Source of the DNA: Ideonella alba
GTDB taxonomy: Bacteria > Pseudomonadota > Gammaproteobacteria > Burkholderiales > Burkholderiaceae_C
DNA length: 64,000 nucleotides
Direction: 5' to 3'
NCBI RefSeq assembly: GCF_018069875.1
Contig: NZ_JAGQDF010000003.1
Location: 186,001 to 250,000 of the forward strand
Every line of letters starts with the position of its first letter. The stretch's first letter is position 1. The position numbers and the translations under genes are program-made. The notes beneath the pieces are model-generated. The model saw only the letters and a list, made by a program, of their open reading frames with translations, was not told where the DNA came from and made no database searches. Of this stretch, positions 1 to 64,000 are shown one piece after another.

Positions 1-2
1 GC

Positions 3-44
3 CTGGCCGAGGAGCTCGCATGTCTGCGTTCTTCGACTATGTGA
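3..44 (+). CDS. Possible 3' end of an upstream gene (partial)
   Basis: The third forward frame is open from the window edge to a TGA at 42-44 and would encode the last 13 residues of a protein. It overlaps the next start codon by 25 bases. In hvf/bufferin operons the gene before the DUF2063 protein is usually the DUF692 (MNIO) iron enzyme, so this tail could be its end. Thirteen residues cannot prove that; it may equally be a chance open frame. Confidence 0.3.
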   Translation: MAEELACLRSSTM

Positions 45-289
45 GGGGCCGCAGCGACACGCTGCCCGAAGGCTACGACGAGCGCGGCATGCGCCTGTAC
101 CGCCACCTGGTGTGGCTGGGCGCCAGCCAGACCATCGAGGCCCACCACCCCACGCTGCGCGAACAGCTGGGCGAAGAGGCCTGGCGCGGGCTGATCGAGG
201 CCTGGGTGCGTGAGTCCACCTGGGACTCGCCCTTCGTCAACGACCTGGCCGAAGACTTCGTCGCCTTCCTGGCCCGCACCACCGCCTGA
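20..289 (+). CDS. HvfC-like protein (DUF2063 N-terminal domain type), short form
   Basis: This 89-residue cytoplasmic protein has the helical pattern of the N-terminal domain of HvfC/DUF2063 proteins: an arginine-tyrosine-arginine stretch near residue 27, an aromatic helix with HHP around 42, a GEEAW motif near 50 and a closing FVAFL near 84. HvfC proteins are thought to present the precursor peptide to the DUF692 oxidase in metallophore-type RiPP pathways; most are about 250 residues, so this is a one-domain version. An AGGAG-like site lies 5-10 bases upstream of the ATG. The following genes (zf-HC2, Cys-rich secreted peptide, DoxX) match the hvf/buf layout, which supports the assignment more than the sequence alone. 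Confidence 0.55.
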   Translation: MSAFFDYVRGRSDTLPEGYDERGMRLYRHLVWLGASQTIEAHHPTLREQLGEEAWRGLIEAWVRESTWDSPFVNDLAEDFVAFLARTTA

Positions 290-298
290 GCGCCTGCG

Positions 299-499
299 AT
301 GAACTGTCGCGATGCTGCTGCGGTGCTGCACGGCGGGCCGCGCGCCGGCACAGACCGGCGCCGTCGGCTGCAGGCCCGCGCGCACCGCTGGCTGTGCGCC
401 GACTGCCGCCGCCTGGCCCGCGACGACGCCCGCCTGGACCGGCTGCTGGCGCAGTGGCGCGCGCAGGCCTGGACGGCCGACGACAGCGCGCCGCGTTGA
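299..499 (+). CDS. Small zf-HC2 zinc-finger protein, anti-sigma-factor-like
   Basis: This 66-residue, very Arg-rich protein has the zf-HC2 signature C3-x25-H29-x3-C33-x2-C36, the zinc site of small anti-sigma factors such as the RsrA/ChrR type. It has no membrane segment. Its ATG is 9 bases after the previous stop, so the two genes are probably co-transcribed. In bufferin-type operons a small zf-HC2 protein often accompanies an ECF sigma factor that responds to metal or oxidant stress. No ECF sigma gene lies beside it here; one could be upstream of the window. The zinc-finger call is good; an anti-sigma role is inference. Confidence 0.6.
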   Translation: MNCRDAAAVLHGGPRAGTDRRRRLQARAHRWLCADCRRLARDDARLDRLLAQWRAQAWTADDSAPR

Positions 500-558
500 G
501 CGGCGAGAAAAACGTGCGATCCAGCTGTCAGGTTTCGACGGCTGGCCCGACCAAAGAA

Positions 559-577
559 CATGCACACCACGTGCATG
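559..577. promoter_or_regulatory. Perfect inverted repeat, candidate operator of the Cys-rich peptide gene
   Basis: CATGCAC and GTGCATG form a perfect 7-bp dyad separated by ACCAC. It lies in the 125-base gap between the zf-HC2 gene and the Cys-rich peptide gene, 47 bases before the ATG. That gap is larger than the others in the operon, so the peptide gene may have its own promoter. No convincing -35/-10 pair is visible. Confidence 0.35.
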
Positions 578-624
578 ACCACCCCAAACCACCCGACCCC
601 ATCCCACCTCATAAGGACACGACC

Positions 625-864
625 ATGAACCTCCGTCACGCCGCCCTGATCGCCGCCGCCCTGATCGCCCAGTCCGCCGCCCACGCCGCGCCGGGCAAGG
701 ACAGTTCCTGCGGTGCCGGCTCCTGCGGCAAGAAGACCGCCACCGCGCCGAAGAACGCGGCCTCGGACGCCGCCTGCAGCAAGAAGGACGGCGGCTGCAG
801 CAAGAAGGACGGTGGCAAGGAGTCGTCGTGCTCGAAGAAGGACGGCGGCTGCTCGAAGAAGTGA
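625..864 (+). CDS. Secreted Cys-rich repeat peptide, candidate RiPP metallophore precursor (HvfA/bufferin-like)
   Basis: The 79-residue product begins with a Sec signal peptide (about residues 1-21, cleavage near AHA). The mature part is nearly all Cys, Lys, Gly, Ser and Asp. It holds CSKKDGG at 51-57, 58-64 and 69-75 and a final CSKK at 76-79; the six cysteines are C29, C34, C51, C58, C69 and C76. HvfA-type precursors carry comparable short Cys repeats (EGKCG) that DUF692 enzymes convert to copper-binding oxazolone or thiooxazole groups, so a periplasmic copper-sequestering role is plausible. I chose the ATG at 625 because it gives the signal peptide and has AAGGA a few bases upstream; longer upstream readings in this frame lack one. 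Confidence 0.65.
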   Translation: MNLRHAALIAAALIAQSAAHAAPGKDSSCGAGSCGKKTATAPKNAASDAACSKKDGGCSKKDGGKESSCSKKDGGCSKK

Positions 865-872
865 GGCCCGGC

Positions 873-1361
873 ATGAGCGCGCTCTCACTCCCCACCTGGG
901 TCGTGCGCACGCACGGCGCGATCACCCAGGCGATCGACGGCCTGGGCCTGCTGGCCCTGCGGCTGTGGCTGGCGCAGGAATTCGGCCAGGCCGGCTGGAC
1001 CAAGCTGAGCCATGGCCTGACCGCGCCCGAGTGGTTCGCCGGCCTGGCCTTTCCCGGTCCGCTGGGCTGGCTCTCGCCCGACATGAACTGGCTGATGGCC
1101 GGTGTGACCGAAGTGCTCGGCGCGGCCCTGCTGGTGCTGGGCTGGCCGGTGCGGCTGGCGGCGCTGGCGCTGCTCTTCGTCGATGTGATCGCCGTCTGGA
1201 CGGTGCACTTCGACCTGGGCTGGGCGGGCTGGAACCAGATCGAGACCGACGCCGGCCAGGGCTTCAAACTGCCGCTGATGATGGGCGTGATGCTGCTGGC
1301 CGTGCTGAGCCAGGGCGCCGGCCGCTGGGCCTGGCGCGGCCTGCCACTGCGGCAGGCTTGA
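873..1361 (+). CDS. DoxX-family membrane protein (HvfD-like)
   Basis: The 162-residue protein has about four hydrophobic helices (near residues 18-40, 65-85, 90-115 and 133-150) and the DoxX pattern: an ALRLWLAQEF first helix followed by a WTKL turn. DoxX proteins are small inner-membrane proteins linked to quinone or thiol redox and are the fourth gene of hvf-type operons. The ATG follows the peptide gene stop by 8 bases and has GAAGTGAGG as a ribosome site. An in-frame start at 828 would overlap the peptide gene and add a non-membrane extension, so I rejected it. Confidence 0.75.
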   Translation: MSALSLPTWVVRTHGAITQAIDGLGLLALRLWLAQEFGQAGWTKLSHGLTAPEWFAGLAFPGPLGWLSPDMNWLMAGVTEVLGAALLVLGWPVRLAALALLFVDVIAVWTVHFDLGWAGWNQIETDAGQGFKLPLMMGVMLLAVLSQGAGRWAWRGLPLRQA

Positions 1362-1394
1362 CCCACCTCAAGGCTTCAATCGTGGGGGGTGGGT
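1361..1394 (+). terminator. Weak hairpin after the DoxX gene
   Basis: ACCCACC at 1361-1367 can pair with GGTGGGT at 1388-1394 across a 20-base loop. There is no T-run. It sits at the end of the hvf-like operon and before a gene with its own strong ribosome site, so it may terminate or attenuate transcription, but the support is thin. Confidence 0.25.
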
Positions 1395-1454
1395 GAGGTC
1401 CCCCAGCGTCTGCCGTTAGCGTGAAGTCGACACACGCTCAGGAGGGACATCACG

Positions 1455-4400
1455 ATGAAGCGCAGCCCCTGGAACATCGGCCTGGTGGCCCTCGCGGGCC
1501 TGTTGGCTGGCCTGGCGGGCCCGGCCCAGGCCTTCAGCCTGTCGGACCGCGTGGCCTGCCAGCGCGAGGTCGAGCGGGTGCTGTGGCAGCACCGCGGCCA
1601 GGCCGGTCAACGGCTGGCCTTCGAGCAGGCGCTGCCCGAGCGGCTGATCCGCCGCCGTGCCGAGGACGTCGAGCGCCAGAGCCAGGCGCTGGCGCAGTGG
1701 TGGCGCACGCCGATCACCGCGGCGCAGCTGCAGGCCGAGCTGGACCGCATGGCCGCATCGTCCAAGGACCCGGCGATGCTGCGCGAGCTGTTCGCCGCCC
1801 TGGGCAATGACCCGCTGCGCGCCGCCGAATGCCTGGCCCGCCCGGCGCTGGCCGACCGCCTGTGGCGCGCCCAGTACGCCCGCGACGAACGCCTGCACGG
1901 CGAGCGCCGCCGCCAGGTGCTGGCCGAGCATGCGGCCGGCCGCGCCGACACCGCGGAGCGCCAGACCCACGTCGTCGTGCGTGAGCGCGCCGCGCTGGCC
2001 GCCGCCGGCCCCGGCGCCCGCCTGCTGGCCCCTGACGTGTTCGAGCAGCAGGCCAAGGCGCTGCGCCGCGCCGCCACCACGCCGGCCGGCACCCTGGCGC
2101 TGGGCCAGCCGGTGCGCCTGCGCGAGGACCTGGACCGCTGGACCACGGTGCGCGTCGACGCCGTCGACGGACCGGTGCTGCGCAGCCGCACCACGGTCTG
2201 GCGCAAGACGCCGATCGAGACCTGGTGGGCGCAGGCCCGCGGCCAGTACGCCGCCGGGCTGGCGCTGCCCGAGGCACGCTACAGCCTGCCCGCGGTGGCC
2301 ACGGTGTGCCGCGACGACAGCTGGCAGCCCACGGCGTCGCTGCCCGATGGCCGCTATGAGCACACGGCGGTCTGGACCGGCAGCGAGATGATCGTCTGGG
2401 GCGGCATGGAAGCGGTGGGCAACTACCGCATCGATGGCGCCCGCTACCGCCCGGCCACCGACACCTGGCAGCCGATGGCCGATTCACCGGTCACGCGCAC
2501 CGCGATGAGCAGCGCCTGGACCGGTCGCGAGATGCTGGTCTGGGGTGGCCGGGCCGATGGCGTGGGCTCGCTCTACGACCCTGGCACCGACACCTGGCGC
2601 CAGACCAGCGCGGTCAATGCGCCGGCCGAGGGCGCCTCGTGGGCCGCGTCGGTGTGGACCGGCCGGGAGCTGATCGTCTGGGGCGGCATGGGCGGCACGA
2701 CCGACAGCGCACTGGCCACCGGCGCGCGCTACAACCCGAAGACCGACACCTGGGTGCGCCTGCCCGCTTCCCCGCTGGCCGGCCGGGCTTACGTGCCGGC
2801 GGTGTGGACCGGCTCCGAGATGGTGATCTGGTCGGGCTACAACGTGCACCTCGGCCAGCTCTATGGCGACGGTGCGCGCTACAACCCCAGCACCAACCAG
2901 TGGTCGCCGATGGCCACCGCCAACGCGCCCGACGCCACCTACTGGAACACCTCGGTCTGGACCGGCCAGGAGATGCTGGTCTGGGGCGGCGTGATGGGCG
3001 GCGCCGACGTGCGCGCCTACAACCCGGCGACCAACAGCTGGCGCATCGGCAGCGGCACCGGCATGCCCTCGTGGCGCTACATGCACGGCGCGGTCTGGAC
3101 CGGCACCGAGATGATGGTGCACGGCGGCTGGCCGTCCAGCGGCGCGTCCGGCCTCTACAACCCGGTCACCGACACCTGGCGCACCGCCAGCACCGTGGGC
3201 ATGCAGCCGGGCACGCAGGCCGGCACGCTGGTCTGGACCGGCACCGAGGCGCTGGCCTGGGGCGGCCTGGACGACAACTTCGGCTTCCGCGCCGACGGTG
3301 GCCGCTACGACCCGGCCACCGACAGCTGGCGCCCGATGACCGCGAACAACGTGCCCTCGATGCGCGGCCTGCATTCGGCCGAGTGGACCGGCGCCGAAAT
3401 GGTGGTCTGGGGCGGCTATGACGGCATGGGTGTGACCGACACCGGCGGCCGCTACACCCCGGCCACCGACAGCTGGCTGCCCACCAGCACCGTCGGCGCG
3501 GCCACCGCGCGCAACAACGCCACCGCGGTCTGGACCGGCCAGGAGATCATCTTCTGGGGCGCCGGCTCCAGCGCGCCCTTCACGCCCGACACCGGTGGCA
3601 TCTACAACCCCGCCACCGATCAGTGGCGTCCGATGTCGAACAGGAAGGGGCCCTGGGTGACCTATGGCCACACGGCGGTGTGGACCGGCAGCGAGATGAT
3701 CACCTACGGCGGCGTCAGCTCCAGCGAGGGTCCCTACGTCTACAACCTGGCCAGCGACACCTGGCGCCGCGGCGCGCTGAAGAAGGACCCCGGCCACCGC
3801 GACCACCACGGCGCGGTCTGGAGCGGCAGCGAGATGATCGTCTGGGGCGGCTCGATCGACGCCGGCAGCACGCCCACCGGCGGCCGCTACAACCCGGTGA
3901 GCAACAGCTGGACGCCGCTGCCCGTCAGCGGTTCGCCCGACGCCCGCATGTGGCCGGTGGCGGTGTGGACCGGCACGGAGGCCATCTTCTGGGGCGGCTA
4001 CGACCAGCTCTTCGGGGTCGACTACAACGACGGCGCGCGCTTCTCGCCCGCCACCGGCCAGTGGACGCGCACCAGCCTGAACGGCGCGCCGACGCCGCGC
4101 GTCGGCCAGGGCGTGTACAGCGGCAGCGAGATGGTGGTCTGGGGCGGCACGCTCAACGGCAGCGGCGGCCGCTACGACCCGACCACCAACAGCTGGCGCG
4201 CCACCACGCTGCTGCACGCACCGGATGGCCGACCGGCCGGCGGGCGCTGGAGCACCGTCTTCACCGGGGACCGGATGATCGTCTGGGGCGGCTACCCGCC
4301 GACCCGCAAGGGCGCCGGCTACTGCCTGTCGGGCGCGGCCAACCAGGCGCCGGTGGGTGTGGACGACCGCTACCGCGCCAAGGCGGGCCAGCCGCTGCTG

Positions 4401-4625
4401 GTGACGCTGGACAAGGGCGTGCTGCGCAATGACCTGGACGCCAATGGCGACCGGCTGACGGCCCGCCTGGTGGCGGCGCCGGCCGGCCAGCTGGGCTTCA
4501 ACGCCAATGGCAGCTTCCGCTACACGCCGCCGCCGGGCTTCATCGGCACCGACCAGTTCGAGTACGTGGCCAACGACGACCTGGCCGACAGCGCCGCGGT
4601 GAAGGTGAAGATCCAGGTGAAATGA
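1455..4625 (+). CDS. Secreted kelch-like beta-propeller protein with 14 repeats and a C-terminal Ig/cadherin-like domain
   Basis: The 1056-residue protein has a signal peptide (about 1-26, ending AQA), a helical N-terminal region to about residue 290, and then a long beta-propeller-like region. I count 14 copies of a motif of the form VWTGxEMIVWGG, spaced about 45-50 residues, each followed by an RYNPxTxxW element, from about residue 305 to 945. Fourteen copies would fit two seven-bladed propellers. The last 90 residues carry a VDDRYRxxxGxPL...FxYxPPxGFxGxDxFxYxxxD pattern typical of tandem cadherin/VCBS-like domains of exported proteins. It probably binds something at the cell surface or outside. 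No catalytic site is evident. AGGAGGG lies 8 bases before the ATG. Confidence 0.75.
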   Translation: MKRSPWNIGLVALAGLLAGLAGPAQAFSLSDRVACQREVERVLWQHRGQAGQRLAFEQALPERLIRRRAEDVERQSQALAQWWRTPITAAQLQAELDRMAASSKDPAMLRELFAALGNDPLRAAECLARPALADRLWRAQYARDERLHGERRRQVLAEHAAGRADTAERQTHVVVRERAALAAAGPGARLLAPDVFEQQAKALRRAATTPAGTLALGQPVRLREDLDRWTTVRVDAVDGPVLRSRTTVWRKTPIETWWAQARGQYAAGLALPEARYSLPAVATVCRDDSWQPTASLPDGRYEHTAVWTGSEMIVWGGMEAVGNYRIDGARYRPATDTWQPMADSPVTRTAMSSAWTGREMLVWGGRADGVGSLYDPGTDTWRQTSAVNAPAEGASWAASVWTGRELIVWGGMGGTTDSALATGARYNPKTDTWVRLPASPLAGRAYVPAVWTGSEMVIWSGYNVHLGQLYGDGARYNPSTNQWSPMATANAPDATYWNTSVWTGQEMLVWGGVMGGADVRAYNPATNSWRIGSGTGMPSWRYMHGAVWTGTEMMVHGGWPSSGASGLYNPVTDTWRTASTVGMQPGTQAGTLVWTGTEALAWGGLDDNFGFRADGGRYDPATDSWRPMTANNVPSMRGLHSAEWTGAEMVVWGGYDGMGVTDTGGRYTPATDSWLPTSTVGAATARNNATAVWTGQEIIFWGAGSSAPFTPDTGGIYNPATDQWRPMSNRKGPWVTYGHTAVWTGSEMITYGGVSSSEGPYVYNLASDTWRRGALKKDPGHRDHHGAVWSGSEMIVWGGSIDAGSTPTGGRYNPVSNSWTPLPVSGSPDARMWPVAVWTGTEAIFWGGYDQLFGVDYNDGARFSPATGQWTRTSLNGAPTPRVGQGVYSGSEMVVWGGTLNGSGGRYDPTTNSWRATTLLHAPDGRPAGGRWSTVFTGDRMIVWGGYPPTRKGAGYCLSGAANQAPVGVDDRYRAKAGQPLLVTLDKGVLRNDLDANGDRLTARLVAAPAGQLGFNANGSFRYTPPPGFIGTDQFEYVANDDLADSAAVKVKIQVK

Positions 4626-4644
4626 GCCCCGGGCCCCTGGCGGC

Positions 4645-4650
4645 GACAAT
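4645..4650 (+). promoter_or_regulatory. -10 hexamer GACAAT of uup, leaderless geometry
   Basis: GACAAT ends 6 bases before the uup ATG at 4657, so transcription would start at or next to the start codon. No -35 hexamer and no Shine-Dalgarno sequence are visible. The same spacing recurs at three other genes of the window. Confidence 0.4.
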
Positions 4651-4656
4651 GCCGCC

Positions 4657-6540
<1,884 letters not shown>

Positions 6541-6927
6541 TCAGAGGCGATGATGCGCCTGGTGCCCCTCGGCGGCGCTGGCGCAGCCCACGCAGCGCGT
6601 GGCCCAGGGCTCGGCCAGCAGGCGCTCGAAGCGGATGGCCTCGCCGCAATCGGCGCAGAACCCGAAGTCGGGTTCGTGCACGCGGCGCAGCGCGGCGCTG
6701 ACCTGGCCCAGCTCGGCCAGCTCGCGGTCGGCGCGGGCCAGTTCCACCTCGCGGTCGGCGTCGCGCTCGCGGCTGTCGTGGGTGTCCTCGGCACGCAACT
6801 CGGCGGCCATCTCGACGCGGCTGGCGCCGCCCTGGTGCTCGGCCAGCTGCGCATCCAGCGCGGCCTGGCGCTGCTTCAGCGCGGCTTCAAGGCGGGTGCG
6901 TTGGTCGGGGGTGAGCAGGGCGGTCAT
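6541..6927 (-). CDS. TraR/DksA-family C4 zinc-finger protein
   Basis: The 128-residue protein has a charged coiled-coil N-terminal half rich in RDADREVELARADREL and a C-terminal zinc finger, CADCG followed after about 20 residues by CVGC. This is the DksA/TraR fold, whose coiled coil enters the RNA polymerase secondary channel. It is shorter than housekeeping DksA (about 150) and lacks the DxxDxA tip in recognisable form, so I call it a DksA-like paralog. A strong AAGGAGA site precedes the ATG at 6927. A perfect FNR box lies 49-62 bases upstream, so it may be induced when oxygen is low. Confidence 0.85.
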   Translation of the reverse strand: MTALLTPDQRTRLEAALKQRQAALDAQLAEHQGGASRVEMAAELRAEDTHDSRERDADREVELARADRELAELGQVSAALRRVHEPDFGFCADCGEAIRFERLLAEPWATRCVGCASAAEGHQAHHRL

Positions 6928-6975
6928 GAGGGTCTCCTTGGGCCTTGATCGTCGCGCTGAAACACGGGCCCTGCC

Positions 6976-6989
6976 TTGATGGCCATCAA
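6976..6989. promoter_or_regulatory. Perfect FNR box TTGAT-GGCC-ATCAA
   Basis: The sequence matches the FNR/Anr consensus TTGATN4ATCAA at all ten fixed bases. It lies between the divergent DksA-like gene and the glutamine amidotransferase gene. On the minus strand, a GACGAT hexamer 22 bases beyond the box has the -41.5 class II activator spacing. On the plus strand the box runs over the -35 position of the amidotransferase promoter, which fits repression better. The FNR-like regulator encoded at 41043-41792 is a natural candidate to bind it. Confidence 0.6.
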
Positions 6990-7005
6990 GCGCCTGTGGT
7001 CTGCC

Positions 7006-7011
7006 TAGAAT
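7006..7011 (+). promoter_or_regulatory. -10 hexamer TAGAAT of the amidotransferase gene, leaderless geometry
   Basis: TAGAAT ends exactly 6 bases before the ATG at 7018, which would place the transcription start on the start codon. No Shine-Dalgarno sequence exists between them. The -35 position falls inside the FNR box. Confidence 0.5.
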
Positions 7012-7017
7012 CGACGC

Positions 7018-7770
7018 ATGTGCCAGCTCCTCGGAATGAACGCCAACACGCCCACCGACGTGATGTTCAGCTTCACCGGCCTGGCCACGCGCGCCGACGA
7101 GCACAAGGATGGCTTTGGCATCGGCTTCTTCGAGGGCAAGGGCGTGCGCCTGTTCGTCGACGAGCACAGCGCCCGCCAGAGCCCGGTGGCCGAGCTGGTC
7201 AAGACCTACCCGATCCACAGCAACCAGGTCATCGCCCACATCCGCAAGGCCACGCAGGGCCGGGTGGCGCTGGAGAACACCCACCCCTTCGTGCGCGAGC
7301 TGTGGGGCCGCTACTGGGTCTTCGCCCACAACGGCGACCTGAAGGATTTCCGCCCGCGCCTGCACGGCCAGTTCCGTCCGGTGGGCGACACCGACAGCGA
7401 GCACGCCTTCTGCTGGATCATGCAGGAGCTGGCCAAGGCCCACGCCGGCGTGCCGGCGATCGACGAGCTGGGCTGCACGCTGCGCGAACTGCTGCCGCAG
7501 CTGCACCGCCACGGCACCTTCAACATGCTGCTGTCCAACGGCGAGGCGCTGTGGGCCCACGGCTCGACCAAGCTGCACTGGCTGGTGCGCCAGCATCCGT
7601 TTGGCGCCGCCTCGCTGCGCGACGAGGACGTGACCGTGAACTTCGCCAGCGTCACCACGCCGCGCGACCGGGTGGCGGTGATCGCCACCGAGCCGCTCAC
7701 CGCCCACGAGCCCTGGCAGGCCTTCGCGCCGGGCGAGCTGCGCGTCTTCGTCGACGGCGCGCCCCGGTGA
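7018..7770 (+). CDS. Class II glutamine amidotransferase, YafJ-like
   Basis: This 250-residue protein begins MCQLLGM, so removal of Met leaves the N-terminal Cys2 nucleophile of class II (Ntn) glutamine amidotransferases. Further family marks are the DGFGIGFFEG stretch (about 39-48), the HIRKAT motif near 78, and AHNGDL near 103. It is a stand-alone amidotransferase of the YafJ/GATase_4 type; such proteins hydrolyse glutamine or a gamma-glutamyl compound, but the acceptor is unknown. The start is fixed by the catalytic Cys. The gene probably starts from a leaderless promoter beside an FNR box. Confidence 0.88.
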   Translation: MCQLLGMNANTPTDVMFSFTGLATRADEHKDGFGIGFFEGKGVRLFVDEHSARQSPVAELVKTYPIHSNQVIAHIRKATQGRVALENTHPFVRELWGRYWVFAHNGDLKDFRPRLHGQFRPVGDTDSEHAFCWIMQELAKAHAGVPAIDELGCTLRELLPQLHRHGTFNMLLSNGEALWAHGSTKLHWLVRQHPFGAASLRDEDVTVNFASVTTPRDRVAVIATEPLTAHEPWQAFAPGELRVFVDGAPR

Positions 7771-7801
7771 TGCCCGCATCGCACCGCCCGGCGGCCGGTG
7801 C

Positions 7802-7807
7802 GACACT
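7802..7807 (+). promoter_or_regulatory. -10-like hexamer GACACT, leaderless geometry
   Basis: GACACT ends 6 bases before the ATG of the M14 peptidase gene at 7814. The match to TATAAT is weak, but the spacing equals that of uup, the amidotransferase gene and pyrF, and there is no Shine-Dalgarno sequence. Confidence 0.3.
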
Positions 7808-7813
7808 GCGGCG

Positions 7814-9514
7814 ATGACGCCGCCGCTGCCCACGCCCCGCTTCGACACCTTCCTGCGCCACGACGCGCTGACGCAGCTGTTGCAGGCCTATGCGGCCGCG
7901 CGCCCTGGCCTGGTGGAACTGCGCAGCCTGGGCCGCAGCCATGAAGGCCGCGACATCTGGCTGGTGGTGCTGAGCCGCCACGCCACCGGCGCCGACACCG
8001 ACAAGCCCGCCTTCTGGGTGGACGGCAACATCCATGCGGCCGAGCTGATGGGATCGACCTCGGTGCTGTACTGGCTGCACCAGCTGCTCAGCCGCGACGG
8101 CCAGGACCCGGCGGTCACCCACCTGCTCGACACCCGCACGCTCTACCTGTGCCCGCGCATCAACCCCGATGGCGCCGAGCTGGCGCTGGCCGACCGGCCG
8201 CGCCACATCCGATCCTCGACCCGCCCCTATCCGTACGACGAGCCGGCGGTGGACGGCCTGACGGTGCAGGACATCGACGGCGACGGCCGCATCCTCAGCA
8301 TGCGCCTGCGCGACCCCAACGGCGGCTGGAAGCCGCACCCGGACGAGCCGCGCCTGCTGATCCCGCGCGAGCCCGGCGAGTTCGGCGGCACCTACTACCG
8401 CGTGATGCCCGAAGGCCTGCTGGAAGCCGGCTGCGACGGCAGCCGCATCGTCGCCAACCGCGACCGCGAAGGCCTGGACCTGAACCGCAACTTCCCGGCC
8501 TTCTGGCGGCAGGAGTTCGAGCAGATCGGCGCCGGCCCCTACCCGGCCAGCGAGCCCGAGGTGCGCGCGGTGGTCGACTTCGTCGTCCAGCACCCCAACA
8601 TCGGCGCGGCGGTGAGCTTCCACACCCACTCGGGCGTGATCCTGCGGCCGATGGGCATGCAGAGCGACAATGACATGACGCCCGAGGACCTGTGGCTGTA
8701 CCAGCGGCTGTCGAAGATCGGCGAGCAGCTCACCGGCTACCCCTGCGTCAGCATCTACGAGGACTTCCGCTACCACCCCAAGGAGGTCATCAGCGGCACC
8801 CAGGACTGGTTCTACGAGCACCTGGGCGCGCTGTTCTGGACGGTGGAGATCTGGGCGCCCAACAAGGAAGCCGGCATCACCGGCTACGACTGGATCCACT
8901 GGTACCGCGAACACCCGGTGGAAGACGACCTGAAGCTGCTGAAGTGGAGCGACGAGCAGTGCGGCGGCCAGGCCCACGTGGACTGGCAGCCCTTCGAGCA
9001 TCCGCAGCTGGGCGCGGTGGAGATCGGCGGCTGGGACCGCATGAACTTCTGGCGCAACCCGCCGCCGGCGCTGCGCGAGCGCGAGGCGGCGCGCTTCCCG
9101 GCCTGGCTGCAGCAGATCGCGCTGTCGCTGCCGCAGCTGACGCTGCAGTCGGCCAGCGCCGAGCCGCTGGGCCCCGACCTGTGGCGGGTGCGCCTGCAGG
9201 TGGCCAATGCCGGCTACCTGCCCAGCCATGTCACGCGCCGGGCGCTGGAGCGCCAGGTGGCGCGGCCCTGCGTCTTCGAGATCGAGCTGCCCGAGGGCGC
9301 CACGCTGGCCGGCGGGGCCCGGCGCATCGAAGGGCCGCAGCTGGACGGCCATGCGCCCAAGCAGTCGATGCAGGCCTTCCTGCCGCAGCGCGAACTCACC
9401 GCCGACCGCGCCCGCGCCGAATGGCTGGTGCGCGCGCCAGCCGGCACCGAGCTGGGATTGCGCGCCCGGGCTGCCCGCGCCGGGGCCGTCAGCACCCGGC
9501 TGCGGCTGGGCTGA
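7814..9514 (+). CDS. M14-family zinc carboxypeptidase
   Basis: The 566-residue protein has no signal peptide. Its first 370 residues form an M14 carboxypeptidase domain: zinc ligands H74 and E77 in GNIHAAE, an NPDGAEL element, LDLNRNFP before a YPASEPE segment, the third zinc ligand in FHTHSG, and the likely catalytic Glu in TVEIW. The C-terminal 150 residues look like a beta-sandwich accessory domain. It should remove C-terminal residues from peptides or modified peptides in the cytoplasm; specificity cannot be read from the sequence. It follows the amidotransferase gene by 43 bases but seems to have its own promoter. Confidence 0.87.
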
Positions 9515-9520
9515 GCCCGG

Positions 9521-9543
9521 CAAAACGGCCCCCGCAGGGGCCG
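9521..9543 (-). terminator. Rho-independent terminator of the porin gene
   Basis: On the minus strand CGGCCCC and GGGGCCG form a 7-bp stem with a 4-base loop, followed at once by TTTT. The order is right for the leftward porin gene ending at 9576. It also lies 11 bases past the M14 stop on the other strand, where the T-run is missing. Confidence 0.75.
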
Positions 9544-9575
9544 CGCAGCTCAGGGCGACGGATGGCCCCGGGGGC

Positions 9576-10550
9576 TCAGAACTTGTGGCGGATGCCCAGC
9601 GCGAAGCTGTTGCCCGCGTCCACCACCGGCAGCTTGTCGTTCATGTAGACGACGTAGCCATCGGTGCGCTTCGAGAAGGCATAGTCATAGCCCAGGCTCA
9701 GCGTCTTGCGGTTCTTCACCGACAGCTTGCCGTACTCGGCCAGCAGCTTGCCCGAGGCGCCCACCGGCACCGAGGCGCCCACCTCGCCCAGCTTGTAGTC
9801 GACGTTGGTGGTGTCGTTGGCCACCTTGCCGTACTGGCCGAAGAACTTGGCGAAGCCCGCGTCGTACGAGCCGCCGAACTGCCAGGTGGTGGTGCCGGCG
9901 GTGGTGCCTTCCTTGACCTTCTGGAAGGCGAAGCTGCCGGCGAAGGCGCCGCCGAAGTACAGCACGTTGCCGCCGTAGCGGCGGCCCAGCACGTTGCCGT
10001 CATTGCCGGCCACCTGCAGCTGCGCCGACAGGCCGCCCAGCTTGGGCGAGCTGTAGGAGATGGAGTTGTTCCAGCCGGTGTCGCCGGTCACGGTGCCGCT
10101 GGTGAAGTAGTGGCGGATCGACGGCGAGAAGCCGAAGGAGTCGCCAAAGGCGTTGAAGATCAGCGTCGAGACGAACAGCGAGGTGGTGTTGCGGCCGGCG
10201 GTGACCGAGCCCAGATCGCCCGACAGGCCGGCGTAGGCGTTGCGGGCCCAGAAGGCGTCGCCATTGAAGCGGCCGGCGTTGCCGCCGTCGGCGCGCAGGA
10301 AGCTCTCGATCGCGAAGTTGGCCTTGAGGCCGCCGCCCAGGTCCTCGGTGCCCTTGAAGCCGAAGTAGCTGGTGCTCATCTTGCCGCTGGCCACGGTGCG
10401 GTCCTTGGCCGCGCCAGGGTCCTGGAACTGGCCGGCCGACACATCGATCAGGCCATAGGCCTGGACGCTGGACTGGGCATGGGCGCCGGCGCAGGCCAGC
10501 AGGGCGGCCGCGGCCAGCAGGGTGGGGACGCGGTGGAAGCGGATGGTCAT
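9576..10550 (-). CDS. Gram-negative general porin (betaproteobacterial type)
   Basis: The 324-residue protein has a signal peptide ending AHAQ (about 25) and begins its mature part [11 protein letters not shown], the typical first strand of Burkholderiales trimeric porins. Other marks are [15 protein letters not shown] in the second strand pair, alternating beta-strands throughout and a terminal FALGIRHKF ending in Phe, the outer-membrane assembly signal. It should form a 16-strand channel for small hydrophilic solutes. It is transcribed away from iorAB and has its own terminator. Confidence 0.93.
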
Positions 10551-10652
10551 CAAAGGCTCCGTCGGGAGGTGGTGGGATCGGTGGGTGCCGGCCGGCGGGC
10601 CTGGTGGGGACTCGTCGGGCATTCGGCCTGGTTTTCTGACACACTGGGCCCG

Positions 10653-10669
10653 CGCTGGATGTTCCAGCG
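10653..10669. promoter_or_regulatory. Inverted repeat in the porin/iorA intergenic region
   Basis: CGCTGGA and TCCAGCG form a perfect 7-bp dyad with the spacer TGT. It lies 103 bases upstream of the porin start and 74 bases upstream of iorA, where a shared regulator could bind. I cannot name the factor. Confidence 0.3.
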
Positions 10670-10742
10670 TGGGCGCCTGGGTCACCTGTTGCATGCAGGA
10701 AACATGCCCAACGCCTGCCCGCGGCCCAGCCTGGACCGACCG

Positions 10743-11225
10743 ATGACCCGACTGATCCTGAACCAACGCGCGGTGGAGCTGGACGACGCCCGCGTCCCGC
10801 CCGACATGCCCCTGTTGTGGGCGCTGCGCGATGAATTGGGGCTCACCGGCACCAAGTTCGGCTGTGGCGTGGCCGCCTGTGGCGCCTGCACGGTGCAGAT
10901 CGACGGCCAGCCGCAGCGCGCCTGCGTGCTGCCGGTGGCCGCGGCGGCCGGGCGCCAGGTGCGCACGATCGAAGGCCTGGGCACGCCCGACAAGCCGCAC
11001 CTGCTGCAGCGCGCCTGGATACAGCACCAGGTACCGCAGTGCGGCTACTGCCAGAGCGGCATGCTGATGGCCGCCGAGGCGCTGCTGCGCAGCAACCGCA
11101 AGCCCAGCGACGCCGACATCGACGCCGCGATCACCAACCTGTGCCGCTGCGGCACCTACCCCCGGGTGCGCGCCGCCATCCACACCGCGGCCCGCTGGCT
11201 GCGCGAGGGTCAGCCATGGGCCTGA
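10743..11225 (+). CDS. iorA: Isoquinoline 1-oxidoreductase alpha subunit, (2Fe-2S)-binding
   Basis: The 160-residue protein has both iron-sulfur domains of the small subunit of xanthine-dehydrogenase-family molybdoenzymes. The N-terminal plant-ferredoxin-type cluster uses [13 protein letters not shown] plus a later Cys near 54; the C-terminal helical domain has CGYCQSGM and CRCGTY. It passes electrons from the molybdenum cofactor of the large subunit. The next gene overlaps it by 10 bases, as in iorAB operons. The substrate is uncertain: IorAB-type enzymes oxidise N-heterocycles or aldehydes. Confidence 0.9.
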
Positions 11226-13501
11226 GCCGCCGCACCTGGCTGTGGTCGGCGCTGGGTGGCACCGGCGCGCTGGTGGTGGGCTGGAGCGGCCTGCCGCCGC
11301 GCAGCCGCCTGGGCGGCCCCGACACGCTGCCGTCGGCAGCCGGCTCGGTCGGCCTGAACGGCTGGATCGCGGTGCGCCCCGACGGTCAGGTCCACCTGGC
11401 CATGCCCTGGGCCGAGATCGGCCAGGGCGTGCACACCGCGCTGGCGATGCTGGTGGCCGAGGAGATGAACCTGCGCCTGGACCAGGTGCAGCCGATCGAA
11501 GCCCCCCACGAGAAGATCTACGGCAACCTGGCGGTGCTCGAGGCCAGCCTGCCGGTGCACCCGCGCGACACCGAGCCCGGCCACGAGACCCTGGGGGTGC
11601 GCCTGGGCCAGTGGATGGTGCGCAAGCTCGCGCGCGAGCTGGGCCTGGTGATCACCGGCGGCTCATCGACGCTGGCCGACAGCTGGGACACGCTGCGTCT
11701 GGCCGCGGCCACCGCGCGCGCGCAATTGCTGGGCGCCGCCTCGCTGCAATGGAAGCTGCCGGTGGCCGAGCTCACGGTCGAGGCCGGCGTGGTGCGCCAC
11801 GCGGGTGTCCAGCAAGCCCACTACGGTGAGCTGGCTGCAGCGGCGCAGACCACGCGGCCCGGTGAGGTGCGCTTCAAGCCGCGCGAGCAATGGACGCTGA
11901 TCGGCCAGCCGCAGCCGCGCCTGGATGCGCCGGCCAAGAGCCGTGGCCAGGCCCGCTTTGGCATCGATGTGCGCCAGCCCGGGCAGCGCTTCGCGGCGCT
12001 GCGCCACGCGCCGGCGCTGGGCGGGCGCATCGGCGCACTGCGCAACGAGGCCGCGGTGCGGGCCATGCCGGGCGTGCTGGGCATCCACCGCCTGCCGGCT
12101 CCGGCCGACGGCACCGAGTCGGTGGCGGTGGTGGCCACCAACAGCGGCCTGGCCCTGATGGCGCTGCGGGCGCTGGACTTCGAAGCCCTGCCGCCCGAGG
12201 GCGGCGGCGCCGATTCGGCGCGCATCCTGCAGGCGCTGCAGGACGAGGCCCGGCGCGCCGCGGCCGAGGAGGCCGGCTTCTCCTTCCACGCCGACGGCGA
12301 CGCCACCGGCCTGCTGGCGCGCTCGGCCGAGGTGGTGGAGGCGCTCTACCACGCGCCCTACCTGGCCCACGCGACGATGGAGCCGATGAACGCCACCGCG
12401 CGGGTCGATGCGCAGGGTGTCGAGGTCTGGGCGCCGACCCAGGTGCCCGGCCTGGCGCGCGCCGCTGCGGCCCGGCAGGCGGGCGTGCCCGAGTCGCAGG
12501 TGCAGCTGCACATGACGCTGTCGGGCGGCGGTTTCGGCCGCCGGCTGGAAGTCGACAGCGTGGTGCAGGCGGTCGCGCTGGCGCAGCAATTGCCCGGCCA
12601 GACGGTGCAGCTGCTGTGGCCGCGCGAGGAGGATTTCGGCCACGACCTGTACCGGCCCGCCGGTGCGGCGCTGCTGCGCGCCGCGCTGGACAGCCAGGGC
12701 CGCATCCGGGCGCTGAGCATCCACAGCAGCGGCGACGCGATCACGCCGCGCTGGATGGCGCGCAACGTGCCCTGGCTGTCGGGCCCGATCGACACGCCGG
12801 ACAAGACCGCCGCCGAGGGCCTGTTCGACCTGCCCTACGCCATCCCGAACCAGCGCATGCGCCATGTGGCCACGCGCAGCGGCGTGCCGATCGGCAACTG
12901 GCGCTCGGTGGGCCACAGCCACAACGCGTTCTTCTCCGAGGGCTTCATCGACGAGCTGGCGCATGCCGCCAGGCGCGATCCGCTGGCCTTCCGGCTGGCG
13001 ATGCTGGACGAGGCACCGCGCCACGCTGCGGTGCTGCGCCTGGCCGCCGGGAAGGCCGGCTGGGGCCAGCCCCTGGCCGCCGGCCGGGCGCGCGGGCTGG
13101 CGCTTCACGAGAGCTTCGGCAGCATCGTCGCGCTGGTGCTGGAGGTGTCGCTGGAAGGCGGCCGCCCGCGCGTGCACCGCGCCGTCTGCGCGGTCGACTG
13201 CGGCACCGCGATCAACCCCGACGGCGTGGCCCAGCAGGTCGAGGGCAGCATCATCTTCGGCCTGTCGGCGGCGCTGTCGGGGCGCATCGACATCGTCGGC
13301 GGCGTGGTGCAGCAGACCAACTTCCCGGCACAGATGCCGCTGACGCTGCGCGAGACCCCGGCGATCGAGACCCACCTGGTGCCCAGCACCCGCGCGCCCA
13401 CCGGCATGGGCGAGCCGGCCGTGCCGCCGGTGGCGCCCGCCTTGGCCAACGCGCTGTTCGTGCTGAACGGCCGACGCCTGCGCGCCCTGCCGCTGGCCTG
13501 A
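11216..13501 (+). CDS. iorB: Isoquinoline 1-oxidoreductase beta subunit, molybdopterin-binding
   Basis: The 761-residue protein starts with a twin-arginine-type signal (SRRTWLW, then a hydrophobic stretch), so the complex is probably folded with cofactor and exported to the periplasm. The body matches the large subunit of two-subunit IorAB enzymes, with [10 protein letters not shown] near 62, SGGGFGRR near 440 in the cofactor-binding region, and GMGEP near residue 730, whose Glu is the expected catalytic base. I chose the ATG at 11216, inside the end of iorA, because it gives the Tat signal directly. With IorA it would hydroxylate a heterocycle or aldehyde; no cytochrome c partner is adjacent. 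Confidence 0.9.
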
Positions 13502-13509
13502 GGCCACGG

Positions 13510-13532
13510 CGCCGCTGTCCACGACAGCGGCG
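13510..13532 (+). terminator. Perfect 10-bp hairpin after iorB
   Basis: CGCCGCTGTC and GACAGCGGCG pair perfectly around the 3-base loop CAC, starting 9 bases after the iorB stop. No T-run follows, so it may be a weak or factor-assisted terminator. It separates iorAB from the sensor kinase gene. Confidence 0.5.
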
Positions 13533-13602
13533 GGGTGAAAGCGCGACGGCCGCGGTTCAACTCACCACAATCGGGTCCTTGATGTTGTAGCGAGGTCCGC
13601 CG

Positions 13603-15066
13603 ATGGACCCGTCCTTCTCCGCCGACACGATCGTCGACCGCACGCCGCATGCGCTGGTGGCCGTCGATGCGTCCGGCTCGGTGCGTTTCTGGAATGCCGG
13701 CGCCGAGGCCCTGTACGGCCACCCGCGGCACGAGGCGCTGGGCCGCCACTGGGCCGACTTGTTCGGTGAGCCGCCTCCCGGGGGGCTCGCCGCCACCGTC
13801 GAAGTCGTGCGTCGCTGCCGCGATGGCGCGCTGATCTATGTCGAGTCCTGTCAGCGGCCGCTGCCCGATCCCTGCGGGGAGCCGGCCGGCTGTCTGTGCA
13901 GCGATGTCGACGTCACGCCCTGGCGGGTGCGGCGCGAGGCGGACCTCGTCGAGGCCTTGTATGGCCGCCTGCTGGAGTCCATGCCCGATGCCATCATCGT
14001 GACCGACCGGATCGGCCGCATCATCCTGGCCAACGGCCAGGCGCAGCGCATGTTCGGCCGCCAGCGCACGTCCCTGCTGGGCGACGTCATCGAGTCGCTG
14101 ATGCCGGCACGCTCGCGGGGCACGCATGTCGGGCAGCGCGATGCCTACCTCGCCTCGCCCCGCACCCGCGCGATGGGCCAGGGCCTGTCGCTGCAGGGCC
14201 TGCGGGCGAGCGGCGAGGAGTTTCCGGTCGAGATCAGCCTGAGTCCGCTGGACTCCGATCTGGGGCCGCTGGCCATGGCCGCGATCCGCGATGTGTCCGA
14301 CCGCCACCGCGTGGAGCGCGCCCTGCAGGAAAAGAACGTCGAGCTCGAGCGCGCCAGCCGGGCCAAGGACCGCTTCCTGGCCACGATGAGCCACGAGCTG
14401 CGCACACCGCTCAATGCCATCCTGGGCTTCACCGGCCTGCTGCTGATGCGCCTCAGCGGTCCGATCAACGCCGAGCAGGAGCGCCAGCTGGGACTGGTCA
14501 ACACCAGCGGCAAGCACCTGCTGTCGCTGATCAACGACCTGCTTGACCTGGCCAAGATCGACTCGGGCCGGGTCGAGATCCAGCGCGAGCCGGTGGACTG
14601 CCGCGCGCTGGTCGAGGACGTGATCGAGACGCTGCGCCAGGCCGCCGATGCCAAGGGCCTGCGCCTGCTGCTGCGGCCGACGCCCGACCTGGACGCCACG
14701 CTGCACACCGACCGGCGCGCACTGCAGCAGGTGCTGATCAATCTGGTCAACAACGCGATCAAGTTCACCGACACTGGCTCGGTGGAGCTGTGCGTGACGC
14801 GTGAGTCGGGCTGGCTGGCGCTGTGCGTGACCGACACCGGCCGCGGCATTTCCGAGGAAGACCAGGCGCGGCTGTTCCAGCCCTTCGTCCAGGTGGGCGG
14901 TCGCAGCGGCCTGGTCGAGGGCACGGGGCTGGGCCTGCACCTGAGCCTGCGCCTGGCCGAGCTGCTGGGCGGCCGGCTGGCGATGAGCAGCGCCCCGCAG
15001 GCCGGCAGCCGCTTCACGCTGTCGCTGCCACTGCCGCTGCACAACGGCGACGCGCCAGGATCATGA
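13603..15066 (+). CDS. Soluble PAS-PAS sensor histidine kinase
   Basis: The 487-residue protein lacks membrane segments. It has two PAS domains (about 8-120 and 125-245), a HisKA domain with the phospho-acceptor H264 in MSHELRTPLN, and a HATPase domain (about 365-480) with NNAIKF (N box), DTGRGI and GTGLGL. It should sense an internal signal such as redox state or a small ligand. Its stop overlaps the next gene's start (ATGA), so it pairs with the twin-receiver regulator. The ligand is unknown; no heme or flavin motif stands out. Confidence 0.9.
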   Translation: MDPSFSADTIVDRTPHALVAVDASGSVRFWNAGAEALYGHPRHEALGRHWADLFGEPPPGGLAATVEVVRRCRDGALIYVESCQRPLPDPCGEPAGCLCSDVDVTPWRVRREADLVEALYGRLLESMPDAIIVTDRIGRIILANGQAQRMFGRQRTSLLGDVIESLMPARSRGTHVGQRDAYLASPRTRAMGQGLSLQGLRASGEEFPVEISLSPLDSDLGPLAMAAIRDVSDRHRVERALQEKNVELERASRAKDRFLATMSHELRTPLNAILGFTGLLLMRLSGPINAEQERQLGLVNTSGKHLLSLINDLLDLAKIDSGRVEIQREPVDCRALVEDVIETLRQAADAKGLRLLLRPTPDLDATLHTDRRALQQVLINLVNNAIKFTDTGSVELCVTRESGWLALCVTDTGRGISEEDQARLFQPFVQVGGRSGLVEGTGLGLHLSLRLAELLGGRLAMSSAPQAGSRFTLSLPLPLHNGDAPGS

Positions 15067-15878
15067 GTGCCACGGGCCAATTGGCACTGCTGATCGAGGA
15101 CAACCCGGTCAATCTGGAGCTGCTGACCTGCCTGATGGCGGCGCTGGGCTACCGCACCGTCAGCGCCACCGACGGCGAGCGCGGGCTCGCCGCCGCGCGG
15201 CAGCATCACCCCTCGCTGATCCTGTGCGACATCCAGATGCCCGGCATGGACGGCCTTCAGTTCGCCCGGCATGCCAAGGCCGACCCTGCGCTGTGCCGCA
15301 TCCCGCTGGTGGCGTTGACGGCGCTGGCCATGGTCGGTGACCGCGAGCGCATCCTGTCGGCCGGCTTCGACGGCTACCTGGCCAAGCCGATCGATCCGAT
15401 GCGCTTTGCCGACAGCGTCAGGCCCTGGCTGGCCGCGCCACCGCCAGCGCCGCGGCCGGCCTCGCCGGACGATGCGGCGCAGGCCCCGCCGCTGCGGCCG
15501 GCGCCGCACCGCGGATTGATCCTGGTGGTCGATGACACCGACTTCAACCTGGTGCTCAAGCGCGACCTGCTGGAGCCGCATGGCTATGCGGTGGTCACGG
15601 CCTCCGATGCGGTGGCGGCCCTGCAACTGGTGCGTCGGCAGCCGCCCGATCTGGTGGTGTCGGATGTCGGCATGCGTCCGGGCAACGGCCTGGATCTGCT
15701 GCGGGCGCTGCGCGCCGATGCCGGCACCCGCCAGGTCCCGGTGGTGTTCACCAGCGCCACCCACTGGGACCAGGCGGTGGAGCGGCAGGCGCTGGCCCTG
15801 GGCGCGGCGGCCTACCTGCGGCGGCCGATGGACCCGGCGCGCTTTCTTGCCGTGCTGGCGCAGTGCCTGCAGCGCTGA
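15063..15878 (+). CDS. Response regulator with two receiver domains and no output domain
   Basis: This 271-residue protein consists of two REC domains joined by a Pro/Ala-rich linker (about 123-150). REC1 has the acidic pair ED at 12-13, phospho-acceptor D56 in CDIQMPG and the lysine of YLAKP near 108. REC2 has DD near 157, phospho-acceptor D201 in SDVGMRPG, but the conserved Lys is Arg (YLRRP). There is no DNA-binding or enzymatic domain, so it may relay phosphate or bind a partner. It is translationally coupled to the kinase upstream (ATGA overlap). Confidence 0.88.
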   Translation: MSATGQLALLIEDNPVNLELLTCLMAALGYRTVSATDGERGLAAARQHHPSLILCDIQMPGMDGLQFARHAKADPALCRIPLVALTALAMVGDRERILSAGFDGYLAKPIDPMRFADSVRPWLAAPPPAPRPASPDDAAQAPPLRPAPHRGLILVVDDTDFNLVLKRDLLEPHGYAVVTASDAVAALQLVRRQPPDLVVSDVGMRPGNGLDLLRALRADAGTRQVPVVFTSATHWDQAVERQALALGAAAYLRRPMDPARFLAVLAQCLQR

Positions 15879-15929
15879 CGCTTCCCTCAGCCAGGGGCTT
15901 GCGGCGCTGGCGCTTCCGGGCCAGAGTCG

Positions 15930-17243
15930 ATGCCGACCACCATGCCCGAGCCGCACATCTTCATCTCGTACCGCCGTGCCGATTCCGAGCACGCCGCGCT
16001 GCGCGTGCACGAGCGGCTGCAGGCGCGCTTCGGCGGCGATGCGGTGTTCATCGACCGCGAGCTGCCCTCGGGCATCGACTGGGACGCGCGGCTGCACGAG
16101 CGGGTGCACGAGGCCACCGCGGTGGTGGTGCTGGTGGGGCCGCGCTTCATCGAGCTGTTCGCCGAGCACGGCCCGGACGAGCCCGACGTGATGCTGGCCG
16201 AGATCCGCGAGGCGCTGGACAGCGGCAAGCGCGTGTTCCCGCTGGTGGTGGGTGCCCCCGACATGCCACCGGCCAGCCAGCTGCCGGCATCGATCCGCCG
16301 GCTGGCGCAGCAGAACGCGCGCTTCGCGCCGGCGCAGTACTTCGACACCGCGATGGAGATGCTCGAGCGCGACATCGCCGCCGCGCACGGCTGGGTGGCC
16401 CCCGACAGCGGCGAGGCCGCCGAGCGCGGCGGCCTGCCCACCTGGGCGCGCGTGTCGCTGCTGCTGGCGGGCGTCAGCGCCAGCGTCGCCCTGGCCAGCG
16501 CCGCACTGGCCTGGCTGGCTCCGGCGATGGAGGGCGCCAGCGCCGCGCGGCAGGTCTGGCACGGCCTGCACTACCTGCTGGCCACCCTGCTGTTCGGTCT
16601 GGGCCCCTACCTGTCGTACTGGGTGGTGGCCGAATTGCGCGCGCGCGCCGGCCTGCCGGTCTTCAGCCTGCAGGGCTGGCTGTCGGTGCTGATCGTCGGC
16701 GGCAATCTGGTGCTGGGCGGGGCCTTCCTGCTGCTGACCTCGGTACCGGGCTGGCAGATGCGGCCCTGGTGGCCGGGCACGCGGCTTGCCCCGGCCGAGG
16801 GCGATGCGCTGTACTACGCCACGCTGGCCGGCACCCTGCTGGCGATTGCGCTGGGCACGGTGGCGCTGGCGCTGTGGGAGCCGGTGCTGCGCCGCGCCGA
16901 GCGCCACCATGGCACCCAGGCCCAGTGGCGCCTGAGCGCATCCAGCGCCCTGCTGCTGCTGGCGCTGCTGTGGTTCGGCGGCTCGCTGGTCAACTCGGTG
17001 CCCGACCTGGACGCCGCCACCAGCCTGTCGGTGGTGGGCTACATCGCGCTGTGCCCGACGCTGTCGCTGCTGATGGTGGCCTGGCAGGCCACCAAGGCGC
17101 AGCTGGGTCTGGGCCGCGACGCCTGGCAGGTGCGCGGCCTGTTCTGGCTGCTGGGGGCGCTCTACGTGCTGTGCACGCTGAGCCTGTTCGCCACCGGACC
17201 GCTGCAGCAGGTCTGGGCCATCATTCCGGGCTATCTGAACTAG
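15930..17243 (+). CDS. TIR-domain protein with a multi-pass membrane domain
   Basis: This 437-residue protein begins with a TIR-type domain (about residues 8-150): HIFISYRRADS as the first strand and loop, DAVFIDRELPSGIDW as the second element, and VVVLVGPRFIEL as a later strand. About seven hydrophobic helices follow between residues 170 and 435, so the TIR domain should sit on the inner face of the membrane. TIR domains either cleave NAD or act as adaptors; this TIR_2-like form has no catalytic Glu that I can assign with confidence. It lies 51 bases after the twin-receiver gene and overlaps the convergent hybrid kinase by 23 bases. The start could also be the ATG at 15942. Confidence 0.8.
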   Translation: MPTTMPEPHIFISYRRADSEHAALRVHERLQARFGGDAVFIDRELPSGIDWDARLHERVHEATAVVVLVGPRFIELFAEHGPDEPDVMLAEIREALDSGKRVFPLVVGAPDMPPASQLPASIRRLAQQNARFAPAQYFDTAMEMLERDIAAAHGWVAPDSGEAAERGGLPTWARVSLLLAGVSASVALASAALAWLAPAMEGASAARQVWHGLHYLLATLLFGLGPYLSYWVVAELRARAGLPVFSLQGWLSVLIVGGNLVLGGAFLLLTSVPGWQMRPWWPGTRLAPAEGDALYYATLAGTLLAIALGTVALALWEPVLRRAERHHGTQAQWRLSASSALLLLALLWFGGSLVNSVPDLDAATSLSVVGYIALCPTLSLLMVAWQATKAQLGLGRDAWQVRGLFWLLGALYVLCTLSLFATGPLQQVWAIIPGYLN

Positions 17244-20091
17244 CCTGCCGCAGCCAGCGGTTGAGGGTGTGGCGCAGCCGCGAGGCATCGATCGGCTTGG
17301 TCAGGAAGTCGTTCATGCCGGCGGCCAGCGCCTCGTCGCGTTCAGAGACCAGCGCCGCGGCGGTCAGCGCCACGATCGGCAGCGTGCGGGCGTCGTAGCG
17401 CTCGCGCAGGCGCCGCGCCGCCTCGTGGCCGCCGATGCCCGGCATCTGCACGTCCATCAGCACCAGGTCGAACGGATGGCCGCGGGCCACCGCCTCGTCG
17501 ACGGCGGCCATCGCCTCCTCGCCGTCGCCGGCCTGCGAGACCTCGGCGCCCCACTGTTCCAGCAGCGCCACCGCGATCATCATGTTGACCGGGTTGTCCT
17601 CCACCATCAGCAGGCGCGCGCCCTGGATCGGGTCGGCGTCGCCGTTGGTCGAGCCGGAGTCGACATCGGCCGGATCGGCCGAGGCCAGCGGCAGCTCGGC
17701 CCAGAAGCAGCTGCCCTGGCCGGGCACGCTGACCACGCCCACGCGCCCGCCCATCATCTCGGCCAGCTCGCGCGAGATCGACAGGCCCAGCCCGGTGCCG
17801 CCGAAGGCCCGCGACATCGCCTCGTCGCCCTGCACGAAGGGGCGGAACAGCCGGGCCTGCAACTCGGCGGCGATGCCCGGCCCGGTGTCGGTGACCTCGA
17901 AGCGCAGCAGGCCCGTGCGCACCACCCGCGCCGCCAGCCGGATCTCGCCGCGCTCGGTGAACTTCAGCGCGTTGTTCAGGAAGTTGCTGAGGATCTGGCG
18001 CACCCGCACCGAGTCGCCCAGCACCGCCTCGGGCAGGTCCTCGTCGCGCTGCACCTGGAAGCCCAGGCCCTTGGTGTCGGCCAGCGCGCCATAGGCCTGG
18101 TGCAGCGAGGTCAGCAGCAGGCCCAGGTCGAAGGTGACCAGGTCCAGGTGCATCTTGCCGGCCTCGATCTTCGACAGGTCCAGGATGTCCGACAGGATGC
18201 CCGAGAGCGTCTCGGCGCTGTCGCTGATCTGGTCGATGTACTGGCGCCGGCGGGTCTCGTCGATCGACGGATTGCGCGCCAGCCGCGCCAGGCCCAGCAG
18301 CGCGTTGAGCGGCGTGCGGATCTCGTGGCTGGTGCTGGCCAGGAAGGCGCTCTTGGCGCGGCTGGCGGCTTCGGCATCGTCGCGGGCGCGGGCCAGCGCG
18401 CGCTCGGTCTGGCGGCGCTGGGTGATGTCCTCGGCAAACCAGATCGTGCCGCGCTGCGGCTGGCCCGGGTCCACCGCCTTGGCCAGCACGCGGGCGATGA
18501 AGCTGCTGCCGTCGCGCCGCAGCATCGGGCGCTCGAGCTCGACCTGCTCGCCGGCATTCAGGCGCGGCACCAGGGTGTTGGCCAATTGCTCGAACTCGGC
18601 CTGGTCGGCCCACACCAGGCCGACATGGCGGCCGGCCAGCGAGCCCACCGGCCAGCCCAGCATCTGCTCCAAGCGGGGGTTGGCCATCAGGAAGTGGTAG
18701 TCGCGGGTCAGCGCGATGCCCATCTGGGCGTTCTCCAGGATGGCCTCGCGCTCCAGCCGCGCCTGCTCGCTGGCGGTGACGTCGCGGCAGCTGAGGATCA
18801 GGTAGTCGGCCTCGTCCAGCGTGAAGCGCGCCGCCGACACCAGCATCGCCACCGTGCGGCCGTCGCGCACCCGGAAGGGCAGCGACAGGTTGCGCACCGT
18901 GCCGTCGCGGGCCAGCTGCTGCAGGAAGCGGGCGCGGTCGGCCTCGTTGACCCAGATGCCCAGCTCGGTGCTGGTGTGCCCCACCGCCTCCTCGGCGGTC
19001 CAGCCGGCCACCCGGGTGAAGCTGGGGTTGACCATCAGGTAGCGGCCGGTGGCCAGCTCGGTCAGCGTGATCAGGTCGGGGCTGTTGGCCACCAGGTGGC
19101 TCAGCAGCGCCTCGGAGCGCTGCAGGGCCTGCTCGGCCTGGCGGTGCTCGGTGACGTCGGTGAAGATGGTCAGCACCGCAGCCTGTCCGTCCTCGGCCTT
19201 GACCTGGGCGCTGCTGGCCATCACCGTCAGCAGGCGGTCGGGCTGGGGTTGCAGGCGGTACTCGTCGGGCGGCAGGTGGCGGCCCGGCGCCAGCTGAACC
19301 AGCTGCTGCAGCTTGGCCAGCGCCTGGACGCGCGAGTCTTCGTCCATGCAGCGCTGGATGAAGTTGCTGCCCAGCAGCGTGGCCAGCTCGCCGTGGCCCA
19401 GCAGCGCCACCGCGGCCGGGTTGGCGTCGATCACCACGCCCTCGCGGTGCAGCACCAGCGGCAGCGGCAGGCGGCGCACCAGCTCCTGGTAGCGCGCCTG
19501 GCTCAGGTGCAGCGCGCGCAGGGTCTCGACTTCGCTGCTGACCTCGCGCAGCACGCCGCCGAAGCGGCCGTCAGGCATCGCGCCCAGCGACAGGCGCAGG
19601 TGGCGCTCACGCGCCGCGCCGTCGATGCGCGACAGCGGCAGGTCGCGCAGCGGCAGCGACTGGGCCAGCGCGGCCTGCAGGCGCACCAGGTCGGTCGAGG
19701 CGATCGTCATGCCGGGCCAGTCCCAGGGCAGGCGGCCGCGGTCGCCCGGCTCCAGCAGGCCCTGCACGCCCGCGGCGTGCTGGTAGCGGCGCAGACGGCC
19801 GTCGGCGTCCAGCTCGAAGTGCAGGTCGGCCGACAGGGCCAGTTCCATCGACAGCGAGCGCGCCTGGCGCAGCAGCCCGGTCTCGCGCTGTTCGCGCTGG
19901 CGGTGCACCTGCCACGCCGCCAGCGCCAGCGCCAGCAGGCCCAGCCCGCGCAGCGCCCACCCGGGCACGCCGTCCAGCGGCTGCAGCACCCCGATCACGC
20001 CCGTCGCCAGCAGCCCCCACGCCAGGCCATGCCGGCCACCCACCGACGCCATGCGGCTGGTGGACGGGGTCTCGGGCGGGTTCACGGACAT
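17221..20091 (-). CDS. Hybrid sensor histidine kinase with multiple PAS domains and a receiver
   Basis: The 956-residue protein has one or two N-terminal membrane helices (about 24-62), an input region, three PAS domains (about 215-330, 340-460 and 465-580), HisKA with H589 in STSHEIRTPLN, HATPase (about 695-815, with NNALKF, DTGPGI and GTGLGL) and a C-terminal REC domain (about 835-950) with VMDVQMPG-type phospho-acceptor context LMDVQMPG and FLTKP. Phosphate would move from His to the internal Asp and on to a transfer protein not encoded nearby. I chose the ATG at 20091, before a short hydrophilic leader and the first helix. Its 3' end overlaps the TIR gene. Confidence 0.9.
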   Translation of the reverse strand: MSVNPPETPSTSRMASVGGRHGLAWGLLATGVIGVLQPLDGVPGWALRGLGLLALALAAWQVHRQREQRETGLLRQARSLSMELALSADLHFELDADGRLRRYQHAAGVQGLLEPGDRGRLPWDWPGMTIASTDLVRLQAALAQSLPLRDLPLSRIDGAARERHLRLSLGAMPDGRFGGVLREVSSEVETLRALHLSQARYQELVRRLPLPLVLHREGVVIDANPAAVALLGHGELATLLGSNFIQRCMDEDSRVQALAKLQQLVQLAPGRHLPPDEYRLQPQPDRLLTVMASSAQVKAEDGQAAVLTIFTDVTEHRQAEQALQRSEALLSHLVANSPDLITLTELATGRYLMVNPSFTRVAGWTAEEAVGHTSTELGIWVNEADRARFLQQLARDGTVRNLSLPFRVRDGRTVAMLVSAARFTLDEADYLILSCRDVTASEQARLEREAILENAQMGIALTRDYHFLMANPRLEQMLGWPVGSLAGRHVGLVWADQAEFEQLANTLVPRLNAGEQVELERPMLRRDGSSFIARVLAKAVDPGQPQRGTIWFAEDITQRRQTERALARARDDAEAASRAKSAFLASTSHEIRTPLNALLGLARLARNPSIDETRRRQYIDQISDSAETLSGILSDILDLSKIEAGKMHLDLVTFDLGLLLTSLHQAYGALADTKGLGFQVQRDEDLPEAVLGDSVRVRQILSNFLNNALKFTERGEIRLAARVVRTGLLRFEVTDTGPGIAAELQARLFRPFVQGDEAMSRAFGGTGLGLSISRELAEMMGGRVGVVSVPGQGSCFWAELPLASADPADVDSGSTNGDADPIQGARLLMVEDNPVNMMIAVALLEQWGAEVSQAGDGEEAMAAVDEAVARGHPFDLVLMDVQMPGIGGHEAARRLRERYDARTLPIVALTAAALVSERDEALAAGMNDFLTKPIDASRLRHTLNRWLRQASSDSPE

Positions 20092-20150
20092 GTCCCCAAG
20101 TGTCGCGGCAAACCAGGCGGTCCGGGCATGCCGACGTGCAAGCGGTCGCG

Positions 20151-20966
20151 TCAGCCGCGCGCTGCGGCCAGCTCCGCCCGGGTGGCCAGCGCCACGGTGC
20201 GGGCCTGCGCCGCGAAATCCTCGCCGGCGCCCGCGTAGAGCACGGCCCGCGACGAGTTGACGATGATCGGCCCGTCCGGCCGCCAGGCGGCGCGCACCGT
20301 GGCGGCGGCGTCGCCGCCCTGGGCGCCGACGCCCGGGATCAGCAGCGGCAGCGTGGGCGCCAGCTCGCGCACCCGCGCCAGCTCCTGCGGGAAGGTGGCG
20401 CCCACCACCAGGCCCAGCCGGCCGTCGCGGTTCCAGGCACCGGCGGCCAGGCGGGCGACATGCTCGAACAGCCGGTCGCCGCTGTCCAGCGTCTGGAACT
20501 GCAGGTCCGAGCCGCCGGGGTTGGAGGTGCGGCACAGCAGGATCAGGCCCTTGCCGTCGTAGGGCAGGTAGGGCTCGATCGAGTCGAAGCCCATGAACGG
20601 CGACAGCGTCACCGCGTCGGCCTGGTAGCGCACGAAGGCCTCGCGGGCGTACTGCTCGGCGGTCGAGCCGATGTCGCCGCGCTTGGCGTCCAGGATCACC
20701 GGCACCTCGGGGGCGTTGCGCCGGAGGTAGGCCATCAGCTGTTCGAGCTGGTCCTCGGCGCGGTGGGCGGCGAAGTAGGCGATCTGCGGCTTGAAGGCGC
20801 AGACCAGGTCCTTGGTGGCATCGACGATGCGGGCGCAGAAGTCGAAGATGCGGCTGGCGTCGCCCTTCATGCCGGCCGGGAAGCGGGCGGGGTCCGGGTC
20901 CAGACCGACGCACAGCAGCGAGTCGTGTCGGGCCGTCGCGGCGGCCAGCATGCGGGCGAAGCTCAT
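20151..20966 (-). CDS. pyrF: Orotidine 5'-phosphate decarboxylase (type 2)
   Basis: This 271-residue enzyme makes UMP from OMP in the last step of pyrimidine synthesis. It has the type 2 (mycobacterial-like) pattern: [10 protein letters not shown] near 16, FKPQIAYF near 58 and the catalytic motif [12 protein letters not shown] near 92, followed by an SPFMGFDS segment and GVGAQGGD in the phosphate-binding loop. It starts at 20966, with a TAGAAT hexamer 6 bases upstream and no spaced Shine-Dalgarno sequence. It ends 59 bases before the hybrid kinase start and has no functional tie to it. Confidence 0.95.
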
Positions 20967-20972
20967 CCCCTC

Positions 20973-20978
20973 ATTCTA
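20973..20978 (-). promoter_or_regulatory. -10 hexamer TAGAAT of pyrF, leaderless geometry
   Basis: On the minus strand TAGAAT is followed by GAGGGG and then the pyrF ATG, giving the same 6-base spacing as at three other genes. GAGGGG touches the ATG and is too close to serve as a ribosome site. No -35 is visible. Confidence 0.45.
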
Positions 20979-21055
20979 GGAGGACGACCGGTTCACTGCG
21001 GGGCGGGCCTGGGCGCTATGCTGCGCGCCGTCAATGTCCTTCGGGCGGAGGGGTC

Positions 21056-21622
21056 ATGGCCGAAGCGCCGTCACTGACCGTGTGGATCCAGCGGGCCGTG
21101 CAAGGCCAGCCGGGCGCGGTCGAGCACCTGTTTTCCGAGCTCTACCCGGAGCTGCGGCGCATCGCCCATGCGCGCCTGTACGTGCGCGGCCAGGCGCCGC
21201 TGATGAGCACCACCGAGCTGGTGCATGAGAGCTTTCTGCGCTTCACCCGCGCGCGCTCGCTGGCGCTGGACGACCGCAAGCACTTCTTCACCTACGCGGC
21301 CACGGTGATGCGCCACGTGATCATCGACCTGGCGCGCGAGCAGCAGGCGATGCGCCGCGGCGGCGACAGCGACCATGTCGCGCTGGATGATCTCTCGCCC
21401 ACCGAGCACCCGGCCGCCGCGGCCGACGAGACCCTGATCGAGATCCACGCCGCACTGGAAGAGCTCGACAAGCTCGACCCCACGCTGGCCCGCGTGGTCG
21501 AGATGCAGTACTTCGCCGGCTACAGCCAGGCCGAGATCGCCGAGCTGCTGTCGCTGACCGAGCGCAGCGTGCGCCGGCACTGGGAGAAGGCGCGCGCCTT
21601 CCTGATGGCGCAGATGTCGTGA
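21056..21622 (+). CDS. ECF sigma factor of the Ser/Thr-kinase-associated type
   Basis: The 188-residue protein has sigma region 2 (about 15-85, with LYPELRRIAHARL and TTELVHESFLRF) and region 4 (about 125-185, a helix-turn-helix with GYSQAEIAELL and ERSVRRHWEKAR). This resembles the ECF group often encoded with protein kinases (TIGR02999-like). A GGAGGGG ribosome site precedes the ATG. Its stop overlaps the GTG of the kinase gene, so the two are coupled; phosphorylation by the kinase could replace the missing anti-sigma factor. Confidence 0.88.
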   Translation: MAEAPSLTVWIQRAVQGQPGAVEHLFSELYPELRRIAHARLYVRGQAPLMSTTELVHESFLRFTRARSLALDDRKHFFTYAATVMRHVIIDLAREQQAMRRGGDSDHVALDDLSPTEHPAAAADETLIEIHAALEELDKLDPTLARVVEMQYFAGYSQAEIAELLSLTERSVRRHWEKARAFLMAQMS

Positions 21623-24609
21623 GCGACGACGCCGACCCGGCCGCTCAGGCTGCGCGGGCGCGCTGGCAGCGCGTCTCGGCCTGGCTGGACGAGGCGCTGG
21701 ACCGCGAGGACCCGGCCGAGCGCGCCGCCTGGCGCGCCGCGCTGCAGGGCCCGGCCGACGCGCTGGACGAGCTGGACGCGTTGCTGGCGGCGCACGAGCG
21801 CGCCCAGACCCATCCCGCGCTGCAGGCCCCGCCGCCGCTGGGTGAGCGGCCACCCGCGCGCGCCAGCCGCCAGCCCGGCGAGCGCATCGGCCCCTGGGCG
21901 CTGCAGGCGCTGCTGGGCACCGGCGGCATGGCCGAGGTTTGGAGCGCCTGCCGTGCCGACGGCGCCTACGAGCGCCAGGTGGCGCTGAAGCTGCCGCTGC
22001 ACCTGCCCTGGCGCGACGACCTGGCCGAGCGCCTGGCGCGTGAGCGCGACCTGCTGGCGCGGCTGGACCACCCGCACATCGCGCGGCTCTACGACGCCGG
22101 CCTCGACGGCCAGAAGCCCTGGCTGGCGATGGAGCATGTGCAGGGCGCGCCGCTGACCACCTGGTGCGACGAGCGCACCCGCTCGCCGCGCGGCCGGGTG
22201 CGCATCTTCCTGCAGGTGCTGGACGCGGTGGCCCATGCGCACGCGCAGCTGGTGCTGCACCGCGACCTCAAGCCCGGCAACATCCTGGTCGACCAGCAGG
22301 GGCAGGTCAAGCTGCTGGACTTCGGCATCGCCAAGCTGCTGGGCGACGATGACCGCACCCATGACACCCAGCTCACTGCGCTGGGCGGCCGCGCGCTGAC
22401 GCCCGACTACGCCAGCCCCGAGCAGCTGCGTGGCGAGCCGCTGTCCACCGCCAGCGATGTCTATGCGCTGGGCGTGATCCTGCATGAGCTGCTGTGCGGC
22501 GAGCTGCCCTACCGGCTCAGGCACCGCTCGGCGGCGCAGCTTGAGACCGCGGTGCTGCAGGGCGACACCACGCGGCCCAGCGCCCGCGTGGCCGCGGGCG
22601 CGGCCGGCCGGCGCGGCCTGACCGCGCGCCGCCTGGCCCAGGCCCTGCGGGGCGACCTGGACGCGATCGTGCTGCAGGCGCTGCGCACCGATCCGGCGCA
22701 GCGCTACGCCGGTGCCACCGAGCTGCGCGCCGACCTGCAGCGCTGGCTGGACGGCCAGCCGGTGCTGGCGCAGCCGGACAGCTGGCTCTACCGCAGCCGC
22801 GTCTTCGTGCGCCGCCACCGGCTGGCGGTGGCGGCCGGCGGTGTGGTCGCGCTGGCCCTGGTGGCCAGCTCGGTGTTCTCCTGGCAGCAGGCGCGCCTGG
22901 CCCAGCGCGAGGCGCTGCGCGCCCAGGCCACGCGCGACTTCGTGCTGGACCTGTACAAGCCGGTGTCCTGGCTGAACGCCAACCCCAGGCGCGGCGGCCA
23001 GGTCACTGCGCGCGAGCTGCTGGACCTGTCGGCACAGCAGCTGCTGCGCCAGCCGGTGGCCGACCCCGGGGTGCAGTTCGACCTGCTGCTGGCGCTGCTG
23101 CACCTGTACGAGGACGTCGGCTCGGCCCCTGGCCGGCTGCAGATGGCCACCGCGCTGGAGGAGCTGGCGCGCCAGCGCCTGGGCGCGGCCTCGCCGCAGC
23201 GCTTTCGCTCGCTGACGCTGCTGGCCGAGGTGCTGTTCGAGTCCGACTCCGCCGCCGCCCAGACCCGGCTGCAACAGGCCCAGGCGCTGCTGGACCAGGT
23301 GCCGCTGGACGATGCGCTGCGCATGCACTACTGGCTGGTGCGCGGCCAGGTCGACGAGGAAAGCCATGCCGACCAGGCCGAGCAGGCGCTGGAGCAGGCG
23401 GTGGCCTTGTCCAACGCGCCCGGCACCCTGCCGATGCAGCGCGCACAGGCGCTGATGCTGCTGGCCCGGGTGCGCTGGGACGCCAAGGGCCGCCTGGACG
23501 ATGCCGTGTCCCTGTATGAACAGGCGCTGGCCATCATGCGCGCCACGCCGTCGATCCAGCCCTTCGCCTACACCCAGCCCGAGGTCGAGCTGGCCGAAGT
23601 GCAGATGATGCGCGGCCACATCGACGAGGCCGGCCGCCTGCTGCAGACCGCCTTTCGCCGCGGCGAGGACGGCCTGGGCCTGCGCCACCCCGACACCACC
23701 CAGACCGGCCTGCGCCTGGCCGGCTGGCACCGCCGCGTGGGTCAGCCCCAGGCAGCGCTGGTGCTGCTGCGTTCGCTGCTGCAGGCCTGGGACGGCGACA
23801 GCGCCGCCAGCGACGACCTGCTGACCGTGCCCAATCTCCACCGCCAGTTGGTCGAGACCTACACCGCCATGGGCCGCTGGCGCGACGCGCTGACCCACTC
23901 CGAGCGCGCGCTGGCCGGGCTGGAGCGCCGCTATGGCCAGGCGCCGCTGGTCACCCATGCGGTGTGGCTGCTCGAGCGCGCGATCGCCCAGGCCGGCGCC
24001 GGCGACGCCCGCGGCGCGCAGGCCACGCTGGCGCGCGCGCGGCAGGAGGGCGCCCGGGTCGCCACCACGCCCGCCTACCGGCGCAAGCTGGCCGCCGCCG
24101 AGGCCCTGGTGGCCACGCTGGCCCTGGCCACCGAGCCGGCGCGTCGGCCGGCCGCCCTGGCCGCGCTCGACCACTGGGAGACGGTGGCCGTGGCGATGGA
24201 AGAGCGCGGCGGCGAGATCCCCCGCCAGCGCGCCCGTGCCGGCGTGGCGGTCTGGCGCGCCCAGGCCCAGGCCTTTGCCGGCGACTGGGTGGCCGCCGAG
24301 ACCGCCGCTGACGCCGCCCTGGCGCTGCTGACGCCCCCGGTGCGGGCGCAGATCGGCGCGCTGGAGTGGCACGACGCCCGGTGGCTGCGCGCCGAGGCGC
24401 TGTGGCGCAGCGGGCGCGCCGCCGAGGCGTGCCAGGCGGTGTCGACGCCCGAGGACCGGGCCGCTGGGGCCGCGCCCATGGGCAGCACCGCCGACCTGGC
24501 GGCCCGGCTGGCGCTGGCCTGCGGCGCCGGGCCGGCCGTCGCCGCGCCGGCGGGCGAGTCGCCCTGGGCGGCCCGCGTCCGGGCGATCGGCGGGCTCAGC
24601 ACCCGCTGA
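21619..24609 (+). CDS. Membrane Ser/Thr protein kinase with C-terminal TPR-like repeats
   Basis: This 996-residue protein starts with GTG, overlapping the sigma gene stop. The kinase domain (about 88-365) has a glycine-rich loop LLGTGGMAEVW, the ATP-binding Lys in VALKLPL, catalytic HRDLKPGN, DFGIAK and YASPEQL, so it should be active. One membrane helix (about 402-422) separates it from a roughly 550-residue helical region of TPR-like repeats that lies outside the cytoplasm and may sense or bind proteins. The pairing with an ECF sigma factor suggests that the kinase controls sigma activity by phosphorylation. Confidence 0.92.
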   Translation: MSDDADPAAQAARARWQRVSAWLDEALDREDPAERAAWRAALQGPADALDELDALLAAHERAQTHPALQAPPPLGERPPARASRQPGERIGPWALQALLGTGGMAEVWSACRADGAYERQVALKLPLHLPWRDDLAERLARERDLLARLDHPHIARLYDAGLDGQKPWLAMEHVQGAPLTTWCDERTRSPRGRVRIFLQVLDAVAHAHAQLVLHRDLKPGNILVDQQGQVKLLDFGIAKLLGDDDRTHDTQLTALGGRALTPDYASPEQLRGEPLSTASDVYALGVILHELLCGELPYRLRHRSAAQLETAVLQGDTTRPSARVAAGAAGRRGLTARRLAQALRGDLDAIVLQALRTDPAQRYAGATELRADLQRWLDGQPVLAQPDSWLYRSRVFVRRHRLAVAAGGVVALALVASSVFSWQQARLAQREALRAQATRDFVLDLYKPVSWLNANPRRGGQVTARELLDLSAQQLLRQPVADPGVQFDLLLALLHLYEDVGSAPGRLQMATALEELARQRLGAASPQRFRSLTLLAEVLFESDSAAAQTRLQQAQALLDQVPLDDALRMHYWLVRGQVDEESHADQAEQALEQAVALSNAPGTLPMQRAQALMLLARVRWDAKGRLDDAVSLYEQALAIMRATPSIQPFAYTQPEVELAEVQMMRGHIDEAGRLLQTAFRRGEDGLGLRHPDTTQTGLRLAGWHRRVGQPQAALVLLRSLLQAWDGDSAASDDLLTVPNLHRQLVETYTAMGRWRDALTHSERALAGLERRYGQAPLVTHAVWLLERAIAQAGAGDARGAQATLARARQEGARVATTPAYRRKLAAAEALVATLALATEPARRPAALAALDHWETVAVAMEERGGEIPRQRARAGVAVWRAQAQAFAGDWVAAETAADAALALLTPPVRAQIGALEWHDARWLRAEALWRSGRAAEACQAVSTPEDRAAGAAPMGSTADLAARLALACGAGPAVAAPAGESPWAARVRAIGGLSTR

Positions 24610-24724
24610 GCCGCTGTCGCCTGTTTGGGTGACGGCTTGTCCGGTGGGCGCCGGATTCTGCGTATGTCATGGAGAGATCACGATCGGGCCGCACGATCCG
24701 GCCAGGCACGACGAGGGACCGCAG

Positions 24725-24973
24725 ATGACGCCACCGACGACCACCCCACCGCACCCCGAGCGGCACACCGAGGCGCCCACGCGCTGGGCCTCCTGGTCGC
24801 CGCTGCTGGTGCTGGGCGGCTCGGCCGTGACGGCGACCCTGCTGATCCAGCTGGGCCTGAGCGCGCTGGGGCCGGCCAGCGCCTTCATGGAGGGTGCGCA
24901 GGCCGCGGCGCCCCACCCACCGGCGCCGCTCGACACCCAGGTGGCGGTGGCGGACGCGTCGCGCGGGCGCTGA
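24725..24973 (+). CDS. Small single-pass membrane protein of unknown function
   Basis: The 82-residue product has a Pro/Thr-rich hydrophilic N-terminus, one hydrophobic helix (about 25-47) and a Pro/Ala-rich tail. I see no known domain. An earlier in-frame ATG at 24629 would add 32 residues, but the ATG at 24725 follows an AGGGACC stretch and gives a cleaner topology. It lies 115 bases after the kinase gene in the same direction and could belong to its transcription unit. Confidence 0.5.
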   Translation: MTPPTTTPPHPERHTEAPTRWASWSPLLVLGGSAVTATLLIQLGLSALGPASAFMEGAQAAAPHPPAPLDTQVAVADASRGR

Positions 24974-24991
24974 ACCGGCGCCCGCCGCGAA

Positions 24992-27164
<2,173 letters not shown>

Positions 27165-27434
27165 GCGACGCGGCCCGGGCCCTGTCGCGTCGGCGACGGA
27201 GCGGGGTGGAGGACTCCCTATGCTTAGGGGGGCGGTTACGTCGCCGAGCAATTTTCTCGGGTAACTCCGCAGCGCGGCGGCCGGCCGCTTGACGAAACAT
27301 CGCGCCTCGTCCGGTCGCGGTCGCGTGTTCGTCCACGGGCACTCTTCTTGCGACAGGCAGCGGCGTTCCGCCAGAAGCGGGCGCATTCACCGGGCCCATC
27401 CGGCCCGGGTTTCCAACCCTGGAGTCCTCTCGAA

Positions 27435-29993
<2,559 letters not shown>

Positions 29994-30025
29994 GCCGGTG
30001 CGGCGCCACGCTGCGCCGCCCGCCG

Positions 30026-30053
30026 AAGCCCCGCCACCCGGCGGGGCTTTTTC
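30026..30053 (+). terminator. Rho-independent terminator of the subtilase gene
   Basis: AAGCCCCGCC and GGCGGGGCTT form a perfect 10-bp stem with the loop ACCC, and the stem runs into a short T tract. It lies 33 bases after the protease stop and just before the convergent gene's stop codon. Confidence 0.88.
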
Positions 30054-30055
30054 AT

Positions 30056-31696
30056 TCAGGGGCGCGGTGCGAAGCTGTCCGGCCGGGCCAGTGGCCAGTA
30101 GGTCTCGTAGACCTTGTGCGGCCAGGGCACCCGGCCGGCGACCGCGTCGAGCAGTTCACCGGGCGCCAGGAAGCGCAGCTGGTTGGCCAGCAGCCGCACC
30201 TGGTCGCCATCGACCCGGCGCACGATGTGGCTGGCGCGGATCTCGCCCGGGTGCCGCAGGCCGGCGGCCTGCACCAGCTCCTTGAGCGCATGCAGCGTGT
30301 TGGCGTGGAACTGCGCCACGCGCTCGGTCTTGTCGGGCACCACCAGCGCGCGCTGGCGCCACGGGTCCTGGGTGGTCACGCCGGTGGGGCACTCGCCGCT
30401 GTGGCAGGTCTGGGCCTGGATGCAGCCCAGCGCGAACATGAAGCCGCGCGCCGAGTTGCAGAAGTCGGCGCCCAGCGCCATCGCGCGGGCGATGTCGAAG
30501 GCGCTGACGATCTTGCCCGAGGCCCCCAGGCGGATGCGCTCGCGCAGCTTCAGGCCCACCAGCGTGTTGTGCACCAGCAGCAGGCCCTCCTGCAGCGGTG
30601 TGCCCACATGGTCGGTGAACTCCAGCGGTGCGGCGCCGGTGCCGCCCTCGGCACCATCGACGACGATGAAGTCGGGCACCAGGCCGCTGGCCTGCATCGC
30701 CTGGCAGATCGCGAACCACTCCCAGGGGTGGCCGATGCACAGCTTGAAGCCGGTGGGCTTGCCGCCGCTGAGGGTGCGCAGGCGCTCGACGAACTGCAGC
30801 AGCTCCAGCGGTGTCGAGAAGGCGCTGTGCGCGGCCGGCGACACACAGTCCACGCCCACCGGCACACCGCGCGCCGCGGCGATCTCGGGCGTCACCTTGG
30901 GGCCGGGCAGCACGCCGCCATGGCCGGGCTTGGCGCCCTGGCTGAGCTTGATCTCGATGAGCCGCACCTGCGCGCTGGCGGCGTTGGCGACGAAGCGCTC
31001 CTCGCTGAAGCGGCCGTCGTCGCCGCGGCAGCCGAAGTAGCCCGAGCCGATCTCCCACACCAGGTCGCCGCCGTGCACGCGGTGGTGCTCGCTGATCGAG
31101 CCCTCGCCGGTGTCGTGCATGAAGCCACCCCTGCGGGCGCCACCGTTGAGCGCCAGGATGGCGTTGGCGCTGAGCGCGCCGAAGCTCATCGCCGAGATGT
31201 TGAAGACGCTGGCGCTGTAGGGCTGGGCGCGCTCCGCGCCGATCGTCACGCGGAAGTCGTGGCTGTCGATCTGCGTGGGCACCAGCGAGTGGTTGATCCA
31301 CTCGTAGCCCTGGTGGTGCACATCCAGCTGGGTGCCAAAGGGGCGCTTGTCGGGCTGGCCCTTGGCGCGCTGGTAGACCAGCGAGCGCTGCTGGCGCGAG
31401 AAGGGCGCGGCCTCGTTGTCGCTTTCGATGAAGTACTGGCGGATCTCGGGCCGGATGAACTCCAGCAGGAAGCGCAGGTGGCCGATCACCGGGTAGTTGC
31501 GCAGCACCGCGTGGCGGCGCTGCTGCAGGTCGCGCCAACCCAGCGCGGCGCCAGCGGCGCCCAGCAGGGCCAGCCAGGCACCCTCGCCGGTGGCGATCCA
31601 CACGAAGGCCCCCAGCAGGGCCGTGCAGGCCAGGGCGATCAGCGTGAGGTAGCGCAGCGGCAGATGACGGTTCAGCGCGTCGAGCCAGGCGGGCAT
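30056..31696 (-). CDS. FMN-binding glutamate-synthase-family protein, membrane-anchored
   Basis: The 546-residue protein has two N-terminal hydrophobic helices (about 14-50) and a glutamate-synthase central/FMN domain, with FNISAMSFGALS near 168, KPGHGGVLPG near 255, DGAEGGTGAAP near 350 and the 3Fe-4S site C-x5-C-x4-C in GCIQAQTCHSGECPTG. It lacks the amidotransferase domain of GltB, so it cannot make glutamate from glutamine alone. Related stand-alone proteins are common in proteobacteria and their reaction is not established. It is monocistronic and convergent with the subtilase gene. Confidence 0.88.
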   Translation of the reverse strand: MPAWLDALNRHLPLRYLTLIALACTALLGAFVWIATGEGAWLALLGAAGAALGWRDLQQRRHAVLRNYPVIGHLRFLLEFIRPEIRQYFIESDNEAAPFSRQQRSLVYQRAKGQPDKRPFGTQLDVHHQGYEWINHSLVPTQIDSHDFRVTIGAERAQPYSASVFNISAMSFGALSANAILALNGGARRGGFMHDTGEGSISEHHRVHGGDLVWEIGSGYFGCRGDDGRFSEERFVANAASAQVRLIEIKLSQGAKPGHGGVLPGPKVTPEIAAARGVPVGVDCVSPAAHSAFSTPLELLQFVERLRTLSGGKPTGFKLCIGHPWEWFAICQAMQASGLVPDFIVVDGAEGGTGAAPLEFTDHVGTPLQEGLLLVHNTLVGLKLRERIRLGASGKIVSAFDIARAMALGADFCNSARGFMFALGCIQAQTCHSGECPTGVTTQDPWRQRALVVPDKTERVAQFHANTLHALKELVQAAGLRHPGEIRASHIVRRVDGDQVRLLANQLRFLAPGELLDAVAGRVPWPHKVYETYWPLARPDSFAPRP

Positions 31697-31794
31697 GGGC
31701 GTCTCCTCGGCGCGGCGGCGCCTGGGCGGATGCTAGCGAGTGCCAACGGCACCAAAGGCCGGAACTGGCCGGGGAGCGCCCACCAATCCGTGCC

Positions 31795-31800
31795 GATAAT
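31795..31800 (+). promoter_or_regulatory. -10 candidate GATAAT of the PBP1A gene
   Basis: GATAAT matches the -10 consensus at five of six positions and lies 27 bases before the ATG at 31828. No clear -35 is present. Confidence 0.35.
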
Positions 31801-31827
31801 GCCCCGGTTCCGGCCGCCCGATCGCCC

Positions 31828-34221
31828 ATGCCTCTTGTTCCACCCGCCTCACCGGCCCGCCGCCGCGGCTTCGTGTTCTCGTCGCTGCTGCTGATCCTGG
31901 CGCTGCTGGCCGTGCTGGCGGGCCTGGCATCGGCCGCGGCGGTGGCCATCATCTACCCGCAGCTGCCGCCGCTGGATGAGCTGACCCACTACCAGCCGCG
32001 CCAGCCGCTGCAGGTGCTCACCCGCGAGGGCATCGAGATCGCCCAGTTCGGCAGCGAGCGGCGCGAGTTCCTGCCGCTGGCGCAGATCCCCACGCGCATG
32101 CAGGACATCCTGGTGGCGGTCGAGGACGTGCGCTTTCGCGAGCATGGCGGCATCGATTACCGCGGCATCGCCCGTGCGCTGCTGGCCAACCTGGCCGGCC
32201 GGCGCGAGGGGGCGTCCACCATCACCCAGCAGGTGGCGCGCAACTTCTACCTGTCGTCGCGCCGCACCGTGGAGCGCAAGCTCAAGGAGGCGGCGCTGGC
32301 GCTGAAGATCGAGCAGCAGCTCAGCAAGGACCAGATCCTCGAGCTGTACATGAACCAGATCTACCTGGGCCAGCGCGCCTATGGCTTTGGCGCGGCGGCG
32401 CGGGTGTATTTCGGCAAGCCGCTGGCCGAGTGCAGCGTGGCCGAGATGGCGATGCTCGCCGGCCTGCCCAAGAACCCCAGCTTCGCCAACCCGATCACCC
32501 ACTTCGAGCGCGCCACCGCCCGCCAGCGCGTGGTGCTGGGCCGGCTGCTGGCCACCGGCACGATCACCCAGGACGAACACGACGCGGCCGTGGCGCAGAA
32601 GCTGGTGGTGCGCACCCAGGGCCAGACCGATGTGCATGCCGAGTACGTGGCCGAGATGGCCCGGCGCGAGGTGTTCGCGCGGCTGGGCGACAAGGCCTAC
32701 ACCACCGGCGTCAAGGTCACCACCTCGCTGGTCGCGGCCGAGCAGCAGGCGGCCTGGCTGTCACTGCGCAAGAGCCTGCTCGACCATGAGCGCCGCCAGC
32801 CCTGGCGAGGCCCCGAGGATGAGGTGACCCTGCCCGACGATGCCGATGACGCGGCCATTGCGGCGGCGCTGAAGGACAGCCGCGACGACGAGGACCTGCG
32901 CCTGGCCATCGTGCTGCAGGCCAGCCCGCGCGAGCTGACCGCCCGCCTGGCCAACGGCGACACGGTCACGCTCAGCGGCGACGGTCTGCGCCTGGCGCAA
33001 AGCGGCCTGGGCCCCAAGGCCAGCGACGCGCTGCGCGTGCAGCGCGGCTCGATCATCCGCGTGGCCGCCACCGCCAAGGGCGGCTGGACCATCGCCCAGT
33101 GGCCCGAGGCCGAAGGCGCGCTGGTCGCGCTGGACAGCGCCACCGGTCGCGTGCGCGCGCTGGTGGGCGGCTACGACTTCGCGCGCCAGCCCTTCAACCA
33201 CGCCACCCAGGCCTGGCGCCAGCCCGGCTCCAGCTTCAAGCCGCTGCTCTATTCGGCGGCGCTGGAGCAGGGCGTGATGCCGGCCACCCGCATCAACGAT
33301 GCGCCGCTGACCATCGGCGACTGGAGCCCGCAGAACAGCGACGGCCAGTTCGACGGTCCGCTGACGCTGCGCCAGGCGCTGGCCAAGTCGAAGAACCTGG
33401 TCAGCGTGCGCCTGCTGCAGCAGATCGGCGTGCCCACGGTGCGCGACTGGGCCGAGCGCTTCGGCCTGGATCGCGACAAGCAGCCCGACAACCTCACCTT
33501 GGCGCTGGGCGCCGGCAGCGTCACGCCGATGCAGATGGCCGCGGCCTATGCGGTGTTCGCCAATGGCGGCTTCAAGGTGACGCCGCGGGTGATCGAGAAG
33601 ATCGTCGACGCCCAGGGCACGGTGCTCTACGAGGCGCCGGCCGCGCCCGCGCTGGTGGAGGCGGCGGCACCTGCCGCGTCCGGGGTGTCGGCGGCCGAGA
33701 CCGCCTCGGCTCCGGCCAGCGCCGCGCCCGCCGCGGTGGCCGCTGCCGCCAGCGCGGCCGATGGCGCGCGGGTGCTGCCGGCGCGCAACGCCTTCCTCAC
33801 CCGCGCGCTGCTGCAGGAGGTCACCCGCAGCGGCACCGCGGCGCGCGCCCAGGCCACGCTCAAGCGACCGGATGTCTACGGCAAGACCGGCACCACCAAC
33901 GACGCGGTCGACGCCTGGTTCGCCGGCTTCCAGCCCAGCATCGTGGCGGTGGTCTGGATCGGCTACGACGAGCCGCGCAGCCTGGGCGCGCGCGAGAGCG
34001 GCGGCGGCCTGGCGCTGCCGGCCTGGCTGGGCTACATGCAGCAGGCGCTCAAGGGCGTGCCGGTGGCCCCTGACGCGCCGCCCGAGGGCGTGGTGAGCGT
34101 GGACGGCGACTGGCGCTACGCCGAGTTCGCTGGTGGCGGCTTCGTGGAGCGCATCGGCCTGGAGGCTGAGCCGCCGCCGCCCGCCGCGTCGGCCGCATCC
34201 ACCGCCGCCTCCGGTCCCTGA
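31828..34221 (+). CDS. mrcA: Penicillin-binding protein 1A (bifunctional peptidoglycan synthase)
   Basis: This 797-residue protein has a short cytoplasmic tail and one membrane anchor (about 12-38). The glycosyltransferase (GT51) domain (about 60-235) carries EDVRFREHGGIDYRG and the GASTITQQVARN motif. The transpeptidase domain (about 430-740) has the SxxK motif with nucleophile S468, an SKN motif (KSKNLV near 520) and KTGTT at 686. An Ala-rich insertion lies near 610-650. It polymerises and cross-links peptidoglycan in the periplasm. The class is standard; the separate PBP1A regulatory partners are not encoded nearby. Confidence 0.94.
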   Translation: MPLVPPASPARRRGFVFSSLLLILALLAVLAGLASAAAVAIIYPQLPPLDELTHYQPRQPLQVLTREGIEIAQFGSERREFLPLAQIPTRMQDILVAVEDVRFREHGGIDYRGIARALLANLAGRREGASTITQQVARNFYLSSRRTVERKLKEAALALKIEQQLSKDQILELYMNQIYLGQRAYGFGAAARVYFGKPLAECSVAEMAMLAGLPKNPSFANPITHFERATARQRVVLGRLLATGTITQDEHDAAVAQKLVVRTQGQTDVHAEYVAEMARREVFARLGDKAYTTGVKVTTSLVAAEQQAAWLSLRKSLLDHERRQPWRGPEDEVTLPDDADDAAIAAALKDSRDDEDLRLAIVLQASPRELTARLANGDTVTLSGDGLRLAQSGLGPKASDALRVQRGSIIRVAATAKGGWTIAQWPEAEGALVALDSATGRVRALVGGYDFARQPFNHATQAWRQPGSSFKPLLYSAALEQGVMPATRINDAPLTIGDWSPQNSDGQFDGPLTLRQALAKSKNLVSVRLLQQIGVPTVRDWAERFGLDRDKQPDNLTLALGAGSVTPMQMAAAYAVFANGGFKVTPRVIEKIVDAQGTVLYEAPAAPALVEAAAPAASGVSAAETASAPASAAPAAVAAAASAADGARVLPARNAFLTRALLQEVTRSGTAARAQATLKRPDVYGKTGTTNDAVDAWFAGFQPSIVAVVWIGYDEPRSLGARESGGGLALPAWLGYMQQALKGVPVAPDAPPEGVVSVDGDWRYAEFAGGGFVERIGLEAEPPPPAASAASTAASGP

Positions 34222-34277
34222 GCGCCGCGCGCGAGAATGCACAGCCAGGGCCTGCGGGCCCCGATCCGGAGAACACG

Positions 34278-34655
34278 ATGCGCACCCTGATGACGGCCCT
34301 CGCCGCCGCGCTGCTGGCCAGTGCGGCTGGCGCCACGCCGGCCGAGAACGACGCCGCGATGATGAAGCTGGCCACCGACCGTGGCTGCATGGCCTGCCAC
34401 ACGCTGCAGCCCGCGGCACCCCGCGCCGACGGCCTGCCGCCGATCGCGCCGGCCTGGCGCGATGTCTCGATCAAGTACCGCAACGACCCGCGCGCCCACG
34501 ACACACTCACCCGCACCGTGCTGGACGGCAGCAACCCCGCAGGCCGCCACTGGGTGGGCAAGGTCTCGCCGGCCAACATGCCGCCGCAGGCCGGCACGGT
34601 CAGTGCCGACGAGGCGCGCATGCTGGTCAACTGGCTGCTGGTGCTGGTGCCCTGA
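34278..34655 (+). CDS. Small periplasmic class I cytochrome c
   Basis: The 125-residue protein has a signal peptide (about 1-19, ending AGA), a single heme-binding CMACH (37-41) and a distal Met in NMPPQ near 104, which would be the sixth heme ligand. The size fits a monoheme cytochrome c of the c5/c551 kind that carries electrons in the periplasm. It lies 56 bases after the PBP1A gene in the same direction. No obvious partner enzyme is adjacent. Confidence 0.88.
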   Translation: MRTLMTALAAALLASAAGATPAENDAAMMKLATDRGCMACHTLQPAAPRADGLPPIAPAWRDVSIKYRNDPRAHDTLTRTVLDGSNPAGRHWVGKVSPANMPPQAGTVSADEARMLVNWLLVLVP

Positions 34656-34721
34656 TCGACAGGCCGCGGCTCAGCGCGTCGGCGTCAGGGCTTGCAGCCG
34701 CAACGCCAGAGCTGACGCATT

Positions 34722-34736
34722 GAGTCAGCCCACGTG
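34722..34736 (+). repeat. Left copy of an imperfect direct repeat flanking the lower-GC patch
   Basis: GAGTCAGCCCACGTG here and GAGTCAGTCCACATG at 36085-36099 match at 13 of 15 positions. They bracket the HEAT-like gene and its truncated neighbour, about 1.36 kb apart. This could be a trace of insertion, or chance. Confidence 0.3.
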
Positions 34737-34767
34737 GGCGTTGATCAGGCGGCCCAGGGCATCATAG

Positions 34768-35052
34768 AACCGCAGCGCGGTCGGTGCGCGTGAAAACGTC
34801 CGTGTTCGGTATAGGGGGCGCACTTCGAACTTGAGAGCGCCTTCTGTTAACTTGCGCGTCGAGCCATCGCGTCCCGGCACCTGCGATTGGAAAATCAAGA
34901 GTGGGGCCGATAAAGTCAAGATCTCGCACTTCACCGGCTACTGGTCAATTGGGTCGACAGAAGTAGGGAAGGGTGTCAGGGTCCAGGCAAATGTGTGGCA
35001 GAAATTTCAGGACCATGCGATCCACCAAAATATAAATTCGCCGGTTCAATAA
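34768..35052 (+). pseudogene. 5'-truncated coding fragment upstream of the HEAT-like gene
   Basis: The frame is open from just after a TAG at 34765-34767 to a TAA at 35050-35052 (94 codons), but has no ATG or GTG start and only a TTG at 34831 without a ribosome site. The last 70 residues look like a folded beta-rich domain, with SGADKVKISHFTGYWS and KGVRVQANVW stretches. The composition is lower in GC than the chromosome around it. It ends 11 bases before the HEAT-like gene, as an upstream operon partner would. I read it as the remnant of a larger gene of unknown function. Confidence 0.35.
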
Positions 35053-35063
35053 GGAGGCTCATC

Positions 35064-36071
35064 ATGAGAAGCAACTGGATATTCACGATCTTACTGCTTT
35101 TGTGCGCAAGTGCGAGCGCCACCTTGGTACCGTCGGTCGATACTCAAGACTTGATCAGACAAGCTGATGTCATCGTGATGGGGACTCTATCTGAACAGGA
35201 CAGATCCGATACCCCGCCTGCGCGAGGCAAAGTTCACGTCACCGCCGTGATGAGGGGAAGCAACGCCCTACTTGGCAACCAGCTGGAAGTTGCATGGAGT
35301 GTTCCTTCGGAACTGGTTCGATCGCGTGCGAACGGCCTCTGGTTCTTGACTGCAGACAGGGAGCGCGGCAACTACCGCTCAGCAGGTCAAACCTCTCTGC
35401 CTGCCATTGTTGTGGTCGCGAGTTCCCGATTAGAGCCATCAACAGCGGTTGAGAGTCAGGTTGCCAAAATCTTGGCAGACACGATTGCGTCCGATGACCG
35501 GTCAATCTGTGACGCAGCCAATGCGCCAAGCACTTCAAAAAACTGTGCCCCTGCGAGACGAAAGGAGGCGCTGGATGCGCTACTCAGGCTTCCACGGTCC
35601 GAGGTATCCGAGCAGTTGCTGATATTGGCAAACCATCCCGTTCCAGAAGTTTCCCTGCTGGCCACTGCAGGCCTGGTGGACCTTGGTATGTCGGGACATG
35701 TGCATCGTGTTTTCGACCTGCTGTTGCACCCCTCAGAGAGTGAGATGATTGCCGCTCGCCAGCTCGCCTTGGCGATGGCCAGAAGCGCAAATGGCATCAT
35801 TCCGGCCGAACAGTTTGTAATAATGTATACGTCAGCGGATAAATATATCCGACGCAGCGCGCTTGATGGACTTCGTTCGGCTGCCACTGAGAAGGAGCTG
35901 CCATTCTTGATGAAATTGCTGGAGGACAGGGAATTCAGCGTTCGATTCATGGCTGCCAACACGATGCTAAGAATTTCCGGGCAGGATCGATTGGACGAGG
36001 CGAACTTCCGACAGCAAGAGAACTCACTGAAAGTCAAGTTAAAGACGTGGGCCAACACCCGGGCTCGCTAG
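35064..36071 (+). CDS. Secreted HEAT-repeat-like protein of unknown function, lower GC
   Basis: This 335-residue protein has a signal peptide (about 1-19, ending ASA). A first domain (about 20-135) is beta-rich. After a Cys-containing linker, alpha-helical repeats follow (about 160-320) of HEAT/PBS-lyase style, for example LILANHPVPEVSLLATAGL and IRRSALDGLRSAA. A very strong AAGGAGG lies 7 bases before the ATG. Codon use is clearly less GC-biased than in the neighbours (many AAT, ATA, TCA and CGA codons), which suggests recent transfer. I do not recognise a family with a known role. Confidence 0.7.
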   Translation: MRSNWIFTILLLLCASASATLVPSVDTQDLIRQADVIVMGTLSEQDRSDTPPARGKVHVTAVMRGSNALLGNQLEVAWSVPSELVRSRANGLWFLTADRERGNYRSAGQTSLPAIVVVASSRLEPSTAVESQVAKILADTIASDDRSICDAANAPSTSKNCAPARRKEALDALLRLPRSEVSEQLLILANHPVPEVSLLATAGLVDLGMSGHVHRVFDLLLHPSESEMIAARQLALAMARSANGIIPAEQFVIMYTSADKYIRRSALDGLRSAATEKELPFLMKLLEDREFSVRFMAANTMLRISGQDRLDEANFRQQENSLKVKLKTWANTRAR

Positions 36072-36202
36072 TGTGGTGTCCCACGAGTCAGTCCACATGA
36101 AATTGCGTCTTCGGTCCCATGGCGGCGTTGCACATCCTCGCGATACCACCTTGTATCGCTGCGGTTTGCGCCTTGCTCTGAACCCTCATCCATCGATTTC
36201 AT
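36068..36202 (-). CDS. Possible 44-residue small ORF
   Basis: This frame starts at an ATG with a strong AAGGAGG 8 bases upstream and ends at 36068, overlapping the HEAT-like stop on the other strand. The product is hydrophilic and matches nothing I know. The ribosome site is the only real support. An overlapping frame inside it also reads as a plausible 33-residue peptide, so it may be debris of a mobile element. Confidence 0.25.
   Translation of the reverse strand: MKSMDEGSEQGANRSDTRWYREDVQRRHGTEDAISCGLTRGTPH
36085..36099 (+). repeat. Right copy of the imperfect direct repeat flanking the lower-GC patch
   Basis: It matches the copy at 34722-34736 at 13 of 15 positions and lies 14 bases after the HEAT-like stop codon. 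Confidence 0.3.
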
Positions 36203-36245
36203 GTCGTGCACCTCCTTGCGGGACACCGCACCAGGCGGCTGAGCC

Positions 36246-37760
36246 TTACCCCAGCGGCACCGGCACAAAGATCGTTTCGCCGTCGCGCCGCACCAGCAGG
36301 GCCACCTGCTTGGGGTGGTTCTTGAGCAGCGCGCGCAGCTGATCGACCGAGGTCAGCGGCTGGCCGTTGACCGCCAGCACCACGTCACCGGCCTGGATGC
36401 CGGCGCGCGCCGCGGCGCCGCCGCTGTCCTGCACCAGCAGGCCGCCCCGCTCGGCGCCGGCCTCGCGGCGCTCGTCCTTGTCCAGCGGGCGCAGCGCCAG
36501 GCCCAGGCGGGGCGTGTCGGCGTCGCCGGCCGGCGCCGCATCGGCGGTATCGTCACCGGCGCGGCCCAGCCGGGCCTCCAGCGTGCGCTCGGCGCGGTCG
36601 CGCCAGACGCCCAGCTTCAGCGTCTCGCCCGGCGCGGCCTGGCTGACCAGCGAGGACAGGCTGCCGGCCTGCACCACCTTTTCGCCATTGACCGAGATGA
36701 TCACGTCGCCCGGCTTCAGCCCGGCCTGCGCCGCGGCGCTGCCCTTGTCGACCTTGGCGATCAGCGCGCCGTCCGGGCGCGGCATGCCGAAGGACTCGGC
36801 CAGCGCCTGGTTGACGTCCTGCACCGACACGCCCAGGCGGCCATGCTCGGCGCGGCCGTGGGCCACGATCTGGTCCTTGACCTTCAGCGCCACATTGATC
36901 GGGATCGCGAAGCTCAGGCCCTGGAAGCCGCCGCTCTCGGTGTAGATCTGCGCATTGATACCCACCACGCTGCCGCTGCCATCGAACAGCGGCCCGCCCG
37001 AGTTGCCGGGGTTGACCGCGGCATCGGTCTGGATGAAGGGCACGGCCGAGTCGCCGGGCAGCGAGCGGCCCTTGGCGCTGACGATGCCTTGCGTGGCGGT
37101 CTGCTCCAGGCCGTAGGGCGCGCCGATTGCCAGCACGCGGTCGCCCACCTCGATCTGCCGGGCGTCGCCCAGGCGCACCGTGGGCAGGCCGCGGGCGTCG
37201 ATCTTCAGCACCGCCACGTCGGTGGCCGGATCGGAGCCCAGCACCTTGGCGCTGAACTCGCGCCGATCGCTCAGGCGCACGCTGACCTCCTTGGCCTCGC
37301 GCACCACGTGGGCGTTGGTCAGGATCAGGCCGTCGGCGCTGACGATGAAGCCCGAGCCCTGGCCGCGGAACGGCACCTGCGGCGCCGGGCCGCGGCTGCG
37401 GCCGCGCCCTTGCAGGCCGGGCATGCCGCGGAAGAACTGGAAGAAGGGGTCGTCGGCCAGGCCGGGCGGCAGGCCGCCGTCCTCGTCGCTGGCGGCGTGG
37501 GTGCCCGAGACCATCACGCCCACCACCGCCGGGCCGTTCAGGCGCACGATGCTGCGGTAGTCGGGCAGGGCGCCGGGGGGCAGCGGCGCCACCGCCGGCG
37601 GCGTGGTGGCGGCCGCGGCGGCCTGCGCGGTGGCGGTCTTGTCATGGCCGCCCAGCCAGGCGGGCAGGTCGATCGCGGCGGCGCTGCCGGCGGCCACCAG
37701 GCCGGCGGTCAGGCTGGCGGTGGCGAGGACGGTGGCCAGGGTGCGGGAGGGGGTGGACAT
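36246..37760 (-). CDS. htrA: HtrA/DegP-type periplasmic serine protease with two PDZ domains
   Basis: The 504-residue protein has a signal peptide (about 1-29), an S1C trypsin-like domain with the catalytic triad H151 (TNAHVV), D181 (ATDVAVLKI) and S254 (GNSGGPLF), and two PDZ domains (about 300-385 and 415-495). An FFRG-x-PGLQGRGR segment near 108-122 forms the flexible LA-type loop. It degrades or refolds damaged periplasmic proteins. It lies 101 bases downstream of the sensor kinase gene in the same direction. Tandem boxes in that gap suggest that the two-component system controls it. Confidence 0.94.
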   Translation of the reverse strand: MSTPSRTLATVLATASLTAGLVAAGSAAAIDLPAWLGGHDKTATAQAAAAATTPPAVAPLPPGALPDYRSIVRLNGPAVVGVMVSGTHAASDEDGGLPPGLADDPFFQFFRGMPGLQGRGRSRGPAPQVPFRGQGSGFIVSADGLILTNAHVVREAKEVSVRLSDRREFSAKVLGSDPATDVAVLKIDARGLPTVRLGDARQIEVGDRVLAIGAPYGLEQTATQGIVSAKGRSLPGDSAVPFIQTDAAVNPGNSGGPLFDGSGSVVGINAQIYTESGGFQGLSFAIPINVALKVKDQIVAHGRAEHGRLGVSVQDVNQALAESFGMPRPDGALIAKVDKGSAAAQAGLKPGDVIISVNGEKVVQAGSLSSLVSQAAPGETLKLGVWRDRAERTLEARLGRAGDDTADAAPAGDADTPRLGLALRPLDKDERREAGAERGGLLVQDSGGAAARAGIQAGDVVLAVNGQPLTSVDQLRALLKNHPKQVALLVRRDGETIFVPVPLG

Positions 37761-37830
37761 CGCGGAGCTCCTTGAGGTTGAAGCGATGCCTGCACGGTAG
37801 GCCCGGGCGCGGGCGCGGGCATGAGGCCCC

Positions 37831-37860
37831 GATGAAGCGAGGATGAAGCGAACGTGAAGG
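37831..37860 (-). promoter_or_regulatory. Tandem TTCAT boxes, candidate OmpR-family response-regulator site upstream of htrA
   Basis: On the minus strand TTCA, TTCAT and TTCAT recur at 11-base intervals (the plus strand shows GATGAAGCGA twice, at 37831-37840 and 37842-37851, then GTGAAGG). Head-to-tail repeats with one-helical-turn spacing are typical of OmpR/PhoB-family dimers. The site is 71-100 bases upstream of the htrA start, directly after the sensor kinase gene. Confidence 0.55.
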
Positions 37861-37861
37861 C

Positions 37862-39160
37862 TCAGACCGGCAGCCGCAGGCTGACCCGCAGCCCGCCTTC
37901 GGGCGATGTGCCCAGTTCGGGCTCGGCGCCATGGCGGCGCGCCACCGACTGCACGATCGCCAGGCCCAGGCCGCTGCCGTCGGCGGCGCCGCTGTCGCGG
38001 CGCCAGAAGCGGTCGAAGGCGCGCGCGCGCTCGGCCGGCGGGATGCCGGGGCCGCTGTCGTCCACGCTCAGGCGCACGCCGCCGGGCTCGGGCGCCAGCC
38101 GCACGCACAGGCGACCGCCAGGCGGCGTGTAGCGGCTGGCGTTGTCCACCAGGTTGCGCAGCAGCGCGTACAGCGCGGTGCGCTCGCCGGGCACCACGCA
38201 CGGCGCCTCGTCGCCCTCCAGCGCCAGCTGCTGCCCCTTGGCCTGCACCAGCGGCCACTGCGCGGCGATCACCTCGCGCGCCAGCGCGGCCAGGTCCACC
38301 GGCTGGTGTGCGCTGCCCGGGTCGGCCTCGCTGCGGGCCAGTTGCAGCAGTTGCTCGACCAGGCGCTGGGCGCGCGCGATGCCCTCGCCCAGCGCCGCCT
38401 GGGCCTGCGCCCGTGCCACCTCATCGGTCGACCGCTGCAGGGCCTGCAGCTGCAGCTTCAGCGCGGTCAGCGGCGAGCGCAGCTCGTGCGCCGCGTCGGC
38501 CAGGAAGGCGCGCTGGCCGGCCAGCGTGGCGTCCAGCCGGGCCAGCAGCGCGTTGAGCGCGGCCACCAGCGGCGCGGTCTCGTCGGGCAGGCCGTGGGTC
38601 GGCAGTGGCGCCAGCGACGCGGCGTCGCGCTGGCGCAGCTCGGCGGCCAGGCGCGCCAGCGGCTGCAGGAAATGGCTGACCAGCCACCACACCAGGGCCG
38701 CCAGTGGCACCGACAGCACGCCCAGCGGCGCCACGCTGCGCAGCGCCGCGCCGGCCGCCAGCTGGCGCCGGATCGCTTGCGGCTGCGCCACCTGGATCAC
38801 CCGGCCCTGGGCCAGCACCGCGTAGCTGCGCCAGGTCTGGGCGCCGGTGTCCACATCGGCCAGGCCCAGCGCGGCGCGGCCGGGCAGGTCGGTGTGGCGG
38901 CGCGAGGCATAGATGGCGCGGCCATCGACCGACCAGATCTGCACCACGAAGTCGAGCTGGGTGTCGGCCAGCGCCTCGGCCTGCTCGGGCGCCACCTGGC
39001 CCTGGTCGCGCAGCGACAGCGCCATCTGCTGCAGCTGGTAGTCGAACAGCGATTCGGTCTCGGCCAGCACCGCGCGGTAGGTCAGCGCGGCCATGGCCAG
39101 CGCGGCAGCGGCCAGCGCGGCCAGCAGCGCCGCCAGCAGGCGCAAGCGGATCGATTTCAC
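37862..39160 (-). CDS. Sensor histidine kinase, QseC/TctE-like
   Basis: The 432-residue protein has two membrane helices (about 7-30 and 140-165) around a periplasmic sensor domain of about 110 residues that resembles the 2CSK_N/QseC type (FDYQLQQMALSLRDQ). The cytoplasm holds a HAMP-like linker, HisKA with the phospho-His in DAAHELRSPLTALKLQ near 242, and a HATPase domain with NASRYTPPGG and GSGLGLAI. It starts with GTG at 39160, overlapping the regulator stop by 4 bases. With the regulator and htrA it forms a probable envelope-stress system; the signal is not known. Confidence 0.92.
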   Translation of the reverse strand: MKSIRLRLLAALLAALAAAALAMAALTYRAVLAETESLFDYQLQQMALSLRDQGQVAPEQAEALADTQLDFVVQIWSVDGRAIYASRRHTDLPGRAALGLADVDTGAQTWRSYAVLAQGRVIQVAQPQAIRRQLAAGAALRSVAPLGVLSVPLAALVWWLVSHFLQPLARLAAELRQRDAASLAPLPTHGLPDETAPLVAALNALLARLDATLAGQRAFLADAAHELRSPLTALKLQLQALQRSTDEVARAQAQAALGEGIARAQRLVEQLLQLARSEADPGSAHQPVDLAALAREVIAAQWPLVQAKGQQLALEGDEAPCVVPGERTALYALLRNLVDNASRYTPPGGRLCVRLAPEPGGVRLSVDDSGPGIPPAERARAFDRFWRRDSGAADGSGLGLAIVQSVARRHGAEPELGTSPEGGLRVSLRLPV

Positions 39161-39852
39161 GCGCCGGGCTCCGCCAGGAAGTAGCCCACGCCGCGCACCG
39201 TGCCGATGCGGCCCTCGCCCAGCTTGCGCCGCAGCTGGTGGATGTAGACCGGCACTGCGTTGCTCTCCACCGCGTCGCCCCAGCCATAGAGGCGATCTTC
39301 CAGCTGCGCGCGTGAGAGCAGCGCGCCCGGGCGCTGCATCAGGGCCTCGAGCACCGCGAACTCGCGCGCCGACAGCAACACCGGCGCGCCGGCCAGCGTG
39401 ACCTGGCGCGTAGCGGGGTCCAGCACCAGATCGCCATGGCGCAGCTGGGTCTGCGCGCGGCCGCTGCGGCGCCGTCCCACCGCGCGCATGCGCGCCAGCA
39501 GCTCGTCGAACTCGAAGGGCTTGGCCAGGTAGTCGTCGGCGCCCTCGTCCAGGCCGAGGATGCGGTCGGCGGTGGCGTCGCGCGCACTCAGCACGATCAC
39601 CGGCGTGTCGTCGCCGCGGGCGCGCTGCGCGTGCAGCAGCGCCAGGCCATCGCGCCACGCCGGCGGCGCATCGGCCGGGCCGCCGGGCGGCAGGTTCAGG
39701 TCCAGCAGCACCAGGTCGAAGCTCTCGCTGCCCCAGGCCGCGGCGGCGGCGGCGAGGTCACGCACCCAGTCGACGGCATGGCCCTCGGCGCGCAGCGCGG
39801 CGCGCAGGCTGTCGCCGATCATCCGGTCGTCTTCGACAAGCAGCAGGCGCAT
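39157..39852 (-). CDS. OmpR-family response regulator, QseB-like
   Basis: The 231-residue protein has a receiver domain (about 1-118: VEDDRM, phospho-acceptor in LVLLDLNLPPGG, YLAKPFEF) and a winged-helix DNA-binding domain (about 135-228, with LSAREFAVLEALMQRPG and a VYIHQLRRKLG recognition helix). The insertion GGPADAPPAWRD after the phospho-acceptor is unusual in length for the family. It is the first gene of the leftward regulator-kinase-htrA series. The tandem TTCAT boxes upstream of htrA are its likely target. Confidence 0.92.
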   Translation of the reverse strand: MRLLLVEDDRMIGDSLRAALRAEGHAVDWVRDLAAAAAAWGSESFDLVLLDLNLPPGGPADAPPAWRDGLALLHAQRARGDDTPVIVLSARDATADRILGLDEGADDYLAKPFEFDELLARMRAVGRRRSGRAQTQLRHGDLVLDPATRQVTLAGAPVLLSAREFAVLEALMQRPGALLSRAQLEDRLYGWGDAVESNAVPVYIHQLRRKLGEGRIGTVRGVGYFLAEPGA

Positions 39853-39894
39853 GGTGGGGCAGGCGGGGCAGGGCCGCCAGCATAGCCGGGAAGC

Positions 39895-40716
39895 TCAGCG
39901 CGGCGCGGTGAGCGCCTGCAGGCGCAGCGCCAGCGCGGGCCCGTTCAGCAGGCCCACATGGGTGTCGACCAGCTGGCCGTCGGCCGTGTAGAACAGCAGC
40001 GTGGGCAGCGCCCGCGAGCCGGCCAGCGCGCCCAGCTGGGCCTGCGGGTCCAGCCAGACCGGTGCGGCGGGCGCCGCTTGGGCCGCCAGATGGCGGCGCA
40101 CCTGCTCGGGCGACTCGGCCTGGTTGACATAGACCACCTGCACCTGCGGCCAGCGTTGCTGGGCCTGCAGCAGCAGCGGCAGCTCGCGCTGGCACACGCC
40201 GCACCAGGTGGCCCACAGCGCCAGCACTGCCGGCCGGCCCTGCAGCGTGCTGCGCAACGCCACCGGCGCGCCCTGCAGGTCACTCAGCATCAGGTCGGGT
40301 GGCTGGTGCACCGCGTGGCGCTGCGCCAGCAGGGCGGCCGCGCCGACGATGGCCAGCGCCAGCGTGGCGCCGCCGCCGGCTGCCCGCCACCAGGCGCGCT
40401 GGCGGCGCAGACGCCAGGCCAGGCAGGCCAGGCCCGCCACGGCGGCGGTGGGCAGGTGCAGGCCGCCGTCGCGCACATCCAGCATCGCCCAGGGCTGGCC
40501 GGCGTAGGCGCTGGCGTGCAGCAGCAGATGGCCCAGCCGGCCCGCCAGCAGGGCGGCCAGCGCGGCCAGCCACAGCGCGTCGCCCACCCGCGGGCCGGCC
40601 TGTGGATCGGCGCGGCGCACCAGGCGCCCGGCCAGCCAGGCGCCGGCCACCAGCGCCAGCAGCCAGGCCAGGGGCAGCAGCGGCAGGGCCAGCGGACCGA
40701 TCGTGACGGACAGCAT
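39895..40716 (-). CDS. Lgt-like membrane domain fused to a TlpA-type thiol-disulfide oxidoreductase
   Basis: The 273-residue protein has four or five hydrophobic helices in the first 130 residues. The stretch AGRLGHLLLH...PWAMLDVRDGGLHLP resembles part of the prolipoprotein diacylglyceryl transferase (Lgt) fold, but the Lgt catalytic signature is incomplete. The C-terminal half (about 140-270) is a thioredoxin-like TlpA domain with the redox motif WCGVC near 172 and a cis-Pro in ALPTLLF. It probably keeps periplasmic thiols reduced, for instance for cytochrome c maturation. It is 42 bases upstream of the OmpR-type regulator gene, in the same direction. Confidence 0.82.
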   Translation of the reverse strand: MLSVTIGPLALPLLPLAWLLALVAGAWLAGRLVRRADPQAGPRVGDALWLAALAALLAGRLGHLLLHASAYAGQPWAMLDVRDGGLHLPTAAVAGLACLAWRLRRQRAWWRAAGGGATLALAIVGAAALLAQRHAVHQPPDLMLSDLQGAPVALRSTLQGRPAVLALWATWCGVCQRELPLLLQAQQRWPQVQVVYVNQAESPEQVRRHLAAQAAPAAPVWLDPQAQLGALAGSRALPTLLFYTADGQLVDTHVGLLNGPALALRLQALTAPR

Positions 40717-40788
40717 CAGCGGGGCAGGGCGGGGCGCATGGTTCCCGAAGTGTCGTCTGATCAGGCCGCACCGGCGCGGCGGCGGCGA

Positions 40789-40935
40789 TCAACCCTGCTT
40801 GTGGCGCGCCTCGTCCTCGTGCATGTGGCGCAGGAAGTAGCGCAGGTAGAACACGCCCATGCCCAGCATGAAGACGATGCTGGCCAGGCTGAGCAGTCCG
40901 ACGTCGCTGGTGAAAAGGTCGATCAAGGCATGCAT
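40789..40935 (-). CDS. DUF3149 small membrane protein
   Basis: The 48-residue product begins MHALIDLFTSDVGLLSL and has one membrane helix (about 12-35) followed by YFLRHMHEDEARHKQG. This is the full pattern of the DUF3149 family of small betaproteobacterial membrane proteins, of unknown function. It is too short for routine gene calling but well conserved in form. It lies between the FNR-like regulator and the TlpA gene; a weak FNR-like box overlaps the regulator's stop codon upstream of it. Confidence 0.85.
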   Translation of the reverse strand: MHALIDLFTSDVGLLSLASIVFMLGMGVFYLRYFLRHMHEDEARHKQG

Positions 40936-41032
40936 GCTGCGGCTCCGTGAGTGGTCAAGGCCGCCATGACACGCCCGAGCGCGCTGGGCCCGGATGACAA
41001 TTGGCAAGCGGTGCTGGCGGCGTCGTCCGCGC

Positions 41033-41046
41033 TTGACCTGGATCAG
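41033..41046. promoter_or_regulatory. Imperfect FNR box TTGAC-CTGG-ATCAG
   Basis: It matches TTGATN4ATCAA at eight of ten fixed bases. It overlaps the stop codon of the FNR-like gene and is 98-111 bases upstream of the DUF3149 start. I find no -10 at the usual activator distance. Confidence 0.35.
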
Positions 41047-41792
41047 TGGGCCAGCGCCGTGATCGCCGCGGCCAGCGCCGCGCGGTCGATGCGCATGCGC
41101 TGCTGCGACAGCACCTGCACCACGCCCGCCTTGTGCACCGCGCTGAACTGCCGGCTGGCGGTCTCCAGCGTCAGGTCCAGCATGTCGCCGATCTCGTCGC
41201 GCCGCGGCAGCCAGGCGGTGCCGTCGGCCTCGGCATGGCGGTCCAGCAGCGCCAGCAGCTGCAGCAGGCGCGAGCGCGCGCTGCCGCGGGTCAGGTGCAC
41301 CGACCACTGCACCATCGCGTCCATGTCGCGCTGCAGCTGGCGCAGCACCGGCACGGCCATGGCCTGCCCGCGCTCGGTGGCGGGCGGGAACAGGCCCAGC
41401 GAGATGCGGCACAGCGACACCTCGGTGCAGGCGATCAGGTCATCGACCTGCGGCTGGCCCGACAGCGCCTCGCTGCCCAGCAGGGCGCCCGGCCCGGCCA
41501 GTCGCACGATGCGGCGCTGGCCGTCCTCGGTGTAGCGCTCGGCGCGCAGCACGCCGCGGCGCACCGTGTAGACCGCCTGCCCCAGGTGGCCGCGCCCCAG
41601 CAGGCGCTGGCCCGGCGGCAGCGTCATCGCGCTGACGAAGTCATGGGTCTGGCGCAGCCAGTCGCCGGGCAGCGGTCCGAACAGCGCCATGTCGCGCACC
41701 GCGCACTCGCTGCACAGCGGCTGCTGGTCGGCGGGCGGTGTCAGCCAATGGATGCGCGAACGCGGCGGCGGGGTCAGGTCGGAGAGGTTCAT
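41043..41792 (-). CDS. Crp/Fnr-family transcription regulator, FNR-like
   Basis: The 249-residue protein has an N-terminal Cys pair (C27-x2-C30 in LCSECAVRD), a cyclic-nucleotide-binding-type beta-roll (about 45-140), a dimer helix and a C-terminal helix-turn-helix. The recognition helix carries ETASRQF, the E-x2-S-R pattern that reads TTGAT in FNR proteins. FNR holds a 4Fe-4S cluster with three N-terminal cysteines and one central; here the third N-terminal Cys is absent (CSECAVRDMA), though two more cysteines occur in the beta-roll (ACTEVSLC). Oxygen sensing is therefore likely but the cluster ligands are uncertain. An FNR box lies upstream of its own start. Confidence 0.88.
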   Translation of the reverse strand: MNLSDLTPPPRSRIHWLTPPADQQPLCSECAVRDMALFGPLPGDWLRQTHDFVSAMTLPPGQRLLGRGHLGQAVYTVRRGVLRAERYTEDGQRRIVRLAGPGALLGSEALSGQPQVDDLIACTEVSLCRISLGLFPPATERGQAMAVPVLRQLQRDMDAMVQWSVHLTRGSARSRLLQLLALLDRHAEADGTAWLPRRDEIGDMLDLTLETASRQFSAVHKAGVVQVLSQQRMRIDRAALAAAITALAH

Positions 41793-41860
41793 GCGGCGGG
41801 CGGACAGCCCGCCAGGCGCGGGCCCTGCGCCGCATTGAACCGCGTCGGGGCCGCCATCGT

Positions 41861-41874
41861 TTGATGTCGATCAC
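41861..41874. promoter_or_regulatory. FNR box TTGAT-GTCG-ATCAC at the promoter of the FNR-like gene
   Basis: It matches the FNR consensus at nine of ten fixed bases and lies 69-82 bases upstream of the regulator's start. On the minus strand a TTCAAT hexamer follows about 20 bases beyond the box, close to the class II activator layout. It suggests autoregulation. Confidence 0.6.
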
Positions 41875-41895
41875 GCCCGCCGCCGCGGACCGGCT

Positions 41896-42651
41896 TCAGC
41901 GACTCAGGCTCACCGTCATCGTGCCCAGGTCGAAGGCGCCGCGGAAGCTGAGCGGGAACTCGGGGCTCGCATGGCCGGGCAGCAGCGGGCCCATGACGCC
42001 GCCCAGCGAGCTGACGAAGCGCACCTGCGACGTGAAGTCGAAGGCGATCACCGGGATGTCGGTGGCCATCTTGGCGCGCCCCAGGCGGCCGCTGTACCAC
42101 CAGTTGGCCAGGAAGGGCTGGCTCAGCGAAGGCGTGCTGACCTGGCCCAGCAGGCCCCAACGCGCGTTGTCGGCCGCCACCGCGGCAAAGAGCTCCTGGC
42201 GGGCGCCCTGAGGCAGCGTCTCGATCGTCAGCCCCTCGTCCAGGCTGACCGGGATGCCCGCCGAGCGCAGCACCACGGCCAGGGCGGCGCCATTGGTGGC
42301 GTAGCTCAGCAGGTAGTTGTTGATCGAGGTGAGGGGGTCGGTGCCGGTGCCATCGGGCGAGACCACCATCAGGCCGATCTGCGCCACCCGACCCGGCCGT
42401 GCCGGTCCGGCGCCCACCCGCACCTGCTGGCAGTCGGCCACCCGCACCACCAGGCGCGCACCGGCGCCGTCGGCCACCAGCGTGTAGGCGGCCGGCACGG
42501 CGGCGCGCGCCGCGCTGGCATCGACCGGCGCGACACCGACGAATTCGGTGCAGTGCTGGAACTGCACCGCGGGGCGGCCATCATGGGCGTGGGACGCCAC
42601 CGCGGTGAACAGGCCCAGCGCAGCCAGCCAGGGGGTCAGGGAAGCAGCCAT
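41896..42651 (-). CDS. Secreted protein of unknown function
   Basis: The 251-residue protein has a signal peptide (about 1-21, ending SHA) and a mature beta-rich domain with HCTEFVGVAPVDAS, the Cys of ADCQQVRV and GLMVVSPDGTGTDPL. Similar secreted proteins occur in other bacteria, with a loose resemblance to acetoacetate-decarboxylase-like folds, but I know of no assigned role. Start: the ATG at 42651 gives a clean signal peptide; an ATG five codons earlier is possible. The gene is close to but probably separate from the FNR-like gene downstream. Confidence 0.7.
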   Translation of the reverse strand: MAASLTPWLAALGLFTAVASHAHDGRPAVQFQHCTEFVGVAPVDASAARAAVPAAYTLVADGAGARLVVRVADCQQVRVGAGPARPGRVAQIGLMVVSPDGTGTDPLTSINNYLLSYATNGAALAVVLRSAGIPVSLDEGLTIETLPQGARQELFAAVAADNARWGLLGQVSTPSLSQPFLANWWYSGRLGRAKMATDIPVIAFDFTSQVRFVSSLGGVMGPLLPGHASPEFPLSFRGAFDLGTMTVSLSR

Positions 42652-42815
42652 CGTCACGCACTCCACAGGACACAGGGGCTGGCAGTCTGCGCCTGACCGG
42701 CGGAGGGCTCCAACACCTAACTCGGCAGGGGTGCGGCCGCTTGCCCACCCGCATCAGCCCGGATGCCGCGGGCCGGCGCCCGTGCGAACATCGACCCCGA
42801 TAAGGGAGCTTGACA

Positions 42816-44852
42816 ATGAATGATGCACGCATGCGCGGCGGCCGCAGGCTGTCGGTCTGGTTGATCACGATCCTGATGGCGCTGCTGCCGGGCCTGGCGG
42901 CAGCCGCCGCGGTGCCGGTGGAGCGCTTCTTCCAGCGCCCGGCGATCGAGCAACTCAAGCTGTCGCCCTCGGGGCGCCAGCTGGCCTTCACCACCAGCGT
43001 CAAGCGCGAACGCGTCGGCCTGGTGGTGATGAACCTGGACGGTGACCGCAGCCTGCGCTGGGTCGCCGCCTTCGAGGACGGCGACATCGGCCGCTTCCAG
43101 TGGGTCAATGACGAGCGCCTGGTCTTCAGCGCGATCGACTACCAGGAGGGCAGCGGCGAGGACTACGAGTACGCGCCCGGTCTGTACTCGGTGAAGTCCG
43201 ACGGCACCGAATTCCGCCAACTGGTCTACCGGCGCTACACGGCCGCCGCGATCGACACCCACATCCGTGACAACACGCTGCCCTGGAACCACCAGCTGCT
43301 GCAGGTGCTGCCGGGCCAGGGCGACGAGGTCATCGTCGGCAAGTGGCTGATCGGCCGCGGCGAGGTGACCGGCGTCGAGCCGCTGTGGCTCAACACCGCC
43401 ACCGGTCGCACCCGTCGGATCGACCTCGCCGACACGCCCCGCCATGCCCGGCAGTGGTGGTTCGACCCGCAGGGCGTGCCCCGCGCCCTGGTGGCGTTGC
43501 GCGACAACCGCGCCAGCATCCTCTGGAATGGCCGCGACGGCGGTGGCTGGCGCACCCTGGCCGAAGCGGCCCCCGATGAGTTGCCCTTCACCCCCGAGGC
43601 GGTGGACGGCAAGGGTGAGCTGTACCTGCTGCGCCGCCACGGCGCCGGGCAGTGGACGGCCCTGGGCCGTTACGACCTCGCGGCCGGCCGCCCCGCGGCC
43701 ACCAACCTGGTCGAGGCGCCCGGCTTCGATGTCTCGCCCGACCTGGTCTTCGACAGCACCGGCCAGCGCCTGCTGGGCGTGCACCTGGAAACCGACGCCC
43801 ACACCACCGTCTGGTACGACCCGGCGCTGCGCGCGCTGCAGGCCAAGATCGACGCGCTGCTGCCTGACTGGTCCAACCACCTGAGCTGCGCCCGCTGTGA
43901 GCGCGACGACCGGGTGGTGCTGGTGCATTCGCGCTCGGCCAGCGACCCGGGCCGGGTCTGGCTGTGGCGGCCCGACCAGGAGGGCCGCAACGCGCTGCAG
44001 CTGATGCAGGTGGCGCAGCCCGACGTGCCGTTGGCGCAAATGGCCGACAAGGGCTTCGAGCGCATCCGCACGCGCGACGGCCGCGAGATGCCGCTGTGGG
44101 TCACGCGCCCGGTCGGCCTGCCGGCCAAGGCGCGTCCGCCGGCGGTGGTGCTGGTGCACGGCGGCCCCTGGGTGCGGGGCGGCCACTGGGCCTGGGACCC
44201 GATGGTGCAGTTCCTGGCCTCGCGCGGCTATGTGGTGATCGAGCCCGAGTTCCGCGGCAGCGCCGGCTACGGCCTGGTGCACGAGCGCGCCGGCGACCGC
44301 CAATGGGGCCGCGCGATGCAGGACGACCTGGCCGACGCGCTGCGCTACGTGCAGTCCAAGGGCATCGCCGGCGAGCGCGCCTGCATCATGGGCGCCAGCT
44401 ATGGCGGCTATGCCACGCTGATGGGCCTGGTCAGCCAGCCCGAGCTGTGGTCCTGCGGCATCCAGTGGGTGGGCGTGGCCGACATGGAGCTGTTCCTCAA
44501 GGGCTCCTGGCTGGTGCGTGACGACATCTCCAGCCAGGGCCGCAGCGTCAGCCTGCCCAAGCGCGTGGCCCGCCTGCCCGAGGATGCGGCCATGGTCGAG
44601 GCCATCGATCCGGTGCGCCAGGCGGCCCGCATCAAGGCGCCGCTGCTGATGGCCTACGGCACCGAGGACCAGCGCGTGCCGATCGCCCATGGCGAGCGCA
44701 TGCGCGACGCCCTGCGCCGCGCCGGCCGCGAGCCCGAATGGGTGGTCTACCCCGGCGAGGCCCATGGCTGGCGCACCGAGAAGAACCAGATCGACTTCGC
44801 GCGGCGGGTGGAGGCGTTCCTGGCGAAGCACCTGCCAGCGTCCGGGCCATGA
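42816..44852 (+). CDS. Exported S9-family serine peptidase (prolyl oligopeptidase / acylaminoacyl peptidase type)
   Basis: The 678-residue protein has a signal peptide (about 1-29, ending AAA), a seven-bladed-propeller-like region (about 35-410) and an alpha/beta-hydrolase domain (about 420-675). The nucleophile is S528 in GASYGGYA; the acid is the Asp of GTEDQRVP near 622 and the base the His of GEAHGW near 655. It should cleave short peptides in the periplasm. AAGGGAG lies 7 bases before the ATG at 42816. An in-frame TTG at 42810 is less likely. The stop codon lies in the loop of a 10-bp hairpin. Confidence 0.92.
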   Translation: MNDARMRGGRRLSVWLITILMALLPGLAAAAAVPVERFFQRPAIEQLKLSPSGRQLAFTTSVKRERVGLVVMNLDGDRSLRWVAAFEDGDIGRFQWVNDERLVFSAIDYQEGSGEDYEYAPGLYSVKSDGTEFRQLVYRRYTAAAIDTHIRDNTLPWNHQLLQVLPGQGDEVIVGKWLIGRGEVTGVEPLWLNTATGRTRRIDLADTPRHARQWWFDPQGVPRALVALRDNRASILWNGRDGGGWRTLAEAAPDELPFTPEAVDGKGELYLLRRHGAGQWTALGRYDLAAGRPAATNLVEAPGFDVSPDLVFDSTGQRLLGVHLETDAHTTVWYDPALRALQAKIDALLPDWSNHLSCARCERDDRVVLVHSRSASDPGRVWLWRPDQEGRNALQLMQVAQPDVPLAQMADKGFERIRTRDGREMPLWVTRPVGLPAKARPPAVVLVHGGPWVRGGHWAWDPMVQFLASRGYVVIEPEFRGSAGYGLVHERAGDRQWGRAMQDDLADALRYVQSKGIAGERACIMGASYGGYATLMGLVSQPELWSCGIQWVGVADMELFLKGSWLVRDDISSQGRSVSLPKRVARLPEDAAMVEAIDPVRQAARIKAPLLMAYGTEDQRVPIAHGERMRDALRRAGREPEWVVYPGEAHGWRTEKNQIDFARRVEAFLAKHLPASGP

Positions 44853-44863
44853 CGCCCGGACGC
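44838..44863 (+). terminator. 10-bp hairpin enclosing the S9 peptidase stop codon
   Basis: GCGTCCGGGC and GCCCGGACGC pair perfectly, and the 6-base loop CATGAC contains the TGA stop. No T-run follows. It separates two convergent genes and may act as a bidirectional terminator or protect the transcript end. Confidence 0.45.
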
Positions 44864-44874
44864 CGGTGTGGCCG

Positions 44875-45897
44875 TCAGCCGCCCCGAGCCGTCATCTGAC
44901 ACGCACTGGCCACGGCGCTGGCCACCTCGGGCGGGACGGTCACGGCGACGCTGCTGGCCGCCGATGCGGCACTGGCGACCCGAACCGAGGCCGCCAGGGC
45001 GTCCGCGATGCAGGCACCGACAGCCGCCACGCGGACGGCCTCGGTCAGGTTCTGCGATGCCAGGCCGGTCGAGAACACCTTGCCCACGATGACGTTGGCC
45101 GTCGCCGATGGGGCCGAGGCCGCCGATCCCTGCACCGAGCTTGACGAGTCGAACCGGCCGAAGACCGACAGGGCGTCGGTCTTGCGGCTCTGCAGTGAGG
45201 CCGCGGCCTGAGCCGCTGCGGGATACAGCGCAGCCGCCTCCTTGGTTCTCGCTGTCGTGGCCTCACGCAGTGCAGGCAGCTGGGTGTCCTGTTCGGAGGC
45301 CTTGGTTTGGTAGGCGGCGATCAGCTTGTCGACCAGAGGGCTCAGCTCGTCCTTCGCCGCCCCCTTGGCCATCGCCGCGTTCAGTGACGCATCGCCAATG
45401 CGCTTGAGCGTGGCCATCAACTCGCCCGGCAGGGCGGCCGACGCGGGGACAGCGGCGAGCTGCCCCTTGGCCTGCGCCAGGCCGGCCAGATCGGCCTTGT
45501 ACGACCCCAGGCGCTGTTCGGCCAGGCGAACCGCGGCGCTGGCAGCATCGGCGGCCTTCAGCGCCTGGACGTAGTTGTCGACACGGGCGCGGTGCTCCTG
45601 CGCCAGCGGTGACATGTCGGTGGCATCACCGACACGACCGTTTTCCGCGTAGATCCGCAGCAACTGATCCGCGGACTGCGACGCTGGTGAGGCCACCGCC
45701 ACCGGCACATAGGCTGCATCGACCACCTTGACACCCACATTGAGGGAGACACCGGGTGTCTCCGCCGGGTTGCTGGTCACGTCCACGCCCACACTGATCT
45801 TCGATGAGTACACCAGGGGGGCCTGCTGCAAGGCACAGCCCGCCAGCACAGCGCAGCTGGCCGCCGCCAGGGCCGTGAGTCCGTTCGTCTTCATCAT
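44875..45897 (-). CDS. Predicted outer-membrane or periplasmic lipoprotein of unknown function
   Basis: The 340-residue protein has a lipoprotein signal peptide with lipobox LAGC (Cys near 20). The mature part starts with a beta-rich segment (ISVGVDVTSNPAETPGVSLNVGVKVVDAAYVPV) followed by a long Ala-rich helical region (about 80-340) likely to form coiled-coil structure. AAGGAGA precedes tandem ATG codons. Its start overlaps the stop of the 132-residue lipoprotein gene upstream (ATGA), so the two are co-translated. I recognise no family. Confidence 0.72.
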   Translation of the reverse strand: MMKTNGLTALAAASCAVLAGCALQQAPLVYSSKISVGVDVTSNPAETPGVSLNVGVKVVDAAYVPVAVASPASQSADQLLRIYAENGRVGDATDMSPLAQEHRARVDNYVQALKAADAASAAVRLAEQRLGSYKADLAGLAQAKGQLAAVPASAALPGELMATLKRIGDASLNAAMAKGAAKDELSPLVDKLIAAYQTKASEQDTQLPALREATTARTKEAAALYPAAAQAAASLQSRKTDALSVFGRFDSSSSVQGSAASAPSATANVIVGKVFSTGLASQNLTEAVRVAAVGACIADALAASVRVASAASAASSVAVTVPPEVASAVASACQMTARGG

Positions 45898-46292
45898 GGT
45901 TCTCCTTGCTCCGAAAAGACGCACCAGCCTTGCGCGAGGGCGCCGGTGGTGCGCAACCAGTCCATGAATCGCTGGACCGATGCCGGGTCCGGCAGACTGA
46001 TGAACATGCGACAGGCGGTCGTCGAGTTGGCCATCACGCTGCGTTCGATCACCGCGCCCAGGGTCGCCGACCGCGGGCCCAGCAGCAGCCCGACCCCGGC
46101 GCTGTCGACCACGGCCAGACCTCGTGCGTCCGGCTCCACGGTGATCTGGGCGATGCCGGGGTACCAGCGAACACGCGGCTCACCCTGTCGAACCTGAACC
46201 ACCGTGCATGCGGACAAAGAGGTGAGCGCGAGCATGGCCGCCACCACCCGCCAGCCGCGGCCGCCTGCCCGCGCACAAGCCACATCCACCAT
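45894..46292 (-). CDS. Small predicted lipoprotein of unknown function
   Basis: The 132-residue product has an Arg-containing N-region, a hydrophobic helix and the lipobox LSAC near residue 29. The mature domain has WYPGIAQITVEPD, SAGVGLLLGPRSATLGA and a C-terminal Cys that could pair with an internal one (TACRMF and GWCVF). I chose the ATG at 46292, with GGGGAGG upstream, over a TTG six bases earlier. It is the first gene of a two-gene leftward operon that is divergent from an outer-membrane barrel gene. Confidence 0.68.
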   Translation of the reverse strand: MVDVACARAGGRGWRVVAAMLALTSLSACTVVQVRQGEPRVRWYPGIAQITVEPDARGLAVVDSAGVGLLLGPRSATLGAVIERSVMANSTTACRMFISLPDPASVQRFMDWLRTTGALAQGWCVFSEQGEP

Positions 46293-46500
46293 GACCAACC
46301 TCCCCGAGCCCGGGTGACGCCCGCCCTCACCCGGCCCTGGTGGCGTTTGTCGCGCAGCACAGCGTCTCGCGCATCGTCAACTTCGTGGATGAGTCGGTGG
46401 AGGCATCACGGAAGACCTGCCAGCGGCGGTGGCGGCCGCGATGGTTCAGGACGTTGGACAATCACCGCCACGCCACCTGTCTTCTCGCCTGGGCTCGACC

Positions 46501-48018
46501 ATGACCAATCGCTCGCGTCGTCTCTCCTCCGCACTGACCCTGGGCCTGCTGGCCAGCCTGACGGCACACGCCCAGGACAGCACGCCCCCCGACGGCAGCC
46601 TGCGCCGCCACGACGCGCTCATCACGCTGGACTACCAGAAGATCAAGGTGCCCGGCGACGCGCCGATCGACTTCATGGGCTTTCACCTCTACCACCCGGT
46701 GGGCGAGCGCCTGCACCTGGGCGCGGGGGTGTATGCGCCGCTGGTGCATGGCGGCTACGGCGGCTTCATGGCCTTCGACCTGGGTGCCTACCTGCGCCAG
46801 CCGATCAGCGGTCCGCTGTTCGCCACTGCGGGCCTGTCGGCCGGCGGTGGCGGCGGTGGGCGCAGCATCGCGCAGAGCAAGGTGCTGTCGGGCACCGGCG
46901 GCTTCGTCAAGGGCCATGTCGGGCTGGGCTGGGACTTCGGCCGCTTCGCGGTGGGGGTCAATGCAGCCAAGGTGAAGTTCCGCAGCTCGGCGATCGACAG
47001 CACCCAGGCCAATCTCTTCGTCGAGATTCCGTACAGCTACCTCACCGGCCCCTTCGCCAGCCAGGGCACGCCCTTGTCCGCGGCCGACGAGCGCCGTGCC
47101 GCCGCCGAGGTGGGCGAGAACATGCTGACGGTGACGCTGGACAACTACCGCCAGAGCAGCCCGCAGGGCAACTTCAAGGGCACGCTGCGCCTGGCCGACC
47201 TGCAGTACGCGCACTTCTTCGCCCCCGACACCTACTGGTTCGGCGCGATCGGCGTGGGCTACCGCGGTCTGCCGATCTACAACCAGGTGCTGGGCGGCGT
47301 GGGCCAGCGCTGGCGCGTGGCCCCGAACTGGGCGCTGTACGGCCAGTTGGGCCTGGGCTCGGGTGGCTACTCGCCCGAGCAGATCGACACCGGCCCGGGC
47401 CTGCTGGTCTATCCCAAGCTGAGCGCCGAATACGCGCTGAGCCCGACGCTGGGCCTTTCGCTGTCGGTGGGCCACATGAGCGCGCCCAAGGCCAGCTCAC
47501 GCAACACCACCTACGGCCTGGCGCTGACCCACCACCTGCGCCCCAGCCGCGCGGGCGACGAGGGCCCGTCGCACTGGCAGGGCTTCCGCGTCAGCCTGTT
47601 CCACCAGACCGATTTCAAGCTGGTCTACCGCGACATCGCGCGGCCGCCGCTGCAGATGATCGGTATCCAGGTCGACACGCCGCTCAATGAGCGCTGGTAC
47701 GTGCCGGTGCAGGCCGCGGTGGCCTACAACGCCTACCTGGGCTACCCCGGCTACGGCGAGCTGCTGACCGGCCTGGGCCTGCAAAGCCGCGCCGCGGCCA
47801 GCGATCGCTGGCAGTGGTTCGGCCAGGCGATGGTGGGCGCGAACGTGCACGGCACCGCAGCCAAGGCCAGCGGCGGCGTGCGCTACATCCTGGACGACCA
47901 GATGTCGCTGAGCCTGAACCTGGGCCGGCTGGAGGCCCGCAGCTCGGCCGGCCGGCGCTTCAGCGCCGACACCGTGGGCCTGGGCGTGGACTACCGCTTC
48001 TCGACGCCCACGCGCTGA
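46501..48018 (+). CDS. Outer-membrane beta-barrel protein of unknown function
   Basis: The 505-residue protein has a signal peptide (about 1-24, ending AHAQ) and many amphipathic beta strands with Gly and aromatic residues throughout, for example LHLGAGVYAPLVHGGYGG and FKLVYRDIARPPLQMIG. It ends VGLGVDYRF plus a short tail, close to the aromatic end typical of barrels. The repeated architecture suggests a large barrel or two smaller ones. It is divergent from the two lipoprotein genes, 208 bases away, and could share regulation with them. An ATG upstream in frame would bury the signal peptide. Confidence 0.72.
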   Translation: MTNRSRRLSSALTLGLLASLTAHAQDSTPPDGSLRRHDALITLDYQKIKVPGDAPIDFMGFHLYHPVGERLHLGAGVYAPLVHGGYGGFMAFDLGAYLRQPISGPLFATAGLSAGGGGGGRSIAQSKVLSGTGGFVKGHVGLGWDFGRFAVGVNAAKVKFRSSAIDSTQANLFVEIPYSYLTGPFASQGTPLSAADERRAAAEVGENMLTVTLDNYRQSSPQGNFKGTLRLADLQYAHFFAPDTYWFGAIGVGYRGLPIYNQVLGGVGQRWRVAPNWALYGQLGLGSGGYSPEQIDTGPGLLVYPKLSAEYALSPTLGLSLSVGHMSAPKASSRNTTYGLALTHHLRPSRAGDEGPSHWQGFRVSLFHQTDFKLVYRDIARPPLQMIGIQVDTPLNERWYVPVQAAVAYNAYLGYPGYGELLTGLGLQSRAAASDRWQWFGQAMVGANVHGTAAKASGGVRYILDDQMSLSLNLGRLEARSSAGRRFSADTVGLGVDYRFSTPTR

Positions 48019-48039
48019 TCGTTCGCGCGCGCCGGCGCC

Positions 48040-48786
48040 TCACGCGCTGCGCCGCGCCCGGTAGAGCATGTCCAGCGTGATGTGCCGCACCTCGAGCTTG
48101 CTCTGCGCGATGTGGGCGCGCAGCAGGCGCTGGGCCTCGTCGGCGCGGCGGCGGGTGATGGCGCGCAGGATGCGCGCGTGCTCGTCGTAGGTGGCGTCGA
48201 TGCGCGCCGCCTTGGTGAAGTCCAGCCGGCGGATGATGCGGATGCGCTCGGTGATCTCCTGGTGCACGCGCGCCATCTCGCGGTTGCCGCTGCCCTGCAC
48301 CAGCAGCGCATGGAACTGCTCGTCGAGTGCGCCGACCTGGGCGCCGTCGCGCAGGCGCTCGGCCGCCGGCACCAGCCAGACATCGGCCAGCTGCCGCAGT
48401 TCGGGGCGCTCTTCGTGTTCGGCCAGGTGCCGGGCGGCGTCGCACTCGATCAGCACGCGCAGGTCGTAGAGCTCGTCCATCACGTCGAAGTCCAGCGGCG
48501 CCACCTGCCAGCCCAGCCTGGGCACCAGCTGCAGCAGACCCTCGCGTGCCAGGCGTTGCAGCGCGGCGCGCAGCGGCGTGCGGCTGACCTGCACGCGCTG
48601 CGCCAGCTCGGACTCGGAGATGCGCTCGCCGGGCATCAGCGCGAAGTCCACCACCATCTGCTTGATGCGCGCATGCGCCTGGTCGGCCAGCGTGGGCTCG
48701 CTGGCGGGGCCGGGGGCCACGCGCACCACGGTGGCGGCGCGTGTCGGGCGGGGGGCGGATTGGCGGGGACGTGTCGAGCTGGGCAT
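48040..48786 (-). CDS. GntR-family regulator (FCD subfamily) of the biuret operon
   Basis: The 248-residue protein has a winged helix-turn-helix (about 35-100: DQAHARIKQMVVDFALMPGERISESELAQRV, SRTPLRAALQRL) and an all-helical FCD ligand-binding domain (about 105-240) with the metal-site pattern D-x3-R and later His residues (DEQFHALL, YDEHARIL). It is the last gene of the nine-gene leftward operon, 21 bases after hpxZ. FCD regulators usually repress their operon until the substrate binds. The TTGTATACC site upstream of the operon is a plausible operator. Confidence 0.92.
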   Translation of the reverse strand: MPSSTRPRQSAPRPTRAATVVRVAPGPASEPTLADQAHARIKQMVVDFALMPGERISESELAQRVQVSRTPLRAALQRLAREGLLQLVPRLGWQVAPLDFDVMDELYDLRVLIECDAARHLAEHEERPELRQLADVWLVPAAERLRDGAQVGALDEQFHALLVQGSGNREMARVHQEITERIRIIRRLDFTKAARIDATYDEHARILRAITRRRADEAQRLLRAHIAQSKLEVRHITLDMLYRARRSA

Positions 48787-48807
48787 CTGGCCGGAATGAT
48801 AAGCAGC

Positions 48808-49206
48808 TCAGTCGGCCTGGAACGGGATCATGCTGACGTGGGCGGCCACGATGCGCCAGCCCTCGGCCAGGCGCACCCAGGTCTGGGTCTGGAAGCCGCG
48901 CAGCGCGGTGTCGCTGCGCACGAACTCCACCTGGGCCACCGCCACGTCGTGGCCGAAGCTGTGCAGGCGCAGGTGGTGCAGCGTGCGCGTGAACTGGGGC
49001 GCGGGTGTGGCGGCTCGGTAGGCGCGCAGCTCGTCAATGCCCCACTGGCGGTCGGCGATGCCGTAGCGGGTGGTGCGCGCGTCGTCCCAGAAGAAGGCGT
49101 TGAGCGCGTCCACGTCGTTGGCCATCAGCGCGGCCTCGTAGGCCACGAACACGGCGTGCAGCTCCTCCAGCACCAGCTCGTCGTCGATCAGGCGGGTGTC
49201 GATCAT
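48808..49206 (-). CDS. hpxZ: HpxZ/AtzH-like protein (DUF3225, NTF2 fold)
   Basis: The 132-residue protein matches HpxZ: LVLEELHAVFVAYEAALMANDVDALNAFFWDD-type start, then RTTRYGIADRQWGIDELRAYR and a closing GWRIVAAHVSMI. The NTF2-like fold often accompanies amidase-signature enzymes in oxalurate, hydantoin or cyanuric acid clusters, where AtzH-like partners are thought to aid the amidase. It lies 4 bases after atzF, which it probably serves. Its exact reaction, if any, is not established. Confidence 0.85.
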   Translation of the reverse strand: MIDTRLIDDELVLEELHAVFVAYEAALMANDVDALNAFFWDDARTTRYGIADRQWGIDELRAYRAATPAPQFTRTLHHLRLHSFGHDVAVAQVEFVRSDTALRGFQTQTWVRLAEGWRIVAAHVSMIPFQAD

Positions 49207-49210
49207 GGCC

Positions 49211-51010
49211 TCAGCGCCCCTGCGCCAGGTAGGCGCGCCAGCCGCCGAAGGCGCTGATGTCGGGCGCGCCCTGCAGCGCGGCGCCCTCGCAGATGAAGCC
49301 CTTGACCCAGCGGCCGTCGGCCAGCTCGACATTGCCCAGGCCCAGCGGCGGCGGGATCAGCGCCAGGAAGGAGCCGAGCGCCGCCTGCGGCAGCTCGTAG
49401 ACCTCCAGCGCGATCGCATGGCCGGGCTGCTCCTCGGCCACGCGCGCCAGCCCGGGCTTGGGCGGCGTGCTGCCCGGCAGCGCATGCAGGCGGTAGCGTG
49501 CGGCCGTGGTGGTGCGCGCCAGCAGGCGTGCGCCGCGCTCGACCAGCTGGCCGTGCAGCGGCAGGCCCTGCAGGTGCGCCCCCACCACCGCCAGCGCCAG
49601 CGTGGGCGCGGCCTGCGGGCGGCGGCCCGGCGCGCGGTCCTCGGCGCGGGCCGGGCGCAGCCGGGCACCCAGCGGCGCCGGGCCGGCGGCCTCCCAGCGC
49701 AGGCCCCAGTCGACCAGCGCGGCATCGGCGCCGCCCGGACCGATCAGCGTGACGCCAAACGGCAGGCCGCCGTCCTCGGGCAGCACCGCGGGCAGCGCCA
49801 GCGCCGACCAGCCCAGCAGGTTGACGAAGTTGGTGTAGCGGCCCAGCTCGCTGTTGCGCCGCACCGGCTCGGCCGCCACCGCGGCCAGCGTGGGGCAGGT
49901 GGGCGCGGTGGGCACCAGCAGCGCATCCACCTGCTGCCACAGCGGTGCCAGGCGGGCTCGCAGCTCCTCCAGCCGGTAGCGGCCCAGGAAGGCGTCGTCG
50001 GCGCTGTAGCGGGTGGCGGCGCCGATCACCGCGGCCACCGTGGGGTCCAGGGCCTCGGGCTGGCGCGCCATCAGGTCGGCCACCACGCTGTGGCGCTCGG
50101 CCACCCAGGGGCCGTCGTAGAGCAGCTCGGCCACCTCGAACAGCGGGCCGAAGTCCAGCGGCACGGTCTCGGCGCCCAGGCTGCGCGCGCGCGCCAGCGC
50201 GTCGTCGAACGCGCGGTCCCAGCCCAGCGCGCTGTCGCAGCCGGGGCGGTCGGGCACGCCCAGGCGCAGCGCGGGGCGCGCGCCGCCCAGCCAGGGGGGC
50301 TGCAGCGCGGGCCAGGCGAAGCGCGGTTCGTCGTCGGCGCCCTCGATCCAGGCCATCACCTCGGCGGCGTCGGCCACGGTCAGCGCAAAGACGCTGACCA
50401 CGTCCAGCGTGCGGCAGGCCGGCAGCACGCCGGCCATGGGCACGCGCCCGGGCGAGGGCTTCAGGCCCACCAGGTGGTTGAAGCCGGCCGGCACGCGGCC
50501 CGAACCGGCGGTGTCGGTGCCCAGCGCGAAGGGCACCAGGCCGCGCGCCACCACCGACGCCGAGCCCGAGCTGGAGCCGCCGCTGACAAACGCCGGATCG
50601 AAGCTGTTGGGCACCGCGCCATAGGGCGAGCGGGTGCCCACCAGGCCGGTGGCGAACTGGTCCAGGTTGGTCTTGCCGATGCACACCGCGCCGGCCTGCT
50701 GCAGCCGCTGCACGCAGGTGGCGCTGGCGGCGGGCTCGTGCGCGAAGGCCGGGCAGGCGGCGGTGGTGGGCAGGCCCGCCACGTCGATGTTGTCCTTCAC
50801 CGCGAAGGGCACGCCCCACAGCGGCAACGCGGCGCTGCGCGGCGGCAGCGCGGCCAGCTGGGCCTCGATCACGGCGCAGCTGGCGCGGGTGATCCAGGCC
50901 GGGTCCTGGGCCGACAGCCGGGCCAGCAGCGCGCCGTACAGCGGCAGCGGCTCGGCGCCCTCGTCGTAGGCGCGGCGCCAGTCGGCGATGGTGTGCAGGG
51001 GGCGGTTCAT
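49211..51010 (-). CDS. atzF: Allophanate hydrolase AtzF
   Basis: The 599-residue enzyme hydrolyses allophanate to ammonia and CO2. The amidase-signature domain (about 1-450) carries the Ser-cisSer-Lys triad: K72 in FAVKDN, the cis-Ser in GGSSSGSA near 147 and the nucleophile S170 in [11 protein letters not shown]. The C-terminal domain (about 475-599), with GFICEG near 575, is the allophanate-hydrolase-specific part of AtzF/DUR2 proteins. Its ATG overlaps the previous gene's stop by 4 bases. No urea carboxylase is encoded nearby, so allophanate probably comes from biuret rather than urea. Confidence 0.94.
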
Positions 51011-51675
51011 GGGGGGCTCAGCGCGTCGATCAGGGTGGCCGATGGCGCGCTCCAGCCGACGATCGCGCCCTGCGCGGTCAGCATCGCCAGCGTGGCCGCC
51101 TTGAAGGCGGGGAAGTAGCTCTCGGTGCCGTCTTCCACCACCAGGCAGTCATAGCCGCGGTCGTTGGCCTCGCGCATCGAGGTCTGCACGCAGACCTCGG
51201 TGGTCACACCCATGAAGACCAGGTGGCTGATGCCGTGGCCGCGCAGCAGCGCATCGACCTGGGTGCCGCAGAACATGCCCTTGCCGGGCTTGTCGATCAC
51301 CCACTCGCCGGGCCGCGGCGCCAGCTCGGGAATGATCTGGTTGCCGGGCTCGCCAGCCACCAGGATGCGACCCATCGGGCCGGTGTCGCCGATGCGCAGC
51401 GTGGGCGCGCCGCGCAGGCGCTTGGCGGGCGGGCAGTCGGACAGATCCGGCGCATGCGCCTCGCGCGTGTGCAGCACGCGGCCGCCGGCGGCGCGCCAGG
51501 CGTCCAGCACGCGGCGCACCGTGGGCACGATGGCCTGCAGCCGGGTGACGTCGTTGCCCAGCGACTCGCCAAAGCCGCCGGGCTCGACGAAGTCGCGCTG
51601 CATGTCGATGATCACCAGCGCGGTGTGCGCCAGCTCGAACGGGTACTCGAAGGGGGTGGCGGCCAGGCGGATCAT
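51007..51675 (-). CDS. Isochorismatase-like cysteine hydrolase, BiuH paralog (candidate triuret hydrolase)
   Basis: The 222-residue protein has the isochorismatase-like fold with triad D24 (IIDMQRDF), K129 (VIDKPGKG) and C162 (TTEVCVQTS). It is similar throughout to the BiuH encoded two genes upstream, including [29 protein letters not shown] and [11 protein letters not shown], but differs around the substrate pocket (NDVTRLQ in place of the BiuH helix). Known relatives act on triuret, biuret or ureidoacrylate. Together with BiuH and AtzF the likeliest job is triuret to biuret. It overlaps the ABC ATPase gene and atzF by 4 bases each. Confidence 0.8.
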
Positions 51676-53216
51676 GCGTGCGTCTCCTGCGGGCCATGGG
51701 CACGTCCGCCCATGTAGGCGCCCAGCGACTGGCGGCTGGCGCTGCGCGCCGGCGTGTCGTGGACGACACGGCCCTCGCTCATCACCACGATGCGGTCGGC
51801 CAGCGACAGCAGCTCGTCCAGGTCCTCGCTGACCAGCAGCACCGCGGCGCCGCGGTTGCGCGCCGCCATCAGCCGGCCGTGGATCTCGGCCACCGCGGCG
51901 AAGTCCAGGCCGAAGACCGGGTTGCTGACCAGCAGCAGCTCGGCCTGGCCATCCAGTTCACGCGCCAGCACCGCGCGCTGCACATTGCCGCCCGAGAGCG
52001 TGCGGATGGCCGCGCGCTCGCCCTGGGTCTTGACGCCATACTCGGCGATCCACTGACGCGCCCGCGCGCGCAGCGCGCCCCAGCGCACCCAGCCGGCGCG
52101 CGACCAGGGCCGCTCGTCGAAGTGGCGCAGCGCCATGTTCTGCGCCACGCTCAGTGCGCCGACGCAGGCATTGGCCAGTGGCTCCTCAGGCAGGCTGCGC
52201 ACGCGGTGGTGGCGGTTCTCGGCGCGGCGCGCGCCAAAGGCGCGGCCGTCCACCTGCACCCGGCCCGACAGGCGCGCGCGCTGGCCGGTCAGCGCCTGCA
52301 TCAGCTCGCGCTGGCCGTTGCCGCTGACGCCGGCCACGCCGACGATCTCGCCGCGGCGCACCTGCAGGTCCAGGCCGCGCACCGCGGGCTCGCCGCGGTC
52401 GCCCATCACCACCAGTGCATTGATCGCCAGCTTGGTTTCGCCCGGCGGCTGCTCCAGCCGGTCGCTGCGCTCGCCCACGGCCAGCGCGCCCTGGGCCTCG
52501 CCCACCATCGCCTCGGCCAGCGCGGCGGGCGTGGTGTCGGCCACCGCGCCGCTGTGCACCAGGCGGCCGCGGCGCAGCACGCTGACGTCGTCGGCGTGGG
52601 CCATCACCTCGCGGAACTTGTGGGTGATCATCAGCACCGAGCAGGCGCCCGAGCGGGCCTGCTCGCGCAGCGCGCCCAGCACCTCGTCGGCCTCCTGCGG
52701 CGTCAGCACCGAGGTGGGCTCGTCCAGGATCAGCAGGCGGGGCTTGAGGAACAGCTGCTTGAGGATCTCGAGCTTCTGCTTCTCGCCCGCCGACAGGTCC
52801 AGCGGTGTGGCGTCCAGCGGCAGGCGGAACGGCGTGGTCTGCAGAAAGGCCTCCAGCTCGGCGCGGGCGCTGCGCCAGTCGATGCGCATGGGCAGTCGGC
52901 CGCGCGCCAGCAGCAGGTTCTCGGCCACCGTCATGCCTGGCACCACGGTGAAGTGCTGGTAGACCATGCCCAGGCCCAGGTCACGCGCCACCGTGGGCGA
53001 GTGGATGTCCTGCTCGCGGCCATCCACCAGCACCGCGCCCTCGTCGGGCCGCTGGTAGCCGACGATGCACTTGACCAGCGTGCTCTTGCCCGCGCCGTTC
53101 TCGCCCAGCAGCGCGTGCACGGTGCCCGGTCGCACCGCCAGGCTCACGCCCTGCAGCGCGGTGAAGCTGCCGAAGCGCTTGCCCAGCTCGAAGGTCTGCA
53201 GCGACAGCGCGGTCAT
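51672..53216 (-). CDS. Double ABC ATPase of a BMP/nucleoside-type importer
   Basis: The 514-residue protein has two nucleotide-binding domains, like RbsA and the YufO/NupO proteins. Domain 1 is complete: GENGAGKST near 38, [11 protein letters not shown] and [12 protein letters not shown]. Domain 2 is degenerate: Walker A is GVSGNGQRE, without the usual Lys-Ser/Thr, and Walker B is [12 protein letters not shown]. This is normal for the family, in which one site does most of the hydrolysis. The start could also be the GTG at 53225 that overlaps the biuH stop. It powers the two permeases encoded upstream. Confidence 0.92.
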
Positions 53217-53221
53217 CGCGC

Positions 53222-53905
53222 TCACCAGCCGGCCAGCAGCTCGAGCACCGCGGCCGAGTCGGACACCGCGCCGAACACCCCGCCCTGCATCTGGATCATC
53301 TTCAGCGCGGCCTCGTGGTTGCCGCGGTCGGTGGCGCCGGTGCAGTCGGACAGCATCACGCACTCGAAGCCGCGGTCGTTGGCCTCGCGCATCGTGGTGT
53401 GCACGCACACGTCGGTGGTGATGCCGGTGAGGATCAGGTTGCGGATGCCGCGGGTGTGCAGGATCAGTTCCAGGTCGGTGGCGCAGAAGCTGCCCTTGCC
53501 GGGCTTGTCGATGATGGGCTCGCCGTCGATCGGGTAGAGCTCGGGGATGATGTCCCAGCCGGGTTCACCGCGCACCAGGATGCGGCCGCAGGGGCCGACA
53601 TCGCCGATGCCGGCGCCGATGGCCTGGCTGCGCCAGCGCTTGTTGGCCGGCAGGTCGGACAGGTCGGGGCGGTGGCCTTCGCGGGTGTGGATCACGTGCA
53701 GGCCGGTGCGGCGGGCCTCGGCCAGCAGGCGCGTCAGCGGCTCGATCGGCGCGCGCGTCATCGACAGGTCGTAGCCCATCTTGTCCACGTAGCCGCCGAC
53801 GCCGCAGAAATCGGTCTGCATGTCGATGATCACCAGCGCGGTGTTCTGCGGCGTGACCTGGCCGTCATAGGGCCAGGCGTAGGGCACGGAGCGGAGGGTG
53901 GGCAT
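53222..53905 (-). CDS. biuH: Biuret amidohydrolase (biuret hydrolase)
   Basis: The 227-residue enzyme cleaves biuret to allophanate and ammonia. It keeps the family's triad, D28 (IIDMQTDF), K134 ([10 protein letters not shown]) and C167 (TTDVCVHTT), and a long stretch typical of Biu[45 protein letters not shown] and [13 protein letters not shown]. Agreement with rhizobial BiuH, as I recall it, is high over the whole length. The gene sits between a permease gene and the ATPase gene of the transporter, which ties import to hydrolysis. Its start is 20 bases after the permease stop. Confidence 0.92.
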
Positions 53906-53925
53906 GGTCGGATCGTCCTTTCAGG

Positions 53926-54846
53926 TCAGCGCGAGACACCCAGCTCGGCCGGCGCGCCCTTGAGCGTGCGGCTGGGCGAGCAGGTGGCCACCAGGATGGC
54001 CAGCGTCAGCACATAGGGCATGGCGTTGAACAGGTAGTAGCCGCCGCTGATGCCCACGCTCTGCAGCGCGGGCCCGACGGCGCCGGCACCACCGAACAGC
54101 AGCGCCGCGCCCAGGCAGCGCCAGGGGTGCCAGCGGGCGAAGATCACCAGCGCCACCGCGATCAGACCCTGGCCGCTGGACAGGCCTTCGTTCCAACTGC
54201 CCGGGTAGTACAGCGACAGCGAGGCGCCGCCCAGCCCGGCGATGAAGCCGCCGGCGGTGGTGGCGGCGATGCGCACGCCATTGACCGAGTAGCCCAGCGC
54301 GCGTGCCGCGTCGCTGGAATCGCCCGCCATGCGCACCACCAGGCCCCAGCGGGTGTGGCCCAGGCCCCAGGCCAGCAGCGCCGCCAGCGCCACGCCCAGC
54401 GGGAACAGCGCATTGATCGCCAGCGCCGATTGCACCGCGGGCGAGTCGCTCCAGGCGCCCAGCGGCAGCGACGGGATCTGCGGCGCCTGCGGCTGGATCA
54501 GCGGCTTGCCCAGGTAGAAGGCCAGGCCCGAGCCCAGCAGCATCAGCGCGATGCCGGTGGCGATGTCCGACACCCGCGGCAGCGAGCACAGCAGGCCGTG
54601 CAGCAGCGCCAGCAGCGCGCCGCAACAGCCGGCCAGCAGCACGCCCAGCCAGGGCGAGCCACTCAGGTAGGCGCCACCGAAACCCGCCATGGCGCTGAAC
54701 ACCAGCACGCCTTCCAGGCCCAGGTTGATGCGCCCGCTCTTCTCGGTCAGGCACTCGCCCAGGCTGACAAACAGGAAGGGCGTGCCCACCCGTACCGCGC
54801 CGCCGACCACGGCCAGCAGCAGATCGCCGATCGCACCGTCGGTCAT
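53926..54846 (-). CDS. ABC permease, second subunit (BMP/nucleoside type)
   Basis: The 306-residue protein has about eight to nine membrane helices and the branched-chain/nucleoside permease pattern: FLFVSLGECLTEKSGRINLGLEGVLVFSAMAG near 24-55 and the coupling loop WGLVVRMAGDSSDAARALGYSVN near 190-212, which contacts the ATPase. It pairs with the permease gene that overlaps it by 4 bases upstream. It corresponds to YufQ/NupQ-like subunits of importers that use BMP-type binding proteins. Confidence 0.92.
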   Translation of the reverse strand: MTDGAIGDLLLAVVGGAVRVGTPFLFVSLGECLTEKSGRINLGLEGVLVFSAMAGFGGAYLSGSPWLGVLLAGCCGALLALLHGLLCSLPRVSDIATGIALMLLGSGLAFYLGKPLIQPQAPQIPSLPLGAWSDSPAVQSALAINALFPLGVALAALLAWGLGHTRWGLVVRMAGDSSDAARALGYSVNGVRIAATTAGGFIAGLGGASLSLYYPGSWNEGLSSGQGLIAVALVIFARWHPWRCLGAALLFGGAGAVGPALQSVGISGGYYLFNAMPYVLTLAILVATCSPSRTLKGAPAELGVSR

Positions 54847-55952
54847 GCCGCCTCCGGGACAGCCGGCGCCGCCGGACGCGGCCGGGCGCGGATCACGCTG
54901 AACAGCCGGCCGCGCAGCGCCTCGGCGGCCAGGATGAAGACGAAGGCAAAGCCCTGCAGCACCAGCACCGACGCATCGGGCAGGTCCAGCCGGCGCTGCA
55001 GCAGGCTGCCCGCCGCGCCGAAGCCGCCGAACAGCACCGCCACCGGCGGGATCGCCCAGGGGTTGTGGCGCGCCACGAAGCTGACCAGGATGCCGGTGTA
55101 GCCCAGGCCGGCGATCACCGAGGCATTCGCCGCGGTGTGCACCGCGGCCACCTCGATCGCGCCGGCCAGGCCCGCGCAGGCGCCGCCCAGCGCACAGCCC
55201 AGCAGCACCAGCGCATTCGTCGGCAGGCCCACCAGGCGCGCGGTGCGGGCATTGCCGCCCACCACCCGCAGCGCAAAGCCCGAGGCGCTGAAGCTCAGCC
55301 ACACGCCCGCCGCCACGCACAGCAGCGCGCCGGCGGCCAGGCCCCAGTGCACATCACCCAGCCAGGACGAGAAGGCCTGCTCGCCCATGATCGGGCCGAT
55401 GCGCAGGGCTTCGGGCAGCGGCAGCGTGGAGGGTTTGTTCAGGCTGGCCGGGTCGCGCATCGGGCCCTCGACCAGGTGCTTGAAGAGGGCGATCGCGATG
55501 TAGGACAGCAGCAGGCTGGAGATGGTCTCGTTGACGCCGCGCCACTGCCGCAGCGCCCCCGACAGCGCCACCCAGGCCGCACCGGCCAGGGCGCCGGCGC
55601 CCATCACCAGCGCCTGGCCGAGCAGGCCACCGGGCGGTGCGAACAGGTAGGGCAGGCCGGCACAGGCCAGCGCGCCCAGCACCAGCGCGCCCTCGCCGCC
55701 AATGACGATCAGCCCGGCCTGCGCCGGCAGCGCCACCGCCAGTGCGGTGAGCATCAGCGGCGCGGCGCGCTGCAGCGTGTTCTGCCAGCTGAAGGCGTCG
55801 CCGAACGCGCCCTTGAACAGCAGCGTCCAGGCTTCGACCGGGTCGCTGCCGCCCAGGCGGACGAAGGCGCCGAACATCAGCAGCGCGCCGCCCAGCGCCA
55901 GCAGCGGCAGCAGCAGGCTCTCGGCGGGGGCGTGCCAGCGGGGCGTGGACAT
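54843..55952 (-). CDS. ABC permease, first subunit (BMP/nucleoside type)
   Basis: The 369-residue protein has about nine membrane helices and corresponds to YufP/NupP-like subunits. Family marks include TALAVALPAQAGLIVIGGEGALVLG near 70 and the coupling loop GFALRVVGGNARTARLVGLPTN near 225-247. A cytoplasmic start and a Pro/Ala-rich tail flank the helices. It lies 21 bases after the binding-protein gene and overlaps the second permease gene by 4 bases, so subunit amounts should be balanced. Confidence 0.92.
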   Translation of the reverse strand: MSTPRWHAPAESLLLPLLALGGALLMFGAFVRLGGSDPVEAWTLLFKGAFGDAFSWQNTLQRAAPLMLTALAVALPAQAGLIVIGGEGALVLGALACAGLPYLFAPPGGLLGQALVMGAGALAGAAWVALSGALRQWRGVNETISSLLLSYIAIALFKHLVEGPMRDPASLNKPSTLPLPEALRIGPIMGEQAFSSWLGDVHWGLAAGALLCVAAGVWLSFSASGFALRVVGGNARTARLVGLPTNALVLLGCALGGACAGLAGAIEVAAVHTAANASVIAGLGYTGILVSFVARHNPWAIPPVAVLFGGFGAAGSLLQRRLDLPDASVLVLQGFAFVFILAAEALRGRLFSVIRARPRPAAPAVPEAA

Positions 55953-55973
55953 GGTGCGGCCTGCGCGTGGCGA

Positions 55974-57092
55974 TCAGACCTTGCCGATCACGCCTTCGAC
56001 CAGGTAGTTCATGCCTTCCAGTTCGAGGTCGGTCTGCTTGAAGGTCTTGCCCGCCGGGATCACCAGCTTGCCGGTGTTGTCCTTCAGGCCGCCCTTGAAG
56101 ATGTCGAAGCTGCCCTTGAGCATCGCGGCGCGCACGCTCTCGGCCTGCTTGCGCGCGCCCTCGGGCACCGCGGGGCCGTAGGCGCTGCTCTTGACGAAGC
56201 CGTCCTTCAGACCGCCGCGCACGAAGTTCGGGTGCGGCTTGCCGGCCTGCGCGGCCTCGATGATGGTCTTGTAGGCGGTGATCCAGTTCCACTCGGCGCC
56301 GGTCAGGTAGGCCTGGGGCGCCAGCTTGGCCTGGCTGGCGTGGTAGCCGCAGACGAACTTGCCGCGCTTGGCGGCGGTCTCGACGATCACCTTGGGGCCG
56401 TCCACGTGCATGGTGAACACATCGATGCCCTGGTCGGCCAGGCTGTTGGTGGCCTCGGCTTCCTTGACCGGCATGCTCCAGTCGCCGGTGAAGATCACCG
56501 TGGTGGTGATCTCGGGATTCACGCTGCGCGCGCCCATCGTGAAGGCATTGATGTTGCGCAGCACCTGCGGGATCGGCTTGGCGGCGATGAAGCCCAGCTT
56601 CTTGCTCTTGGTGACATGGCCGGCCACCACGCCGTTGAGGTACTGGCACTCGTCGATGTAGCCGAAGAAGCTGCCGGCGTTCTTCGGGTGCTTGGCCTCG
56701 TTCCACAGGCCGCCGCAGTGGGCGAAGCGCACGTCGGGGAACTTGGGCGCCAGCGCCAGGATGTGCGGGTCGAAGTAGCCGAAGGAGGTGGGGAACAGCA
56801 GCGACGCGCCGTCCTGCGCAATCATGCCCTGCATGGTCTTCTGCACCGCGTTGGTCTCGGGGACGTTCTCCTCCTCGACCACCTTGATGCCGGGCATCTT
56901 CTTGACCATTGCCGCGGCCTCGGCGTGGGCCTGGTTGTAGCCGTAGTCGTCGCGCGGGCCGACGTAGATGAAGCCCACGCTCAGCGGCTTCTGCGCCGCG
57001 GCCAGGCCGCTCCATCCGGCGGTGGCCAGGCCGGCGCCGGCGGCACCGAGGTTCTGCAGCCACTCGCGGCGATTCCATTGCGAACGCGTCAT
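55974..57092 (-). CDS. BMP-family ABC substrate-binding protein
   Basis: The 372-residue protein starts with RSQWNRREWLQNLGAAGAGLATAG, a double-arginine signal that could use Tat or Sec, with cleavage near AAAQ at about 34. The mature part matches BMP (Med/PnrA-like, PF02608) binding proteins: VGFIYVGPRDDYGYNQAH, LLFPTSFGYFDP and GIDVFTMHVDGP. Classic members bind nucleosides, but variants next to amidases probably take ureides or urea oligomers. As the first gene of the operon it should set the specificity for biuret or a related compound. AGGAG lies 8 bases before the ATG. Confidence 0.92.
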   Translation of the reverse strand: MTRSQWNRREWLQNLGAAGAGLATAGWSGLAAAQKPLSVGFIYVGPRDDYGYNQAHAEAAAMVKKMPGIKVVEEENVPETNAVQKTMQGMIAQDGASLLFPTSFGYFDPHILALAPKFPDVRFAHCGGLWNEAKHPKNAGSFFGYIDECQYLNGVVAGHVTKSKKLGFIAAKPIPQVLRNINAFTMGARSVNPEITTTVIFTGDWSMPVKEAEATNSLADQGIDVFTMHVDGPKVIVETAAKRGKFVCGYHASQAKLAPQAYLTGAEWNWITAYKTIIEAAQAGKPHPNFVRGGLKDGFVKSSAYGPAVPEGARKQAESVRAAMLKGSFDIFKGGLKDNTGKLVIPAGKTFKQTDLELEGMNYLVEGVIGKV

Positions 57093-57161
57093 CTGTGCAC
57101 TCCTGAGGTGTGTTGCGCTCCGGCGCCGCCGGATGGCGGTGCTCAGCTTGGTGTCCCGGTC

Positions 57162-57170
57162 GGTATACAA
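57162..57170 (-). promoter_or_regulatory. Candidate GntR/FCD operator TTGTATACC
   Basis: GntR proteins of the FCD group commonly bind short palindromes centred on GTATAC, of the form TTGTATACAA. Here the minus strand reads TTGTATACC. It lies upstream of the first gene of the operon whose last gene encodes an FCD regulator. It is the only such site I noticed in the window. Confidence 0.5.
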
Positions 57171-57214
57171 GCAAGCCGCGGACCAACCTGCGGCGGCCCG
57201 AAAGCCGCGCTGAT

Positions 57215-57229
57215 GCACTGGCGCAGTGC
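57215..57229. repeat. Perfect dyad GCACTG-GCG-CAGTGC
   Basis: A 6-bp inverted repeat with a 3-base spacer lies 180 bases upstream of the orphan gene's start. A related dyad lies at 57342-57357. Confidence 0.35.
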
Positions 57230-57341
57230 GGTTTGGGCCCCTGAGCGCGCCCATCGGCTGGCGCGATGCACCGAAAACGGGTCCGCCCCGGCGCGGACCA
57301 TCCCCTGATGTAGGGCCCATCCGGGCGCGCCTGGCGCCATA

Positions 57342-57357
57342 GACTGCTGGCGCAGTC
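57342..57357. repeat. Perfect dyad GACTGC-TGGC-GCAGTC
   Basis: A 6-bp inverted repeat with a 4-base spacer lies 52 bases before the orphan gene's ATG. Together with the dyad at 57215-57229 it could be a pair of operator sites for one factor, since both contain CTGGCGCAGT. Confidence 0.35.
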
Positions 57358-57409
57358 GGATCGGATCGCGCCGCCGGCACGGGTCCTCCGGGTGCGGGAG
57401 ACCCATGCC

Positions 57410-60094
57410 ATGCCGTCACCGCTTCAACTGTCCGCGCAGGTGCTGCAGAGCCTGCCGCACTGGCTGGCCCATCCGGACCAGGTGCTGCCCGAGGCGCTGG
57501 CCCGGCTGGACCCGGATGCGCCCTGGCACGCGCTGGTGCAGCCGGTGCAGGCGCTGCCGCCCGGCGCGCCCGCGCTGGCGCTGCCGTTGCTGTCCACCGA
57601 GCGCCAGACCGCACCCGCAGCGCTGGCGGGCGGCGCCTGGTCGGCCGCCGCGGCCGCCAGCGCGCAGCTCTCCCTGAGCCGACTGGACCGCCCACTGCGC
57701 GACGATGGCCGCGTGCCGATCGAGCTGGCCGTGCGGCTGGATCTGCAGGCGCAGGCCGGCGGTCACGCCGCGGCCTCGGTGCTGGCCGTGGCGGCCGATG
57801 CCGCCTGGACCCAGCGGCTGGTGCTGCGCTGGCAGCAGGCGCTGGACCCGGCCGTGCCGCTGGGGGCGGCCCTGGTTGATCTGCTGGCGCACGGCGCCTG
57901 GCCGCAGGACCTGGCCGGGCTGGTGGCCTGCGCCCAGGACCCGCACTGGCTGGGCCTGCAGCTGGCGTGGGACGGGCAAGCCCAGCTGGGCCTGCAGCTG
58001 CGCAGCACCTGGGACGCCGTGGGCTGGCAGCTGGCGCTGGACGGCGCGTCGGCGCGCCTGGGCCTGTCGCTGGGCCTGGCCGGCACGCTGCGCGCCGAGC
58101 GCGACACCCAATGGCAGTTGTCGGTGACGCCGCAGACCGCGGACGACGGCACGCCCCTGCTGGCGGTGGACCTGCACGACCTGCGCACCCGCCAGCGCGA
58201 TGCGGCGCTGACACTGTCGGCCAGCGCCGACCTGTCCGATCTGGCCGCCCAGGCCGAGCAGGCGCTGCAGCGCGCCAGCGGCGCAGTCGAAGCGGCACTG
58301 CTGGACCGCCTGGTGCGCCCCGGCCAGGCGGTGGTGGCGCGGCTGGAGGCGCTGGTGGCGCAGGCCGTGGATGGCCCCCCCGCCGCGCTGGCCCAGGTGC
58401 GCGACGACCTGGCCCAGGCGCTGGACCAGGCACTGCCCGAGCTGCTGGCCGATCAGGCGCTGGATGCCGCCCGTCTGCCGCCGCTGTTGCAGGCGCTGCT
58501 GCAGCGCCTGCCGGTCCCGGCCGCGCGCCTGCCGGCGCTGGTGGAGGGCGCCGCCGCCTTGGCGCAGGCGCAGCTGCAGGACGCGCTGCAAGCCCTGAGC
58601 ACCGCCTGGCAGGCGCACAGCGCGCCGCTGCGCGACACCTTCCTGGCCCGCCTGGGCGCGCTGGGCGCGCAGTTCGACCCGCTGCCCGAGGCTGCCGATG
58701 CGGCACAGGCCCTGGCGCTGGCGCGCGAGGCCCTGCAGCGCTACGCCGCGCAGCGCCAGCGCCTGCAAACCGCCTTGCAGCAGGCGCAGCGCCAACGGCT
58801 GGCACTGACACTGGCCGGCCGCTGGCAGCAGCAGCGCGCCGACGAGGCCATGGTCTCGCTGCGCTTGGCCCTGCACACGCCGCCCAGCGCCGCGGAGCAG
58901 CAGCTGCAGGCGGCGCTGTGCAGCGGCCGCCTGGCGCGCCTGGGCCCGCTGCTGGAGGCCGCCCGTGCCGACGGCAGCCTGCAAGACGCCCAGGGCTGGC
59001 TGCAGGCCAGCGCGCAGTCGCTGAGCGAGCAGCGCGTGAGCCTGGACCTGCCCGATGGCCAGATCGGCAGCCAGAGCCGCTGGTCGCGCAGCCTGCAGAT
59101 CCGCACCGCGCTGGGCAGTGGCGAGCTGATCGGCGGGCGCGCCGAGGCCGAGGTCGAGACCGCCATCGCCCACCGCTGGAAGCAGCGCAGCGCGCGGCTG
59201 GGCGTGCAGCTGGCGCTGCTGACCGACGCCCCGGGCGGCGCGCTGCGCCTGGCAGTGGCCCTGGACGGCGGCTTCGTGGCCGAGCGCGAGGGCCGCGCCA
59301 CGCGCCAGCGCGTGCAGGCCCTGCTGGACGACCTGGCGCAGGCGGGGGTGGTGCCGCGGCGCGACCTGGGCCACTGGCTGGGCCTGAGCCCGGCCGAGCT
59401 GGACAGCGCCGACTGGCGCGACCTGCGCCTGGCCTGGCCGCTGCACCTGACGCCCGCGCAGTGGCAGCGCTTTGCCGATCAGCCGCCACAGGCGGTGGAC
59501 CGCGTGAGCCTGGCCGCGCTGCTGCCGATCTTCGCCCGCCGCTACGCCCGCGACGCGCTGTTCTCGGACGACCCGGTGGCCGACCTGTGCGACCTGGCCG
59601 GCGGCCCGGACGACGAGGCGCTGCTGGCCTGGCTGCGCCGCTTTCCCGAACGCTATGTGGACCGCGCCCGCGTGGCCACCGAGGCCCCGCGGGTGAACAT
59701 CGTGGCCACCCACAGCGGCGGCCTGGCCGACCGCGGCACGCGCCAGTACCTGATCGCCCAGCGCCTGGCGGCCACGGTGCTGGCGCCGTCGCGGCTGCAG
59801 GCCCTGGCGCGCCAGGCCCAGCAGGCGCTGGACGGCCTGCCGGCGCCGCTGGACCCGGCCGCCGCGCGCGCCGCGCTGGACCCGCTGCTGCAGCGCATGC
59901 AGCAGGTGCTGGCGCCGGTGGCGCTGGCCAGCGAGACCTGGCTGGCCATCGGCCTGGGCGGCGCGGCCGATGAGCCCGTGGCCTGGCCGCTGGTGGGCTT
60001 TGCCGCGGCCATGGCGCCGCTGGCCGGGCTGCCGGTGCCGCCGGGCTTCCTGCCGGTGCTGCAGTGGGGCGAGCAGACCCAGGTGCTGGCCTGA
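57410..60094 (+). CDS. Large cytoplasmic protein of unknown function
   Basis: The 894-residue protein has no signal peptide or membrane helix and is very rich in Ala, Leu, Gln and Arg. The first 260 residues alternate hydrophobic and polar residues as in beta-rich domains (for example VPIELAVRLDLQAQAG and LLAVDLHDLRTR). Residues about 270-560 are long amphipathic helices, and the last 330 look globular, with a conserved-looking NIVATHSGGLADRGTRQYL. I recognise no domain. The ATG at 57410 has GGGAG upstream; a GTG at 57392 is an alternative. It is followed after 110 bases by a NarL-type regulator gene in the same direction. Confidence 0.6.
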   Translation: MPSPLQLSAQVLQSLPHWLAHPDQVLPEALARLDPDAPWHALVQPVQALPPGAPALALPLLSTERQTAPAALAGGAWSAAAAASAQLSLSRLDRPLRDDGRVPIELAVRLDLQAQAGGHAAASVLAVAADAAWTQRLVLRWQQALDPAVPLGAALVDLLAHGAWPQDLAGLVACAQDPHWLGLQLAWDGQAQLGLQLRSTWDAVGWQLALDGASARLGLSLGLAGTLRAERDTQWQLSVTPQTADDGTPLLAVDLHDLRTRQRDAALTLSASADLSDLAAQAEQALQRASGAVEAALLDRLVRPGQAVVARLEALVAQAVDGPPAALAQVRDDLAQALDQALPELLADQALDAARLPPLLQALLQRLPVPAARLPALVEGAAALAQAQLQDALQALSTAWQAHSAPLRDTFLARLGALGAQFDPLPEAADAAQALALAREALQRYAAQRQRLQTALQQAQRQRLALTLAGRWQQQRADEAMVSLRLALHTPPSAAEQQLQAALCSGRLARLGPLLEAARADGSLQDAQGWLQASAQSLSEQRVSLDLPDGQIGSQSRWSRSLQIRTALGSGELIGGRAEAEVETAIAHRWKQRSARLGVQLALLTDAPGGALRLAVALDGGFVAEREGRATRQRVQALLDDLAQAGVVPRRDLGHWLGLSPAELDSADWRDLRLAWPLHLTPAQWQRFADQPPQAVDRVSLAALLPIFARRYARDALFSDDPVADLCDLAGGPDDEALLAWLRRFPERYVDRARVATEAPRVNIVATHSGGLADRGTRQYLIAQRLAATVLAPSRLQALARQAQQALDGLPAPLDPAAARAALDPLLQRMQQVLAPVALASETWLAIGLGGAADEPVAWPLVGFAAAMAPLAGLPVPPGFLPVLQWGEQTQVLA

Positions 60095-60204
60095 GTGCGG
60101 TGAGAGGGCGGTCCGTCGTCAGTTTTGACGAAGCGTGCGGCGCTGGTTGCGCCAACATGGCCATGACACGCTGGCCCCGCCATTGCCTGACCCGAGAACC
60201 CCAG

Positions 60205-60891
60205 ATGCCCACCGATGACCCCGTCCGCCCGATCCGGGTTGCGCTGGTCGAAGACGACCCCGCGATCCGCCAGCGCCTGAGCCAGGCCATCCAGGCCACG
60301 GCCGCTTTCGCGCTGGTGGGGCAGTTCGGCACCGGCGCCGAGGCTGTGGCCTGGATGCGCCAGCACCCCGCCGACGTGATGCTGGTGGACCTGGGCCTGC
60401 CCGACTGCGACGGCGTGGATGTGGTCACCGCCTGCCACCGCCTGCAGCCCGACTGCCAGCTGATGGTGGTGACGATGTTCGCCGACGAGCGCCACATGCT
60501 GCAGGCCTTCGAGGCCGGCGCGTCGGGCTACCTGCTGAAGGACGGCTCTGACCGCGAGCTGGTCGAGCATGTGCAGCACCTGCACGCCGGCGGCTCGCCG
60601 ATCTCGCCGCTGATCGCGCGGCAGATGCTGCGGCGCTGGCAAGGCGATGCCGAGCGCCACCGGCCTGCCGCCGCCGCGGCGCACGCGACCGAGATCGAGC
60701 CGCTCACCGCCAAGGAAACCGAGGTGCTGGACCTGGTGGCCAAGGGCCTGACCTATGTGGAGGTGGCGGCGCAGCTGGGCGTGGCGGTGTCCACCGTGCG
60801 CACCCACGTGCGCGGCGTGTACGGCAAGCTGGGCGCGCACAACAAGACCGAGGCGGTCTTCGAGGCGCGCCAGCTGGGCCTGATCAGGTGA
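60205..60891 (+). CDS. NarL/FixJ-family response regulator
   Basis: The 228-residue protein has a receiver domain (about 8-125: VEDDPAIR, phospho-acceptor in MLVDLGLPD near 66, and YLLKDGS) and a LuxR-type helix-turn-helix (about 160-225: LTAKETEVLDLVAKGLTYVEVAAQLGVAVSTVRTH split over two helices). I chose the ATG at 60205, which begins just before the receiver domain; longer upstream readings run into the previous gene. The convergent 7TM-DISM kinase gene overlaps its 3' end by 8 bases and is the likely partner. Confidence 0.92.
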   Translation: MPTDDPVRPIRVALVEDDPAIRQRLSQAIQATAAFALVGQFGTGAEAVAWMRQHPADVMLVDLGLPDCDGVDVVTACHRLQPDCQLMVVTMFADERHMLQAFEAGASGYLLKDGSDRELVEHVQHLHAGGSPISPLIARQMLRRWQGDAERHRPAAAAAHATEIEPLTAKETEVLDLVAKGLTYVEVAAQLGVAVSTVRTHVRGVYGKLGAHNKTEAVFEARQLGLIR

Positions 60892-62722
60892 CCGGCAGCT
60901 GCAGCGCCACGCGCGTGCCGCCCGGACCGCCGCCGATCTGCAGCTCGGCCCCCAGCCGCTGCGCCCGGGCGCGCATGTTGCGCAGCCCATGGCCGCTGCG
61001 GCCGGGTTCGTCCAGGCCGCGGCCGTCGTCCTGCACCGTCAGCTGCAGGTGGCGCCCGCGCAGTGCCAGCCGCACCTCCACCGTGCGGGCGCGGGCATGC
61101 TTGATCACGTTGGTCAGCGACTCCTGCGCGATGCGCAGCAGCTGCAGCGCGGCGTGCGGCTCGATCGGCGGCAGCGCCTCGGGCAGGTCGAACACCCACT
61201 GGCCCTGCACGCCGAAATCGCGCAGCCGCGGCTCCCAGCGGTAGCGGAAGTTGCCGAACACCGCGCGGAAATCGTCCTGGCCCGAGGTCAGCGCATCGAT
61301 GGCCAGGCGCATCTCGGCGATCGAGTCGCGCAGCAGGCTGGCCATCTGCTCGCCGCTCAGGTCGCCCCGCTCGGCCTGCGCCAGACCGGCAAACAGCTGC
61401 GAGCCCAGGCCGTCGTGCAGCTCCTGCATGATGCGCTGGCGCTCGTCGGCGGCGGCGCGCGCGGCCTCGAGCGCGGCGATGCGCTGGTAGCTCTGGGCGA
61501 TCTCGCGCTCGCGCGCCTGAACCCGCGCCTCCAGCGTGGCGTTCACCCGCTCCAGCGCATGCAGCGAGCGCACGAAGCGCTCGGCCAGCGTGGCGCCCAT
61601 CACCACCAGCATCAGGGTGGCGGCATGGTGCAGCAGGAAGAAGCGGTGGGCGGTCCAGTCGGGCAGGGTCTGGATCAGCCAGGGGGCGTCGCGCGCCAGC
61701 AGCAGGTCGTGGGCGCCGGCCAGGAAGGTCATCAGCAGCGTCAGCGCCATCGCGGTGGCCGACAGCGTGCGCCGCCTGAACGCGCCGGTGATGGCCGCCA
61801 CCAGCGCCACCGCGCCCAGCGGCAGCAGGCCGGTCACCCAGACCCCGTCGGCCAGACGGTCGGTGCCCACCAGGTAGGCCAGCGGCCCCAGCCCCCAGTA
61901 GGCCAGCAGCGCGCGGCGCAGCAACGGCCGCAGCCAGCCCGCCTGGTGCAGCGCCAGCAGGCACAGGCCCACCACCAGGCCGCCAGTGCCCACGTAGTAC
62001 AGCAGGCGCCACAGGTCCCACAGGTCGTCGCGCCAGGTGTCGATCGTGAAGGTGGTGGAGCGAAACGCCCAGGACAGCGCCGCCATGCCGAAGTAGCCGT
62101 ACACCAGCTCCGAGCGGCGCCGCCACCAGACGAACAGCGCCACCGAGCCGCCGGCCAGGCACAGCGCGATGGCGATCACCGGCATCGCCCGCGCCACGAA
62201 GGAACGCCATTCGTAGGCCGTCTGCAGCGCCTGCACCGGCCCGATGCCCAGGCGCGGCAGGATGGTCTTGGGCGGGTAGTGCGCGGCCGAGGCGTGGATC
62301 ATCAGCTCGTTGCGGCCGCTGCGCAGCAGCTGCGGCGGCAGCAGCAACAGGTGCGGCCGCTCCCAGCGCACGCGCAGGCCGGGGGCGGTGCGGTTGACCT
62401 CGGCGATGTGGTGGCCGTTCAGCCAGATCGAGCCGCCGCCGTACAGGTAGGGCAGGTACAGCGCGTGCGACGGTGCGCGGTCGGCCACCGTGAACTCCAC
62501 CCGGAACCACGCCGCCGGCGTTGCCCAATAGGCCGGCAGCGTATCGGTCTGCCAGCGGGCATCGTCGGCCGTGGGCCGGGTGTCGTCGGTGCTGAGCAGC
62601 ACCTGCGCGGCGCGCAGCGTCTGCACGCCATCGTCGTCGGGCCCGGCCAGCGCCGGCGGCGCCCAGCCCAGCCACCATCCCCCGAGCAGGCACAGGCCCA
62701 CCCACCGCATCAGGTACTGCAT
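60884..62722 (-). CDS. 7TM-DISM-type sensor histidine kinase
   Basis: The 612-residue protein has a signal peptide (about 1-26), a periplasmic jelly-roll-like sensor domain (about 30-180, with GGGSIWLNGHHIAEVN), seven membrane helices (about 188-390), a coiled-coil linker and a HisKA_3/HATPase module. The phospho-His is in ELHDGLGSQLF near 452, and the ATP site has ESLTNVIKHA and DDGRGLDE followed by GHGLRNMRARA. This is the NarX-like type that pairs with LuxR-type regulators. The sensor domain may bind carbohydrate. An ATG at 62710 is an alternative start. Confidence 0.9.
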   Translation of the reverse strand: MQYLMRWVGLCLLGGWWLGWAPPALAGPDDDGVQTLRAAQVLLSTDDTRPTADDARWQTDTLPAYWATPAAWFRVEFTVADRAPSHALYLPYLYGGGSIWLNGHHIAEVNRTAPGLRVRWERPHLLLLPPQLLRSGRNELMIHASAAHYPPKTILPRLGIGPVQALQTAYEWRSFVARAMPVIAIALCLAGGSVALFVWWRRRSELVYGYFGMAALSWAFRSTTFTIDTWRDDLWDLWRLLYYVGTGGLVVGLCLLALHQAGWLRPLLRRALLAYWGLGPLAYLVGTDRLADGVWVTGLLPLGAVALVAAITGAFRRRTLSATAMALTLLMTFLAGAHDLLLARDAPWLIQTLPDWTAHRFFLLHHAATLMLVVMGATLAERFVRSLHALERVNATLEARVQAREREIAQSYQRIAALEAARAAADERQRIMQELHDGLGSQLFAGLAQAERGDLSGEQMASLLRDSIAEMRLAIDALTSGQDDFRAVFGNFRYRWEPRLRDFGVQGQWVFDLPEALPPIEPHAALQLLRIAQESLTNVIKHARARTVEVRLALRGRHLQLTVQDDGRGLDEPGRSGHGLRNMRARAQRLGAELQIGGGPGGTRVALQLPVT

Positions 62723-62925
62723 CTTCTTGTACTCCCTTGGCGACGGGCCATCCCCAGCCCGCCGGCGCGCCGACCGCGCACGCGGATGATGGCGCGGAAC
62801 GCCTGCCTGCGGAATGGGCCGAACGGCTGAGGGGCCCCGCCGCCTCCTCAATTCGGATGACGTGGTGAGCACCGCCGCCACCAACAATCGCTCGTCACTG
62901 GTTCACCCTCTGCCGCCCCGCCGAC

Positions 62926-63558
62926 ATGCCCGCTGCCATTGCCGACCGACTGATCACCCGCGCCCGCTCTGCCCTGCTGCAGCCCACGCTGTACTTCCTG
63001 GGCCAGGGCGGCCACGACCCCGCCAGCCCCACGCCATCGGGCGAGGACCGCATTGACCTGGCGAAGGGCAAAGGCGAGCAGTACGACAAGGCCCGTGAGC
63101 TGGCCCACCAGCTGGGCATCGACCCCTGGACGCTGGGCCCGATGCCCGCCTGCGACTGCTCGGGCCTGGTGTGGTGGATCCTGGGCGAGCCGCGCGCCGA
63201 CCGCAACACCGACTGGATCCATCAGGATGCACGCGGTACACATGAGCGCATGCGCACCGTGAGCACCGGGCGCGATCTGGTGGGTCGCCCGGGGGACCTG
63301 CTGGTCTACGCGTCGAACCCCGGCGCCAGATACGGCCACGTGGCCTTGATCACCGAAGTCCTGGCCGGCCCCGGCCAGGACGGCCCGGCCACCCGGATGA
63401 TCCATTGCTCGGTGGACAACCACCGCCTGCCCGCGCCGCCTGGCGCGCGCGTGCACAGCGGCATCGCCGAGACCGACGTCGAGGTCTACCGCCGATTCCA
63501 TTCGGCGGCCCACCCCGAGTGGTCCAGCCTGGTGTGCCGGCCGTGGTTGCTGGACTGA
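62926..63558 (+). CDS. NlpC/P60-like cysteine hydrolase domain protein
   Basis: The 210-residue protein has the NlpC/P60-type core: nucleophile Cys in ACDCSGLVWWIL near 76, a GDLLVYASN segment and the catalytic His in YGHVALITEV near 140. Proteins of this fold cut peptide cross-links in peptidoglycan or act as amidases. There is no signal peptide and no cell-wall-binding domain, so it may act in the cytoplasm, be exported by a special system, or be an effector. It precedes a second gene by 16 bases, probably in one operon. Confidence 0.75.
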   Translation: MPAAIADRLITRARSALLQPTLYFLGQGGHDPASPTPSGEDRIDLAKGKGEQYDKARELAHQLGIDPWTLGPMPACDCSGLVWWILGEPRADRNTDWIHQDARGTHERMRTVSTGRDLVGRPGDLLVYASNPGARYGHVALITEVLAGPGQDGPATRMIHCSVDNHRLPAPPGARVHSGIAETDVEVYRRFHSAAHPEWSSLVCRPWLLD

Positions 63559-63574
63559 ACGAGGAGACCTGTTG

Positions 63575-64000
63575 ATGAGCGACACCACCCTGCACGGCGC
63601 CGAGTACGCCGTCCGTTGGGACCCCGCACAGGGCGGTCCCACCGAACTGGCCGCCGTGGCCGAGGCGTTGGGTCTGAATCCGCGCAAGACACAGCAGGCG
63701 CGTGTGGGCTTTCTGCACCTGGTGCAGCCGACCGGCTTGCCGTCTGGCTACCGCCTGATCGGTCGTGAGCGCATCTTGGTGAAGGGAGGTCAGGAGACGC
63801 CCGAGGTGATGCTCAAGCTGCGCGGCCCCGACCCCTGGCCCGCCGCGGTGGCCCACTGGCCGCCCCGCCTGGCGCACCGCGCCGAGCTGAAGTTCGAGGT
63901 GGACGTCTCGTGGCTGGGCCATGCACCCAAGCGCGCCCTGTCGATGAGCCTGACGGTGGACGGTGCCCTGGCGGTGCAGGTGTTGCCGGCATCCTGGGTG
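63575..64000 (+). CDS. Hypothetical protein, truncated by the window edge
   Basis: The frame is open for 142 codons from an ATG with GAGGAG upstream to the end of the window. The product is hydrophilic, with HLVQPTGLPSGYRLIGRERILV and a FEVDVSWLG stretch, and has no signal peptide. I recognise no family. Its close spacing to the NlpC/P60-like gene suggests a common function. Confidence 0.65.
   Translation, partial: MSDTTLHGAEYAVRWDPAQGGPTELAAVAEALGLNPRKTQQARVGFLHLVQPTGLPSGYRLIGRERILVKGGQETPEVMLKLRGPDPWPAAVAHWPPRLAHRAELKFEVDVSWLGHAPKRALSMSLTVDGALAVQVLPASWV

Follow-up and report, generated by a model that had tools for sequence, protein, structure and literature searches.

A probable operon for triuret and biuret utilisation in Ideonella alba and a candidate BMP-type importer of urea oligomers

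Described triuret and biuret systems and the Ideonella alba operon

Biuret and triuret are by-products that occur with urea fertiliser. TrtA, BiuH and AtzF, encoded in a single operon, were reported in 2020 for Herbaspirillum sp. BH-1 and R. leguminosarum 3841 (PMC7948467); a TrtA enzyme is expected to be highly active on triuret and nearly inactive on biuret. In 2025, clusters combining bmpA-nupABC with biuH, trtA, trtB and atzF were described in ammonia-oxidising bacteria, and related sets in comammox Nitrospira (PMC12625717). A BMP-type binding protein near an AtzF pathway is also present in Pseudomonas sp. ADP (AtzT with the AtzS-AtzW importer genes), where, as far as the consulted part of the publication goes, it belongs to the s-triazine pathway and was studied for s-triazine uptake (PMC6834077).

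We analysed a 64,000-nucleotide stretch of the Ideonella alba genome (contig NZ_JAGQDF010000003.1, positions 186,001 to 250,000), referred to as the window. The initial annotation had proposed nine genes for the import and breakdown of biuret, possibly triuret, and this operon is confirmed as first described. All nine genes are present on the minus strand, from 57092 to 48040, with the largest intergenic gap being 21 bases (Table 1). The spacing at successive junctions, in the order of transcription, is 21, -4, 20, -4, -4, -4, 4 and 21 bases. Three four-base overlaps had been counted, which is correct if the ATPase starts at ATG 53216; with GTG 53225, three codons upstream, there are four. The domain search also bore out a complete BMP-type ABC importer, made of a Bmp protein, two BPD_transp_2 permeases and a double ABC ATPase. 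The gene count was likewise right, but the role of the AtzH-like gene had been left unnamed. A scan against Rfam at the gathering threshold returned nothing, a sigma-70 consensus scan gave no site, and matches to a sigma-54 promoter before the operon were at chance level within the window. Four terminator-like sites were found, compared with a mean of 2.0 in shuffles.

Table 1. Features of the Ideonella alba operon, with genes in the order of transcription
Feature	Position	Strand	Evidence
Candidate GntR operator GCTTGTATACCGACCG	57157..57172	-	GTATAC core 57163-57168
BMP/PnrA-type substrate-binding protein (P0009), 372 aa	55974..57092	-	PF02608 E 1.7e-38; best PDB match 6pi5 AtzT E 7.9e-66
ABC permease A	54843..55952	-	PF02653 (BPD_transp_2) E 7e-26
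ABC permease B	53926..54846	-	PF02653 (BPD_transp_2) E 1.9e-31
BiuH, predicted biuret amidohydrolase (P0006), 227 aa	53222..53905	-	NF050097 421.5 bits vs cut-off 370; 76.4% to R. leguminosarum BiuH
Double-domain ABC ATPase	51672..53225	-	two PF00005 (ABC_tran) stretches, E 2.1e-47; start GTG 53225 or ATG 53216
TrtA, predicted triuret hydrolase (P0004), 222 aa	51007..51675	-	best PDB match 6xix TrtA E 1e-91; 67.4% identity
AtzF, predicted allophanate hydrolase with C-terminal domain (P0003), 599 aa	49211..51010	-	TIGR02713 741.2 bits vs cut-off 511.05; PF21986
AtzH/HpxZ-like protein (P0002), 132 aa	48808..49206	-	PF11533 E 4.4e-44; NF033625 139.3 bits vs cut-off 135
GntR/FCD regulator, 248 aa	48040..48786	-	PF00392 and PF07729

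The novelty of the operon as such did not hold up: a TrtA, BiuH and AtzF operon had already been published (PMC7948467), as had sets in which these enzymes are accompanied by a BMP importer (PMC12625717). The Ideonella alba operon shares these three enzymes, including the catalytic and nearly all specificity residues, with the operons of Herbaspirillum sp. BH-1 and R. leguminosarum 3841. However, where the available text on those operons names just the enzymes (PMC7948467), a BMP importer, the AtzH-like protein and GntR are seen in ours. The nitrifier clusters share both the enzymes and a BMP-type importer, and gntR is named in the legend of their synteny figure; they differ in that the importer is termed a nucleoside transporter and in that the comammox sets lack trtB and have allFGHK (PMC12625717). 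The pRL10 cluster of R. johnstonii 3841 has the same BMP-permease-permease-BiuH-ATPase-TrtA order and a Gln-type pocket (see below), and, across the compared stretch, its BiuH gene product and the solved R. leguminosarum BiuH have the same sequence (100% identity). In contrast to Ideonella alba, this cluster has additional formamidase, atzD and cupin genes, its GntR gene is divergent, and AtzF is absent within the stretch examined. Other bacteria are already known to have these enzymes and a good part of this gene arrangement. What is added here is the importer block around BiuH, the Gln-type clade of binding proteins and a candidate GTATAC operator.

Enzymes of the proposed degradation route

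Both isochorismatase-family hydrolases (E 1.5e-43 and 8.8e-43 in the domain search) and the amidase carry the catalytic residues previously ascribed to them, namely D24/K129/C162 in P0004, D28/K134/C167 in P0006 and the Lys-Ser-Ser triad K72/S147/S170 in P0003. P0004, at first taken as a second BiuH-like enzyme, is assigned as the triuret hydrolase TrtA. It aligns with the solved Herbaspirillum TrtA without gaps (67.4% identity) and agrees with the published active-site and specificity residues at 13 of the 14 checked positions (the D24-K129-C162 triad, F29, F35, N41, E72, K132, A134, T158, E160, Y187, Q202 and I205). The lone mismatch is Met at the position of Herbaspirillum Ala134. The same substitution occurs in 18 of the 81 homologues with at least 66% identity, all of which match TrtA at the other 13 positions and vary solely at 134; an A134S change in TrtA was reported not to be harmful (PMC7948467, in the part consulted).

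It might be argued that P0004 is instead a ureidoacrylate or guanylurea hydrolase, a reading that we consider very improbable. The ureidoacrylate hydrolase RutB belongs to the same isochorismatase-like superfamily and is a detectable relative (E 2.9e-29), and guanylurea hydrolases are members of this family as well (PMC9800807, in the part consulted). However, the match to TrtA is far stronger (E 1e-91), nearly all checked residues are those of TrtA, and domain and family searches revealed no other pyrimidine-utilisation genes in the operon. Since P0004 has the signature residues of TrtA and resembles this enzyme far more than RutB, triuret breakdown, initially proposed as a possibility beside that of biuret, is supported.

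P0006 is assigned as a true BiuH. It is 76.4% identical to the solved Rhizobium leguminosarum enzyme, exceeds the NCBIfam BiuH equivalog cut-off and keeps 10 of 10 BiuH residues: D36, F41, Y53, K142, K145, D173, Q215, V218 and a Tyr and a Ser corresponding to TrtA F35 and A134 (both placed by constant offset). A single BiuH signature is common to all 72 homologues with at least 68% identity, and the TrtA and BiuH signatures are cleanly distinct between the two homologue sets. P0003 combines an Amidase domain (E 4.1e-83) with the allophanate hydrolase C-domain (E 2e-50) and is the single allophanate hydrolase match over the cut-off in the whole genome.

While these enzyme identities are grounded in sequence and signature residues, the reaction chemistry is taken from published work on homologues (PMC7948467, as far as its consulted sections go). 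TrtA would convert triuret to carboxybiuret and ammonia, BiuH would hydrolyse biuret to allophanate and ammonia, and AtzF would convert allophanate to ammonia and CO2. The initially proposed route from triuret through biuret and allophanate to ammonia and CO2 stands overall, except for its direct triuret-to-biuret step, because the reported TrtA product is carboxybiuret (PMC7948467). Carboxybiuret would yield biuret and CO2 either spontaneously or, possibly, aided by the AtzH-like protein.

P0002 has both the PF11533 domain and the Tyr22/Arg46 pair, and in the alignment keeps eight of the nine AtzH pocket residues, these two included. It may serve as a carboxybiuret decarboxylase, which would fit the step to biuret. 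A possible, though rather doubtful, alternative is that P0002 works outside the triuret route, either as the oxalurate protein HpxZ or as an enzyme acting on 1,3-dicarboxyurea. The NCBIfam model that scores over its cut-off is indeed that of HpxZ (oxalurate catabolism), and published work reports AtzH to act on 1,3-dicarboxyurea. Against this, no AtzE-type partner is encoded in the operon and none exceeds the cut-off in the genome, and an AtzH-like gene is present at 54 of 80 TrtA loci (the best 80 of 344, with varying flank lengths). In two Rhizobium operons a cupin gene adjoins TrtA in place of the AtzH-like gene, and the Enterobacter plasmid TrtA set has neither. AtzD neighbourhoods across the order gave no pointer to the protein family of TrtB, the carboxybiuret decarboxylase, which accelerates the loss of CO2 from carboxybiuret.

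Binding-protein clade and importer cargo

The importer genes are closely associated with BiuH. Among the best 80 of 344 TrtA loci, 67 have at least 6.5 kb before TrtA; the BMP-PermA-PermB-BiuH-ATPase-TrtA block is tight in 51 of these and keeps the same order with wider spacing in 10 more (61/67). The block is broken in the remaining six, five of which lack both importer and BiuH and one BiuH. In a 150-genome sample of the phylum, BiuH with at least 75% identity was found in nine genomes, and importer genes surround it in all nine. A BiuH-type gene of Duffyella adjoins a cytosine permease and an amidase rather than a BMP importer; therefore, BiuH can accompany other uptake.

The closest solved relative of P0009 is AtzT (39.7% identity over 330 aligned positions), for which guanine was the best ligand tested (PMC6834077, in the part consulted) and whose Glu165 contacts guanine. 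P0009 keeps the pocket Tyr, Ser, Phe and Trp of AtzT, including the guanine-sandwiching Tyr45 and Trp194, while Glu165, Asn218 and Asn220 are replaced by Gln, His and Asp. In place of the acidic residue of the guanine-binding type, P0009 thus has Gln176. We divided BMP proteins by identity to P0009 into biuret-linked (at least 45%, n=71) and other relatives (32-41%, n=19); three remote 23% matches with Ser at the key position were excluded from both classes and from the tree. This position is Gln in 68 of the 71 biuret-linked proteins and Glu in 18 of the 19 others, and BiuH with at least 60% identity is also found at 70 of the 71 biuret-linked loci. Two of the proteins without Gln have Ser (L073 and L080, BiuH present) and one has Thr (L081, BiuH absent). 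Outside this tally, four of six plasmid proteins adjoin BiuH and have Gln (L111, L112, L145 and L151); L150 has Thr, with BiuH not annotated in the surrounding 15 kb, and L149 has Asp and no importer genes beside it. The biuret-linked proteins form one clade (100/100), so the Gln association should be read largely as a single evolutionary change and not as 68 separate ones.

We favour, with some reservation, the view that the importers of this clade evolved from purine transporters and now serve acyclic urea oligomers (biuret and triuret), perhaps also cyanuric acid, the change being marked by Glu-to-Gln at the residue reading purine N-H groups. Capture in the periplasm would fall to the BMP protein, and import of the bound urea oligomer to the permease pair with the double ATPase. 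This would be the first dedicated importer for such compounds. The initial statement that a BMP-family transporter dedicated to urea oligomers is not known to have been characterised was not contradicted by our literature search. This search was of limited coverage and may have missed a report; it gave neither a characterised BMP importer of biuret nor a test of cellular biuret or triuret uptake, though the enzymes are known.

It seems distinctly unlikely that the importer carries purine nucleobases or nucleosides, as database annotation suggests, and merely shares the operon. Such a cargo would agree with the PnrA-like Pfam family of P0009, with guanine as the best tested ligand of AtzT and with the retained sandwich residues. 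It is at odds, however, with the loss of the guanine-contacting Glu throughout most of a single clade, with the position of BiuH among the importer genes and their joint absence at five loci, and with two Glu-type BMP paralogues elsewhere in the same genome. Less improbable, but still unlikely, is cyanuric acid as the main cargo, alone or together with biuret and triuret, the Ideonella alba strain having kept the importer for the linear compounds. A planar ring would suit the aromatic sandwich, atzD lies inside the same operon in R. johnstonii 3841, and AtzD-type genes occur after TrtA in the block of a genome of Ideonella alba's own family (L134) and near BiuH at another locus (L093). On the other hand, the Ideonella alba genome has no match to the AtzD model, which 20 of 300 genomes of the order match above its cut-off, and an AtzD-like frame is found at just two of the best 80 of 344 TrtA loci, with varying flank lengths. 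The favoured reading remains uptake of acyclic urea oligomers.

Candidate regulation and implications

A GTATAC core is located 71-76 bases upstream of the start codon of the BMP gene. Among relatives whose GntR is at least 60% identical, all 12 upstream regions that could be used contain the same motif, versus 5 of 56 others. These 12, which exclude the Ideonella alba window itself, derive from 14 loci having the BMP gene and such a GntR, with L014 and L034 dropped for too little upstream sequence. This candidate GTATAC-centred site is probably where the GntR/FCD protein acts to control the operon. An identity of the regulator as PhnR_burk was rejected (108 bits versus a cut-off of 271.5).

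Taken as a whole, the operon very probably serves nitrogen scavenging from triuret and biuret; the importer cargo, the P0002 reaction and the regulation are what we infer. The link to an importer clade and the pocket change lend themselves to a direct and inexpensive test of binding, and could lead to a corrected annotation of such proteins, now listed as nucleoside transporters.

Gene content and pathway of the operon

The nine genes that the initial annotation had placed in one operon are indeed present on a single strand, with gaps of at most 21 bases (Table). Based on profile matches, the encoded families are, in gene order, a Bmp binding protein, two BPD_transp_2 permeases, an isochorismatase, a double ABC ATPase, another isochorismatase, an amidase with an allophanate C-domain, an AtzH-like protein and a GntR/FCD regulator. 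The window spans positions 186001–250000 of contig C30 of the 5.5-Mb host genome. The closest named relative by TrtA (97%; best 80 of 344 loci, near-self records possibly excluded) is Ideonella aquatica, and all nine proteins of its block are 96–99% identical to those of the window. Four open frames that adjoin the operon match no Pfam family at E 0.001.

The two isochorismatase-family enzymes can be told apart by sequence. P0006 is identified as BiuH: it exceeds the NCBIfam BiuH equivalog cut-off, shares 76.4% identity with the solved R. leguminosarum BiuH and retains 10 of 10 checked residues. P0004 had initially been described as a second BiuH-like hydrolase. The family membership stands, but the protein falls below the BiuH cut-off (249.9 versus 370) and is assigned as TrtA rather than a second BiuH, aligning without gaps to Herbaspirillum TrtA (6xix; 67.4% identity). 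At positions that distinguish TrtA from BiuH, discussed in the available text of PMC7948467, P0004 has the TrtA type (F35, N41, E160, Y187, I205) and P0006 the BiuH type (Y, Y, D, T, V). Position 134 of P0004 is Met, as in 18 of 81 homologues. Action of P0004 on ureidoacrylate, which the initial annotation had named as a finding that would refute its proposal, receives no support from the sequence comparison.

According to the available text of PMC7948467, TrtA produces carboxybiuret, which becomes biuret either spontaneously, with a half-life of ~20 minutes, or through decarboxylation by TrtB. AtzF is the only allophanate hydrolase above the cut-off in the host genome. The AtzH-like protein, P0002, is a member of the AtzH/HpxZ family; it retains eight of the nine AtzH pocket residues listed in the accessible part of PMC6219798, and the ninth, Arg66, does not appear among the weaker AtzH variants reported in that part. 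The profile model of AtzD, an enzyme tied to cyanuric acid, has no match in the host genome. Since this model works within the host's order (above cut-off in 20 of 300 genomes), the gene set would probably serve for triuret and biuret, not for cyanuric acid.

Coordinates of the features discussed
Feature	Record	Coordinates	Strand	Details
Nine-gene operon	Window	57092 down to 48040	-	Gaps 21, -4, 20, -4, -4, -4, 4, 21 bases
P0009 (BMP binding protein)	Window	55974-57092
GTATAC core	Window	57163-57168		71-76 bases before BMP start
Adjoining open frames	Window	44875-48018 and 57392-60094
L055	Locus with wider spacing	4107-8413
L098	Locus with Gln-pocket BMP protein	4519-6362
L111	NZ_CP058178.1, Enterobacter hormaechei IncR plasmid	3802-13425
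L146	Peptoclostridium acidaminophilum plasmid	5379-14141
L147	Duffyella gerundensis plasmid	3244-6672
L148	NZ_CP134087.1, E. coli plasmid	5986-12651

Genomic neighbourhoods of the importer

We compared the best 80 of 344 confirmed TrtA loci, a sample biased toward close relatives. Where at least 6.5 kb precedes TrtA, the order BMP, permease A, permease B, BiuH, ATPase, TrtA is kept in 61 of 67 loci, ten of them with wider spacing. Of the exceptions, five are missing both the importer and BiuH, and one (L081) is missing BiuH alone. In one wider-spaced locus (L055), BiuH has a formamidase gene on its permease B side and an NMT1/SsuA-like ABC importer on its ATPase side, all within the operon. 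Three TrtA loci without a close BiuH (L020, L033, L052) feature a remote isochorismatase-like gene and another ABC set, with a binding protein only ~23% identical to P0009.

The phylum sample of 150 genomes contains 17 with a BiuH match at E 1e-50 or better. In the nine genomes with BiuH of at least 75% identity, the importer block is always present (9/9) and TrtA directly follows in five. Four loci from the remaining eight genomes (L107–L110), with TrtA-like or divergent hydrolases, have no importer of this clade; in L109 its place is taken by a BMP set of Glu type (Glu at the position of AtzT Glu165). The importer is tied more closely to BiuH than to TrtA, which suggests biuret as a shared cargo. 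A counter-example is a BiuH-type gene on a Duffyella plasmid (L147), which occurs with an amidase and adjoins a cytosine permease, without a BMP importer; this permease perhaps offers another means of uptake. In R. johnstonii 3841, the cluster containing the solved BiuH sequence has the same importer as the window and additionally atzD; AtzD-like frames are otherwise found in only 2 of the 80 TrtA loci.

Plasmid records matching TrtA at E 1e-40, Enterobacterales among them, number 284, a count that may include BiuH genes. L111, a plasmid typed as mobilizable, carries AtzF, BMP importer, formamidase, BiuH, TrtA and GntR together, flanked by two IS1 transposase genes. L148, the one record opened of 78 Escherichia plasmid records matching TrtA, encodes a hydrolase 57% identical to TrtA with 14 of 14 checked TrtA residues. 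Its neighbours are DUF2877, fdrA, DUF1116 and the genes for a carbamate kinase and a cytosine permease; the 12.6 kb compared contain no BMP importer, and triuret use might possibly be coupled to carbamate kinase there. In L146, two xanthine permease genes flank a TrtA/BiuH-like hydrolase (His at the E160 position, Phe at Y187), and a DUF2877/fdrA/DUF1116/carbamate kinase set follows.

Binding protein and candidate operator

The closest solved relative of P0009 is AtzT, the guanine-binding BMP-type protein of Pseudomonas sp. ADP. Among AtzT ligand contacts taken from the available part of PMC6834077, Tyr45, Ser97, Phe98 and Trp194 are kept (Y52, S103, F104, W205), and Glu165, Asn218 and Asn220 are changed to Gln176, His229 and Asp231. 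The His and Asp are common to many Glu-type relatives and therefore not specific. At the Glu165 position, Gln is present in 68 of 71 proteins sharing at least 45% identity with P0009 (Ser or Thr in three), and Glu in 18 of 19 other relatives of 32–41% identity. The single Gln among the latter belongs to the long-branch BMP protein of locus L098, which the tree places beside the biuret clade; the neighbouring isochorismatase-like gene shares just 32% identity with BiuH. In the tree, P0009 and the other biuret-linked rows, 72 in total, group as a single clade (100/100 support), so the change to Gln probably happened once and was then passed on to many descendants. The host genome encodes two BMP paralogues of Glu type at other sites. 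At the P0009 N-terminus, NRREWLQNLGAAGAG after the first five residues resembles, by eye, a twin-arginine export signal.

The GTATAC core upstream of the BMP gene is a candidate GntR operator. Where a relative's GntR is at least 60% identical, all 12 of the usable upstream regions contain it, a count inflated by near-copies, compared with 5 of 56 others. Within the 64-kb window it occurs at two places.

Relation to described systems

One operon holding TrtA, BiuH and AtzF is already described in the available text of PMC7948467. Likewise, the accessible portion of PMC12625717 reports that ammonia-oxidising bacteria combine atzF, biuH and bmpA-nupABC with putative trtA and trtB genes, names a gntR gene in a synteny figure legend and describes comammox Nitrospira with similar gene sets. 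The operon of the window is therefore a further example of an already described type of system. The literature searched yielded no paper testing the BMP importer. As both donor and acceptor, the Gln of the binding pocket would suit an amide-rich urea oligomer instead of a purine.
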